From Scilla litardierei (lineage: Eukaryota; Streptophyta; Magnoliopsida; Asparagales; Asparagaceae): a DNA stretch of 64,000 bases. Each line of letters starts with the position of its first letter. The stretch's first letter is position 1. The stretch covers positions 355,669,486 through 355,733,485 of the forward strand of contig CM061142.1 of assembly GCA_030789695.1 (NCBI GenBank), written 5' to 3'. The position numbers were made by a program, and so were the translations under genes. The notes under the pieces were generated by a model that was given only the letters and a program-made list of their open reading frames with translations, made no database searches and was not told the DNA's origin. Of this stretch, positions 1 through 64,000 are shown in pieces.

Positions 1-1775
1 TGTCTGGGGCGTCTCGTCCTGTCGTCGCGTCCGCGGTAGTCCGTCTGAAATAGTGCCACATCGTCGGTGTCAGGTCTCATTTTCAGTAAATCCTATTTAG
101 GTTCATTTCTAGGTTATTGGGACTATCCAAATTGTCACAAGTCACATTTTGATGTTTTATCAACCTAAATCGACCTCTATCCTATGTGCACAGAAATAAT
201 TGTCCGATTGTCGATTTCTACAGTGAGCAGCGTTTTACAGATGCTGAAAGTAAATTTAGTTCAAGTTGACCAATTTTAGTTTAGGGTTTGATTTAACTAC
301 GGTGTGGGTTCGCTACGAGTTAGGGGGATACCAACCTAGTTCGACGGTTACGTGGGAATCGGTGTCGGATCTGGAAACGACAATGGTTCGCGTTGCCTTC
401 GCTCAGGTTCCTCGACTGCGATAGTGCGTATATATCTGCGAGGTTGGATACAAAATACATCAAGCTAAAGGATACTATAATATCACTACCAACTGTACCT
501 ATACTAAAATTATAATATGCTAAGTTATAGTAGCAACCTGTAGCTTAAACTATCCTAATATATATTTAAAGTAGGGATGTACAATATGTACACACAATTA
601 TTTATTTAACTATATAGGTATTCATAACTGTTCATGAATGTAACAATATATAACTGTTTATCAACGAAAAACCTATACTACTGCACACATACATACATTA
701 AGGCACATGTAACCAAACTTATTAATTTAATAAAACCAGAACATTAAGAACTTAAAATGTTCATACTGCCTCCGAATATCATATCACCTCATGCACCAAA
801 GTCCTATATGTTCGTCTATGAACTATTCAAGAAGGAAACTCACCGTTTTATTTTGCTTGATAGGTCGATGCCATGAGGGTCAGCGGCAGGAGGCGGGCTC
901 GGATTTGTCGGCGATGTCAGTCGGCCCGGCTGCAGCGCACAGCTGGCGAAGCTCCACACGGCGGTGCACTGCCGAGGTCTGGCGACGGCTTGCGAGCGTC
1001 GAGATGCCGGTGAGCTGTCGTGGCAACGCTGGCGAGTGGCTGAGGGGAGGTGACGTCGAGGGGCAAAGGCGGGACGCGGACTTCGCCGTCAGAGGGGCCT
1101 CAGCGAGTTCGGGGCCCTGTGGTGGGCTGGCGCCATGTGCGATCGTCGGGGCTTTGTTGGACGATAGGAGGGTGGTCGGAGATCTTGGGGAGAAGAGACG
1201 GACGGAGCAGCATCGGAGATGGGGCGGTCTTTGCGGCCTGGAGCTATGGTAAAAAAACAAGGAAGTACGGCTGAAAAATGAAAAGAAACCTAGATATCTA
1301 GGTTTCGGCTGTACCCAATTTGACCTAGTTTAGGCTTAAATAGGTTAGGAGAGAGAGAGTGATAGGGTGTGCACGTGGGTGAGACGAGGGTCTGACGATA
1401 GCTTAGGTTAATGAGAAAAAAAAAGTTAGAATAAGGATATGATTTGTTTGAAAGATTCTTAAAGTTTGATTTCCCAAACATGCAGGTTAGTACTATTAAT
1501 AGGTTTGAGTTTGGTTTAAAAAAAAACGCACATCACTTTATAAAAATCTAAACAAATTTTTTTAAAAAAAGTAATTAGTTAAGCAGATTGGGCCTAGCAC
1601 CCAAAATCACAAAGAAAATACCGGGGCGCTCGCGCCTCCGAGAGTGTTGTGAAAACGGGGTTCGGTGGCGCGTCTGAACTACGGAGAACAATAATAAAAT
1701 CAAAATAAAAAAAAACACGCACACGAAAACAAAGATACGTGCTAAAATACATACGGTCGGAAGGTGACCGTTACA
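1..1775 (-). mobile_element. Partial Tekay-type LTR (LTR A), cut by window start
   Basis: This is LTR sequence of the same broad family as LARD-1: the first 200 bases align by eye with about 22055-22250 and 28410-28600. The terminus on this side (the 5' end in element sense) is at 1775, where the plus strand reads ccgttaca; the other end lies left of the window. Read on the minus strand it has a TATA-like TATTTAAG at 1335-1342, followed by a GC-rich leader of about 400 bases (roughly 870-1250), the same layout as the LARD-1 LTRs. The open frames in the GC-rich part are compositional. It abuts a second LTR end at 1776, so it appears inserted into LTR B, with agtta (1776-1780) as the candidate target duplication. 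Whether it is a solo LTR or part of a full element cannot be seen. Confidence 0.75.
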
Positions 1776-2245
1776 AGTTAAGATGAGAAAGAAGTGGGTT
1801 AGTTTGTTTAAGAACAATAAAGTTGAAAGATTCTAGTTCTCTTTTCAAACGTTAGGATATATCAGTTAGGAGGTTAGGAACATAAAGTAAAGATAATGTT
1901 AAATTAATTATAAAAAGGTTTGTTTTTTTAAAAGACAACTGAAGATCCACTTTCGTTTTAAAACGTTTGGGTTTTTTTTTATATATAAGAATTTGAATAT
2001 TAAATAATTAGATAAAGAATAATAAGATGAATAATAAGACTATTACGCCTCTGCCCTTCGGCAACCGAAAATTATAAAGAAAAATACCAGAGCGGTCGCG
2101 CCTTCGAGAGGATCGTGAATACAAGGTCCGATCGCGAGTCCGAACTACAGATAATAAATCAAAAATCATAGTGCAAGAGACACACAACGCAATACATCAA
2201 AAGGGTACGTACAAAACACGTACGACAGAAAAAGTGGCCGTTACA
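1776..2245 (-). mobile_element. Terminal fragment of a second Tekay-type LTR (LTR B)
   Basis: A second copy of the same kind of LTR end: both ends contain a diverged block running from a 'gaaaatacc' segment through a CG-rich patch to a final ccgttaca, at 1613-1775 and 2078-2245. The rest of this LTR is presumably left of LTR A, outside the window. The boundary with the Athila 3' region is 2245/2246, with gtcac (2246-2250) as candidate target duplication. The alternative is a local duplication of one LTR end. Homology to LTR A is clear, but the divergence suggests an older insertion. Confidence 0.6.
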
Positions 2246-3200
2246 GTCACTCTATAAGACATGCACGACAACATCAGCAGGGTAATCTAATCTACTCAGT
2301 TTCGATCACAAAAAAGCTAACTAATCCAGATTTATCATATCTAACATCATTCAATCATCCTGAAGTGAAATGTACAAATCATGCATATAGAAGTGATATA
2401 GGAAAAGAAATCGGTACTCCAGATATAAGCATTCAATGCGTGAATCTTGGTGTGTTTTCTGCGATAGCATACATATGAATATTCAGACTCAGCTAATAAT
2501 AAAATTTCATCCATTTTCATGCGGAAAAAGTGTGGGTCACTTTCTCTAAATGCAAAGCAATTCATAGCATATGATATCAGAAATAAAATCTAAGACATGA
2601 CAAATTTAGCATGCATATATAGAGAAAGCTAACGCCACGTAGTCATCATCACGGAAAAGTCATCTCTAGCATGAGATGAAAAAGAAATAAAGATAAAGGG
2701 AAAGTGAAACTAATCACAATGCAACACACAAAGAAAATAAGGAAAACGTGATGCATGTGAAAAAGAAGAAAAAGTGATGAAGATGAGTGCAAGTGCGGGA
2801 AATGGAGAAAAAAAACTAAAAATAAAGATGGCAAATCGAAAGAAACGTGAGAACTCACTCCCCCAAGCTAAATGGCACAGTGGCCTCAATGTGCGAAGCG
2901 TGGCACACCGAGAGACAAGTAATGTGAGGGGTAGGTGAGGATGCATGCATGATGAAAAAAGAAGAAAATAATGAAACGGAAAATATGATGCGAGCATGAT
3001 GCAAGCAAATAAAGGAGTGATACAGATATATAGGTGTGACTCCAAAAACTCTCCCTCTCTCCCAACAAAGATATAGAAAGATATATAAAGGAAATGTGTA
3101 CCCAAAAACAGTGGGGGGAGGGTGGGTGGTCAAAAAGCCATCAGGACCCAGCAGAGACGGGCAGCACAACGGCAAAAAGAATCGATGGCATCAAGGGAGC
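2246..3200 (-). other. Athila 3' untranslated tail
   Basis: Non-coding and A-rich on the plus strand (pyrimidine-rich in element sense). It contains a purine tract of the form TTGGGGGAG (minus strand, 2858-2867). No LTR beginning TGATCACTCC follows it before the LTR B insertion at 2245, so this tract is not demonstrably the active polypurine tract. The short frames here are low-complexity. Confidence 0.6.
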
Positions 3201-5318
3201 CTAAGAATGTGGGGCTGCGCCGGCTCCTTCCTGAGGCAGAGGTGGTGGTGGTGGTGAGGAGGGCTGCTGAGCGGGCGTGGGTGTGGAAGTGGAAGCATGC
3301 TGGGTGACCGTATGAGTGGGGGTGGGGACCTGCGGGGTGGGTGTGGGTGTGGGTAAGCGTGGGAGCCGATCTAGGACTTGGGTAAGGCAGTAGTGAATCT
3401 GTGAAATCAGGGCGAAGCGGCCAGCCATCGCGGAGACGGTGGAGGACAGGGTCCTAAGGTCACCTCTGAGGCCACTCACCGCCCCCTCGAGAGTACGAAT
3501 GCTCTGAAGTACCGTGTCAGGGGGAGGTGATGCAGAGGGACGCACCGGTCTGGGCTGTGTAGGGCGGGGCTGGCGCACTCGGGTCGCATAGGTGACGGGC
3601 TCAGCAGGTAAGGGAACGAAAGGAGCTGCGCTCGCAAGTGTGGGCCTGGCCGCAGTGTGAGGCCGGGGCACCGGCTGGTGAGAAGTGGAGGCAGCAGCAA
3701 CGAAAGCAGAATACAAAAGTGGCGACGAGGGGGCCAGAGAGGTCGGTGACACAGAAGTGTGGACAGACGCCACGACACTCTCGGAGAATACAGCAGCAGT
3801 GGAGACAGAGGCGAAGACCATGGTCTCAACAGTGGTGGAAAAAGAGGGCTCGCCGCACTCAACTATGGTCGGCGGCCGCTCGGGTGGGGCTGAGGAAACG
3901 GGCTCGGTAGACAGAGGGCCAGTGGTGGTGGTGGCAAGCGTGGAAGCAGTGGAAGTGGGCTCAGCTAAGGTACTCCCGACTCTGACAGAGGTGTGGATAG
4001 AGGTGTCGGGAGCAGCGGAAATATCAGGGATAGGCTGAGGGGCCACTGGGTCAACAGGGGCAGCGGGCTCGGAAGGTGCAACAGGGTCTGCGGGGGCAGC
4101 GTGAGCCTGCTCGGCCTCCTCGGCCTCGAGCACGTAAGCGGCTGGGATCAGAATATCCATCGCAGGGAGCCAGTCCACCTGGGCCGGTGCAATCTGAGTC
4201 CGAGCTGGGCTCGGAAGAATCATGTAATCGGCACCGTAAGGGCCGTGCAGCCAGACCCAGTGTCGCTCACCGTGCGGACGCATCATCTTCATCCGGGCCA
4301 TAACATCAATCGACAGAGAAGTGGGGCCCGGTGCTCGTCGCAGGTCGTCAGGGAAGTCCTCGCCGGTCATAAGGGCGAGCAAGGTGATCAGGCCGCCGCA
4401 GCATATCAGTGAGCGAGCGCCCACTGATACGATGATGCGGTCCAAAAACCAAGCCGCGACATCAATCACGACGGTGGGGACCAACTCATCGCCCTCCCTA
4501 GATAGAGCTCTGGGTCGTGTCATCGCGTAGAGCATATAGAGCTCCGGCGTGGACATCGTACCCGGCTCATATCTGGCCAAAAAGGCCATCGCCATAAGGC
4601 GCTGAGCTATACGGAGGCAGGGATGGACAATGGCCGAGGCCTTGGCCCTACTAGGGTCAAAGGCAGCGTGAAGACCCGTAATCCGGGCCCAGAAGGCGCC
4701 AGCATCGAAGGATGGTGGGGGGATATGGGTGGGGGCGTAACCTCGATCGGCCCCGGGGACGTCGGGCCACGAGAAGAAGGCTCTCATCATACTGAGAGTG
4801 ACCTGGCACTCCCGGTCCATGAACCGAAACGAGCATCCCTCGTCAGTCCGGGCGATCGAACTAAGTACCTCAAGTGTCGGGCGGATAAACGTGTCCGCCG
4901 ACACCTGAAAGAAATCTCGCCAGCCCACGTTGTCGTACAACGTGAGCATCCCCTCTAGTACCCCCAGGCGTGCTAGGTCGGCAAGGTGTGCGAACCTGGA
5001 GGGAACGATCGAGCGCTGGGAGATACGCTCGAAAGCAACGCGGTGTGCGTCGTTCTGGAACGTGATCCCCAGCGGCCCGATAAGTGGAGCCGGAGGTGGT
5101 GGCTGTGGAGCGGCAGGTAGTGGCTGTGCGGGGTGTGAGGGCTGAGCGGGCTCTGCAGGCTGTGCGGCGGGTGTGGGGCCGGCAGGCTGTGCGGGGTGAA
5201 CGGTGTGTGTGGGAGAAGGCGGAGGAGAGTCCTCCACCTCGTGGGAGGGGCCGGCATCATCCGACCGCTTCCGCTTGGCGGAAGCTCTCCTCGACCTCGG
5301 CTGTGTCCGGGGCGGCAT
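3201..5318 (-). CDS. ATHILA ORF-1-type protein (ORF2 of Athila element)
   Basis: An uninterrupted 705-residue frame, starting at ATG 5318. In order: a basic nuclear-localisation-like patch (about residues 9-18, RRASAKRKRS); a Pro/Ala-rich linker to about residue 80; a conserved globular region of about 300 residues with the hallmarks I associate with the Arabidopsis retrotransposon ORF-1 (ATHILA) family, namely an Arg/Pro-rich entry, an 'LG...L..NVGW..FF' block and a 'LEVLSS' block; a low-complexity Pro/Ser/Thr stretch; a short predicted helical segment (about residues 600-645); and a proline-rich tail. The role of this protein is not established; it occupies the env-like position of Athila elements. 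An intact 2.1-kb frame in an element without pol suggests recent activity or selection for the protein. I see no convincing signal peptide; one hydrophobic patch is present near residues 300-325. Confidence 0.8.
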   Translation of the reverse strand: MPPRTQPRSRRASAKRKRSDDAGPSHEVEDSPPPSPTHTVHPAQPAGPTPAAQPAEPAQPSHPAQPLPAAPQPPPPAPLIGPLGITFQNDAHRVAFERISQRSIVPSRFAHLADLARLGVLEGMLTLYDNVGWRDFFQVSADTFIRPTLEVLSSIARTDEGCSFRFMDRECQVTLSMMRAFFSWPDVPGADRGYAPTHIPPPSFDAGAFWARITGLHAAFDPSRAKASAIVHPCLRIAQRLMAMAFLARYEPGTMSTPELYMLYAMTRPRALSREGDELVPTVVIDVAAWFLDRIIVSVGARSLICCGGLITLLALMTGEDFPDDLRRAPGPTSLSIDVMARMKMMRPHGERHWVWLHGPYGADYMILPSPARTQIAPAQVDWLPAMDILIPAAYVLEAEEAEQAHAAPADPVAPSEPAAPVDPVAPQPIPDISAAPDTSIHTSVRVGSTLAEPTSTASTLATTTTGPLSTEPVSSAPPERPPTIVECGEPSFSTTVETMVFASVSTAAVFSESVVASVHTSVSPTSLAPSSPLLYSAFVAAASTSHQPVPRPHTAARPTLASAAPFVPLPAEPVTYATRVRQPRPTQPRPVRPSASPPPDTVLQSIRTLEGAVSGLRGDLRTLSSTVSAMAGRFALISQIHYCLTQVLDRLPRLPTPTPTPQVPTPTHTVTQHASTSTPTPAQQPSSPPPPPLPQEGAGAAPHS

Positions 5319-5498
5319 ATGGGCCCCGAGCGCTCACCAGAAAGCGTGAAAAGTGCGGCGTGCGTAAAATAAAGGAAAGAATATACCACGACACGCCGCG
5401 AGTGCAAAGCAAAGGAAGCGTGCGAAGACGACGCATCCACACAGCCCAAATCAGTCCCTGGAAGCTCCCCTGGGCTCCCCTAAGCTCCCAAAAATAAC

Positions 5499-5660
5499 CT
5501 GCGCATGAAACGGAGATATCAGCGAGTAATATTCAAAACGTATAGAGCATTAGGGGTATAATAGATAGAAACAGAAATTAATTTGGGTTTGGGGTTTGTG
5601 AAGCGCATGGATCCTCGAAAAACACACAAAAGAGGAGAAAACAGGCGAAAATGGCGTTAC
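5499..5660 (-). other. Candidate 5'-UTR intron before ORF2
   Basis: On the minus strand a donor CCG/GTAACG at 5660 and an acceptor ATGCGCAG/GT at 5499 bound 162 bases that are T-rich and contain a CTAAT branch-point-like motif in the last third. The flanking leader is GC-rich. This donor, branch and acceptor arrangement is typical of plant 5'-UTR introns. No transcript evidence is available here. Confidence 0.5.
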
Positions 5661-5869
5661 CGGAGTCGGTCGGAGCGGTGGTCGCCGGCGGCGACTCGGG
5701 CGAGGAGCGGCGGTGGCTCGGCCAGCGGTGGGTGGCCGAGCGACGGCGCGGGGTTGACGGTCGGGCGAGTGGGGGAGATGTTCGGGCACTGGGGAGTCGA
5801 AAAGTCGGGGCCCGATCGGAATTTTTCGTTTCGAAAAATGCGCCCCCCAGCTCCTTTTATAGCAGAAGT

Positions 5870-6205
5870 TACGACTCGGCCGAGTGACGAGGTCGCTCGG
5901 CCAAGTGAACTTTAAAGAAAAATTCCTCCCCGCTACGCTTCGGCCGAGTGGCCTTGTCACCCTCGGCCGCGTGGAGTAAGTCCATTCGGCCGAGTGGCTC
6001 GAGCTACTCGGCAAGACTCGCCTTAGGAGCGTATCAGTTTTACTCGGCCGAGTGAATATATATACTCGGCCGAGTAGCGGTTATACTGAAATCAAGAAAA
6101 TAAACAGAGAGTTGGGTACAGCAGACTTCCCTCATTCGTGGGCGGCTCAGCCGGACGAACTTGTGTGCTCGGCCGAGTGACTAGTATACTCGGCCGAGTG
6201 AGCCT
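5870..6205. repeat. Cluster of CTCGGCCGAG palindromes (internal)
   Basis: About seven copies of a 10-14 bp palindrome (best form ACTCGGCCGAGT) near 5873, 5938, 5985, 6040, 6063, 6167 and 6187, spaced irregularly and placed just upstream of the TATA box at 5853-5861. Confidence 0.9.
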
Positions 6206-6528
6206 TGTGTTCTGCTGCTTGTCTTCGTTTGTGCTCTAAACTCCGTTTTTCTTCCTCCAGTCGATTTCATCTTCCTCCTAAGCATCGAGTGCCTTCCTGG
6301 GGCGCTCCTCGTCGCCTCGTTCATCCTCCTCATGATTGATTTCCCTATCTCATCTCCTGTCAAGAAAAATAGGACCCGTTATCACAAAATTTTTGGGCGG
6401 ACGACTCAAAACACTAAAAATTTCTAAAACAAAAATAAAGAAAAAGTGAAAATAAAGAAATAACCGTCGTGTTGCCTCCCGACAAGAGCTCGTTTAAGGT
6501 CGTGAGCTCGACCCCCTATGGTTTTCAA

Positions 6529-9312
6529 TTAATGCGGGATGTTTGGTGCATATGAGATGCACCCGTCAAATTTTCCGGGGAGAACGCTTGGATTCGGAAG
6601 TTGCGGCGGCGTGTTCTCCCTCGGTGGTCTCCCGTCTTGAATAGTGTTGGGGGGAGGCTCCCCCAAGCTAGTGTTTGCTCCGGTCCTCGGCTTTACCGGT
6701 GACGCCGATTTCCGCATCGGCGGAGCTTTCTTCGGAGACTTCAATTTCGAGAGCTTGCAGAGCTCTCGAATCCTCGCGACATCAGCGTCGCCTTCATCAA
6801 TCTCAGCGGAGAAGTCGGGGTAATCATCTATCTTCTCATCTTGGCCTAAATCCGGGCCTTCCTCGAAATCTTCATCGAATAGAGCGCCAATGGAGTGGGG
6901 GGTAGCCTCTTCGATTACCTCGTCAAGGAGATCCATATAGTCTAGCTCCTCGTGGTAAGGCATGTGTTTCATAGCCTTGGGAATGTGAAGCTCCACCTCG
7001 ATGTTGCCGACGTTCAATGTTAGGGTACCTTCTCGCACGTCGACAATGACACCGGTGGTGGCGAGGAACGGGAGTCCAAGTATCAATGATGTATCTCCCT
7101 CCTCCTTAACGTCCATGATCACGAAGTCACATGGTAAGCATATTCCCCCGGGGACTTGTAGCGGGATGTCCTCGGTGATTCCTACCGGCCTTGTTATCCG
7201 CCAATCGGCCAATTGTATCCGCATGTCGGTAGGTTTCGACTTCGTCCCGGTGTTTAGCCTTAGGAACATGGAGAGAGACATGAGGCTTACACTAGCCCCT
7301 AAATCCACCAATGCCTTTTGAAGAGGGACGCCGCCCAAGGTGCAAGGAATTTGAAAACTCCCCGGGTCTTTGAATTTAGCCGGCTCCTTCTCTCTCTTGG
7401 TGAACCAAGAGCCCTCCTCGGCGAGCATTATCTTTTCCTTCCTCTTTCCCCCCGAAATCAAATCCTTTAAGAATTTAGCATATGTGGGGATTTCCACGAT
7501 GGCGTCGAGGAAAGGAATGTTGAGGCTAACTCCTCTCAGATACTCGAGAAATTTTGCTAGCCTTTTCTCCATTTTTGCTCTAGCAAGCCTCTGGGGGAAT
7601 GGGACCGGTGGCATGAAGCGCCTCTCTTCAAGCAATTTCTCCGCTCTAGATTTCTCCTTTTCTTGTGGCTCTTTCTCCCTCTCAACTTCAACTACCCGCT
7701 CTATTGGCTCTACATTCTCTTCCACGGCCTCCTCGGTAGGAATCATGGCAGGGGTGGTATCCGTCCCGCCTCTAGTAGTAACGGCAACCACGGCATTGAT
7801 GTGGCCGGTGTTGCCCCGTGGGTTTTGCTCGGGTTGCGCCGGTAATTGTTGAGTATTCCGATTGAGCAACGCCAATTGCTCCGATATTTGTGCCACAACG
7901 GTTGTAAGGGAGTCTTGGCCCGCCTTCAAGGAAGCATTGACCTTCTTTTGCTCGACCATAAACTCCTCCACTCTAGCTTCGAAGTCGGATCTTTGTTGAG
8001 CTTGTGGAGGGTTTTGATTTCTCCACCCTTGATTGTATCCGGGCGGCCTATAAGGTGGGACTTGTTGCTTCGGTTGGAAATTTTGTTGTGGAGGCCCCCT
8101 CGTCGGATAGTGTTGTTGTTGGGGTGGTGGTGGTGGTAGAGCTTGTTGAGGTGGTTGTTGCGGCGGGTTCAAAGCTCCTTCATTGTTGGCATAAGAGAAA
8201 CCGGGATGGTTTCTTGTGGCTGGATTGGCCCAATACCCTTGGTTCCCCGCGACATATTGTACTTGCTCCAAGGATCCTTCTCCTTGCTCTCCTCCCAAAT
8301 ACATGGCTTGAGATTGGTCTTGCCAATCACACATTTTGTTCGTTGGTGCAGAGGTGGAGGGGTTTCCTTGGGGCTCTGTGATAAACTTCTCCAATCTCTC
8401 CACTACCTTGTGGAGAGAATCGAACTTGCTTGTAAGCTTCGCTACGGCCTTCGCCTCATAGATACTAGTTGGCTTCAAGGAGGATGTAGAGTGTCCTCGC
8501 TCATCGCCCCATTGTTGATTGTTTGAGGCCATCTCCTCAATTAGGGCCGTAGCTTCTTCGGGAGTCTTTGATAAGATATCACCATTTGCCGCGGCATCAA
8601 TAATTTGTTTGGTCCCTGGTTGGAGACCATTGTAGAAGCTATGAACTAGCTCCCAATCTTCAATGCTATGGTGCGGGCATTGATGCTGCAGATCTTTAAA
8701 ACGCTCCCAAGCCTCATAGAGCGTCTCTTGGGGTCCTTGCTTGAAGGACATAAGAGCGCTCCGAATCTTTACCGTCTTGGAAGGCGGATAGAACTTGTCA
8801 ATGAATGCACTCACCAACTCGTCCCAAGTGGTAAAGACTCCCTCAGCTTGCGTCCTCAACCAATAAAGTGCCTTGTCCTTTAGTGTGAAGGGGAAGAGAC
8901 GCAGTCTGATGGCATCGATGGAGACCCCCGTCATCTGAAATGTGGCGCACTTCGACAAAAATAACTGGATGTGGTAGTGGGGATTTTCGTGGGCATTCCC
9001 ATGAAATGGATCTTGCTGCATCAAAACCACTAGCCCAGTCTTCAGCTCGAAATTCTTGTCAGCCGCCAACTCCGGCATGGAAATGGATGAGGTCGTAGAA
9101 GAGGTCTTAGGCCGAAGCCTATCGCGAATAGAAATAATCCTCGCCATTCTTGTCGCTAATTGTTTAGTAGTTTCCAGGTTGGTCACAAACCTCCCTTCCT
9201 GATCTTGTCTCCTCTCCGCTCTGATTCTCCGCGCGGTACGTTCGATCTCGGGATCAAATAATATAGCCTCAGGGTCCGCCGTAGATCTCGTGTACATGCA
9301 ATGAGAAAACAA
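6529..9312 (-). CDS. Athila Gag-protease polyprotein (no RT)
   Basis: An open 927-residue frame from ATG 9312. Residues of roughly 90-270 are an Athila gag domain (the block containing HIQLFLSKCATFQM and LYWLRTQ). A Pro/Gln-rich linker follows. The aspartic protease lies at about residues 645-765, with the DLGAS active-site form usual for Athila in place of DSGA. An acidic tail then ends the frame where RT would start. Two oddities: the CCHC zinc knuckle expected after gag is absent, with only one cysteine (KMCDW) at that point, and the whole RT-RNase H-integrase module is missing. Gag and protease are intact, so the protein could assemble or mature particles while needing RT and integrase from elsewhere. 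Confidence 0.88.
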   Translation of the reverse strand: MFSHCMYTRSTADPEAILFDPEIERTARRIRAERRQDQEGRFVTNLETTKQLATRMARIISIRDRLRPKTSSTTSSISMPELAADKNFELKTGLVVLMQQDPFHGNAHENPHYHIQLFLSKCATFQMTGVSIDAIRLRLFPFTLKDKALYWLRTQAEGVFTTWDELVSAFIDKFYPPSKTVKIRSALMSFKQGPQETLYEAWERFKDLQHQCPHHSIEDWELVHSFYNGLQPGTKQIIDAAANGDILSKTPEEATALIEEMASNNQQWGDERGHSTSSLKPTSIYEAKAVAKLTSKFDSLHKVVERLEKFITEPQGNPSTSAPTNKMCDWQDQSQAMYLGGEQGEGSLEQVQYVAGNQGYWANPATRNHPGFSYANNEGALNPPQQPPQQALPPPPPQQQHYPTRGPPQQNFQPKQQVPPYRPPGYNQGWRNQNPPQAQQRSDFEARVEEFMVEQKKVNASLKAGQDSLTTVVAQISEQLALLNRNTQQLPAQPEQNPRGNTGHINAVVAVTTRGGTDTTPAMIPTEEAVEENVEPIERVVEVEREKEPQEKEKSRAEKLLEERRFMPPVPFPQRLARAKMEKRLAKFLEYLRGVSLNIPFLDAIVEIPTYAKFLKDLISGGKRKEKIMLAEEGSWFTKREKEPAKFKDPGSFQIPCTLGGVPLQKALVDLGASVSLMSLSMFLRLNTGTKSKPTDMRIQLADWRITRPVGITEDIPLQVPGGICLPCDFVIMDVKEEGDTSLILGLPFLATTGVIVDVREGTLTLNVGNIEVELHIPKAMKHMPYHEELDYMDLLDEVIEEATPHSIGALFDEDFEEGPDLGQDEKIDDYPDFSAEIDEGDADVARIRELCKLSKLKSPKKAPPMRKSASPVKPRTGANTSLGEPPPNTIQDGRPPRENTPPQLPNPSVLPGKFDGCISYAPNIPH

Positions 9313-9423
9313 AGTTTCGAAGAAATGATTAGCACAGTGGAAGGGTTAGGTAAAAAAAAGAAAATAATGAAATAAAAACGAAAAGAAAGAAATAGCTAGG
9401 GTGGTAAGATCAAACGCAATCGC

Positions 9424-9442
9424 CTCCCCGGCAACGGCGCCA
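9424..9442 (-). promoter_or_regulatory. Primer binding site, tRNA-Asp type
   Basis: The minus strand reads TGGCGCCGTTGCCGGGGAG, the classical Athila primer site complementary to the 3' end of tRNA-Asp, six bases inside the LTR end at 9449. Confidence 0.92.
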
Positions 9443-9448
9443 AAAACT

Positions 9449-11273
9449 TGATCGCTCCGGAATGTAACCCGAAGAACGGTTGTAGTTTTACCGCAAGCGC
9501 ACGGTATAGCGGCGAGCGGGTTATCGAACACAGGGAGGACGAATGACCGTGCTTGCTCCAATCAACCTGGCTATTAAGAACAGAAAAAGAGAGAAATTTT
9601 CCTTTGGCGATCCTGTCACAATCGTCAGACAAAGTACGAAGATATCAAATCAAATAAAGAACGTCTAGGGAATGGGGAATCCTCGCTACTCACCGTATCT
9701 CGTCAATGTGGTTCATTGGTATCAAAATTGCTAGAATAAAATTTTGGATGAACTAGTTGCAACTGAATGTAATACCTAGCTCACGCTCTCGCGCTGTTGC
9801 CGGTCTATAGCTATCCTAGGTTCTGGTCCAATCTCTTGCAAACCCTAGCCTATGGAAGCTAGCATTAGGATCAACATCATCGTTCAATCGCGCCCCGCGC
9901 CCACTCTCGTGCAAACTCGGGCCACGACCTAGGTTGGGATAGTTCCTACCCATCCAATCTCTTACAAACGGGTATCGGCACGGAATTGCAACCGGAAACC
10001 CTAGTATCGGTCCAATCTCTTGCAAACCGATACTACGGAAATTCGATTCCAACCCAATTCGGATTTCTAGGGTTTCCTATCGAATTGGGATCCAATCTCT
10101 TGCAAATCCCAATCGATATGAATACCTAGCCATCCGTAGTAAATCGATCCCAATCTAACCCTAATAGCAATTCTAGCAAAACTTCTACCAATTCATCACA
10201 AATCTGAAATTGGGCTCGTAGGGTTCATCCCCACGCCCCAAGACGTGGAGACTACTCACAATTCATAACACAAACACAAAAATAATCAATGAAATTAACA
10301 AGAGAATTCATCACAATATTGAGATAAGCAATAAAAATAGTATTTTTAGAGAAGAGAGACACAAACCAATGGAGTTCTTCAAATAATCCAACAAAAATCA
10401 ACTTTTGTCTCCTCTCCAATCACAAGAATAAAGCTATATAGTTAATCTAAAAAGCTGCAAAAATCTAAGAGAAAAAGCTCTCTAACCTAGGGTAAAAACA
10501 GGGGTTAAATACCCCTCAAAATCGTCCAAAAAAACTGTGACCAAAATGCCCCTGCGCAGCCTGAAATCCGCAATTTTCGCTACAGGCAGCGCGTCGCACT
10601 CAGCCGAGTGACAACAGTCGCTCGGCAGAGTGAGAAACCCTGTAAATTTCTAGTAAGTCTGGGTCTTCGGGGGTCTTCACTTCAGGAGTCGCTCGGCCGA
10701 GTGAGTTGTCGTCACTCGGCCGATGGCTTCTTAGTACTCGGTCGGTCGACATTTGCCACTCGGCCGAGTGGGTCTTCTGAAGCTCAGGCAGACGAAAAAC
10801 AGTAAGTTGGCGATTTTTGAATGCGTCGTCTGGGTGCCACTCGGGCGGACGGGATCTCGTCACTCGGCCGATGTGGCTTCTGTCGCTCGGCCGAGTGCAC
10901 GCATGAAGCGTATCCGATCTGGTCGGCCGAGCTGTGTCTCGCTGGCCAGCCGAGTGACTCCTTCACTCGGCCGAGTGGGACACCAAAAATGCCCAAACAG
11001 CTTGTTTTGGCCTCCTCGTCGCTCCTGTGACATTCTTTCTTCTTCCGCTCCTCTCCAATCAGCAAAATACCCCTCGGGGAGGTCATCGGTAACACTCTGG
11101 AGTAGGCGTATCTCGAGATCACTCCAAATCGCTCCAAATCACCTGAAATTCGACAAAAACAAGAAATCGTGAAAAGCATCGTAATATCGTCGATATATCA
11201 TGAAAAACATGATTTGAGCGATCTAAATGGCATGCAAACATGCGGGAAAAAAGTGTAAAATAAGGAGTGATCA
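9449..11273 (-). mobile_element. Athila 5' LTR
   Basis: An 1825-bp LTR. In element sense it begins TGATCACTCC at 11273 and ends GGAGCGATCA at 9449, giving short imperfect inverted termini. U3 contains the CTCGGCCGAG palindrome cluster (10590-10985), a TATA-like TATTTAAC is at 10504-10511, and the downstream part (9700-10250) contains several copies of 'ccaatctcttgcaaac'-type phrases. The right boundary is fixed by the break in gypsy-minus pol, the left boundary by the primer site. Confidence 0.85.
10590..10985. repeat. Palindrome cluster in Athila U3
   Basis: About nine intact or one-mismatch copies of CACTCGGCCGAGTG (for example near 10596, 10690, 10757, 10886 and 10963), upstream of the TATA-like box at 10504-10511. 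These are the same palindromes as at 5870-6205. Confidence 0.9.
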
Positions 11274-13170
11274 ACAATCGTCGACTGAATCTGCATATTC
11301 ATCAACGAAGAAGCCTCCCCAGGAAGAACAATCTCCACACCAGACTCGCAAAAATCCTGCTGCAATCTCCACTGCGAGGTCAAAATCATCACTGCTGGAA
11401 GCCTACTCAGTGCATCAGGAACCACATTCACCTTGCCAGGGTGATACCGCAAATCAATCTCATAATCCGACATGAGCTCCAACCATCGACGCTGTCGCAT
11501 GTTGAGCTCCTTCTGAGTAAAAATATACTTCAAGCTTTTATGATCGGTTAAGATCTTCACTTTCTCACTCAGCAGGAAGTGCCTCCAAATCTTAAGAGCA
11601 AACACAACAGCAGCCAACTCCAAATCATGCGTCGGGTAATTCTTCTCATGAACCTTTAGCTGACGAGATGCATAAGCCACTACATGTCCATGCTGATGCA
11701 ACACACAACCGAGACCCTTGCCAGAAGCATCGCAAAAGATCTCAAATCCACCGCTGCGATCAGGCACAACAAGAATATGGGCAGTTGTCAATCTCTCCCT
11801 CAGAACACCAAAGGCATTCTCACAATCAACCGACCAAACAAAAGGTACACCCTTCCGCGTCAATCTGGTCATCGGCTCGGCAATACGGGAAAAGTCTTTA
11901 ATGAAGCGCCGATAGTAACCAGCAAGCCCAAGGAAACTCCGAATCTCAGACGCTGACTGCGGAACAGGTCACTCTCTGATGGCCCTGATCTTCTCGGGAT
12001 CCACTGAAATACCATCTACTGTCACCACATGCCCGAGAAAAGCAACTCTGTCCAGCCAAAACTCGCACTTCAAAAACTTAACATACAACCGATGCTTCCT
12101 TAAAATCTCCAACACCGTCCTCAAGTGCGATGCATGCTCCTCCTCCGACTTAGAATAGATCAGAATGTCATCAATAAAGATAACGACAAACTTATCCAAA
12201 AAGTCGTAGAAAATCAGGTTCATCAGATTCATGAAAACTGTGGGTGCATTGGTTACACCGAAAGGCATAACCACAAACTCATAGTGTCCATACTTCGTCC
12301 TGAACGTTGTCTTCGGAACATCATCCTTCTTCACCTTCAGCTGATGATAACCACTCCTCAGATCCAACTTCGAAAACACCCTCGAACCTCCAAGCTGATC
12401 AAAAATATCATCGATGCGAGGCAACGTGTATGTATTCTTGATGGTCACCGCATTCAACTCCCGATAGACCACGCACATGCGACGTGAACCATCCTTCTTC
12501 TTCACCAGCAGCACCGGTGCTCCCCACGGAGACACACTAGGATTGATATAACTCTTCTGCAAAAGCTCATCCAGCTGCTTCCGTAATTCCTCCAACTCAG
12601 CGGGTGCCATACGATAAAGCGCCTTCGAAATCAGCTGCGCTCCCGGAACAAGATCAATAGAAAATTCTAAAGCTCGATCAGGTGGCAACCCAGACATCTC
12701 CTCGGGGAAGACGTCATCAAAGTCCCGCACAACCGCTGGCCTCTCCAGCTTCATCTGCATAGCCACAAACTCCACTGGCCTGGCCCAAAATCTGACCGGA
12801 CCGAGCGAACTGCTACCTCGACTGAACTCAAATACTGGATGTTCGGGAATCTCAAACATGACCTTCTTCCTCCGACAGTCGATCGTAGCATAGAAGCTCA
12901 CAAGCCAGTCCATCCCAAGAACTGCATCGTAGTTGATGATGTCGTGGACAATGAAATCAGCGTAAAGCTCATGTCCACAAACCACCAACGGGCAAGAATT
13001 GCAACCACAATGCACCGAGACCACGCCATTCCCGATGACGATATTCCAACTCTTGGAAAGAGGGGACGTCGACAAGGAATGCTTCTCCACGAAGCTCCGA
13101 GAAATAATGCACATCGATGCACCTGAGTCAAAGAGGACTCGTGCAGGAAATGTGCACACCAAAACCATAC
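11274..13170 (-). pseudogene. gypsy-minus Pol: protease-RT-RNase H, truncated
   Basis: The frame after the intron carries an aspartic protease (LFDSGAS, about 13135), reverse transcriptase with FIDDILIYS (about 12165-12190), and RNase H starting at about 11800. Three defects are visible: a TGA at about 11969-11971 at a position that is tryptophan in gypsy-plus, which splits the frame into 13192-11969 and 11872-11198; MCVVY where gypsy-plus has MCVDY in RT; and loss of everything after 11274 because of the Athila insertion. Residues read beyond 11274 (to 11198) are Athila LTR. The spliced product would continue directly from gag. Confidence 0.88.
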
Positions 13171-13283
13171 CTAACAAGCAATTAACAATCAAACCCTAGT
13201 CTAGCAAATAATCATGTTCAAGCAAACAACATAATCTAACAATCTAAACTAGCTAGGAAAGTAACAGCTAGATTGAGGATTAC
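13171..13283 (-). other. GT-AG intron between gag and protease (gypsy-minus)
   Basis: 113 bases bounded on the minus strand by GCAG/GTAATCC (13283) and GCTTGTTAG/GT (13171). It is AT-rich and contains a stop in the gag frame (13249). The intron interrupts a glycine codon after its first base (phase 1); gag codon register ends at 13284 and the pol register restarts consistently at 13170. Position and phase are the same as in gypsy-plus (17968-18077). Confidence 0.75.
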
Positions 13284-14415
13284 CTGCGATAACCTCATCC
13301 ACAGCATCGCTCTCCACAGCGGTCATCAGAAAAGCCTGCCTCCTCGGCGGAAAAGCCTGCTGAAAAGCCTGCCTCTGTGGAACAAGAGCTGCTCCACATC
13401 CAGCAGGAACAGACGCTCTCTGTTGCAACGGTTGTGCTGCAACAGGTGCCCTCCGTAGCTGATTCACATGCCGACAATCCTTCGCGACATGAGAAGCATC
13501 ACCACAAACCAAACACTGGCCCAGAAACTTCCTACACTGATCCTTGATGTAGCCAGGCTTGCCGCAGAAATGGCAAGTCTTCTGAATAGGCCCTCCTGGC
13601 CTCTTGAACTGCACCAGATGATTAGGCTTGAAACCAGGCCTAACCACCGCCCTGGCCTGCTCCACAGGCCTCTTTCCAACACCCGAAACATGTCCTCTCC
13701 TCTGACTCAGGTTCAGCTCCTGCCTCCTTGCAGCGACCAGAACCTTCTGATAAGAGTCCAGATCAGAGGAAGACACAAAACTCTGAAGCTCCAAAGCAAG
13801 TCCCTGCTGGAACCTCTGAGCCCTCTCATCAGCATCCTGCACCATCTTCGGTGCGAACCGACTCAGCCTAGTGAACTCTTGGTGGTACAGGTCCACCGTC
13901 ACGCTCCCTTGCTTCAGATCGATAAAGCGCTGCAGCATCTCCTTCCTAGCAGCCTTCGAAAAGAACTCCTCATCAAACCTGGACTTAAAGGTAGTCCAAG
14001 CTATCGGCTCTACCAGCATCTTCTCTTCAGCATCCCACCAGTTCCGAGCATTATCCTTGAGTTGCCTCTTCGCCAAATCAACCCATCCAGCCGGGGTGAT
14101 CATGGCCATCTTCAAATTATCCTCAATGTTCCGAATCCACTCATCGGCAGCCAGAGGACCCTCAGACCCATCAAAATATGCAGGACCCAGCTCCCGAAAT
14201 TGCTTCGCTCCCGGCTCGGAGCGAGGGGCATCCTGGATTGCCCGACCAGCTCGAACAACCGGAGCATTCTGGACTTGCAAGAGCATGCCCTGCTGCACCT
14301 GCATCATCTGAAGCATCATCCGCATCATCTCTCCATTGGTGGGTTCCCGCTCAGGCTCCTCGTCATGAGGGGGCGCACCACTACCTCCACCACAGGTGAA
14401 TCGCCTTCCTGCCAT
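13284..14415 (-). CDS. gypsy-minus Gag
   Basis: 377 codons from ATG 14415 to the intron donor; without splicing the frame closes at 13249 after about 11 extra residues. The N-terminus is Gly-rich and then Met/Gln-rich; the retrotransposon gag core is at about residues 95-200 (contains GPLAADEWI and DLKQGSVTV); two zinc knuckles follow, CHFCGKPGYIKDQC (about residues 280-293) and CLVCGDASHVAKDC (about 299-312). The double CCHC pattern matches gypsy-plus. The frame is intact. The ATG immediately follows an acceptor-like TCATTAG (14416-14422), so a leader intron is possible. Confidence 0.9.
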
Positions 14416-14557
14416 CTAATGACACAGAAAAAGAAACAATTAGACTCATAGATTATGACTCGGATGTCGAACTTAGTTTATTGGACATTCTAATATTATT
14501 ATCGTCATTCCGATAATCGCAGTTACAGAAGGACCTGCATGGGCCACCAACAAAACC
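14416..14557 (-). promoter_or_regulatory. gypsy-minus leader with primer-site region
   Basis: 142 bases between LTR and gag start. The first 27 bases on the minus strand contain GGTGGCCCATGCAGGTCC at the same distance from the LTR as in LARD-1 and LARD-2. The following 60 bases (TATCGGAA...GATAATAAT...GAATGTCCA...) are also nearly the same in LARD-2 (53400-53490). The region probably holds the primer site and packaging signal. The usual tRNA-Met site is absent and I cannot assign the primer. Confidence 0.6.
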
Positions 14558-16984
14558 TGTCATGCCCCGCTTCCCTAAAATGGAGGCGAGACGTGAAAAG
14601 GTCCGCACGAGAGTGGAGCTGTGAAGCCCCAAACCTGATAAGCGTCAATAAAACATAAGCAGGTCCCTGTAACCAAAAACAGAACAACAATAATAACACA
14701 AGGAGAGACAGAAATGAAATCTCAAATCTCAGAATTTGTCCAACATGAAAATTAAGTTCAACATCCAGAAAAACCACCAGGCTAAAAGAAAAGAGTCTAA
14801 AGGCCCAGAACAAGGCCAACAAAAGGGGACGACATAACAAAGTATAGGTGATGCGCACCGACAACTAAACAGCAGTCTAAAACAAAAGGGGGAAGCTCAA
14901 CGAAGACACTAGGACTGATCCCCAGTGTCCACGTACTCCTCGCCAAACACAGGCTCAAGCTCGACGTTCGCAAACACCTCGTCCTCTACAATGAACTCAG
15001 GCTCAGGATCTAACATGTGTCACCCAAAAGAGTAAAGGGGCACATGTCAGCAAGTCTAAAAGACTTGGGCAAGGAAACCGAAAGTAAAGCAAACTAACAA
15101 CCTAGCGGTTATAGTATGCATGACATGGCAGTTATGGTATGAGTGCACAAGTAAGACATGGTGAAACAATAAGTACAAGAGAACAATTTATCAGGGCATG
15201 TCAAGAGTAGCCAAGCTACTAACAATCTCAATCATTTCACTAGTCACGTTTCACGTTGTTTGTAGATGTTTATGCCTTACAGCTGAACGGTTTGACATTC
15301 ACACTTATTGGCCGCTTAACACTACCCCAGAACCCAGAGTTTACGCCTTACAACTGCAGTTGCTGATCGGGCAGACTCCCAGTTGAATGGCCGCTTAACT
15401 CTTACCCCAAAAACCCACATGTAAACGAGCCAGTGTCCCTGTACACGAGCTCAGTAAATGAGCAAGGGTTGCCCCGCACAAGAGCTCGTTTCCTGGATCA
15501 CAACCCAGGAGCGTATTTCATTTGGCATAGGGGTGCACCTAGCCTCAATCAGTTCACAAGGTGTAGCGGAGCTACGAAATCACGGGAACACTTAAAGAAT
15601 GCAATGACATGACAATTAATTTGCGTACCGTTAATGGAAATTAAACATGACATGGTAGTTGTGCAACATGATGAATGTCGGATCTAGCTTCGTTGTCAAG
15701 CTAGTTCCTGAAATTGCGCCTAGGCGAGTATCATTTCTTCACCTAGTCTCTTTTACGTCTACAACAAGAAAATGGCCTAAGACATGGCCCAAAACCCTAA
15801 GTGGCAAGTTTCACTTGCCTAGCACCGAGGATGACGATCAACGAGGCCGTCACACAAATGCTAACTGCGGCGAAGAGATCGCTGCCATGGCAAAACAACA
15901 TTCATTTCATTAGGGTTTCACAAAAACACAAATGGGTTATGAGAACTTTATGAGATCGATTTATTACCTTATCGGAGGCGGAAGAACGATGCCGAGAAAG
16001 CACGGCAACAGCAGAAACGATCCGGGGAACCTAGGGTTCAGATCTGGAACAGATGGGGAAAATCTGGAGAAATGGGGTTTTGGGGATTTTGGGGGTTTTC
16101 CGGCGACCTAGAGGTGGTGGCCGGCCAAAATGGCGAGGGGGAGAGGCTCTTGATGAAGGAGGAAAGCTAGGGTTAGATGGAGGATGATTTGGGGAAGAAG
16201 GAGGCTCAGGAGAAATGAATGAAGAAAGAAAAACGTTTGGGGGGGTTTAAATAGGCACAGCCGGCGGCTGCCCAAAAATTAGGGTTTCTGGGGTCATTAG
16301 TCGGTCAAAGAAGAGTGGCTGACCGACTAGTTTAACAACTAGTCGGTCGGTCGATTAACTATGACCGACTAACACCAAACAGCGAAAGTAGGGAAAAATC
16401 TGGGTAATGAATTAGTCGGTCTGTGAAGGCCCGTCGACCGACTAGTTTGCAACCTAGTTGGTCGTTGAGTGTTCATGGACCGACTAACGATAAACAGTAA
16501 CTTAGGTGAAATCTACTGACAGAAACTAGTCGGTCTGAGAGCAAGTTCTGACCGACTAGTTGCGCATCTAGTCGGTCGGTGGTTGTTCTTAGACCGACTA
16601 AAAGTAAACAGTAACTCCTGAATAATTTACAAAGCCCATTAGTCAGTCCATGAAGGTTTGCCGACCAACTAAATCGTCATCTAGTCGGTCGGTTCCCCTT
16701 CTTACACCGGCTAACGTGCATAGAAAGTTCCGAAATGGAGCGCGTAGCTCCGGGATCGATTCCTAAGACTCCTAGGCTTGATCTAACATTAAGATATGAC
16801 CGATATGAAGCCCGTCACGAATGACTTACTCCAAAATCGACGATTCTAATGAAGAAGCTAGAAAATCACGACGAAACGATCGAAAATGAAAGCTACGGAG
16901 ACGAAAACCACACATAAGGAGAAAATCCACCAAAACATATAATATAATATAATAAATCCAGATACATGAAAACCAGTCGTTACA
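14558..16984 (-). mobile_element. gypsy-minus 5' LTR
   Basis: A 2427-bp LTR, in element sense TGTAACGACTGG... (16984) to ...GGGGCATGACA (14558). U3 has a cluster of AGTCGGTC/GACCGACT inverted motifs (16300-16710), TATTTAAAC at 16245-16253 and a leader-like stretch with splice-rich plant composition (15960-16240). Both termini and several internal blocks match the LARD-2 LTRs. Confidence 0.85.
16300..16710. repeat. AGTCGGTC / GACCGACT inverted-motif cluster in U3
   Basis: About five repeats of a module in which CTAGTCGGTCGGTC is followed within 20-30 bases by GACCGACTA, each followed by an 'aaacagtaact'-like spacer. The same modules occur in both LARD-2 LTRs (49015-49325, 55462-55770). Confidence 0.88.
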
Positions 16985-17967
16985 ACCACCACCATCTCCG
17001 CCTGCCTCACGAGCTTCTCCAGGAGTGAAGCAGTTCAACGAGCTCCAGCCGAGGACATTTTCGGGGAAGGAGGGACCCCTAGCTGCTGACGAGTGGATCC
17101 AGAGCACGGAGGAGAAGTTAGTTGCTGCGAAGATTCCTGACGATACCCGAGTGGAGATAGCGAAGATGCAGCTGATGGAGAATGCGAGGAACTGGTGGCG
17201 CATCGAGGAGAGGCATCTTGAGAAGCCAATGGGGTGGAAGATCTTCAGATCGATGTTCAAGGACAAATATTTCACCAAGTCTGCTAGGAGGGAGCTGCTG
17301 AGCAAGTTTATAGATCTGAAGCAGGGGGATATGACTGTCGAGGAGTATGAAGCTGAGTTCGAGATGCTGAGCTGTTTTGCCCCGCATATGGTGAGGAAGG
17401 AGGAGAAGCGAGCTGATCGCTTTCGTCAGGGACTGTGTCCGAAGATTCAGGCTTCTATGTCTTCGGTGAGTTTCACAACTATGAGGGAGGTGCTGGATGC
17501 TGCGAAGAATCATGAGCTTATTTTGCTCCTACCTGACCCTCCAGCTGATAAGGGGAAGCGTTCCATGGAGCAGTACCGGCCACCTGCTAGGCCGGCGATG
17601 AGGCCAGTTCAGACGGTACCATTCAAGAGGCCTGGAGCACCAGTTCAGATTCAGGGCAAGGGCACATGCCACTTCTGCGGAAAGCCTGGACATGTTCAGG
17701 CCACCTGCAGGAAGAAGATGGGGCTATGCTTAGTTTGTGGAGATGCCTCGCATGCTGCGAGAGATTGTCCAAGAGCTCGTCATGCTGTAGTTGGAGTGCC
17801 AACCCCGTTGCAGATGAGAGCGCCTGCTCCAGTTCAGAGAGGACCTGCTGCTCGTGGACCACCTTTGGCGCCACAGAGGCAGATGTTTCAGAGAGCAGCA
17901 CAGCCCCAGAGGCCGGCGTACACCATGACTGCTGTGGAGACTGAGGAGCTGGATGGAGTTATAGCAG
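16985..17967 (+). pseudogene. gypsy-plus Gag, 5' truncated by insertion
   Basis: The frame is open from the junction at 16985; the ATG at 17025 is internal and not the native start, because homology to gypsy-minus Gag extends upstream. The gag core contains GPLAADEWI and DLKQGDMTV; two zinc knuckles are at about 17667-17710 (CHFCGKPGHVQATC) and 17727-17770 (CLVCGDASHAARDC). Without splicing the frame would stop at 17978. Apart from the gypsy-minus insertion I see no break. Confidence 0.9.
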
Positions 17968-18077
17968 GTAACTCTTAATCCTAGTCTTTCATTTCATAAT
18001 TAGATCTTATTATTTGTGTTGTTTGTTGACTTGTTTGTTAGAGTAGATTGGTTTGACCATATTTGTTTATATCTTAG
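17968..18077 (+). other. GT-AG intron between gag and protease (gypsy-plus)
   Basis: 110 bases from GTAACT (17968) to ATCTTAG (18077), T-rich as plant introns are, with stops in the gag frame. It splits a glycine codon after base 1; the gag register (codon beginning 17967) and the pol register (codon beginning 18080) agree after removal. The length is not a multiple of three, so retention forces termination after Gag. Confidence 0.78.
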
Positions 18078-20476
18078 GCACCATTCTAGTGTCCTCTCAC
18101 CCAGCCTTGGCTTTGTTCGACTCCGGTGCATCTATGTGCATCATATCCCGGAGGTTTGAAACAAAGCACTCCATTCCCACCCATACACTCTCTAAGTGTT
18201 GGGACATCACCACAGGGAACAGAGTGGTGACAGTGAATTTGGGGTGTCGATCGATTTCTTTGGTGGTCAATGGACACGAGCTCTTTGCAGATTTCATTGT
18301 CCACGATCTGCCACACTTCGATGTCGTTCTTGGCATCGATTGGTTGGGAGATTTCCACGCCTCGATCGACTGTCACAGCAAGAGGGTGGTGTTCCAGATT
18401 CCAGGCCATCCGGAGTTCGAGTTCCGCAGCAGAGATGAGTCGCTTGGGCCCATCAGATACCGGGCCATGCCGGAGGTGCCGATTGTTACAGCCATGCAGA
18501 TGGAGATGGAGATCGAACGACCATCAGTCGTCAGAGACTTCGACGACGTCTTCCCGGAGGATATCTCGGGTCTGCCACCCGACAGAGCTCTAGAATTTGG
18601 CATTGATCTTATGCCGGGAGTGCAGCCGATATCGAAGGCGCCGTACCGTATGGCTCCCGTTGAGCTCGAGGAGCTGCAGAAGCAGCTAGATGAGTTGCTG
18701 CAGAAGGGTTTCATCCACCCTAGTGTGTCACCATGGGGTGCACCAGTTTTACTTGTGAAGAAGAAGGATGGGTCCCGCAAGATGTGTGTGGACTATCAAG
18801 GATTGAATGCTGTCACCGTGAAGAATAAGTATCCGCTGCCGTGCATCGACGATATCTTTGATCAGCTTGGAGGTTCGAGAGTCTTCTCGAAGTTGGACTT
18901 GAGGAGCGGGTACCATCAGTTGAAGGTGAAGAAGGATGATGTTCCGAAGACGGCTTTCCGAACGAAGTACGGACATTATGAGTTCGTGGTCATGCCGTTT
19001 GGCGTGACCAATGCTCCAGCTGTGTTCATGAATTCGATGAACTTAATATTCTACGACTTTTTGGATAAGTTTGTCGTTATATTTATTGATGACATCCTTA
19101 TTTACTCAAAGACGGAGGAGGAGCACAGCTGTCATCTGAGGACAGTACTGGAGACGCTGAGGCGACACAAGCTTTACACCAAGTATAGCAAGTGCAAGTT
19201 CTGGCTGGACAGAGTCACGTTCCTCAGACACGTGGTGTCCGGTAATGGCATATCTATGGATCCGGAGAAGGTCAGAGCAGTCAGAGATTGGCCGACTCCG
19301 CAGTCAGCGTCAGACATCATGAGCTTTCTTGGCCTAGCAGGATATTATCGGCAGTTCATTAAGGATTTCTTGAAGATTGCAGAGCCGATGACGAAGCTGA
19401 CGAGGAAGGACGTGGAGTTTCTTTGGTCAGATGCTTGTGAGGAGGCCTTCAGTATCTTGAAGGCGAGATTGACCATGGCACCGGTGTTGGCAGTACCGGA
19501 TCGAAGCAGAGGCTTCGAAGTTTATTGTGATGCATCAGGGAAGGGCCTAGGATGCGTCTTGCATCAGCATGGCCACGTGGTCGCGTACGCTTCTCGTCAG
19601 TTGAGGACTCATGAGAAGAATTACCCGACTCATGATCTAGAGTTGGCAGCAGTGATTTTTGCACTGAAGATTTGGAGGAACTTCTTGCTAGGTGAGAGTG
19701 TGAAGATTTTCACCGATCACAAGAGCTTGAAGTACATCTTTACGCAGAAGGAGCTCAACATGCGACAGAGGCAATGGTTAGAGCTCATGGCTGACTACGA
19801 GATTGATTTGCAGTATCATCCGGGGAAGGTGAACGTAGTGCCGGATGCCTTGAGTAGACTTCCTACTTCGATGATGCATACTGCCGACTGGAGGATTCAG
19901 CAGGAGCTGAGAGAGATGGATTTGGAGGTTTTCCTACCTGGTGTAGTTCATTCATTCATGAATCTGCAGATTCAGTCCACGATTGTGGATCAAATCAAGG
20001 CAGCACAGGCAGGAGATCCAAAACTGCAGAGGATCAGGAGGCAGGTTGAAGCTGGACTACGGACGGAGTTCGTGATTCATGAGGACGGTTCGCTGCGGTA
20101 CGGCAGCAGACTCTGTGTACCTGCAGGTGATGTTCGTGAGGAGCTATTGAGCGAGGCTCATAGCTCGACATATTCTATACATCCTGGAGGCACCAAGATG
20201 TATAAGGACCTCCGTCTGAATTATTGGTGGATTGGCATGAAGAGGAGTGTGGCACGGAGCGTTGCCAAGTATTTGATATGCCAACAGGTGAAGGCTGAGC
20301 ACCATCGTACTGCTGGATTGCTGCAACCGCTTCCTATTCCAGAGTGGAAGTGGCAACATATTACGATGGACTTCGTGACTGGTTTACCTCGGACCCCGAG
20401 GCAGAACGACGCAGTTTGGGTGATCGTGGATCGGTTGACCAAGTCTGCGCACTTTATCCCATTCCGAGTGGGCCAG
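18078..20476 (+). pseudogene. gypsy-plus Pol: protease-RT-RNase H-integrase N-terminal half
   Basis: An open frame with protease (LFDSGAS, about 18115), reverse transcriptase ([13 protein letters not shown], then FIDDILIYS at about 19080-19110), RNase H (about 19500-19860, ending in the conserved PDALSR motif) and the start of integrase (HHCC region at about 20155-20300, then TMDFVTGL and [10 protein letters not shown]). In the zinc region the first cysteine of the CxxC pair is tyrosine (KYLICQQ), a likely inactivating change. LARD-1 cuts the gene after 20476. In an unsplit copy translation would run on from Gag after intron removal. Confidence 0.92.
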
Positions 20477-21344
20477 TGTCACGCCCCGCTTCCAAAAACG
20501 ACGGAGGCGAAGCGTGACTAAGGCCCGCTCGGGCCGGAGCTAAGAAGCTCGGACCCAATAAGCGCCTGTATGGGTACCATTTAAAAGATTTTCAGGTTCT
20601 TGCATTTATAAAGTTCGAACAACAGAAAGTACAGAAAAAAAAATTGCATTCATTAAATAGAGATATAATATCCAACAAGTACAAAGTCTAAAAAGGAGCC
20701 TAAGCGTGGCAACAACTGTCTAAAAGTAAACTAAAGGTAGTAACCTCTGAAAGTGACGACTAAGAAGACCTCAAGGTCAGGTCCTCGTCGGGCGCGTACT
20801 CTGGGTCGACGTCCTCGGCTCCTCGTACTCCAGTGAGTCTATCTCGTCCACGAACTCTGGCTGAGCACCTGACGTACAACACCCAAGAAAAGGAACTGTA
20901 CGTCAGGTAAAGTCTACAAGAAGGGTTAGACTTTACTGCAAGTGCACCGAACTTTAAACAACGGTTTACTGGTTGATTAACATGCTGAGGTTCTTTTACA
21001 CAACAGTTTACAGGTTGATTAGCATGCTGAGGTTCTTTTACACAACAGTTTACTGGTTGATTAGCATGTTGTGGTTATAACAGGGTAACACGACAGGAAG
21101 TAACGTAGCAGGAAAGTAAAACGGGACAAGTAGTAGTCGTAGCGTGTGCTACCAACTACGGGACTATCCTAAAGGTGTCAGGACAAGACGGAACTAGACA
21201 AGACAAGACGGGACACGACACGACTGACAGGACTAGTAAAACACGAAGGGTTCACGCCTTACGGTTCGAGGGGGATCAGACCCTCTCACCGTGCGCACGC
21301 TCAACCCTACCCCAAACCCCAGAACTCAGGACAGGAAGCACGGA

Positions 21345-21790
21345 GATCACTTTCGCAAGGAAAGCACCTGAAACGCCCGTAGGCTTTTTCGTAACACAGA
21401 GATCACTTCCGCAAGGGAAGCACCTGAAACGCCCGTAGGCTTTTTCGTAACACAGAGATCACTTCCGCAAGGGAAGCACCTGAAACGCCCGTAGGCTTTT
21501 TCGTAACACAGAGATCACTTCCGCAAGGGAAGCACCTGAAACGCCCGTAGGCTTTTTCGTAACACAGAGATCACTTCCGCAAGGGAAGCACCTGAAACGC
21601 CCGTAGGCTTTTTTGTAACACATAGATCACTTCCGCAAGGGAAGTACCTGAAACACCTGTAGGCTTTTTCGTAACACATAGATCACTTCCGCAAGGGAAG
21701 CACCTGAAACGCCCGTAGGCTTTTTTGTAACACAGAGATCACTTCCGCAAGGGAAGCACCTGAAACGCCCGTAGGCTTTTTGTGTAACTG
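21345..21790. repeat. 56-bp tandem repeat, 8 copies
   Basis: The unit starts gatcacttccgcaaggg and ends cgtaacacaga. Copies begin at 21345, 21401, 21457 and so on every 56 bases; the first and last are slightly diverged. The same array sits at the same place in the other LTR (27700-28137). Confidence 0.95.
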
Positions 21791-23528
21791 GGACAAGACA
21801 CGACAAGTGTTAGGATTTGTTATTCTAGGGTGTCCACACGCACGAACACACAAGATAGCCCTACGGTGTCAAGAGTTGTTGTTTGTCGAGCTTAGACTTC
21901 GTCGTCAAGTCTAAGTCGTCAGGGGCGTCCCGGACGCTATCATTTCACGTCCGGTTCTATACATTCACAGTCTAACAGTTCTAGCAATCTAAGACCAAAG
22001 CACGGTCAAAAACGCAAGTGGTTACACTTGCCTGTGGTGGCGAGGATGTCGTCCGTCCGGGCGTCTCGTCCAGTCGTCACGTCCACGGTAGTCCGTCTGA
22101 AACAGGTCATGGCGATGGCGTCAGGTCACGTTTTTCAATAACCCTAGTTAGGTTCATTTCTAGGTTGTCGGGACTACCCTAATTGTCAAAGTCACAATTT
22201 TGATGTTCAGTCCTATTCGACGATTCTATCCTATGTGCACAGTTCAAAAGTCCAGTCGTCGAATCTACTGTTTCACAACGTTTTAAAGGCGCAGAAAAAA
22301 TAAATTTAGTTACAGTTGTCCGATTTTAGTTAGGGTTCAGTTTGCTACGGTGTGGGTTTCGCTACGAGTTTAGAGGGACCAACCTGGTGTGAGGAACGTG
22401 CATTTAATCTGGCGTCGAGTCTGATTACGGTGGCGGTGCTCGTGTCCCCGACTGCAGGTAGCGCAGTGGAGGTCGTCTCAGGATCGCCTCAGGATTGTGA
22501 CGGCTGCGGGTAGCGCAACGAAACGTCTCAGGCAACGGTAACGGCAACGGATCACGATGCCGGAAGATCATGAGTCCTGCGGCGTCAAAGGCGTCTCGAC
22601 TACGGGTAGCGTAGTGAGACTCGTCCGGGCGGCAAGCACGGTCAGTTCGACGGTAAGAACAGCGAGCTACGGAGCGTAACGACGACGATAACCCGTTGGA
22701 ACGCCAGTCCAAGGGCCGATCGGCCTAGCAGTTGTTGCGGGGTGTCTCGTGCAACGGTTTACGGCGTCAGAAAACAGGCGACAGTGGCAACGGCGGGGAG
22801 CGCTGCGTGCGGCTGAAGGCGCGACCGCGCACGGCAAGAGGGGTCGTGAAGCGAGGCGGCGAGATTTGGCCGCGAACCGTGCGGAGGGTCACGGCAGTCG
22901 GATCGTGGCGGGGAGATCCGCGAGGGCGGCGAGAGTTGATGTCGCCGGAGGGAGGTCCGCAGCGACGGGGAGATCGGATTGGGGTTTGCGGCGGTCGGAA
23001 GTGGACCACGATGATCTGATCGCAGGGGAGGCGCTGCACGAGGTCAGCGGCGGCGGCACCGTGTGCGGCGAAGATGAGGGCGAAGGCGAGGGGATCACGG
23101 TGGTGTCAGGGGTCGCAGGCGGGCATCGGCGTCGCAGGTGGTGCGAGGGGAACTCGGAGACGTCAGAGCGACGTCGTGCGGAGGTGGCGAGCTGTCACGG
23201 CGGTGGGAAACCGCGAGGGCGACGAGAGGAAATCCCGGGGTGGAGAGAGAGAGCGGATCGCCGGAGGGTGCGGCGGCGCCGTGGATCGCAGCTCAGGCGA
23301 GCGCTGTGGTCACGGGGCGCTGGCGGCGGTGTGCGGGGAAGACGAGGCGGCGGATCGGAGTTCGGGTCACGGCGGGCTGCTGTGGCGGCGTGCGGTCGGA
23401 GAAGCGAGGGTGAGGCGACGATCGCCGGAGGGTGCGGGCTGAGGGGAGGCCGCGAGGGCGGCGGATCGCCGTGAGGGAGAGAGAGAGAGGGACGGGGTGA
23501 TCGAATTGGGGGAAAAATAGGCCGGCGG

Positions 23529-23575
23529 CTGAGATTTTAGGGTTAGGGTAAAGTTAGGGTTAGGGTTAGGGATTT
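23529..23575 (-). promoter_or_regulatory. Telomere-like (telo-box) motifs upstream of TATA
   Basis: The minus strand carries runs of CCCTAA just upstream of the TATA-like box at 23511-23520. The duplicate is at about 29888-29934 in the other LTR. The gypsy-plus LTR has related AAACCCTAG and CCCTAACCCT motifs at 32120-32150 next to its TATA. In plants such telo-boxes bind TRB-type factors; function here is inference. Confidence 0.55.
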
Positions 23576-24159
23576 AATATTATATAATAAAAGGGGTTTG
23601 CTAAATAGACATGTGATATGGGTAAAATAGGAGAAGGGTATAAGGATGGAGTGTGCACAAAAGGGGAAATTCTAGGGGAGGTTAGAGAAACGCTTTAGGG
23701 AAGATTTTAAAATGATTTTAAAAGAGATTTAGCCAGATTTGGCTAACAATTTCGAAATTTGAAACTGACCAGGGCAAATCAACGGTCCAGATTTCTCCGA
23801 GCGATATCTTCTAATCCGGGCGTCAGAAAAATAATCTGAAAATACCGGGGTGATCGTGGAGACGAGACGCACAGACCTACGGAGCCCGATCATGCGTAAC
23901 ACCTACCAAAAATTTACATAAAATTGGGAATGGCGTTTTGAGTCAAATGACTAAAACACCCCTATCGTTCAAGGTCGTTTTGCGAGCAAACGAGCCTTGA
24001 AAGACGTTCCCAAAAATTACTATAAAATTCAACACCCCCAAACGATCGCATCGGCATATCGCATCGCAAATGCCGGAGCTCAGAAAAGTCAAATAAAATA
24101 CGTGCACGATAAAGCACGTGCACGCAGAAAATACGAACGGTCGGAAAGCGGCCGTCACA

Positions 24160-26831
24160 TTCTACCCACCTTAGAAATGATTCCGTCCTCGGAATCACTC
24201 ATACTAAGACTATTTATAAAATCTATAAATACTTAAGCTTACAACTCCCATCTCTCACGCCAGGATCTCCAATCTTATAACTTCAATATCGTCCCTCAAA
24301 TATTCCTTCTTTACACAGGACAATGCTACGACTAAACTCACCTCCTACTACTTAGCTATAAGATCATCCCTACAGTTCAACTTCCCAAGTCCAAGTTCTC
24401 ATAAAAGGGATAACAATCATCATCTCATACCATACCACTCCACTAAACATCATTGCTCAAAAACAATCTTTTAAACTCTCGATCTCTTCCCAATATTAAT
24501 CAATCTTCAAAAAAAAGATTCTAGTCAACCACCAATCCAAGACAAAAACTTTGTCTATCTTATAACACCTTTCATAAATCAATGATCGCCGTGTCTTTAA
24601 TGCATTCCTTATCGTATCTTCCCATAAATTTATCAGCCAAGTAATTTAACTATCAGAATCACATCTCATCCTACCCACTATAATTAATCCCAACCAATAT
24701 TAAGTCTGACTACCTAAACATCCATTTATCTCAACGCGTCGTGTTACTCCCAATGTCTTCTCACGTCAACTCAACAATCAAGTCTCAATGCTAATAAAAT
24801 CTCTACTCAATCTTATGATCACTCTAACTCCTACCATACTTTGTAGCCATCCTTATCTACCATTCGTCTAAGCCTCAAATATGATAAGTTATCATCTCCT
24901 CGCACGTATAATTTGATCTGACCAGAATTTCCCATTGAGTCCGCCACACTTCGGTTTTATAAATAAGTCTTGGACAGCCCATTTTTTTTCCATCCGAAAG
25001 AAATCAATTCCAATACCCTATTGTTCCAAAATTGGTTAATCATTGCTATAACAAATCTTATCTCACCCTGAGCCTACCCGCATTCAAAATCCTATAACAA
25101 TAATAGCTAGTCCTAATAATATAACAACAATAAACATAACATTCCTAAGGGAGAAGGAAGAGAAGAGAAAGGAAAACTTAAGGCCAACGACACATTTTAA
25201 AACATTTGGAAAAACGTGTGGAGTTGTGGTATTGGATGAGGGAGGATAGGTGGGTTGTGATCTCGTGGGCTAGTTTTAAAACTTTAAAGATTTTATTTGA
25301 AAGGATACAAAAAGTTTTGAAACATACATAAGCAGCCAAAAATAATCTAAGCTACAATACGGAAGACTAGGTCTAAGGAATTTGCCTGCTATGACGTTAT
25401 CCACAAAAATTTGAATACCATCATTCAGACAACTCCATACGTATGTCATGGACCACACTGAGTATGCATTCAAGACACAGAAGGCAAATATCAGAATCCT
25501 AAGGGTGACACTCTCATACAGGTCTACACTCTCTACCTATTCTCATGCATCGCAACAACATCACCTACCAAGGCCTACTCCTAGCTAGGGATGACATAGG
25601 CAATTACAGGCGCTGATGTCTACATACAAGAGGGAGACCGAAACCAGAACGACACGAAACAAGATCGAAAGAACGAAGTCATGTAAGGCGAGGGTAAGAA
25701 GATAGTCGGATGGACGGGACAGAAATATTGTAAAAAGATTTAACGATCAAAGAAGGATTTGGTGCAAAATATGGTATCACATACCTTTAAAAATACATAT
25801 ATATATTCATATACTTAAAAGTGAGTAGATGTAGCAAATCAAAGTTTTGGAAAGAAAAAAAAAGTAAGACGGTGGAAGAATGGGTAGGGTGAGAAACGGT
25901 TGATTTGCAAATGAAAATAAGTTTACACAAAGATTTTTGAAATGTGGTCACTAATATAATAATAATAATAAAATAATTGGAGTTCCCTCTAGTTTAGAAA
26001 AATATTCTTTTTTAAAATAATAATAATAATAATAATAATAATATCTACGGTAGTGGTTATAAATAGATCTGTTAGTTTAGAAAATTAATATATATATTGG
26101 ATTATAGAATTGATAACAAGGTTTAAAACTGAAACACGAAAGATGCCGATTTGAAAATATGTACAAGATAGTAAAATATTTTTACGACCAGGGATGTTTC
26201 AAGATCAGTGAAAGAATTTAACTCAAAAGAAAAACAAGAATTTTGAAATGTATAATATAGGGGTTTTCAAAGAAGTCAAACTAGAGCGAAAAAACTTAAT
26301 GGGAATTTCGAAAATACTTTTAGAGGTAGCAGACTTGGCAATGGAAGAGACTCGAATGATCAACGATAATCGTCAGGAAACGATCACGTGAATCGGGAGA
26401 CAGGAAAAAAAATGATCGCTTGATGGATACACTTAGGATTTGATTTACGAAACTACGATGGGGTTCTTCGGTCGATCACACGAAAGGGCAATGATTGGAG
26501 GGGCGCTAGAAGTCAGGGGGAAAGTTCCCAAGAGAGTCAAGGTTACGCTTTGCTGGGCCCGAAGTCAATGGAGCCGGGCGAGCGACTAAACTAAAAGAAG
26601 GGCTCTAGGAAATTTAACACGGTCAGAGTCAAGTGGGCTACTAAGGTATTCTAGGATGAGGACGACTAATTCCTAACCAAGGCTCAGACTATCAAATGGG
26701 GACGTCTACCTAGGTCTTCCTACTATCTGGGACTGGGAAACTAATTCAGACATGTACGTGGATATTAAATGAATGCGGTACTCTAATTGTTCCGAACTTT
26801 TGCAAGACCTGCATGGGCCACCACTAAAACC
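24160..26831 (-). other. LARD-1 internal region, non-coding
   Basis: I find no frame resembling a retrotransposon protein. Next to 24160 the minus strand has AAGGTGGGTAGAA preceded by a 'ccgaggacggaatcatttc' block, which also precedes the gypsy-plus polypurine tract (31533-31568). Next to 26831 is the GGTGGCCCATGCAGGTC leader motif. About 25940-26820 aligns by eye with LARD-2 at about 52600-53510. A short TAA microsatellite is at 26015-26045. Confidence 0.8.
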
Positions 26832-29800
26832 TGTCACGCCCCGCTTCCCAAAACGACGGAGGCGAAGCGTGACTAAGGCCCGCTCAGGCCGGAGCTAAGA
26901 AGCTCGGACCCAATAAGCGCCGGTATGGGTACCATTTAAAAGATTTTCAGGTTCTTGCATTTATAAAGTTCGAACAACAGAAATTACAGAAAAAAAAATT
27001 GCATTCATTAAATAGAGATATAATATCCAACAAGTACAAAGTCTAAAAAGGAGCCTAAGCGTGGCAACAACTGTCTAAAAGTAAACTAAAGGTAGTAACC
27101 TCTGAAAGTGACGACTAAGAAGACCTCAAGGTCTGGTCCTCGTCGGGCGCATACTCTGGGTCGACGTCCTCGGCTCCTCGTACTCCAGTGAGTCTATCTC
27201 GTCCACGAACTCTGGCTGAGCACCTGACGTACAGCACCCAAGAAAAGGAACTGTACGTCAGGTAAAGTCTACAAGAAGGGTTAGACTTTACTGCAAGTGC
27301 ACCGAACTTTAAACAACGGTTTACTGGTTGATTAACATGCTGAGGTTCTTTTCCACAACAGTTTACTGGTTGATTAGCATGCTGAGGTTCTTTTACACAA
27401 CAGTTTACTGGTTGATTAGCATGTTGTGGTTATAACAGGGTAACACGACAGGAAGTAACGTGGCAGGAAAGTAAAACGGGACAAGTAGTAGTCGTAGCGT
27501 GTGCTACCAACTACGGGACTATCCTAAAGGTGTCAGGACAAGATGGAACTAGACAAGACAAGACGGGACACGACATGACTGACAGGACTAGTAAAACACG
27601 AAGGGTTCACGCCTTACGGTTCGAGGGGGATCAGACCCTCTCACCGTGCGCACGCTCAACCCTACCCCAAACCCCAGAACTCAGGACAGGAAGCACGGAG
27701 ATCACTTTCGCAAGGAAAGCACCTGAAACGCCCGTAGGCTTTTTCGTAACACAGAGATCACTTCCGCAAGGGAAGCACCTGAAACGCCCGTAGGCTTTTT
27801 TGTAACACAGAGATCACTTCCGCAAGGGAAGCACCTGAAACGCCCGTAGGCTTTTTCGTAACACAGAGATCACTTCCGCAAGGGAAGCACCTGAAACGCC
27901 CGTAGGCTTTTTCGTAACACAGAGATCACTTCCGCAAGGGAAGCACCTGAAACGCCCGTAGGCTTTTTCGTAACACATAGATCACTTCCGCAAGGGAAGC
28001 ACCTGAAACGACCGTAAGCTTTTTCGTAACACAGAGATCACTTCCGCAAGGGAAGCACCTGAAACGCCCGTAGGCTTTTTCGTAACACAGAGATCACTTC
28101 CGCAAGGGAAGCACCTGAAACGCCCGTAGGCTTTTTGTGTAACTGGGACAAGACACGACAAGTGTAAGGATTTGTTATTCTAGGGTGTCCACACGCACGC
28201 ACACACAAGATAGCCCTACGGTGTCAAGAGTTGTTGTTTGTCGAGCTTAGACTTCGTCGTCAAGTCTAAGTCGTCAGGGGCATCCCGGACGCTATCATTT
28301 CACGTCCGGTTCTATACATTCACAGTCTAACAGTTCTAGCAATCTAAGACCAAAGCACGGTCAAAAACGCAAGTGGTTACACTTGCCTGTGTTGGCGAGG
28401 ATGTCGTCCGTCCGGGCGTCTCGTCCAGTCGTCGCGTCCGTGGTAGTCCGTCTGAAACAGGTCATGGCGACGGCGTCAGGTCACGTTTTTCAATAACCCT
28501 AGTTAGGTTCATTTCTAGGTTGTCGGGACTACCCTAATTGTCAAAGTCACAATTTTGATGTTCAGTCCTATTCGACGATTCTATCCTATGTGCACAGTTC
28601 AAAAGTCCAGTCGTCGAATCTACTGTTTCACAACGTTTTAAAGGCGCAGAAAAAATAAATTTAGTTACAGTTGTCCGATTTTAGTTAGGGTTCAGTTTGC
28701 TACGGTGTGGGTTTCGCTACGAGTTTAGAGGGACCAACCTGGTGTGAGGAACGTGCATTTAATCTGGCGTCGAGTCTGAAAACGGTGGCGGTGCTCGTGT
28801 CCCCGACTGCAGGTAGCGCAATGGAGGTCGTCTCAGGATCGCCTCAGGATTGTGACGGCTGCGGGTAGCGCAACGAAACGTCTCAGGAAACGGTAACGGC
28901 AACGGATCACGATGCTGGAAGATCATGAGTCCTGCGGCGTCAAAGGCGTCTCGACTACGGGTAGCGTAGTGAGACTCATCCGGGCGGCAAGCACGGTCAG
29001 TCCGACGGTAAGAACAGCGAGCTACGGAGCGTAACGACGATGATAACCCGTTGAAACGCCAGTCCAAGGGCCGATCGGCCTAGCAGTCGTTGCGGGGTGT
29101 CTCGTGTAACGGTTTACGGCGTCGGAAAACAGGCGACAGTGGCAACGGCGGGGAGTGCTGCGCGCAGCTGAAGGCGCGACCGTGCATGGCAAGAGGGGTC
29201 GTGAAGCGAGGCGGCGAGATTTGGCCGCGAACCGTGCGGAGGGTCACGGCAGTCGGATCGTGGCGGGGAGATCCGCGAGGGCGGCGAGAGTTGATGTCGC
29301 CGGAGGGAGGTCCGCAGCGACGGGGAGATCGGATTGGGGTTTGCGGCGGTCGGAAGTCGACCACGGCGATATGATCGCAGGTGAGGCGCTGCACGAGGTC
29401 AGCGGCGGCGGCACCGTGTGCGGGGAAGATGAGGGCGAAGGCGAGGGGATCACGGTGGCGTCGGGGGACGCAGGCGGGCATCGGCGTCGCAGGCGGTGCG
29501 AGGGGAACTCGGAGACGTCGGAGCGACGTCGTGCGGAGGTGGCGAGCTGTCACGGCGGCGGGAAACCGCGAGGGCGGCGAGAGGAAATCCCGGGGTGGAG
29601 AGAGAGAGAGTGGATCGCCGGAGGGTGCGGCGGCGTCGTGGATCGCAGCGTAGGCGAGCGCTGTGGTCACGGGGCGCAGGCGGCGGTGTGCGGGGAAGAC
29701 GAGGCGGCGGATCGCCGTTCGGGTCACGGCGGGCTGCTGTGGCGGCGTGCGGGCGGAGAAGCGAGGGTGCGGCGACGATCGTCGGAGGGTGCGGGCTGAG

Positions 29801-30514
29801 GGGAGGCCGCGAGGGCGGCGGATCGCCGTGAGGGAGAGAGAGAGGGACGGGGTGATCGAATTGGGGGAAAAATAGGCCGGCGGCTGAGATTTTAGGGTTA
29901 GGGTAAAGTTAGGGTTAGGGTTAGGGATTTAATATTATATAATAAAAGGGGTTTGCTAAATAGACATGTGATATGGGTAAAATAGGAGAAGGGTATAAGG
30001 ATGGAGTGTGCACAAAAGGGGAAATTCTAGGGGAGGTTAGAGAAACGCTTTAGGGAAGATTTTAAAATGATTTTAAAAGAGATTTAGCTAGATTTGGCTA
30101 ACAATTTCGAAATTTGAAACTGACCAGGGCAAATCAACGGTCCAGATTTCTCCGAGCGATATCTTCCAATCCGGGCGTCGGAAAAATAATCCGAAAATAC
30201 CGGGGCGATCGTGGAGACGAGACGCACAGACCTACGGAGCCCGATCGTGCGTAACACCTACCAAAAATTTACATAAAATTGGGAATGGCGTTTTGAGTCA
30301 AATGACTAAAACGCCCCTATCGTTCAAGGTCGTTTTGCGAGCAAACGAGCCGTGAAAGACGTTCCCAAAAATTACTATAAAATTCAACACCCCCAAACGA
30401 TCGCATCGACATATCGCATCGCAAATGCCGGAGCTCAGAAAAGTCAAATAAAATACGTGCACGATAAAGCACGTGCACGCAGAAAATACGAACGGTCGGA
30501 AAGCGGCCGTCACA
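26832..30514 (-). mobile_element. LARD-1 LTR (5' LTR in element sense)
   Basis: The second 3683-bp LTR, with the same parts as the first: 56-bp array 27700-28137, CG-rich leader about 29045-29860, TATA-like box 29866-29875, telomere-like run 29888-29934. It ends at 30514, followed by the duplicated gccag (30515-30519). Confidence 0.92.
27700..28137. repeat. 56-bp tandem repeat, 8 copies (second LTR)
   Basis: Same unit, copy number and position as at 21345-21790; only point differences are seen between the two arrays. Confidence 0.95.
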
Positions 30515-31527
30515 GCCAGTCTACGGAAGCTTTGGCGAGGAAATATCTGGAGGTAAATTTCTTCTTTACTTCTCTTTTAATTTCCTCTTGAGTTGGTTGT
30601 AACGTAGACCGTGTACGTGCAGGAGATTGTACGCTTACATGGAGTCCCGTGAGCATTGTGTCTGACCGAGACACGAGGTTCACATCTCAGTTCTGGAGAA
30701 GTCTGCAGGAACATTTGGGTACGAGTCTGAGTTTCAGCACGGCGTACCATCCGCAAACTGATGGCCAGTCCGAGAGGACTATCCAGATTCTGGCGGATAT
30801 GCTGCGAGCTTGTATGCTCGATTTGAAGGGATCGTGGGAAGACCATCTTCACTTGGTGGAGTTCTCATATAACAACAGCTACCAGGCGAGCATTGGCATG
30901 GCACCGTTTGCTGCCTTATATGGAAGGAAATGTCGATCGCCGCTGAGCTGGGATGACATCGGAGATCGGGAACTGTTGGGTCCAGAGATGATAGTGGAAG
31001 CTGTGGATGTCGTGAGAGACATCAGGGAGAAGCTCAGAGTTGCACAGGATCGCTTCAAGCATTGGGCAGATGCCAAGAGGAGACCTTTGGAGTTTCAGCC
31101 TGGAGATCACGTCTTCCTGAAGATTTCTCCGAACCGCGGAGTTATTCGTTTTGGGAAGAAGGGAAAGCTGAGTCCGAGGTATATTGGGCCATTTGATGTG
31201 CTAGAGCCTGTGGGAGCAGTGGCCTACCGCCTTGCTCTGCCACCATCTTTGGAGGGTGTTCACGATGTATTCCACGTATCTCAGCTACGTCGGTACGTCA
31301 GTGATCCGTCGCACACGGTTGATTTCTCAGAGATTACGGTTCGCCCGGACCTGACTTATGACCAGCAGCCTGTGCAGATCTTGGACCATCGACAGAAGCA
31401 GTTGAGGAATAAGATAGTCGACCTGGTGAGAGTGATGTGGCGTCACGGATCACCTGGAGAGTCCACCTGGGAGCGTGAGGATGATATGAGAGAGCGCTTC
31501 CCGCATCTTTTTCCCAACGATGCTTGA
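30515..31527 (+). pseudogene. gypsy-plus Pol: integrase C-terminal half and chromodomain
   Basis: It resumes in frame right after LARD-1 (11 codons, 30520-30552), is interrupted by a second intron (30553-30622), and continues from 30623. One base is missing at about 30648, which shifts the frame; the rest (30649-31527) is open. It contains the integrase catalytic core ([18 protein letters not shown] with the catalytic acidic residue following), the GPF/Y-like region ([10 protein letters not shown]) and a C-terminal chromodomain-type segment (about 31375-31510, ESTWERE). The chromodomain assigns the element to the chromoviruses. The frameshift plus the LARD-1 insertion make this copy non-functional. 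Confidence 0.88.
30553..30622 (+). other. Candidate second intron, inside gypsy-plus integrase
   Basis: 70 bases from GTAAATTTC to TACGTGCAG between two glutamate codons (phase 0). It contains in-frame stops, is T-rich, and its removal makes the integrase continuous. The homologous stretch of gypsy-minus is outside the window, so conservation cannot be tested here. Confidence 0.65.
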
Positions 31528-31555
31528 TGTTGATTCCGAGGACGGAATCATTTCT

Positions 31556-31568
31556 AAGTTGGGGAGGA
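31556..31568 (+). promoter_or_regulatory. gypsy-plus polypurine tract
   Basis: AAGTTGGGGAGGA lies directly against the 3' LTR start TGTAACGG at 31569, preceded by the block shared with both LARDs. Confidence 0.85.
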
Positions 31569-34474
31569 TGTAACGGTCGGTTTCCAATCGTACTTTCTTT
31601 GTGCACGTGCTCTTGATCGTGCACGTGTTTATTTTAGACTCTATTTGATTTTGAACGTTTTTGTGTGATATGTTGACGTGATCGTCTCTGAAAGTATTAG
31701 ATTGTGGAACAACTTGGGAACGACATATCTCGAGTCGTTCTTCCGCGATACTATCTTATTTGATGTGACGTCGCGACTTTCTGTTTTGACGCGAGACGTT
31801 TCTATTTTTAGTTTCGTCTCTCGACGTCAAAATTTAGATCCGTCTTTTCCACTCTCTTTCTTTCGTCGCCCCGAACACCCCAATAATTATTTTAAAATTT
31901 TTGGACTTAATTTGACCTATTTTCCATTTTTTTTGAAAGTTTTAAACAATTTTAAAACCTATTTTTATAAGTGTTTTAATTATGATAAAATTCCTATATT
32001 ATAATAATGTATTAAAGAATTTTTTAACTAAATTTCAGAATTTTTGGCCGCACCCAACTTTGCGTGAGGGAGAGAAGAGATAATTATTTTAAATAAATCA
32101 TTTTAATTATTTTTTTAAATCCCCTAAACCCTAGACCTAGCCCTAACCCTCTTTCCTATTTATATTAGCCCTAGGCTAGGTTATTTCCGCATTACACAAA
32201 CCCTAGCCGTCAAAAACACCTTCTCAACGTTCGTCGCAACGTTGCGACAGCCGCCCCAGTGCACGACCGACGGCCGCCCCCGCACTTCCAAGTGCACGAC
32301 CGGATCCCGCTACCGCATCGCCCGCTCGCAGCACTCCGCTGCAAGCCACCCGATGTCGCCCGCTTCGACCGAGAGTATCGCTCGGTCAGACCGAGCGCCC
32401 GCTCCGCACCCCGCTCCGCTCCGCACCCCGCTCCGCTCCGCACCCCGCACCATTGCAACCCCCGCCTCAGCGCCTGACCGACGAAATCTTCCGCACCGAC
32501 CCGCTGTAATCGAGGCACACCGCCTTGCAACGCCCTCTGCTGCGACGACCGACCCATGCGCTATGTTCTCTCGGTCTGACCGAGAGAAACCCTCGCACCG
32601 ACGGTGTCCGACCGACAGCACTTCGTCGCAACTTGGTTTCTTCCACACCAACTCCTATGGTGGACCCCCAAGTCCTCCAGAGGTGTTGTGGGTCCCCCAT
32701 TGACCCCTAGCACTGCTGTGGGCCCTACTTGGGTGTGCTACTTCACGGATTTGCCGTCTACGATGTTTCGACACGTCGTAGGCCTTCATCGCAAGTTTCA
32801 ACTTTTGGGGAATCGTGCGAGGACCAGATCTGAAGTTGAGGAGTTCTCCGATCAGATACGACTTCCTATCTACGACAAACTCCGGTTCAGGTTGGTTCCC
32901 CGAAACTCGTAGAAACCCCCACAATAGCTGACTGAACCCGAAACTAAAAATCGTTAACTTGAACTAAAATTTATTTTCCAGCACCAGTAAAACGTTGTAC
33001 ACATCTAGAAAATCGACGAATGGACTTTGTTGACTGTGCACATAGGATAGATCGTCTATTAGGCTGAAACATCGAAAAAGTGACTTTTGACGAATAGGAT
33101 AGTCCCAATAACCTAGAAACGAACCTTAATAGGATTTGATGAATTTGAGCCCGACACCGTCGCCGTGGCGATATTTCAGACGGACTTCCGCGGACGAGAC
33201 GCTTGGACGAGACGCTTCGAGAGGACGGCACACTCGCCATCGCAGGGAAGTGTATCCACTTGCACTTTTGGCCGTGCTTAGGCCTTAGTTGGTTAGAATT
33301 GATAACTGTGAACAAATAGAACCGGACGTGAAATGATAGCGTCCGGGACGACTCCTGACGGCTCAGACTTGACGACGAAGTCTGAGCCTGACAATAACAA
33401 CTTGATATTGTAGGGCTATCATGTGTGTGTGTGTGTGGACACCCTAGAATAACCCTTCCTGTCTTGTCACGTCTCGTCCAGTCTTGCACAGTCCGCTGGG
33501 CAATAGGGCACGCTCTGAGTGATCCTTTGTACAGATTCATAGCCTGCGGGCAACAGGGCACTCTCCAAGCTAGGGAGAGTGGTCCCTTATATGGATACAC
33601 AGCCTGAGGGCAATAGGGCACTCGCTAAGCTAGAGCGAGTGATCCATTGTACTGTTGTCTTGTCTTGTCTTGTCTTCCTTGGGGTTTGGGTTTGGGTTGA
33701 GCGTGCGCACGGCAAGAGGGTCTGATCCCCCTCGAACCGTAAGGCGTGAACCCTTTTGTGTCTCACTTGTCTTGTCATGTCTTGTTCCGTCACGTCCCGA
33801 CTTGTCATGACACCTGTAGGCTAGTCCCGTAGTTGGTAGCACACGCTACGACTACTGCTTGCTACGCTTTACTTTCCTGATGCGTTACTTCTGTTTGTTA
33901 CTCAGTTATAACCCCAGCATGCTAATCAACCAGTAAAACGTTGTCCAAAAGTTGATACACTTGTAGTTTGGTCTAACCCTGTTTGTAGACCTGACCTGAC
34001 GTACAGTTCCTTCTTTTGGTGCTGTACGTAAGGTGTTGAGTCAGAGTATGTCGACGAGGCGGACTTGCCAGCTGACGGAGAGCCGGAGGACGTTGATCCG
34101 GAGTACGACCCAGAGGAGGACCAGAGTTAGAGGCCTCAGTTGCTGATCCAGAGTTCTGTTCCAGTTTAGATTGGGTGTGTAGCACCTGTTGTTTTTCTTG
34201 CCTAGGTTGGGTGCTTGCACCAGTAGTTTCTTTTTTCTGCAGTTGTAGCCCTTCGGGCGTTTTTAGACTCTCAGTACTTTTGGATGTTTTATTTGGAATA
34301 AAATGAAATGATAACTCTTTTCAGTACTTTTGTTGTTTCCGTACTAACTTGCAGGGACCTGTTTCCTTCGTTTGGAATACCACATACGCTTATTGGGTCT
34401 GGGCTCTCAGCCCCGGCCTAAGCGGGCCTTAGTCACGCTTCGCCTCCGACCTTTTTGGGAAGCGGGGCGTGACA
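31569..34474 (+). mobile_element. gypsy-plus 3' LTR
   Basis: A 2906-bp LTR, TGTAACGGTC... to ...GGGGCGTGACA. U3 ends at a TATA-like TATTTATATTA (32157-32167) preceded by telo-box-like motifs; a CG-rich leader (about 32220-32620) follows. A minisatellite of roughly 60-bp units, each with a 'gggcaatagggcac'-like core, lies at 33490-33655. The last 100 bases match LARD-1's LTR end closely. The right flank (tcgtc, 34475-34479) is Tat sequence; its duplicate is off the window. Confidence 0.9.
33490..33655. repeat. About 60-bp minisatellite in gypsy-plus LTR (3 units)
   Basis: Three diverged units with the core 'gcctg(c/a)gggcaa(t/c)agggcac' followed by an inverted 'agctaggagagt'-like part. Its place in the LTR corresponds to the 56-bp array of LARD-1 and the paired units in LARD-2 (47780-47880). 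Confidence 0.8.
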
Positions 34475-35332
34475 TCGTCCCAAGCTTTGGTGGGTCAGAT
34501 AGTGGCTCCCCATATTCCTCTCGGGACGGTCGAGCCATCCGGGAGTCATCATCAAGATAAGTGGCCATGGGGAGGTATCGACCCTTCGGCTCCGATGGTT
34601 GGCCACATCCCCTCAGAGTTCAATCAAGCTCTGATATTGAATCAGCTTCCGACTGACTCCTCGAGGATTATTCGAGGCATACCTCATCAGTCCCAATTTA
34701 TCATTGGGACCGAGGAGTCGGCCCTCTTAGATTTCGGGATGACTGCTCGACTGTTGGAAAACTCTATTCTCCCCTGGGATCTCGAGTTCCTTCAGGGGTT
34801 GGACATCGAGAGGATGTCAAACTTCTTTATGGGTTGCGGCTATCAGGTTAGTTACCCGCAATTTTTCCCCGACTTAAGTTTTTAATCCTGCTAATCGACG
34901 CCTTCCACAGAGGTACAATTTTTGTGCGGGCCTTTGTTGCCGGGCCACCGATATAATCGACAGACAGCTTCAGGTGGAAGCCACTGAGCAAAGAGCTTCT
35001 GAGCTTGAGGCTCAGATGAAGAAGATGGAGGAGGATTTGGGGATGGCACTCGCGGCCAAAGCTGAGGCCGAGTGGGCAGCTTCGAAGGCCAAGGCTAGCC
35101 TCGCATCCATGTCCTCTGTCAGGCAGACGGCAGAGGTTTAATAATGGAGGGAGAGATCCCAGCTCCAGGCCGACCTAGAAGCCTTGAAGAAAGAAATAAT
35201 CGATCTTCAAGCCAAAGCCTCCAAATCTGAAAGATCAACTGAGGCCCATAAGGCAGATCTTACAGCCAAGGTCACTACAACGATGAAATCATTTCAAAAC
35301 ATCTACACGCTTGGAAGCGGCCCTTCCTCTTA
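34475..35332 (+). pseudogene. Antisense intron-containing ORF of Tat element, coiled-coil protein
   Basis: The 5' end is cut by gypsy-plus at 34475. Exon 1 (34475-34846, 124 codons) is open and contains a hydrophilic N-terminal part and a helical segment ending near FFMGCGYQ. A 64-bp GT-AG intron (34847-34910) with a CTAAT branch-like motif follows, then exon 2 from 34911 in the same register. Exon 2 encodes a long Ala/Glu/Lys-rich coiled coil (from about 34965 on). Two adjacent TAA codons at about 35140-35145 break it; the frame is then open to the stop at about 35332, and both look like CAA-to-TAA changes. Function unknown. It resembles the additional ORFs of Tat elements and the plant 'gypsy-type transposon' proteins. 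A captured host gene is the alternative. Confidence 0.6.
34847..34910 (+). other. Intron in Tat antisense ORF
   Basis: 64 bases, GTTAGTTACC to CTTCCACAG, phase 0, with CTAAT about 18 bases before the acceptor. Confidence 0.6.
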
Positions 35333-35549
35333 AAGTGTTTATCTTTTTGTTACTGATTTTGTAAAACTGCATCAAAGCAGGTTACTTGTAACATTTTGAC
35401 TAGTGAATGAGAAAGAACATTCGAGTTTATTTATCTCCACATATATTAAGGTACGTATATGGCCCCTCAACGACTCCAGGTTTATTTCCATAACCAATTA
35501 AACTTGGGTCGTTGGTTTGTCAAGTAGTTTTTGCCTAACAAGGATGGTC
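35333..35549. other. Tat non-coding spacer
   Basis: AT-rich sequence between the antisense ORF and the tandem array, with a 'taaaactgcatcaaagcaggttacttgtaac'-like 3'-UTR appearance on the plus strand. No gene is seen. Confidence 0.5.
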
Positions 35550-36540
35550 CTAAGATTGTGGACCACGCAGGAGAGTTATTTGCTTGCGAGGGGCAAGGCC
35601 CTTTTAGCTTACGGTCGACGTCGATCGAGTGTCATTCAGTGGCGAGGGATTGGCCCCTCGGCTTACGGTTGACGAAGAGGGTCGTTCGATTACGAGGGGA
35701 AAGGCCCCTTCGGCTTACGGCTGTCATCGATCGAGAGTCGTTCAGTAATAAGGGATTGGTTCCTTGGCTTACGGTGGATGACGAGGGTCGTTCAGTTGCG
35801 AGCGGTGAGTCACCTTCAGCTCACGATCGACAACGATTGAGAGTCATTCAGCGGCGAGGGATTGGCCCCTTGACTTACGTCTGACTACGAGGGTCGTTCG
35901 GTTACGAGGGGTGAGGTCCCTTTGCCTTACAGCCGACGATGATCAAGAGTCATTCAGTGGCAAGGGATTGCCCCATGGCTTATGGCTGATGACGAGGGTT
36001 GTTCGATTGCGAGCGGTGAGGCCCCTTTGGCTTAAGGCCGATCACGATTGAGAGTCATTCAATGTCGATGGATTGGCCCCTTGGCTTATGGCTGACGATG
36101 AGGATCGTTTGGTTGCGATGAGCGAGGCCCCTTCGGCTTACGGTCGACGATGATCGAGATTCGTCCAGTTGTGAAGGTTTGGCCCCTTGGCTTACGGCTG
36201 ATGACGAGGGTCGTTCGGTTAGAAGGGGCAAGGATCCTTCGGCTTATAGCCGATGACGATCGAGATTCATTTAGTTGTGAGGGATTGGCCCCTCGGCTTA
36301 CGGCTGATGATAAGGGTCGTTCAGTTGCAAGTGGCGAGGCTCCTTCGACTTACGGCTGACGACGATTGAGAGTTGTTCAGTGGCGAGGGATTGGCCCCTC
36401 GGCTTACGGCTGATGACGAGGGTCGTTCGATTATAAGGGGTAAGGCCCCTTCGGCTTACGACCGATGACGATCGAGAGTCGTTCAGTGGCGAGGTATTGT
36501 CCCCTCGGCTTACGACTGACGACGATCGAAGGTTTGCTGT
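35550..36540. repeat. Tat 3'-region tandem array (about 52-bp monomer in about 104-bp dimers)
   Basis: About 19 diverged copies of a monomer built from 'gtcgttcagt..cgaggg', 'ggcccctcggcttacgg' and 'ctgacgacga'. Two monomer types alternate: one with 'attggccccttgg' and one with 'gaggccccttcgg'. Copies differ by substitutions, so the array is not newly amplified. Open frames across it are by-products of the repeat. Confidence 0.88.
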
Positions 36541-36599
36541 GACAAGAAGATGGTCAACCTTATATTTATTATGAACCTAAACAAAATAAATACACATGT

Positions 36600-36977
36600 A
36601 AATCATGACCATCACAATTTGTCATGCTTTGGTAGTACGATCACTGATAGTACTTTTGTAAGTGCTCGACATTCCAAGGATGAGGACGCTCCCTATCTTC
36701 CAGGTAGAGAGTCGATATATGGCTGGACCGAGGACATCGATCACTTTGTAGGGACCCTCCCACTTTGCAGCGAGCTTTCCTTGCTTGACGATCTCAAGGG
36801 AGAAAAGGGCCTTCCGCAACACAAGGTCACCTAAGTGAAAGATGCGTTCTCAAACTTTTGAGTTGAAGTAGCAGACCATGTGTCCCTTCTGCTCGATAAG
36901 GGTGGTCAAAGCACGTTCTCAAACCTCATCGAGCAAGTGCAAATTGAGCTCGAGTCCTTCTGAATTTCTATCGTCAT
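36600..36977 (-). pseudogene. Tat integrase C-terminal region
   Basis: On the minus strand, from the solo-LTR junction at 36977, a frame encodes the post-catalytic part of Tat integrase: a NLHLLDE block, a YFNSKV block, FHLGDLVL and WEGPYKVIDVLGP (the GPY/F module), ending at about 36622. Two in-frame TGA codons (in the 'LLDEV' and 'NSKV' blocks) are each where arginine CGA is expected, consistent with CpG decay. It joins the piece at 63854-64000. Confidence 0.82.
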
Positions 36978-37198
36978 TGTAACGACCTGTATTTCCAGAT
37001 ACACTTGAGTGGAGTTCTATTTATGTATATCTTCTATCAATATACTCTTGATGTCTTGAGTTCAATAATATACTTATGGTTGACTTATTAATAGTGTATT
37101 AATGTATGAAGTTTTAACATTCAAATTTTTAAGAATTTCAAATATTTTTCAAAATTCGAATTCAAAATACTTTCCCTTATATAATCTAATTAAATTAT
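36978..37198 (+). mobile_element. Solo Tekay-like LTR, left part
   Basis: It begins TGTAACGACCTG at 36978, preceded by gtcat (36973-36977), and is interrupted by copia-1 at 37199. The right part is 61298-63853. Confidence 0.85.
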
Positions 37199-37412
37199 TG
37201 TTGTATGATAATGAACTCAAGAGAGATAGAGAGAATTTCATTGCTAAGAATCATTCACCATAGCTAAGAGCCATGGTGCTCTATTTATATATCTCATAGT
37301 GTGGAGGCCAAAAGCCTCTAGGAGACCAAGGGTCCCCATTACTCTAAGTAATGGGGGCCTAATGAATGGGTAATGAAGGAGGGGAGGCCAAAGGCCTCCC
37401 TCATTCATAACA
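37199..37412 (-). mobile_element. Copia-1 LTR (3' LTR in element sense)
   Basis: A 214-bp LTR, TGTTATGAATGAGGG... to ...ATCATACAACA in element sense. The polypurine tract TAAGGGGGAG is on the minus strand at 37413-37422. The plus strand has a short GA run at 37216-37232. Confidence 0.92.
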
Positions 37413-37595
37413 CTCCCCCTTACACATTCATCACTTCGGTCTCAGCTACTGAGGCAAGGGGTGGATACTTCTGGATCCAGAGTAAGTGTGTTTGCCTCGT
37501 TAAAACCTTAGCTGTGGAAAACCCAGTGGGAAAACCCAACAGCTTAAGGAAAAAGAGTGCAACCCACATGTTACTCCCCCTGATCCGTACAAGCT

Positions 37596-40418
37596 TTAGG
37601 CTTGCAGGTCTTTCAACTGTCGCATACCAATGTTCTTTACAAGCTTTACAAAAGTACATTTAGGCAATGCCTTAGTAAAAAGATCAGCTAAGTTGTTGCA
37701 TGACTGGATCTGTCGAACTTCAATCTGCTTGTCGTTCTTCTGCTTGTGCGTCCAGAAAAACTTGGGAGAAATGTGTTTTGTCCTGTCGCCTTTGATGTAG
37801 CCATTCTGAAGCTGAGCAATGCATGCGGCGTTGTCTTCGAATAGGGCAGTAGGCTCCAGATCACTGGTCTTCAGGCCAGTGGATTGGAGGATGTGTTGGA
37901 CGACGGAGCGTAGCCAAAAACATTCTCTGCTCGCCTCATGGATCGCGATGAGCTCTGCATGGTTGGAAGATGTAGCAGTAGTGGTTTGTTTTACCGATCT
38001 CCAAGAGATAGCAGTACCTCCGTAGGTAAATACAAAACCTGTTTGAGATTTTTCCGTGTGCGGATCAGAGAGATAACCTGCATCAGCATAACCAAACAAT
38101 TTGGGGGAGGCACCTCTCTGGTAGTAAAGTCCAAGAACAATGGAACCCTGAAGGTATCGCAGAAGATGCTTTACTCCGTTCCAGTGGCGCTTTGTGGGCG
38201 CAGCACTGTGTCTGGCTAGTAGATTAACTGTAAACGCTATATCGGGACGCGTACAGTTAGCCAGATATAGAAGTGCTCCAATGGCACTGAGGTAGGGTAC
38301 TTCAGGCCCCAGTATCTCCTCCCCCTCTTCCAGTGGCCGGAAGGGGTCCTTATGTACATCTAGTGATCTTACGACCATAGGAGTACCTAAAGGATGACAT
38401 TTATCCATATGAAACTTGCGTAGAAGTTTCTTTGTATAATTAGATTGGTGTAATAGGATTCCACCTCTTAGGTGTTCTATCTGTAAGCCAAGACAATACT
38501 TTGTTTTGCCTAGGTCTTTCATTTCAAAAGTATGTTTAAGGCTTTCAGATATCTCTTTGATCTCTGCAGGAGATCCTATGAGATTTAAGTCATCTACATA
38601 TACAGCTATGATGACAAATCCTGTTCATGTTCTTTTGATAAAGATAGACGGGCAGACTTCGTTATTCGTGAATCCTTGCTGTGCAAGAAAATCACTTAGT
38701 CTGTTATACCACATCTTGCCCGATTGTTTTAGACCATATAATGATCTATGTAGCCTTACAGAGAATACGTTCCGAGGTATCTCTTTCATCTCTGTGGGTA
38801 GATTAAACCCATCAGGAAGTCTCATATAGATATTTTTATCTATATCGCCATATAGATATGCAGTCACAACGTCCATGAGCTGCATTTCTAGGCTGTCCAG
38901 AGAAGTTAGGCTGATTAAAAATCGGAAGGTGATCGAATCCATGACCGGGGAATACATATCTTCGTAATCAATCCCCGGTCTTTGGGAAAATCTCTAGGCT
39001 ACAAGGCGTGCCTTATAGCGAACGATCACATTATTTTCATCTCTTTTTCTTATGAAAACCCACTTATATCCCACAGGTTTTACACCTACTGGTGTTTGGA
39101 CTACTGGTCCAAAGACTTTGCGTTTCAAGAGTGAGTCCAGCTCTACTCTTATTGCCTCGTCCCACTTTGGCCAATCATCTCTGCGTTTACATTCCGCTAG
39201 AGATCGTGGTTCGATGTCATCGTCATATTCAGTGACGTGAACGGCAATATCGAACGCAAAATCGTCGTCGACAACTATGCTATTTCTGTCCAGTACTTCT
39301 CCAGTACGTACAAAATTTAATGATGTTTCTCCTATTGTTTCCTCTGCTGGGGAAATCAGGAGGGGAGAAGTAGCTGGTCTGAGCTCAGCATCCTGTGGAG
39401 GGATAATCTTAGTATGAGTCTTCCTCTTTCGAGGAACTTTATCTTTTGAACCTGGTGGGCATCCTCTTTTCATTTGAGGTACAACCAATTCTGCTGCCGG
39501 TGGGCTGCATCCATCTATGGGGATGTCAATCCTAGCTGGCGTATTGGCAGCAGGGACGTGTGAACGGACAATCTTCTGGTTGTCCGTGAATTTATCCGGT
39601 AAAAGATGTACTGTATTCTGGATGTGAAGGATCTTCAGGATCTCATCTTCACACAGATTAGTACACGGATCATGTATGGACAAAGACTTCTGGTCCCAAC
39701 TAATGGTCTCAGAAGCTTCTGGCTTCTTAGACTGTGTGCCCAGTTTTGGAAAAAATTTCTCATTAAATTCACAGTCTGCAAAACGTGCCTTGAATGCGTC
39801 ACCCGTCAGGGGTTCAAGGTATCTGATAATAGAGGGCGAATCAAACCCAATATATATACCTAGACGACGCTGAGGACCCATTTTGGTCCTCTGCGGTGGT
39901 GCTATTGGGACATATACCGCACAACCAAACACTCTCAAATGAGAGATATCCGGAGGTGCGCCGTATGCTAGTTGCATCGGGGATAAAGTGTGACCTCCAG
40001 AGGGTCGTATCCTAATAAGTGATGCGGCATGTAAAATAGCATGCCCCCAAGCATCCACAGGCAACTGGGATTGCATAAGCAATGGACGTGCAATCCATTG
40101 GAGTCTCTTTATAAGGGACTCAGCTAATCCGTTTTGGATGTGAACATGTGCTACAGGATGTTCAACTTCAATACCTGTTGCCTGGCAATAGTCTTCGAAG
40201 ACTTGTGAAGTAAATTCTCCCGCATTATCAAGACGTAGTTTCTTGATTTGGTTATCGGGGAAATGAGCACGCAACCTTATTATTTGTGCCAATAGATTTG
40301 GAAAAGCTAGGTTGCGGGTGGACAAGAGGCACACATAAGACCATTTGGTTGATGCATCAATCAGTACCATGAAGTACCGAAATGGGCCACTTGCGGGGTG
40401 AATAGGCCCGCAAATGTC
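37596..40418 (-). pseudogene. Copia-1 Pol: integrase core, RT, RNase H
   Basis: It continues the integrase interrupted by copia-2. Integrase motifs: DASTKW, LRLDNAGEF and NGLAES (catalytic D, D and E region), about 40370-39950; RT around 39060-38500 with YVDDLN at about 38585-38605; RNase H with FEDNAACI and DLFTKALP ending at 37596. Two premature stops: TAG at about 38994 (after KARLVA) and TGA at about 38622-38624 (before TGFVIIAVYVDD). No large deletion is visible. Confidence 0.88.
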
Positions 40419-40423
40419 ACCAT

Positions 40424-42685
40424 TGTTGGAAGCAACGATCTAGGATCTTGGTTTGATGATGACAAACGTGTCGGTATATCTAATATGTGTGCTCAATGTG
40501 TTTCAGGCTTGGCGAAACAATATATCTAGGCTATTTGGCGGAATTGCTATTCGTATAGCACATTGGGAGAGAAGGAGTGTGTGTGCACAAAGAAGTTTGA
40601 CTTGGTCAATGGAGAGCAAAGTTGGACTTGGTCAAATTAGGAGATTAGATTGATTCAAATCAATTCAATATTTGATCAAATCAATTAGACGGATTTGTGT
40701 CTACCCATCCTATTCAAACACCTAAGCAAATCCCAATTTGATCAAATCAAATCTCCTATTTGAGGTGCAAAGTGATAGAACCAAATCTAATCTCCTATTC
40801 AAAATAGGATACCCCGGAACCGCATCACCCTATCATCCCCTATAAAAACCCATCTTCTAGGGTTGAAAAAACGCGCGTCAACAAAGGGCAAAAAGAGTCG
40901 GCCATTTATTGTTCAAGAAACGAACTTGCGCACAAAAATCCTTGGCCATTGTTTTTCTTCCTGGTGGTAAAAAAATAAAAGGGAGTGATTAGTTCTTAAA
41001 GCTTGAAGATACATTTAATAATCTCCTTTTCATTCATTTGACCTTCTGTTTTTGTTTGCAGCATGCGGCATCATCAAAAGCCCGGCCATATATTCCCCAA
41101 GGCCAGCATCATCAAAAAGCTTGAATTTTAAAGGCACAACAAATAGGAGCACACGCACAAAGCCACAAAAATTCTGGTTTCTCACAAGTATTCACAAGTT
41201 CCAAGGCACATCAAATAAAAAGGGGGTTGAATTAATTGTTTAAAAGGAGAAACACAGTACTGCTGTAATTGATATTCCCCAAGGCCGGCCAATTCCTTTT
41301 GTGCATCCCCTACAAGTTGCCGCATTCAAGACACAAGGGCCAAAAAGTTCTCCAGCTGCCGCAACTTTGACACAAGGAGCACCCCTTACAATTCATCTCT
41401 AACTCAGAGTCAAGCCGCAACTTTTGACTCCCTATAAATCTCTCAACAAGTTGTCGCATCTAGCAAGCTGCCGAATTTATTAGGGAGTAGCAAACTGCCG
41501 AATTTAAAAGGGGTTGCATCTCTAAGGACAACCAAGCCGCAAAGACAATAGCATGTGCAGCCGCAATCTCTAACAGCCACAAGTCTATTGAAGAGAAGCT
41601 CATTGAAGACCCCATATGCGTGTTGCCTCTACATTGAGGAGCCCCCAAGGTTGCAGCTACCTCCAGGTCAAAGTGATTTGGGGCTTTGATGAAGGCAGCG
41701 CACAGAAAATTGGAGGAGGGATCTGCCACTTGAAAACAATTGGGGTTTTATGTTTGAGCAGCAGCCGAAATCTCTTTACAAGTTTTTTTTTGCTAGCCAC
41801 AAGTATTGATTGCTTGGCCATTAAATAAATCTGAATGCTTAATGTTTTTGTGAGTACAGGTCATCACGTGCACAAGGGAGGTAAGCAACTTGATTTGATT
41901 ATTGTTAATGCACTAACTTTTCTTTTTTGTTGCTTGCAGAAATCACACAGTTTCAAATCTTTGGGAAGGCCGCATCTTGAAGAGCAGGAAAGGAAGTCGC
42001 ATTAATTCCGAGGAGATATTATTGCCGCAAGCCAAGTGTCAAATATTCATTTGTTGTAACTTTCAGAGAAGGGGCAAAGCTACAAGTTGCAATCTTTGGT
42101 GAAGGGTGCAAGTCTTATCGAGAGGGGAGCCAGACTGTTGAGGGGACATCAGAGACTACTACTTGTCAGATTGATCTGACCACGCGCTGAACGACAGTGA
42201 CGACACACCATTACTGAGCATTTCTAAAACTCTATTTATTTATCTTTGTATTGGTGTAGCGATCTCTGTAGGGGAAACTTTTACCATCTTTGGGTACTAT
42301 TTTGGGACTTGTCTAGTTGGGACTAGACAAGTGGGACCCAGCTAGTTTGGGACTAGCTGGTAGAAAGCTTTGCTAGGATTGATAGTGAGAGGAAACACTG
42401 TGTGTGGGGTACTGAGAGTCCGGCGAGTGTAGAGGCGTAGAGGGTGCTCTGAGCGTGCTCTAACTTGTGACTTTGTACCTATTGCACTATTCAATCTAGT
42501 ATTAGCTTTGGGGGCTGGAGTAGGTCGTTGGGACGACCGACCCAGGGTAAATCTGCTGTGTACTCTGTGTCTGCTTTTCATTACTCTGGTTGTGCTTTTA
42601 ACTGCGTGTGATTTCTCGTGGGTTGCACGAGAATTTTTTATTAGCCTATTCACCCCCCCCTCTAGGCTAGGATCCAGATCCAACA
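40424..42685 (+). mobile_element. Copia-2 5' LTR
   Basis: 2262 bp, TGTTGGAAGCAACG... to ...CCAGATCCAACA, with TATAAAAA at 40841-40848. It contains at about 41560-41590 the uninterrupted sequence into which LARD-2 inserted in the 3' LTR, so it serves as an internal empty-site control. Confidence 0.93.
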
Positions 42686-42687
42686 AG

Positions 42688-42702
42688 TGGTATCAGAGCA
42701 GG
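42688..42702 (+). promoter_or_regulatory. Copia-2 primer binding site, tRNA-iMet
   Basis: TGGTATCAGAGCAGG two bases after the 5' LTR, the standard initiator-Met site of plant copia elements. Confidence 0.95.
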
Positions 42703-42727
42703 TTTTAGGATCTAGCCTAGATTGACC

Positions 42728-44602
42728 ATGAATAACCATATGGATAGTGCTTTTGCTGAGGGTCAGTCTATGTCCCGTCCCCCTAGGTTTAATGGAGGTG
42801 ATTATGCTTATTGGAAAAATCGTATGAAAATATACCTTATTTCTGTTGATTACAAGGCTTGGCAAATAATTGAAAAAGGATATAAACTGCCTGTAATTAA
42901 AGTAGAAAATGCTGAGATTGAAAAACCAAATGACAAATGGGATGATAATGATTGGAAATCTTATTCCTTAAATGCTAAAGCTATGAATGCTCTCATTTGT
43001 GCACTTGATAAATCTGAATATAATAGAATCTCACATTGTCTAACTACGCAGGAGATATGGCATACTTTGGAAGTGACGCACGAGGGAACGTCACAGGTGA
43101 AGGAGTCTAGACTTGCACTTATGAGTACGGAATACGAGGGATTTCGTATGCTACCATCAGAGACGATATCAGAAATGTTTGTGAGGTTCACCAACATTGT
43201 CTACAAGTCTGGTTCGCTCGGTAAGCCATATTCTAGCCTTGAGCAGGTGAGGAAGATATTAAGAGCTCTGCCAAGCTCTTTCAGGCCTAAAGTCACTGCC
43301 ATCCAAGAAGCGAAAGATTTGTCACAGATGAGGGTGGAGGACTTAATAGGTAATTTAATGTCCCACGAGCTTGAATTGCAAAATATTGATGAAAGGGAGA
43401 AACCTGAGGAAAAAGAGAAAGCTACCAAGCCACTTGCTTTAAAAGCTGACGAAAGTGAAGATGATGATGATGACATAGCGCTAATGGTCAGAAATTTCAG
43501 AAAGTTTGTCCAGACCAAGCAAGGAAGAGCAGAAATGGCACCCAGGTTTAATCGCTCTAACTTTTTTCAGTCTTCTAAGCAAAATTATGATCAGAATACT
43601 ACTAATAGAATGACTTGTTTTAAATGCAAGAAAAGAGGACATCGAATGAGGGATTGCCAACATGAGACAGCTCAGGTAGCTAAAGAAAAGGGAAAATCCA
43701 AGGTGCTTACTTGGGACATGGATAGCGAAGCTGAGAGCGAGGAGGAGGAACACGAAGCCCATTCATGCATGGCATTGATGGGAATACACACTGAGGTAAC
43801 TTCTGGTAGTAAAACTGAACTCCTTACTCTTTGTAAAGAAATGCAAGATAAAATAGTAGAGCTTGAATCCACTATAGATGATTACCAAAATGAGAACTTT
43901 GAAATGCAACAATATGAATATGAAATGTCTAAAGAGATTGAAAAACTCAAAATTGATATTGTTGCACGTGACTCTACTATTGATATTCTGAAAAAGGAAA
44001 AATCCAGTTTTAATGATGAAGCACCTTGTCTCTCTTGCCCTTCCTTGATGGATAATATTAGCATGCTTAAACTTGATTTGATTAAGCTCGAAACTGAAAA
44101 AGACTATGTTATTAGAGAGCTTAATGATAAATTCTGCATGTTGGATAATGATTTTAAAAGAAAAATGGTTGAATTTGAAAAGAAGGAAGAGGAAAACAAG
44201 AGAGCTTTTATAAGTAAATGCACATTGCTTGTGGAAGAAAATAGGTTGCTAAAATCCAAAGTCTCTAATCTTGAATTAGCCATTAAGAAATTCTCTATGG
44301 GAAAACAATCGTTGGATATTATTTTGGAGAATCAATTATATGGCAATAATAGAAGAGGACTTGGTTTTGGTTTGAAAAACGTTGAAAAGCAAAAATTCAA
44401 GAAATTCCACAATGCACCGTCTATTGCGAAGAACTTACATGCAAAGTGCTTTACTTGTGATAGTGTAGGCCACACTTCATATTATTGTAAATTTAGGAAC
44501 ACAAACATCAATTTTAAACAAGTGTGGGTTCCTAAAACAATATTGGCTAACACTAGTGGACCTTGTTGGATTCCAAGGTCACACTTAACACCTTTCATGT
44601 AG
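42728..44602 (+). CDS. Copia-2 Gag (SIRE/Maximus-type)
   Basis: 624 codons from ATG 42728, open throughout. Residues of about 15-225 are a UBN2-type copia gag domain (contains YAYWKNRMK). An acidic linker (SEDDDDD) follows, then a first zinc knuckle CFKCKKRGHRMRDC at about residues 297-310, a long Glu/Lys-rich coiled coil (about 350-545) and a second knuckle CFTCDSVGHTSYYC at about 574-588. Two knuckles separated by a coiled coil are typical of SIRE-like Gags. The frame stops where protease would begin; all of pol is missing. With an intact Gag the element could supply particles while borrowing enzymes. Confidence 0.9.
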   Translation: MNNHMDSAFAEGQSMSRPPRFNGGDYAYWKNRMKIYLISVDYKAWQIIEKGYKLPVIKVENAEIEKPNDKWDDNDWKSYSLNAKAMNALICALDKSEYNRISHCLTTQEIWHTLEVTHEGTSQVKESRLALMSTEYEGFRMLPSETISEMFVRFTNIVYKSGSLGKPYSSLEQVRKILRALPSSFRPKVTAIQEAKDLSQMRVEDLIGNLMSHELELQNIDEREKPEEKEKATKPLALKADESEDDDDDIALMVRNFRKFVQTKQGRAEMAPRFNRSNFFQSSKQNYDQNTTNRMTCFKCKKRGHRMRDCQHETAQVAKEKGKSKVLTWDMDSEAESEEEEHEAHSCMALMGIHTEVTSGSKTELLTLCKEMQDKIVELESTIDDYQNENFEMQQYEYEMSKEIEKLKIDIVARDSTIDILKKEKSSFNDEAPCLSCPSLMDNISMLKLDLIKLETEKDYVIRELNDKFCMLDNDFKRKMVEFEKKEEENKRAFISKCTLLVEENRLLKSKVSNLELAIKKFSMGKQSLDIILENQLYGNNRRGLGFGLKNVEKQKFKKFHNAPSIAKNLHAKCFTCDSVGHTSYYCKFRNTNINFKQVWVPKTILANTSGPCWIPRSHLTPFM

Positions 44603-45912
44603 GTGTGATGGATTTTTGACGAGGAGCGTTAAATTCAATGTTTCATTCTTTTAGCTCCTTCGTCAAAAAGCGACGAGAAGGTATAATTTTCTATCCCTCT
44701 TTGCATGTCATTGCATACCTTCATAGATTGTTTTTGTGTGCTTGATTTATTTTGTTTTGTGTGCTTGCATGGATGATTTTTTTTAAATGTTTTTATTTCT
44801 GAAAAAAAAAATTTGAAAAATCACAAATCAAAAAAAATTGTGCTTATTGTATCCTCTTTTGAATCTCTTAAGTGACATTGTATGAATGATCAATTCTATC
44901 CCTTGTAGAAGTCAATTCATTATCGTTGTAGCTACATGAACATGATGTTATTCTTTTTAGTAGCCATGACATGTCTCATAAGTTTCAAATTTGACTTCTA
45001 CACCTACATTTGCACTTTCACGATATTTGACTTTTTAGTGCTTTTGGAGACTCTTTTGAAGAATAATGGAAAGTGAATGTAGGAATGATTAATTTCTGAA
45101 ATTTCTAAGGGATATGATGTGTTTAGCCATGAATTAAAATTGAGCACAAAAGAATTGAAAAAAAAAACAATATTTGCTCCGTATGAAAAATGGATACACT
45201 TCATGGCTAAAACACAACCCACGAGTATCCAACTTGTGGTAAATGGGTAATCATTAGCGTTGGTGTACATAACTCATCAAGCAATGCCGCCCCGCATTTA
45301 AAAGTCCTTTTAGGCCATGTTTCGGGGATCGGTACCTTGAACTCATCTTTGATGAGGTGGGAAAAATCAATCCTAGTGATATTCATGAAAAATTGGAAAA
45401 TGCGGATTGATTTGGTTGATTGTTCTAAAATTGAATCTCCCTTAGTACTTTATTGTTTATATCATTACACTTACACAATGGTGGAGAAGTCTTGTTATGA
45501 AATTCCATGCGCTTGAATTGTCTATTCCTTGGAAAACTCATGCAAATTGCACGCTACAAATAATAATGATTTATTTTTGCGTGGAATATTTTTGTGACTT
45601 CATTAATTCACTTTTGGTGATTACAAAGGGGGAGAAAGAAAATATTTTGACAGCTTTGATGATTGATATTATTTGTTGAAGGGGGAGCATGAAATATTCT
45701 TGAATACTTGTTGAAGGGGGAGCTTGAGAGAAGGGGGAGCATGCTATTGTATTTGTTGCTATTGTATTTGTTATTAGTTTGTGCATGTCATGTTGTAGTG
45801 CTTGAATATTCATCTCATGATTCATATTGCATTACACCCTTCAACACACTCCACACACTCATTTCTATTGATCAAATCTTTTGTGGGTTTGTCATCACCA
45901 AAAGGGGGAGAT
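44603..45912 (+). other. Copia-2 3' non-coding region with repeated polypurine tracts
   Basis: No coding frame of note. The right part has repeated AGGGGGAG tracts (about 45676, 45714 and 45733) and the terminal one AAAAGGGGGAGAT at 45900-45912 directly against the 3' LTR. Multiple such tracts are characteristic of SIRE-like elements. Confidence 0.8.
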
Positions 45913-47066
45913 TGTTGGAAGCAACGATCTAGGATCTTGGTTTGATGATGACAAACGTGTCGGTATATCTAATATGTGTGCTCAATGTGTTTCAGGCTTG
46001 GCGAAACAATATATCTAGGCTATTTGGCGGAATTGCTATTCGTATAGCACATTGGGAGAGAAGGAGTGTGTGTGCACAAAGAAGTTTGACTTGGTCAATG
46101 GAGAGCAAAGTTGGACTTGGTCAAATTAGGAGATTAGATTGATTCAAATCAATTCAATATTTGATCAAATCAATTAGATGGATTTGTGTCTACCCATCCT
46201 ATTCAAACACCTAAGCAAATCCCAATTTGATCAAATCAAATCTCCTATTTGAGGTGCAAAGTGATAGAACCAAATCTAATCTCCTATTCAAAATAGGATA
46301 CCCCGGAACCGCATCACCCTATCATCCCCTATAAAACCCCATCTTCTAGGGTTGAAAAAACGCGCGTCAACAAAGGGCAAAAAGAGTCGGCCATTTATTG
46401 TTCAAGAAACGAACTTGCGCACAAAAATCCTTGGCCATTGTTTTTCTTCCTGGTGGTAAAAAAAATAAAAGGGAGTGATTAGTTCTTAAAGCTTGAAGAT
46501 ACATTTAATAATCTCCTTTTCATTCATTTGACCTTCTGTTTTTGTTTGCAGCATGCGGCATCATCAAAAGCCCGGCCATATATTCCCCAAGGCCAGCATC
46601 ATCAAAAAGCTTGAATTTTAAAGGCACATCAAATAGGAGCACACGCACAAAGCCACAAAAATTCTGGTTTCTCACAAGTATTCACAAGTTCCAAGGCACA
46701 TCAAATAAAAGGGGGTTGAATTAATTGTTTAAAAGGAGAAACACAGTACTGCTGTAATTGATATTCCCCAAGGCCGGCCAATTCCTTTTGTGCATCCCCT
46801 ACAAGTTGCCGCAAGCAAGACACAAGGGCCAAAAAGTTCTCCAGCTGCCGCAACTTTGACACAAGGAGCACCCCTTACAATTCATCTCTAACTCAGAGTC
46901 AAGCCGCAACTTTTGACTCCCTATAAATCTCTCAACAAGTTGTCGCATCTAGCAAGCTGCCGAATTTATTAGGGAGATAGCAAACTGCCGAATTTAAAAG
47001 GGGTTGCATCTCTAAGGACAACCAAGCCGCAAAGACAATAGCATGTGCAGCCGCAATCTCTAACAG
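45913..47066 (+). mobile_element. Copia-2 3' LTR, left part
   Basis: Nearly identical to 40424-41577. The TATA box is at about 46330-46337. LARD-2 interrupts it after aacag (47062-47066). Confidence 0.93.
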
Positions 47067-48029
47067 TGTCACGCCCCGCTTCCCAAAAATGTGGAGGTGA
47101 GACGTGAGAAGGTCCGCTCAGACTTGAAGCTGTGAAACTCCAAGTCCGATAAGCGTATAAATTATCATATGGCAGGTCCTTGCAACGCAAACGTAACAAC
47201 AATAATAATAAAGGAAAGAGACAAAAGAGAAATCTCTGAATATCCATTGAATGAATTACAATATCACAGAAAAGCCACCAGGCTAAAAGGAAAAGAGTCT
47301 AAGGCCCAAACATGGTCAACAATGTATAACATACATACAAAGGTGCCACGCACCAATAACTAACAGCAAACCTAAACAAGAAGTGAACACGAGCGGTCTT
47401 CAAGACAGGCCCCTGGTGTCCACTCACCACCACAGCAAACATCAGCATCAACAACACTATATCTCCTGCAACAAAGCTCTGGCTCTGGGTCTAACATGTG
47501 ACACCCAAAAGAGAGAGGGGCACATGTCAGCAAGTCTGGAAAGACTTGTGCAAGGAAACTGAAAGTAAGGTAAACTAGCAACCTAGCAGTTATAGTATGA
47601 TGCATGGCATGGCAAGTATAGTATGGAAGTGACAAGTAAAGGGAAGTACAAGTAGCAAGTATATCACGGATAACTAGTAAACACGGAAAAGTACAAGTCG
47701 AGTGGTTCACGTCAAGTGAACAGTCAAGTAAACAAGTGGTAGTTGTGACATGTAATGTCAAGTAACAAGTACAAGTACACGGGATCACTCAACGAGTGCC
47801 CTATTGCCCGCAGGCTGTGTTCAAGTATCAAGTACAAGGGATCACTCAACGAGTGCCCTATTGCCCGCAGGCTGTGTTGAGCTCGTCTTCTGGAACACGA
47901 GCCAGAAAGTGTATTTGGCATAGGATTGTGCCCACGCAAGGTGGGTGCCTAGCCGGTAAAAAGTAACACTAATATGTAGCGATGCTACGCAATCACGATG
48001 AGTGTTCAACATGCAATGACATGAGCAGA

Positions 48030-48310
48030 TATCCACGTACCGTTAATTGAATTTAGACATGGCAGGCGAGATGCAATGACATGTACAGATATTCGCGTAC
48101 CGTTATTTGTAATTAAACGTGACAGGCAAAATGCAATGACATGAACAGATATTCGCGTACCGTTTATTGAAATTAGACATGACAGGCAAAATGCAATGAC
48201 ATGAACATATTCGCGTACCGTTAATTTAAATTAAACATGGCGGTTAAAATGCAATAGCAGTTAAGGATGCATGGATGACATGAACAGTTAATTCGCGTAC
48301 CGTTAAGGGA
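48030..48310. repeat. About 60-bp repeats in LARD-2 LTR (5 units)
   Basis: Units begin cgtaccgtt(a/t)att and contain 'atgcaatgacatg'. The second LTR has the same set at about 54480-54755, and gypsy-minus has a single unit at about 15600-15660. Confidence 0.85.
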
Positions 48311-49014
48311 AAGTAAACGTGACATACAAGCATGATGAAGGTGACGGACCAAGCTTCGTTGTCAAGCTAGGTCAAGGGCGTCTAAACGGCTATCCTTTCA
48401 CCGTCTAGTCTCTTTTATGCTAAAGCAAAGTAATGGCCTAAAACATGGCCTAAACCCTAAGTGGCAAGTTTCACTTGCCTGGTACCGAGGAGAACGATCA
48501 ACGTAGGCACATCACATAAATTTGTTATCTACGGGAATGGATCACTGTCATGGAAAAACAACATTAGAATGGTAACTAATCCGTATTCACAATCGAACCC
48601 TACGATTTCTAATGATCCATTTTATTAGGGTTTCACAAATATCAAGTGTGGGTTATGAGATTATTAAAGGAAGAATACTACCCGTGAAGAAGCGGAGGAA
48701 CGACGCCGAGAACCACGGCGACGGAAGAACGATCCGGCTCAGATCTGGAAATGGGGGAAATCTGGAGAAATGGGTTTGGATGAGGATTTTGGGGATTTGA
48801 TGAGGGTTTGAGGTTGAGGAGAGGTAGGATATGTGAAATGAGGGTTTGGATGATGATGGATGAGCTTGGGATGAAGGATCAATGGTTTGGGGAAGAAGGG
48901 GGCTCAATGGGGGAGAAATTAGGGTTTGGGGTGATGAGGAAGAAGAAGAAAACGTTTGGGGTGTATTTATAGAAAAGTGTGGCGGCTAGGGCAAAACTAG
49001 GGTTTCCTGGGCTG

Positions 49015-49325
49015 ATTAGTCTGTCAAAGAAGGATGGCTGACCGACTAGTTTGGGAACTAGTCGGTCGGTCGAATAACTGTGACCGACTAAGAGTAAACA
49101 GTAACTCGGCTGGGAAGATGATCAATGAACTAGTCGGTTGAAGAACAATGGCTGACCGACTAGTTTACAATTTAGTCGGTCGAAAGATGTTCTCAGACCG
49201 ACTAAAGATAAACAGTAACTCCTGAATAATTGATTCAATGAACTAGTCGGTTCCAGTTGATTTCCTGACCGACTAGATTGGAATCTAGTCGGTCGGTTGA
49301 TCTTCTTGAACCAACTAACATGCAC
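49015..49325. repeat. AGTCGGTC/GACCGACT clusters in LARD-2 U3
   Basis: Three modules pairing CTAGTCGGT with GACCGACTA. The second copy is at 55462-55770 in the other LTR, and the arrangement is related to 16300-16710. Confidence 0.88.
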
Positions 49326-49619
49326 GAAAAGTCTCGAAATGGAGCGCGAAGGTCTGGGATGAATTCTAAGGTTTCTAGGATCAACCTATCGCTAAGATAT
49401 GATCGATATGAAGCTCGTCACGAGTGACTTACTCCGAGTTCAATGATTCTAAGGAAGAAGCTAGAAGATCACATCAAAAGGAATGAAAACGAAAGTTAGG
49501 AAATCTCAACGAGATGAATGAAAGCGAGAACTATGGAAATGGAAACCACACAAGGAGAGAACCCACCATCACAAGCAGAACCCACTGATAATCCAATCAT
49601 ACAAAAACCAGTCGTTACA

Positions 49620-52600
49620 TCCTACCCACCTTAGAATAAAGTCCGTCCTCGGACTTCTTAACATATATATAGTCGCTCTGGTAACTACCCTCAACCAATA
49701 TCACATCATAAATTCAACCAAGTACTTTCATTTCGAGTGCTTATATATATATATGCACTAGAAATCAAATATTACTACCACTACACACATATTTTCACGC
49801 ACATTGTACACTCATACTTATTATAGTCAATCAATTTCATACACGTATTTCAATCACATATATATAGTCAATATATTTATACAACAATAAACACTTATTA
49901 CTTACTATAAGAAAATAACCAAGCCTCTCTTATTTGAAAATAATTTCACATTTATTTAGTCATTCAAATACATGCAAATATTTCATCATATTTTCACCTC
50001 ACATATAGTCCTATAACTATATATTGGTATAGCCACCCACAATCGTGTGCGTAACACAACCAAGCACAAACAACTCAAACACCATACATACATCATCCAT
50101 CACTATTCACCACCACATACAATTATACCAAGGTACATAGAGTATACCCACTCAAGCTTGATTGAGACTCAAATCATAGCAGGACATTTATATACGTAAC
50201 ACAGTATCCATACACATACCCATACCACTCCAAGGCATACACATCCACGTATCACATATTTTCACACCATATCCATCCATTTATAATTACCATATCAACA
50301 CATCAACTACATACAAGTTTAAGAGATGCAATAGTCGGGTATACCTCCTGATATACACGCATACGACATCTCATAAAACAAGTAGTACCAATCAAAATTA
50401 TCATTCTGTTATCATACGTATATCACATCATACACAAGCAGAAAATTACCTATACACATCATACAAATGCCAACACCCATACCACTATATACACACCACG
50501 AAATCAACACTACGACGACATAACCACTTAACTAATGGGCCCACCAAACTATAACAAGGTTGACGCACCCAACGACAAGCTCTATGGGCTAGATAATAGG
50601 AAAGAACCGAACCTAGATCATGACGAATAGAAAGATCGAAAAACATGGGTTCAGCTAGGTCGAAGATAAGGAGCCAAATTTGGTTAGGGGAATCAGGGTA
50701 AGTCTGTGAATGTTTAGGTGGAAAGATGATGCAATGATACCCTTAAGGAATACGTAAAGAAGGTAGTGTAAACAACATAAGTTAAAATACGTGAATTCAA
50801 AGACCGTTGTACTTCAAAAAGTCGGAGTCCTCATTTGTATAAAATTATTTAGAGGTCGATAAACAAGTTGTTTGTAAATGAGTTTGAGACGAATATACGT
50901 AATAAGAGGAAAAGTAGTGTATTGGCTTATATAAAATCATCATGAGGAAAAAGGAAATCATTTACTCGAACATTAAAACATAGGTCAGAAATGTTATATG
51001 GCAGCAACCTAAAAATTTTGGAAAAGTTTTGAGATTCGAAGATTGAAATCAGATCAAGTATATTGTGGAGAATTTAAGCGCATACTAAAGGTTTTCCAAA
51101 TCTTAAAACTGAAGAGAAATCCCAAATAAACCATATCGAAAATACTTTTAGAGAAATCCGGACTTGCCAACAAAATTGATTTATACAAGATCTTAATGTA
51201 CGAGCAAAACGAACGTGGTACCGATATATAAAAAAAAATAATTGTAGTCATATTTTAGAAATTATCTTAAAAGTGTGATGAAAGATAATATCTTTGTAGT
51301 ATGGAAAGAGAAAAGGATATTCAAAATCATCAAGTTAGTATTAAAACTTTTAAACCGTTTTATGAAGGGTCTAAGTCAGGAATGATTTCGAAATAGTAAT
51401 CAATTTTTTTTTTTCAAAAATCTGAAATATGGAAAATGTTGAGCATAAAATCGACTTGCTAAAAGCCGAAGTCCAAAGGGACTTGAAAAGTTTATTAAGA
51501 GTAAGCACGAGGTGTTTTCGAATAAAATTTTAATGGCACAAGTAAGAAAAGAAATTATGAATCGAGTTAGGAAAATAGAAATACGGTTCAGAATGAAATT
51601 GGCATATGAAAAGGGACAAGACATTTATATCGATACGAAAGTATATGCTGAAAATAGTATAAACTTCTAATCTAAAAATCTCAACACAAGTTTCGATATT
51701 TAAAAACATAAATAATTCAAGTCGGCGAAGGAGCATGAAACCTCACATATATCAAAAGTGTTTCGAACAAATTTAAACTTAACGAAAGAAGAAGATCGAA
51801 GATACTTTTAGGGAAATAAGGATTCGCCAAAAGAACGTGTTGGTATATAAAAAAAACTTTTGAAGTACGAGTAAGACGAACCTATAATTGATATATACAA
51901 AAATTAGTTGAAGTCCATTCAGTTTGGAAAAATACCCCTAAAGGTATGTAAGATAAGTGGTTAAAATAAATTTTGTAGTTAGGAAAAAGGACAGTATATC
52001 AAACCATCAGGATAGTAATAAAGTTTAAAAATCGAAATGCGAAAGATACATTGTTAGAAAAAAATAGTACAAGATGGTAATTTTAAAATTACGACCAAAA
52101 GTCTTCAAAATTCAAGAACGACTTTTAACTCCATCGAAATTTAGGGAGACATATTTAAAGGAGTTTAGAACAAAATTTAAATTGAGTGAAACTTCAAATA
52201 AGGAAAGCATTCGAAAATAACTTTGGAAGAATCAAGATTTGCAACGGAAAACATTTGAAATATCAAGGATAATTGTAATGAGGTGGTCACGTGAATTGAG
52301 GACAAGGGAAGTGGTTACGGAAACGTAATTTTCCAAAAATCTGTAGTCGGGAAAATGTTTGAACATAACTTTGATTTGTTGAAAGCTGAAATCATCTGTG
52401 ACTTGAAAAGTATATTAAGGGAGCGCGACGAGTCATTTGAATAGCATAAATAAGAAAGGAAAATTCATAAATCGAATTTGGAAATTAGAATTGCGGCTCA
52501 TAATCAAATCGATTTATGAAAAGGGACAAGATATTCAAATAGGCATGAAAGGTATAGGATGTAAAACATTATAAAACAGTAATCAAAATCTCGTCAAAAC

Positions 52601-53513
52601 TTTCGAATTTCAACAACGAAAGAGTACGAGATATAAGTATACATATAACAATTGAAATTCCATTTAGCTTAGAAAAGATTTTAAAGTATGTATGCTATGC
52701 GATTAAAATGGATCTCATAGTTAGAAAATGGTATATCGAATTTTTCAAAATAGTATTGGAGTTTTTAAACCGAAATGCGAAAATATAGACAAGAAAATGG
52801 TTACGAGTTAGCAATTATAATTACAACCATTAGACTCCGAAATCTACAAGGAATTTGACTCAATCGAAAAGTGAGAAATTTTAAGTATATACGTAGCGGG
52901 TTTAAAACAAAATTTAAACTTAACGAAAACTTTAATAAGGGAAATCGAAAAATAACTTTAAAAGAAATTAAGCCTTGCGAACGGGGACATTCGAAGGATC
53001 AACGATTATCGAAACATGGTGGTCATGGGAATCGAGGCAAGGGATTTGGTCGGATGATCAAAACATAAATATGCCTAGGTTATGACTTAGGAAAATCTAC
53101 GGAAACTCCTACGGTCAACCAGCTAAAGATTATGGAACTAAGCGCTAAGACTCCCTAAGGGCTAGACAGCGGTGAAATGAGTTCAGCTTGGTCCGAAATC
53201 GATGAACCCAAGCGAGAGACCAAAGAATTCTAGAAATCTATCCTAGTCAAAGCTAGACAGGAACCACTAAAGTAACTCCTACGATGACCAAATCAACTCC
53301 TAGCGGGGAGTCTAACTAACAATCAGGGGCCTCTAACTAGCAAGCACGGACGTCTAACTAAGTCTTCCTACCACCTAGTGACATAGGAAAACTACTAGAC
53401 TCAAGGCTTATAAATTGGATGTTCTAATTTATTTAATGGACATTCCATAATTATTATCATTGTTCCGATAGTTCACATTTGCAAATGGACCTGCATGGGC
53501 CACCAATAAAACC
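49620..53513 (-). other. LARD-2 internal region, non-coding
   Basis: No retrotransposon protein is recognisable. Next to 49620 the minus strand has AAGGTGGGTAGGA (polypurine tract) preceded by 'gtccgaggacggac'. Next to 53513 is the leader motif shared with gypsy-minus. The stretch 51100-53000 is built of diverged modules repeating roughly every 0.65-0.9 kb (for example 51405-51510 against 52327-52440, and 51140 against 51795). The left third (49700-50560) is AT-rich and low-complexity with many 'catacacat'-like words. Confidence 0.8.
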
Positions 53514-56066
53514 TGTCACGCCCCGCTTCCCAAAAATGTGGAGGTGAGACGTGAGAAGGTCCGCTCAGACTTGAAGCTGTGAAACTCCAAGTCCGATAAG
53601 CGTATAAATTATCATATGGCAGGTCCTTGCAACGCAAACGAAACAACAATAATAATAAAGGAAAGAGACAAAAGAGAAATCTCTGAATATCCATTGAATG
53701 AATTACAATATCACAGAAAAGCCACCAGGCTAAAAGGAAAAGAGTCTAAGGCCCAAACATGGTCAACAATGTATAACATACATACAAAGGTGCCACGCAC
53801 CAACAACTAACAGCAAACCTAAACAAGAAGTGAACACGAGCGGTCTTCAAGACAGGCCCCTGGTGTCCACTCACCACCACAGCAAACATCAGCATCAACA
53901 ACAACATATCTCCTGCAACAAAGCTCTGGCTCTGGGTCTAACATGTGACACCCAAAATAGAGAGGGGCACATGTCAGCAAGTCTGGAAAGACTTGTGCAA
54001 GGAAACTGAAAGTAAGGTAAACTAGCAACCTAGCAGTTATAGTATGATGCATGGCATGGCAAGTATAGTATGGAAGTGACAAGTAAAGGGAAGTACAAGT
54101 AGCAAGTATATCACGGATAACTAGTAAACACGGACAAGTACAAGTCGAGTGGTTCACGTCAAGTGAACAGTCAAGTAAACAAGTGGTAGTTGTGACATGT
54201 AATGTCAAGTAACAAGTACAAGTACACGGGATCACTCAACGAGTGCCCTATTGCCCGCAGGCTGTGTTCAAGTATCAAGTACAAGGGATCACTCAACGAG
54301 TGCCCTATTGCCCGCAGGCTGTGTTGAGCTCGTCTTCTGGAACACGAGCCAGAAAGTGTATTTGGCATAGGATTGTGCCCACGCAAGGTGGGTGCCTAGC
54401 CGGTAAAAAGTAACACTAATATGTAGCGATGCTACGCAATCACGATGAGTGTTCAACATGCAATGACATGAGCAGATATCCACGTACCGTTAATTGAATT
54501 TAGACATGGCAGGCGAGATGCAATGACATGTACAGATATTCGCGTACCGTTATTTGTAATTAAACGTGACAGGAAAAATGCAATGACATGAACAGATATT
54601 CGCGTACCGTTTATTGAAATTAGACATGACAGGCAAAATGCAATGACATGAACATATTCGCGTACCGTTAATTTAAATTAAACATGGCGGTTAAAATGCA
54701 ATAGCAGTTAAGGATGCATGGATGACATGAACAGTTAATCCGCGTACCGTTAAGGGAAAGTAAACGTGACATACAAGTATGATGAAGGTGACGGACCAAG
54801 CTTCGTTGTCAAGCTAGGTCAAGGGCGTCTAAACGGCTATCCTTTCACCGTCTAGTCTCTTTTACGCTAAAGCAAAGTAATGGCCTAAAACATGGCCTAA
54901 ACCCTAAGTGGCAAGTTTCACTTGCCTGGCACCGAGGAGAACGATCAACGTAGGCACATCACATAAATTTGTTATCTACGGGAATGGATCACTGTCATGG
55001 AAAAACAACATTAGAATGGTAACTAATCCGTATTCACAATCGAACCCTACGATTTCTAATGATCCATTTTATTAGGGTTTCACAAATATCAAGTGTGGGT
55101 TATGAGATTATTAAAGGAAGAATACTACCCGTGAAGAAGCGGAGGAACGACGCCGAGAACCACGGCGACGGAAGAACGATCCGGCTCAGATCTGGAAATG
55201 GGGGAAATCTGGAGAAATGGGTTTGGATGAGGATTTTGGGGATTTGATGAGGGTTTGAGGTTGAGGAGAGGTAGGATATGTGAAATGAGGGTTTGGATGA
55301 TGATGGATGAGCTTGGGATGAAGGATCAATGGTTTGGGGAAGAAGGGGGCTCAATGGGGGAGAAATTAGGGTTTGGGGTGATGAGGAAGAAGAAGAAAAC
55401 GTTTGGGGCGTATTTATAGAAAAGTGTGGCGGCTAGGGCAAAACTAGGGTTTCCTGGGCTGATTAGTCTGTCAAAGAAGGATGGCTGACCGACTAGTTTG
55501 GGAACTAGTCGGTCGGTCGAATAACTGTGACCGACTAAGAGTAAACAGTAACTCGGCTGGGAAGATGATCAATGAACTAGTCGGTTGAAGAACAATGGCT
55601 GACCGACTAGTTTACAATCTAGTCGGTCGAAAGATGTTCTCAGACCGACTAAAGATAAACAGTAACTCCTGAATAATTGATTCAATGAACTAGTCGGTTC
55701 CAGTTGATTTCCTGACCGACTAGATTGGAATCTAGTCGGTCGGTTGATCTTCTTGAACCAACTAACATGCACGAAAAGTCTCGAAATGGAGCGCGAAGGT
55801 CTGGGATGAATTCTAAGGTTTCTAGGATCAACCTATCGCTAAGATATGATCGATATAAAGCTCGTCACGAGTGACTTACTCCAAGTTCAATGATTCTAAG
55901 GAAGAAGCTAGAAGATCACATCAAAAGGAATGAAAACGAAAGTTAGGAAATCTCAACGAGATGAATGAAAGCGAGAACTATGGAAATGGAAACCACACAA
56001 GGAGAGAACCCACCATCACAAGCAGAACCCACTAATAATCCAATCATACAAAAACCAGTCTTTACA
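53514..56066 (-). mobile_element. LARD-2 LTR (5' LTR in element sense)
   Basis: The second 2553-bp LTR; TATAAATAC at about 55410-55418. It ends ...tttaca at 56066, one base different from the other copy's gttaca. Confidence 0.93.
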
Positions 56067-57180
56067 AACAGCCACAAGTCTATTGAAGAGAAGCTCATTG
56101 AAGACCCCATATGCGTGTTGCCTCTATATTGAGGAGCCCCCAAGGTTGCAGCTACCTCTAGGTCAAAGTGATTTGGGGCTTTGATGAAGGCAGTGCACAG
56201 AAAATTGGAGGAGGGATCTGCCACTTGAAAACAATTGGGGTTTTATGTTTGAGCAGCAGCCGAAATCTCTTTACAAGTTTTTTTTTGCTAGCCACAAGTA
56301 TTGATTGCTTGGCCATTAAATAAATCTGAATGCTTAATGTTTTTGTGAGTACAGGTCATCACGTGCACAAGGGAGGTAAGCAACTTGATTTGATTATTGT
56401 TAATGCACTAACTTTTCTTTTTTGTTGCTTGCAGAAATCACACAGTTTCAAATCTTTGGGAAGGCCGCATCTTGAAGAGCAGGAAAAGAAGTCGCATTAA
56501 TTCCGAGGAGATATTATTGCCGCAAGCCAAGTGTCAAATATTCATTTGTTGTAACTTTCAGAGAAGGGGCAAAGCTACAAGTTGCAATCTTTGGTGAAGG
56601 GTGCAAGTCTTATCGAGAGGGGAGCCAGACTGTTGAGGGGACATCAGAGACTACTACTTGTCAGATTGATCTGACCACGCGCTGAACGACAGTGACGACA
56701 CACCATTACTGAGCATTTCTAAAACTCTATTTATTTATCTTTGTATTGGTGTAGCGATCTCTGTAGGGGAAACTTTTACCATCTTTGGGTACTATTTTGG
56801 GACTTGTCTAGTTGGGACTAGACAAGTGGGACCCAGCTAGTTTGGGACTAGCTGGTAGAAAGCTTTGCTAGGATTGATAGTGAGAGGAAACACTGTGTGT
56901 GGGGTACTGAGAGTCCGGCGAGTGTAGAGGCGTAGAGGGTGCTCTGAGCGTGCTCTAACTTGTGACTTTGTACCTATTGCACTATTCAATCTAGTATTAG
57001 CTTTGGGGGCTGGAGTAGGTCGTTGGGACGACCGAACCAGGGTAAATCTGCTGTGTACTCTGTGTCTGCTTTTCATTACTCTGGTTGTGCTTTTAACTGC
57101 GTGTGATTTCTCGTGGGTTGCACGAGAATTTTTTATTAGCCTATTCACCCCCCCCTCTAGGCTAGGATCCAGATCCAACA
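56067..57180 (+). mobile_element. Copia-2 3' LTR, right part
   Basis: Resumes with the duplicated aacag and matches 41578-42685, ending CCAGATCCAACA at 57180. The two pieces of the 3' LTR sum to 2263 bases after removing the duplication, against 2262 in the 5' LTR. Confidence 0.93.
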
Positions 57181-57822
57181 ACCATGAATTCTCTCAAGGA
57201 AGCCAGGAGACTCTAATCCCACTTTCAGGAGGGATGGTCTCGTTATTAGTTTTCCCTTAAAACAAGGGAGACATGGAAATTCACCCTTTTGAAGAATCTT
57301 CAGGTTCTTCAATTTGTGTCCACGGGATTCAGTGATAATGCGGTGCATCATTGCTGTTCCAGGGTGACCAAGTCTATTGTGCCAGAGTTGGAATTCTGGT
57401 AGTGATTGGCACGTCTGGTGTTCAATCATATTGGCTTCTACTAGTTGAATGTATGTTTGGTATAGACCCGACGGGAGTCCCTTGAATCGCTCGCAGATGA
57501 TCTTCCGGTCATCTTTTTGACGAGTTACAATTAGATATTCAACCTTATTTTTATCCTTGGTCTCTAAGTGATATCCGTTTAAACGGAAATCCTTGAAACT
57601 TACGAGATTTCTGTTTGATATAGGAGAGAATAATGCATTATTAATTTGAAGTCTTGTGTTATTTGGGAGCAATATAATTGCTTCACCAGTTTCTTCGATT
57701 ATTTGGGACAGTCCTGAAATTGTGATAACAGGACCGTCATATTTGTTTAAGCTATTAAAATAGCAATGATCGCGAAGGATTGTGTGCGTCGAGGCACTGT
57801 CCACTAGGCACTCAGACATCAT
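57181..57822 (-). pseudogene. Copia-1 protease and integrase N-terminal region
   Basis: From 57822 on the minus strand: CLVDSASTHTIL (aspartic protease active site), a NALFSPISNRNLVSF block and the integrase HHCC region (LWHNRLGHPG ... FPCLPCFKGK). The frame runs open to the copia-2 junction at 57181 and continues in register at 40418. A non-coding gap of about 130 bases with stops separates it from the gag frame. Confidence 0.88.
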
Positions 57823-57952
57823 CTATATAAGCCAAAAAAAGAAATTTTATTTGAGGGAAAATGTAGACAACATTCATAAATAAAAGTCCGCACTAAAGCA
57901 AATAACAGATGAAGATACATCGAATTCTAAATGCACAGATAAATGATGATGC

Positions 57953-58960
57953 TCAATCTAGCAGATCGTCGTTCTCGAAGTCTTTAGCAGTAAAGACTGT
58001 TGGCGGCTGTACACCAGCCAAGTTTGTTTCAGGTCGAGACTTCTGGCTCACCTGGTATAGATCCTGTAGGTGGTGAGGAGTGCGGCAGTTTCTGGACCAA
58101 TGGCCAGTCATGCCGCATCTATGGCATTTGTCCTCCCAGGTCTTCTTTGGAAGTGACACGTGCTTGGTGTCCTTTCGCTTCTAAGTGAAGTTTCTTTTAT
58201 TGTTTTTGTTTGTCTGGGGAGCTGCACCTCTTGGTTGCTTCATTACCGCTTTCCCTTTAGTATTTTTAGTCTTCCTCTTGTTTTTCCACTTCTGGGGAGA
58301 AACGTGGTGGGCTTCAGGGATAGGGGCAGTGCCAGCTGGACGTAAGTTATGAGTTGCTAGCAGTAAATCTCGATTCTGCTCTGCTCTAAGTAGGCATGAG
58401 ATCAGATCGGAGAATCTCGTGAAGTTGCGTTCACGATACTGCTGCATGAGGATTGCATCTTTCTCGTGAAACGAGGTAAATATTTTTTCCAACATGCGCT
58501 GTTCTGTCACTTCTTCACCGCACAACTTTAGGCGTGAGGTGATGTTATGAAGTGCAGAATTATACTCAGCGACGGACTTATAGTCCTGAAGTCTGAGGTT
58601 TTCCCACTCATAACTGGCACGGGGTAATATAACATCAATTTGATGTTTATACCGTGCTTCCAGTGCTGTCCACAGGTCCTTCGGGTCCTCAACCGTTAAG
58701 TATTCGGCCTTTAAGGTCCGATCTATATGTTTCCTAATGTAGATTATGGCTTTCGCCTTATCTACATCGGATACAGTGGTTGTGGGGCTGCTGCTAGCTG
58801 TAGCAGAAGCTTCGGCCGCTGCTGGGGCCGAGGAAGGAGCCAAAATGGACCCAAGGAGGGCCATTGAACTCAAGTGGAACTTCAGGTCCACTCGCCAACT
58901 CAGGTAATTTGTCCCTGCAGAATCTAGGACCTCGAAATCGACGCTTGCCAATTTTGCCAT
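57953..58960 (-). pseudogene. Copia-1 Gag, split by a stop
   Basis: Begins at ATG 58960 with a copia N-terminal gag domain (NYLSWRVDLKFHL; RASYEWENLRLQDYKSVAEY). A TAG at about 58181-58183 interrupts the basic linker; the same frame continues to a single zinc knuckle CHRCGMTGHWSRNC (about 58125-58085) and ends at 57953. The stop fits a CAG-to-TAG change. Without it the protein would be about 335 residues. Confidence 0.85.
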
Positions 58961-61064
58961 TTATCTACGTATTTTAAAATGAGCATGAATTAATTAAAAT
59001 TCAAAAATTCATGCATAAAGAAATAAACAAGTAAAAATGCGGGGATCGGCCAGATACCCAAAATAGTACACAGTCCAAAGTTCGTTTAAAGTCCATAATA
59101 GAAAAATAATAATAATACAACTTTGGAAACCCAAACTCAACTGGGTCCCTATATCTCCGTCTTCATATGCTGTTGCATCGAGCTTTGGCTTACACAGTCA
59201 TGAATCGACTCCTTGCGGTCCAGCGGACGCGGCCAGGGAATTGACTAAGCCAGGACCACTTGTTATCCAGTCAAGCTAGGTTGGTCCAGCAAACTTAGCC
59301 AAGCACATTGACCGACATCATGATCCATTGAAGGAGTTTTCATCAATTCTATGTGCTGTTGCATCGAGCTTTGGCTTTAAAATACAAATTTCCTCACTTA
59401 CAAATTCTCTCAAAAGAAAATAAAAGTGCAGGGAAAGTAAATAGGTATACAATGGCCGATCCCGAAAAACACATTTTTACTGATTTAAACATCCACGCAG
59501 TTCTAAATATGCTACGTGCATAAAAGTAAACAACCACGCATATATCTCAAGCAAAACATATGGTAAGGGAAACTAGAAAATATAAATATCTTGTAGACCA
59601 CGTGGAAACGTCATACACCGTTAGGTTAGTTGACTAACAGCAGAGCGGTCTCAAGATCTTTAAGATAATTATATTTTGAAAAATAGAGTCCTAGTAAACC
59701 ATAGATTATAATTTGCAAAAGCGATGTTTAAATAAAGTTGTCAACATGGGCTATAGAAATTATTTGTGATTTAACATAGAGGATAGTCCCTTTAAGTAAT
59801 TGGCTTCAGGCCATTATTTAGTGGGAAAAAATAATAACCGTTAAGGAATTGGGGCTGCAGGCCCAATTAATTTATTTAGTTATTGATAGGCACAAGTGGG
59901 CTGCAGGCCCAACAACAAAATAATCAATTTTATTGAATTTAAACAAAATCAGCCATTAAGCCCATTTTTGGGTTGTGGAATGTAAACAATCCCAAAAACA
60001 CTAAGTCTGTCACCTCAAATTCCACCCCATCTGTTACTGTTGTTGGCCAGCGTCAGCGCCCAGAAACCCCGTATTATAATTTTCTTTTTATTTTCCATTT
60101 GGTTTAATCTTTATGTCTACTTTCATTGACATCCTGATGAAAGCATGAAAACCAAGTTTTTGTGCTGTTTTCATTGAATATGTAAACTTGATATGTAAAC
60201 TTGTAAACATATTGACAGTAACTTGTAAACATATTTAAATATGTAAATATTTAAATATTTAAATATTACTTGTAAATATTTACTTGTAAATAGTTACTTG
60301 TAAATATTTAAATATGTAAATATGTAAATAAGTTTACATATGTAAATATGTTAAATGTAAATATGTAAATATGTAAATAAGTTTACATATTTACAAGATT
60401 CAATGAAAACATATTTACAAGTTTACAAGTTACTGTAAATATGTAAATATGTAAATAGGAATGCTTGAAAACCATATTTACATCCTGATGCTGTTTTCAT
60501 TGACATATTTACAAGTTACAATAACTGTTTTCAAAAGAATCAAGTTACTGTCAAAAGAATCAAGTCTACTTTCATATACATCATCTTGTTTTCTGATTTT
60601 AGACAGTAACTTGTAAATATGTCGTTGCTCTATGATGCCTCAATGACTGTAGTATTCCAACCCTTTCAAATAGGCGATAATGTATAAAACAAGAGGTGTT
60701 TCGTCCTGGATAAATGCCATATTCTGTTTGGATTATTTTGTCTACACATTTAACATCTGGTTAGTGACATATTAAGAAGATCCAGCTGTGTGGTTGGTCA
60801 AATTTTGGAAAAATCATAGCCAAATCAAATTTTATTCGTATTTATCTACGGGGTTTACGGAAATTACCTCTAGATTATAAATCTAGGGACGATCGAAAAA
60901 TGAGAAGATCCGTAGATATAAAATCCCACGCTCCGAGTACGCACAATAGGAACGCCGATACGTAGAGCCGCAACAAGAGATTCCTTCGCGCGTCACAAGT
61001 AAGAATAGCGTAACAAATTTTTTGGGATGGATTGAGGGTAGAAAGGCTCAAGAAAAGGGGAGCA
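58961..61064 (-). other. Copia-1 leader, AT-rich with fold-back repeats
   Basis: A long (2.1-kb) untranslated stretch between primer region and gag. It contains two copies of 'tgctgttgcatcgagctttggctt' (about 59168 and 59350). At 60170-60610 there is a dense patchwork of 'gtaaatat', 'acttgtaaac' and 'ttttcattgaa' words in both orientations, which can fold back on itself. Such length is unusual for this lineage, so a decayed insertion is possible. No gene is seen. Confidence 0.6.
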
Positions 61065-61079
61065 AACGTGCTGATAACG
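61065..61079 (-). promoter_or_regulatory. Copia-1 primer-site region
   Basis: The minus strand reads CGTTATCAGCACGTT directly after the 5' LTR, a sequence commonly found at this place in Ivana/Oryco-like copia elements. Confidence 0.7.
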
Positions 61080-61297
61080 TGTTGTATGATAATGAACTCA
61101 AAAGAGAGAGAGAGAGAGAATTTCATTGCTAAGAATCATTCACCATGGCTAAGAACCATGGTGCTCTATTTATATATCTCATAGTGGGGAGGCCAAAAGC
61201 CTCTAGGAGACCAAGGGTCCCCATTACTCTAAGTAATGGGGGCCTAATGAATGGGTAATGAAGGAGGGGAGGCCAAAGGCCTCCCTCATTCATAACA
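61080..61297 (-). mobile_element. Copia-1 LTR (5' LTR in element sense)
   Basis: 218 bp, matching 37199-37412 apart from a longer GA microsatellite (about 61101-61117) and a few substitutions. It is followed by attat (61298-61302). Confidence 0.93.
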
Positions 61298-63853
61298 ATT
61301 ATAACTAATTTAGAAGTTTTTATCTCATTCAAACCCATTAACCCCTCTCTATTAATTATAATTTTCAAAACTTCCTAAATTACCTAACTTTAACTCATTA
61401 ATAATTATTATTAAAAACAAATTAATTTTTATTCAAAAACTTTCCTAATTAATCCTTATTATTAATTCTCCCCTAATTAATCCTTATTATTAATTCTCCA
61501 CCTACCATACTGCTATAAATCGAAACCCTAGCCACCATTCGTACGAAACCCAGGCCGCAATATATCTCTTCCCTACAGACGCCCTACCCTTCGTACAACC
61601 CTCGCCCAGAAACCCATTTCTCCGGCGTCGACCTCCAAGCCTGCCCCCACCTCCCACGCCATAACCCACACCCCTCGCCGCCCTGAAACCACTCCTTCGG
61701 TGTCAGCAACCGCAGCCTCACCCTTCGGCGCCCCTATCTCCGGCGTCTAACTGCCTCCCTGTGCCACCCACAAGCTCGCCACCTCCCTCTCCAACCCTCT
61801 GCCTGCAAGTACTTTCGCACCTCTCCGACAACCGAACCCGCGCGTCCGACCTCCCTTGCGCTGTGCACCTCGAGCTCACAGCCACAGCACACACCCTCCT
61901 GTCCTCTCCTAGGAAGCCGCCGGCCACCACCTCTGCCGCCTGAGAGCACGAAGATGCCGCGACCCTACCGTCGGCGTTCTCCTCGCTCCTCCAACTGCAG
62001 CAAACAACGACGAAGGAGAACACGACTTTAATAGGTTAGCTTGCGGTTTGTATTTTGTTAGGGTTATGTGTGTAATAGTTGTTAGTTTAGTTGGTGATTA
62101 GTTGTTATATAACTAGGTTAACTAGCTAGCTAACTGTTAGGGTTAGTAATACTAATTGTTAACTAGTTAGTTTATAAAATGCAAACCGATGTTAGCTAGT
62201 ATGCTGTTTTGATTAAGTTAGAGTTTTTAATATGATAAACTGTGTTGTTATACCATGTTAGTGATATAGGTTAGCTGTTAGTTATTTTTGGGGTTAGTTT
62301 TAGTTGAGTTTTTAAATTTTAAACTGTGTTCTTGGCTGTTTATAAACATATTGTTAAGTTGATGTTCAAATAATTTAGTGGGGTTAGTATGTTAATAGTT
62401 AGAATTTGATCTATAAAAACTATGCTTTTCTTAATACCCAATTTGTTATATATACATATTAGCTTAGTCAGGGTTATTTATATTAGTTGTTAGTTAGTAA
62501 GTTAGTAACAGTAGTAGTTATATGAATATAAACCGTAACTCACACACACCTAAAGTACCACTTTGTTAATTGGAGGAGATAAGGTAGTAGATTAATAAGC
62601 AATTTTCATTTAATCTGATATCGAAATCCGATGACGCATGAAATGTCCGCGCCATCCGTACGGACCCGTCGACACCAAAAACACCAAAAACAGGCAAGCG
62701 TGCAGTTTATTACATTCATTTAAAATGTCACTCTTGTAGACTTAAACTGTGATATAAAGTACACAAAATTTCCATGAGATACTCTAATAATAGAACCCAT
62801 AACAAAATGTTAAACTTGTACTCGTGTGCGTGTGTGTGGACACCGTTAAGAAAATGAACATCCTTGCCACAACATGGATTGAACCGATAGGAAACATATA
62901 ACTTGAATAAACATGATAGCCGGTTTGGCAACTCACAGATAAATACATGATGTTGGCTCGTGGACATACATGTCGTTGGCTCATAGTTGGCTATTCTCGT
63001 CGGTCACATGTGACTAGTCTGGCTCGTGTTCCAGTAGGGTCACATATGACTAGTCTGGCTCGTGTTCCAGTATATGACGGTTTATCATCCTGGCTCGTGG
63101 TCCAGGAAGTACACGTGGGTGGGATTGGGTTCCCGGGCACTAGCCGATAGAAAACGGGTCGCCTTCAGGGGCACTTGAAGGTAGATTCATTTACTAGCCG
63201 TCTAACGATAGGGGCCTTAGTCACGGACTTGCGCACATAGTTAAATAACTTGAAAAGAGATGTTAACTTTCAAAACTGTTACATTATCGAACTGCTACGT
63301 TTCATTTTCATAATAAAACTGCAAGCTAGTGTAAACTCTTATAACTGCTTTAAAACTGCCATATATAATCGTGTATATATCTTGCCAAGGGTTCTCTTCT
63401 AACCATGTCTTGCAGGTCCCTTGCTGACATACATTTTATGTTGTTTGAATGTATGTCAGGTTAGAGACAGGATAACAGGAGGACGAGCTGCTGGATCAGA
63501 GTGATCCATTGGACCAGGAGTACGTCGATCCAGAGGTTCTCCCCACAGAGGACCAGTCGTAGGGTCTCTCCGCTGTTGTTGCTTTAGAGTTTTACTTTCT
63601 GCTTATCTGTTGGGTGTGTACCCACTTGTATAGACACTTTTGTTGGCCATGTTTGGGCCCTACTTTTATCGTGTACTTTTTTTTTCTAGACGATGGCTAT
63701 CTTTATGATTATTTCTGTTGTTCTGTTGCATTGCAAGAATCTGCGTTTGGTTGTTACTCACAGATGCTTATTGGGCTTAAGCTTCACCGCTTTGGCCCAT
63801 GCAGAGCCGCTCGTGTCCTTGCTCCCAAGTATAATGGGAAGCGGGTCGTGACA
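61298..63853 (+). mobile_element. Solo Tekay-like LTR, right part
   Basis: Completes the LTR begun at 36978 (total about 2.77 kb) and ends GCGGGTCGTGACA at 63853, followed by gtcat (63854-63858), which duplicates 36973-36977. TATAAAT at 61514-61520 is followed by a CG-rich leader (61540-62030). A roughly 47-bp repeat 'ctggctcgtg(t/g)tccag' occurs at 62945-63110. No internal gypsy sequence is present between its ends, so it is a solo LTR produced by LTR-LTR recombination. Confidence 0.88.
62945..63110. repeat. About 47-bp repeats in the solo LTR
   Basis: About three diverged units built on 'gactagtctggctcgtgttccag'. They lie where the other Tekay LTRs carry their own short arrays. Confidence 0.75.
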
Positions 63854-64000
63854 GTCATCGAAGTAATGGAGACGGAGCGGTTGTTTGTTGACCTCAACTG
63901 GTGCGACTGCTTCATACCTGTAAGCGAGCATGAAAGGAGTTTCCCTTGTAGAGGCTTTGTGATTCATCCTATACGACCATAGGATGCCAGAGAGCTCCTT
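63854..64000 (-). pseudogene. Tat integrase, catalytic-core end (continues off window)
   Basis: The minus-strand frame from the window edge reads GILWSYR followed by TPFMLAYRYEAVAPVEV, the conserved segment after the catalytic core of plant Tat integrases. It runs into the solo LTR at 63853 and continues at 36977. Confidence 0.85.

What the first reader, a model, noticed from the sequence alone, without database searches (positions are those of the whole stretch)
13171..18077. Conserved phase-1 spliceosomal-type intron at the Gag/protease junction of two Tekay elements
Seen: gypsy-plus (17968-18077, 110 bp) and gypsy-minus (13171-13283, 113 bp) both have GT...AG segments at the same codon and in the same phase. 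Removal keeps Gag and Pol in register in both, and retention stops translation 4 to 11 codons after the donor. The two elements have different LTR families, so the intron predates their split. Known: some plant Ty1/copia elements use splicing to make separate Gag mRNAs, whereas gypsy elements normally use one frame or frameshifting. Inference: intron retention makes Gag and splicing makes Gag-Pol, a splice-controlled ratio switch in a chromovirus, while genomic RNA must escape splicing.
Basis: partly seen in the sequence, partly recalled or inferred. Interest (0 to 1): 0.88.

Follow-up and report, generated by a model that had tools for sequence, protein, structure and literature searches.

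The report
Intron splitting retrotransposon Gag from Pol
Two related families of plant jumping genes carry, exactly between the gene for their shell protein and the genes for their enzymes, a short intron-like segment that 2,634 matching copies of one family keep and six lack to the base, and it is likely spliced out of only part of the RNA so that one transcript would make shell protein and, when spliced, the enzymes too.

Summary
At the Gag/protease joint both elements have a GT...AG segment (17968-18077, 110 nt, +; 13171-13283, 113 nt, -), phase 1, at the same Gly codon, with homologous U-rich sequence. Copies in the 3.68-Gb host genome turn it into a strong inference. GT is kept in 49 of 49 loci read, AG in 46. 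Lengths are 110-114, all three classes mod 3; all 49 have stops in all three frames. In 47 of 49 the first in-frame AUG of the pol frame lies behind the protease DSG, so ordinary initiation without splicing would give no whole protease (the window's own minus copy is one of the two exceptions). Both exons stayed under purifying selection since the families split (dN/dS 0.28, 0.07). Most telling: with identical flanks, 2,634 minus-family copies keep the intron and 6 lack it exactly, as expected if spliced RNA is rarely copied back into DNA. Retention giving Gag, splicing giving Gag-Pol, and genomic RNA mostly escaping splicing is the best mechanism, but no RNA was seen. The kind is known (Ogre); here it sits in a chromovirus-like element, before protease; the papers I searched report no such case. 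Not confirmed: 'different LTR families' and the name Tekay.

The parts
17968..18077 (+). intron (inferred) of gypsy-plus, 110 nt, phase 1, CAG|GTAACT ... ATCTTAG|GC
13171..13283 (-). intron (inferred) of gypsy-minus, 113 nt, phase 1, CAG|GTAATC ... CTTGTTAG|GT
16985..17967 (+). gypsy-plus exon 1: Gag (PF03732), cut off at its 5' end where homology to other copies stops
18078..20476 (+). gypsy-plus exon 2: protease, RT, RNase H, start of integrase; interrupted by a nested element
30592..31524 (+). likely 3' part of gypsy-plus pol: Tf2-1-type SH3 domain and chromodomain, behind the nested element
13284..14414 (-). gypsy-minus exon 1: Gag, ATG at 14414
11972..13170 (-). gypsy-minus exon 2: protease and RT, up to an in-frame stop at 11969-11971
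11201..11968 (-). gypsy-minus pol behind that stop, same frame: RNase H
17976..17978 (+). in-frame stop that would end Gag if the intron is retained; a stop at this codon in 28 of 28 plus loci counted (TAA here, TGA in the other 27)
13249..13251 (-). in-frame stop (TAG) that would end Gag if the intron is retained; same codon in 8 of 9 minus loci, two codons later in L059
18050..18057 (+). GGTTTGAC, possible branch point (inferred from the match between the two introns)
13188..13195 (-). GGTTTGAT, possible branch point (inferred)
14558..16984 (-). likely 5' LTR of gypsy-minus, which would sit inside the Gag region of gypsy-plus (inferred from the related repeat pair at 47067-49619 / 53514-56066)

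Best explanation
The 110-114-base segment between Gag and protease is most likely a spliceosomal intron whose retention would stop translation just after Gag and whose removal would join Gag to protease-RT-integrase in one frame. Shown by sequence: the GT...AG segment, its phase, its position at the conserved Gly of the Gag/protease joint, stops in all three frames, selection on both exons, and six genomic copies that lack it exactly. Inferred: host splicing acts on a share of the transcripts; unspliced RNA would make Gag and serve as genome, spliced RNA would make Gag-Pol; spliced RNA enters reverse transcription only rarely, which leaves the few intronless copies. The intron was likely gained in the ancestor of the two families, in a group of elements whose relatives mostly read through the same joint without a break.
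For: Same codon, same phase, homologous U-rich introns in two families (T 51% and 45% against 20-34% in flanking exons). Donor GT in 49 of 49 loci, acceptor AG in 46 of 49 (plus 37 of 40: two CG, an identical pair, and one AA; minus 9 of 9; the window's own two copies are counted). Lengths 110-114, with 1-base insertions shared by 33 and by 13 of 39 aligned plus rows, while the three exon indels are singletons, so the segment does not hold one reading frame to Pol. Stops in all three frames in 49 of 49; first in-frame AUG of the pol frame 19 codons in, behind the place of DSGAS, in 47 of 49 (40 of 40 plus, 7 of 9 minus): without splicing these have no ordinary start that makes a whole protease. 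Diversity among 39 distinct plus loci is codon-shaped in both exons (exon 1: 0.045/0.057/0.101; exon 2: 0.023/0.022/0.047 by codon base); the intron, 0.045, is as variable as exon 2 third positions. Plus against minus: dN/dS 0.28 for Gag, 0.07 for protease-RT. Intronless minus copies: 6, each with exactly 9 bases between the flanks although 4-20 were allowed, colinear for about 350 bases on both sides, in frame across the joint in 6 of 6, reading DEVIAGVVLVC in 3 (L070, L071, L073) and with substituted residues in the other 3; 2,634 copies with the intron at the same flanks. One check not chosen by similarity: 20 evenly placed 10-kb stretches (200 kb) held one joint of these families, with the intron.
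Against: No RNA was seen. In 2 of 9 minus loci, one of them the window's own copy (L061, L064), an AUG stands at the second codon of exon 2, before DSG, so for these unspliced starts are not excluded. The intron is less than half as variable as exon 1 third positions (0.045 against 0.101), which a free-running spacer would not predict, though the loci were picked with a query covering intron and nearby exon, which biases this. The edges share AGGT in the minus family, so a deletion between 4-base repeats would give the same product, and the six intronless copies are loosely clustered (mean distance 0.048 within, 0.071 to nine intron copies; 2 label changes on the NJ tree; in 200 bootstraps 1 change 8 times, 2 changes 141 times, 3 changes 49 times, 4 changes twice), so they may trace to one or two events. 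All six lie on the + strand of the assembly (intron copies 1,357 + and 1,277 -), unexplained and possibly chance. The plus family gave no intronless copy, although 33 of 40 held copies carry both flanks; its genome-wide count with intron did not complete. All 40 plus and 8 of 9 minus loci were picked by similarity to intron-bearing queries. That unspliced RNA is exported and translated into Gag is not shown.
Confidence: 0.78

Rival explanations
1. It is a true intron, but splicing is simply constitutive for the coding mRNA; retained RNA is genome only, is held in the nucleus or decayed, and makes no Gag. Gag would then be cut from Gag-Pol.
For: The six copies suggest that splicing happens and genomes keep the intron, but nothing shows translation of the retained form. 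In Arabidopsis EVD the authors report nuclear seclusion of the unspliced RNA (PMC8892269, passages and section heading).
Against: In the 37 loci where its place was counted, an in-frame stop lies 3 (28 of 28 plus) or 11 to 13 codons (9 of 9 minus) behind the split codon, which suits a Gag end; but in U-rich sequence a stop that close is expected by chance, so this is weak.
Confidence: 0.15
2. No splicing: Gag ends at the stop and Pol is made by reinitiation, an internal entry site or ribosome bypass over the spacer.
For: Separate gag and pol frames with a spacer look the same in DNA as an intron; Bianca elements have two ORFs with a spacer of 172 bp on average (PMC6317226, passages). The window's own minus copy has an early AUG in exon 2.
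Against: First in-frame AUG lies behind the protease DSG in 47 of 49 loci; spacer length changes by single bases; stops in all frames; splice ends kept; six copies lack the spacer to the base.
Confidence: 0.04
3. The intronless copies, and so the strongest argument, come from a DNA deletion between the AGGT repeats at the two edges, not from spliced RNA.
For: Four-base direct repeat at the edges (sequence); loose clustering of the six; none found in the plus family, whose edges share only AGG.
Against: Six of six are exact to the splice edges predicted before the search, though 17 gap lengths were allowed; no aligned site sets the six apart from the nine others. Deletions of other lengths were not searched.
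Confidence: 0.15
4. An inactive insertion or decay product carried along by amplification.
For: The window copies themselves are broken (nested insertion, stop at 11969-11971).
Against: Two families with saturated synonymous distance keep it while both exons stay under selection.
Confidence: 0.02

Closest known systems
Ogre (Ty3/gypsy, Tat lineage) intron
   Same: An intron inside the polyprotein region of a plant Ty3/gypsy element; [quoted passage not shown] splicing joins the downstream frame (PMC6317226, passages; the 2008 Ogre paper was not held).
   Different: [quoted passage not shown] non-chromoviruses lack chromodomains. Here it lies before protease, is 110-114 nt, and the element is chromovirus-like.
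Ty1/copia shGAG splicing (EVADE)
   Same: Splicing used to set Gag against Pol in a plant LTR retrotransposon (PMC8892269, passages).
   Different: There the spliced, early-terminated RNA makes Gag and the unspliced RNA makes Gag-Pol; here the predicted direction is the reverse, and the domain order is gypsy.
Single-frame plant Ty3/gypsy relatives (for example melon P0099, Shorea P0073, Iris P0063)
   Same: Same Gag/protease joint around a conserved Gly, same domain order.
   Different: They read through the joint without a break. Proteins from annotated plant genomes may be spliced models; those from short metagenome or archive contigs (for example P0080, P0089, P0097) are less likely to be.
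Alternative splicing of sunflower LTR elements and BARE
   Same: Several RNA isoforms from one LTR element (PMC7730604, passages; PMC3735527, listing only).
   Different: No intron at the Gag/protease joint was described in the passages I saw; Tekay elements were absent from the expressed sunflower set.

Membership tests
Spliceosomal (GT-AG) intron | GT donor, AG acceptor, U-rich body, plant-typical size (size range recalled) | tested here: met
   GT 49 of 49, AG 46 of 49, T 45-51% in the two window introns, 110-114 nt
Spliceosomal (GT-AG) intron | removed from RNA at these sites | tested here: inconclusive
   no RNA; six exact intronless genomic copies are indirect evidence
Chromovirus (Ty3/gypsy) | order Gag-PR-RT-RH-INT with chromodomain | tested here: met
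   for gypsy-plus only; the chromodomain match is marginal (25.2 bits against cut-off 25.1) and lies behind a nested insertion
Tekay clade | place in a tree with named Tekay, CRM, Reina, Galadriel references | not tested
   no named references on hand; the RT tree only groups plus, minus and L059 (100/98)
Ogre / Tat | intron between Gag-Pro and RT | tested here: not met
   the segment precedes protease
Ogre / Tat | no chromodomain | tested here: not met
   one search finds a chromodomain (marginal score)
Ogre / Tat | additional RNase H domain | not tested
   not looked for
Ty1/copia shGAG strategy | copia domain order; splicing yields Gag-only RNA | tested here: not met
   gypsy order; by the frames, splicing would open Gag into Pol

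The most novel reading that the evidence does not exclude
A chromovirus lineage has evolved, apart from Ogre, a splice switch at the very Gag/protease border where retroviruses use frameshifting or stop read-through: one intron decides Gag or Gag-Pol, and replication sorts RNA by splicing state so well that only about 1 in 440 matching genomic copies of one family comes without the intron.
Probability: 0.6. Interest if true: 0.76.

Novelty: new variant of a known kind. Interest (0 to 1): 0.64.

Why it matters
How LTR elements make more Gag than Pol is an old question. Here is a high-copy natural system where splicing likely does it in a chromovirus-like element, with a built-in record: each genomic copy tells whether the RNA it came from had been spliced. 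That makes the sorting of spliced from unspliced RNA during replication countable from genome sequence alone, and gives a likely second origin to set beside Ogre.

Tried and rejected
Frameshift, reinitiation and bypass were weighed and largely set aside because. An ancestral intronless state for the six copies was rejected: they lie within the minus family (91.7-94.9% to the window copy by piece) while the more distant plus family has a homologous intron. P0027, nearest by RT, has no Gag in its frame and an odd stretch before its protease; I could not read its DNA and did not count it. P0001 (435 aa, metagenome, 49% to minus Gag) ends nine residues behind the same Gly; suggestive of the same intron in a third lineage, DNA not available. 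Viral-contig scans with two queries found nothing; genome-contig scans with two queries found, one nothing, the other one locus that starts behind the joint. No exact tRNA-Met primer-site word (recalled) lies beside either element. Another chromovirus-like element in the sampled stretches (L048; I take it for Reina-like from recall) reads through the joint: one negative control. L051, a third RT in those stretches, was not checked at its joint.

Papers: nine searches were answered (one search listed none). I saw passages of PMC6317226, PMC12786077, PMC11963269, PMC7730604, PMC8892269, PMC9289625 and PMC2864245, and the rest as listings only. In what I saw, none reports an intron at the Gag/protease joint of a chromovirus; most subscription papers are not in the library.

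Full report
Check of the observation. Gag domains end before and retroviral protease begins right behind them. The last residues before the segment are V-I-A-G (the Gly codon is split) and the first behind it T-I-L-V (plus) or M-V-L-V (minus). Of the 127 proteins found by the three protein searches, 59 showed the protease motif to my regular expression; 46 of these carry the joint motif V/I-V/I/A-T/S/A/Q/N-G within 22 residues before it in one unbroken frame, 11 of the other 13 have a near-variant by eye, and P0027 and P0055 do not. Many of the 59 are near-copies from melon and Tanacetum. Proteins from annotated genomes may be spliced models; those from short metagenome or archive contigs are less likely to be. 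So the segment splits a conserved Gly codon of a joint that relatives mostly read through. Another chromovirus-like element in a sampled stretch of the same genome (L048) also reads through.

It is one old segment, not two accidents. The two introns align better than any of 1,000 dinucleotide shuffles (94 against at most 82), are 45-51% T against 20-34% in the flanking exons, and share GGTTTGAY near the 3' end. Between the families, Gag has dN 0.43, dS 1.5 and protease-RT dN 0.17, dS 2.5 (saturated), ratios 0.28 and 0.07: both exons were under selection in both lineages while the segment was there. An RT tree of 34 rows puts plus, minus and L059 in one clade (100/98), with P0027 (97/50), P0082 (94/82) and P0055 (94/86) joining next; the bootstrap had not settled. 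None of these three shows a Gag in the same frame, though their DNA was not read and two lie on contigs under 3.3 kb.

Copies in the host genome. I read 40 plus-family loci (39 distinct, one of them the window's own) and 9 minus-family loci (8, one of them the window's own, and L059 from the evenly placed sample). GT is kept in 49 of 49; AG in 46 of 49. Lengths are 110 (3), 111 (28), 112 (9) and 113 (6), 114 (3), so all classes mod 3 occur. Stops stand in all three frames in 49 of 49; the pol frame is closed inside the intron in 49 of 49; its first AUG is behind the place of DSGAS in 40 of 40 plus and 7 of 9 minus loci, and at the second codon of exon 2 in the other two, one being the window's own. 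In the plus family, substitutions follow codon position in both exons; the intron (0.045) varies like exon 2 third positions (0.047) but less than exon 1 third positions (0.101). Two 1-base insertions in the intron are shared by 33 and 13 of 39 rows, whereas the three exon indels are singletons. The plus loci and 8 of 9 minus loci were chosen by similarity to queries that contain the intron, so they cannot say how common it is.

How common it is, and the natural test. A pattern of two minus-family exon words with a gap of 4 to 20 bases found 6 copies without the intron, each with exactly 9 bases between the words, reversed-pattern control 0. The same words with a gap of 110 to 132 found 2,634 copies with it (1,357 + and 1,277 -), control 0. 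So 6 of 2,640 exact matches, 0.23%, lack the intron. All 9 held minus loci with intron carry both words. The six stretches run colinear with the window element for about 350 bases on each side (91.7-94.9% by piece, two gap positions in L071) and are in frame across the joint; three read VIAGVVLV there, three have a substituted residue; 2 of 6 have no stop in the 700 bases, 4 of 6 have one or two. They differ by 2.0-6.4% from each other, and no aligned site sets all six apart from the nine others; on an NJ tree the label changes twice (200 bootstraps: two changes 141, three 49, one 8, four 2). They are therefore losses inside the family, one to a few events. Reverse transcription of spliced RNA is the plain cause; deletion between the AGGT repeats at the edges is the rival. 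All six lie on one strand of the assembly, which I cannot explain. The plus family gave 0 without intron, with 33 of 40 held copies carrying both words; its count with intron did not complete.

Mechanism. Shown: a spacer that keeps splice sites but not length or frame, between two selected exons, and rare copies that lack it to the base. Inferred: the host spliceosome removes it from part of the RNA. Unspliced RNA would be translated to Gag with a short tail (stop 3 codons behind the split codon in 28 of 28 plus loci; 11 in 8 and 13 in 1 of 9 minus loci) and be packed as genome; spliced RNA would give Gag-Pol. The strong excess of intron copies says that spliced RNA seldom becomes a lasting new copy. 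Whether the Gag-only product comes from retained RNA is the weakest step.

Place among known things. Partial splicing that joins the frames of a Ty3/gypsy polyprotein is known from Ogre (PMC6317226, passages). A 2025 review says that plant LTR elements generally lack introns and names Ogre and the copia element EVADE as notable exceptions (PMC12786077, passages). The new parts are the lineage (chromovirus-like), the place (before protease) and the intronless sister copies. Hence a new variant of a known kind.

The window. The minus element most likely sits inside the Gag region of the plus element (its inferred 5' LTR, 14558 to about 16984, abuts plus Gag at 16985), and the plus pol is split by a 10-kb nested element (20477-30514) with 3.7-kb LTRs 97.8% alike. 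Neither window copy is whole.

Noticed in passing
20477-30514: Nested element with 3.7-kb direct repeats (likely LTRs, 97.8% identical), 56-bp tandem repeats inside each, and about 2.7 kb between them; no Pfam domain in the two ORFs tested. In 5 of 7 other gypsy-plus loci the stretch upstream of Gag is 71.5-73.9% alike to its edge at 20477-20733, so it may be a non-autonomous relative.
   Followed up: partly
40422-57181: Stack of direct-repeat pairs, likely LTRs of nested elements: 40422-41576/45911-47066, 41572-42686/56067-57181 and 47067-49619/53514-56066, all over 99% alike; an exact tRNA-Met-type primer-site word (recalled) at 42688 behind one of them, then a copia Gag frame.
   Followed up: no
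3201-9345: Athila-type frames on the minus strand (ATHILA ORF-1; Gag and weak protease matches).
   Followed up: no
35473-36619: Tandem array of about 106-bp units.
   Followed up: no
L069:111-3296: A contig filed under Streptomyces clavifer encodes a plant-type Ty3/gypsy Pol, most likely plant contamination; P0102, filed under Labilibacter sediminis, looks alike.
   Followed up: no
L070-L075: All six intronless copies lie on the + strand of the assembly, while intron copies are split about evenly; L074 and L075 lie 14.7 kb apart and differ by 2%.
   Followed up: partly
17976-17978: The retained-frame stop is TAA in the window copy and TGA in the other 27 of 28 plus loci counted; the codon position is kept although the letters differ.
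   Followed up: partly
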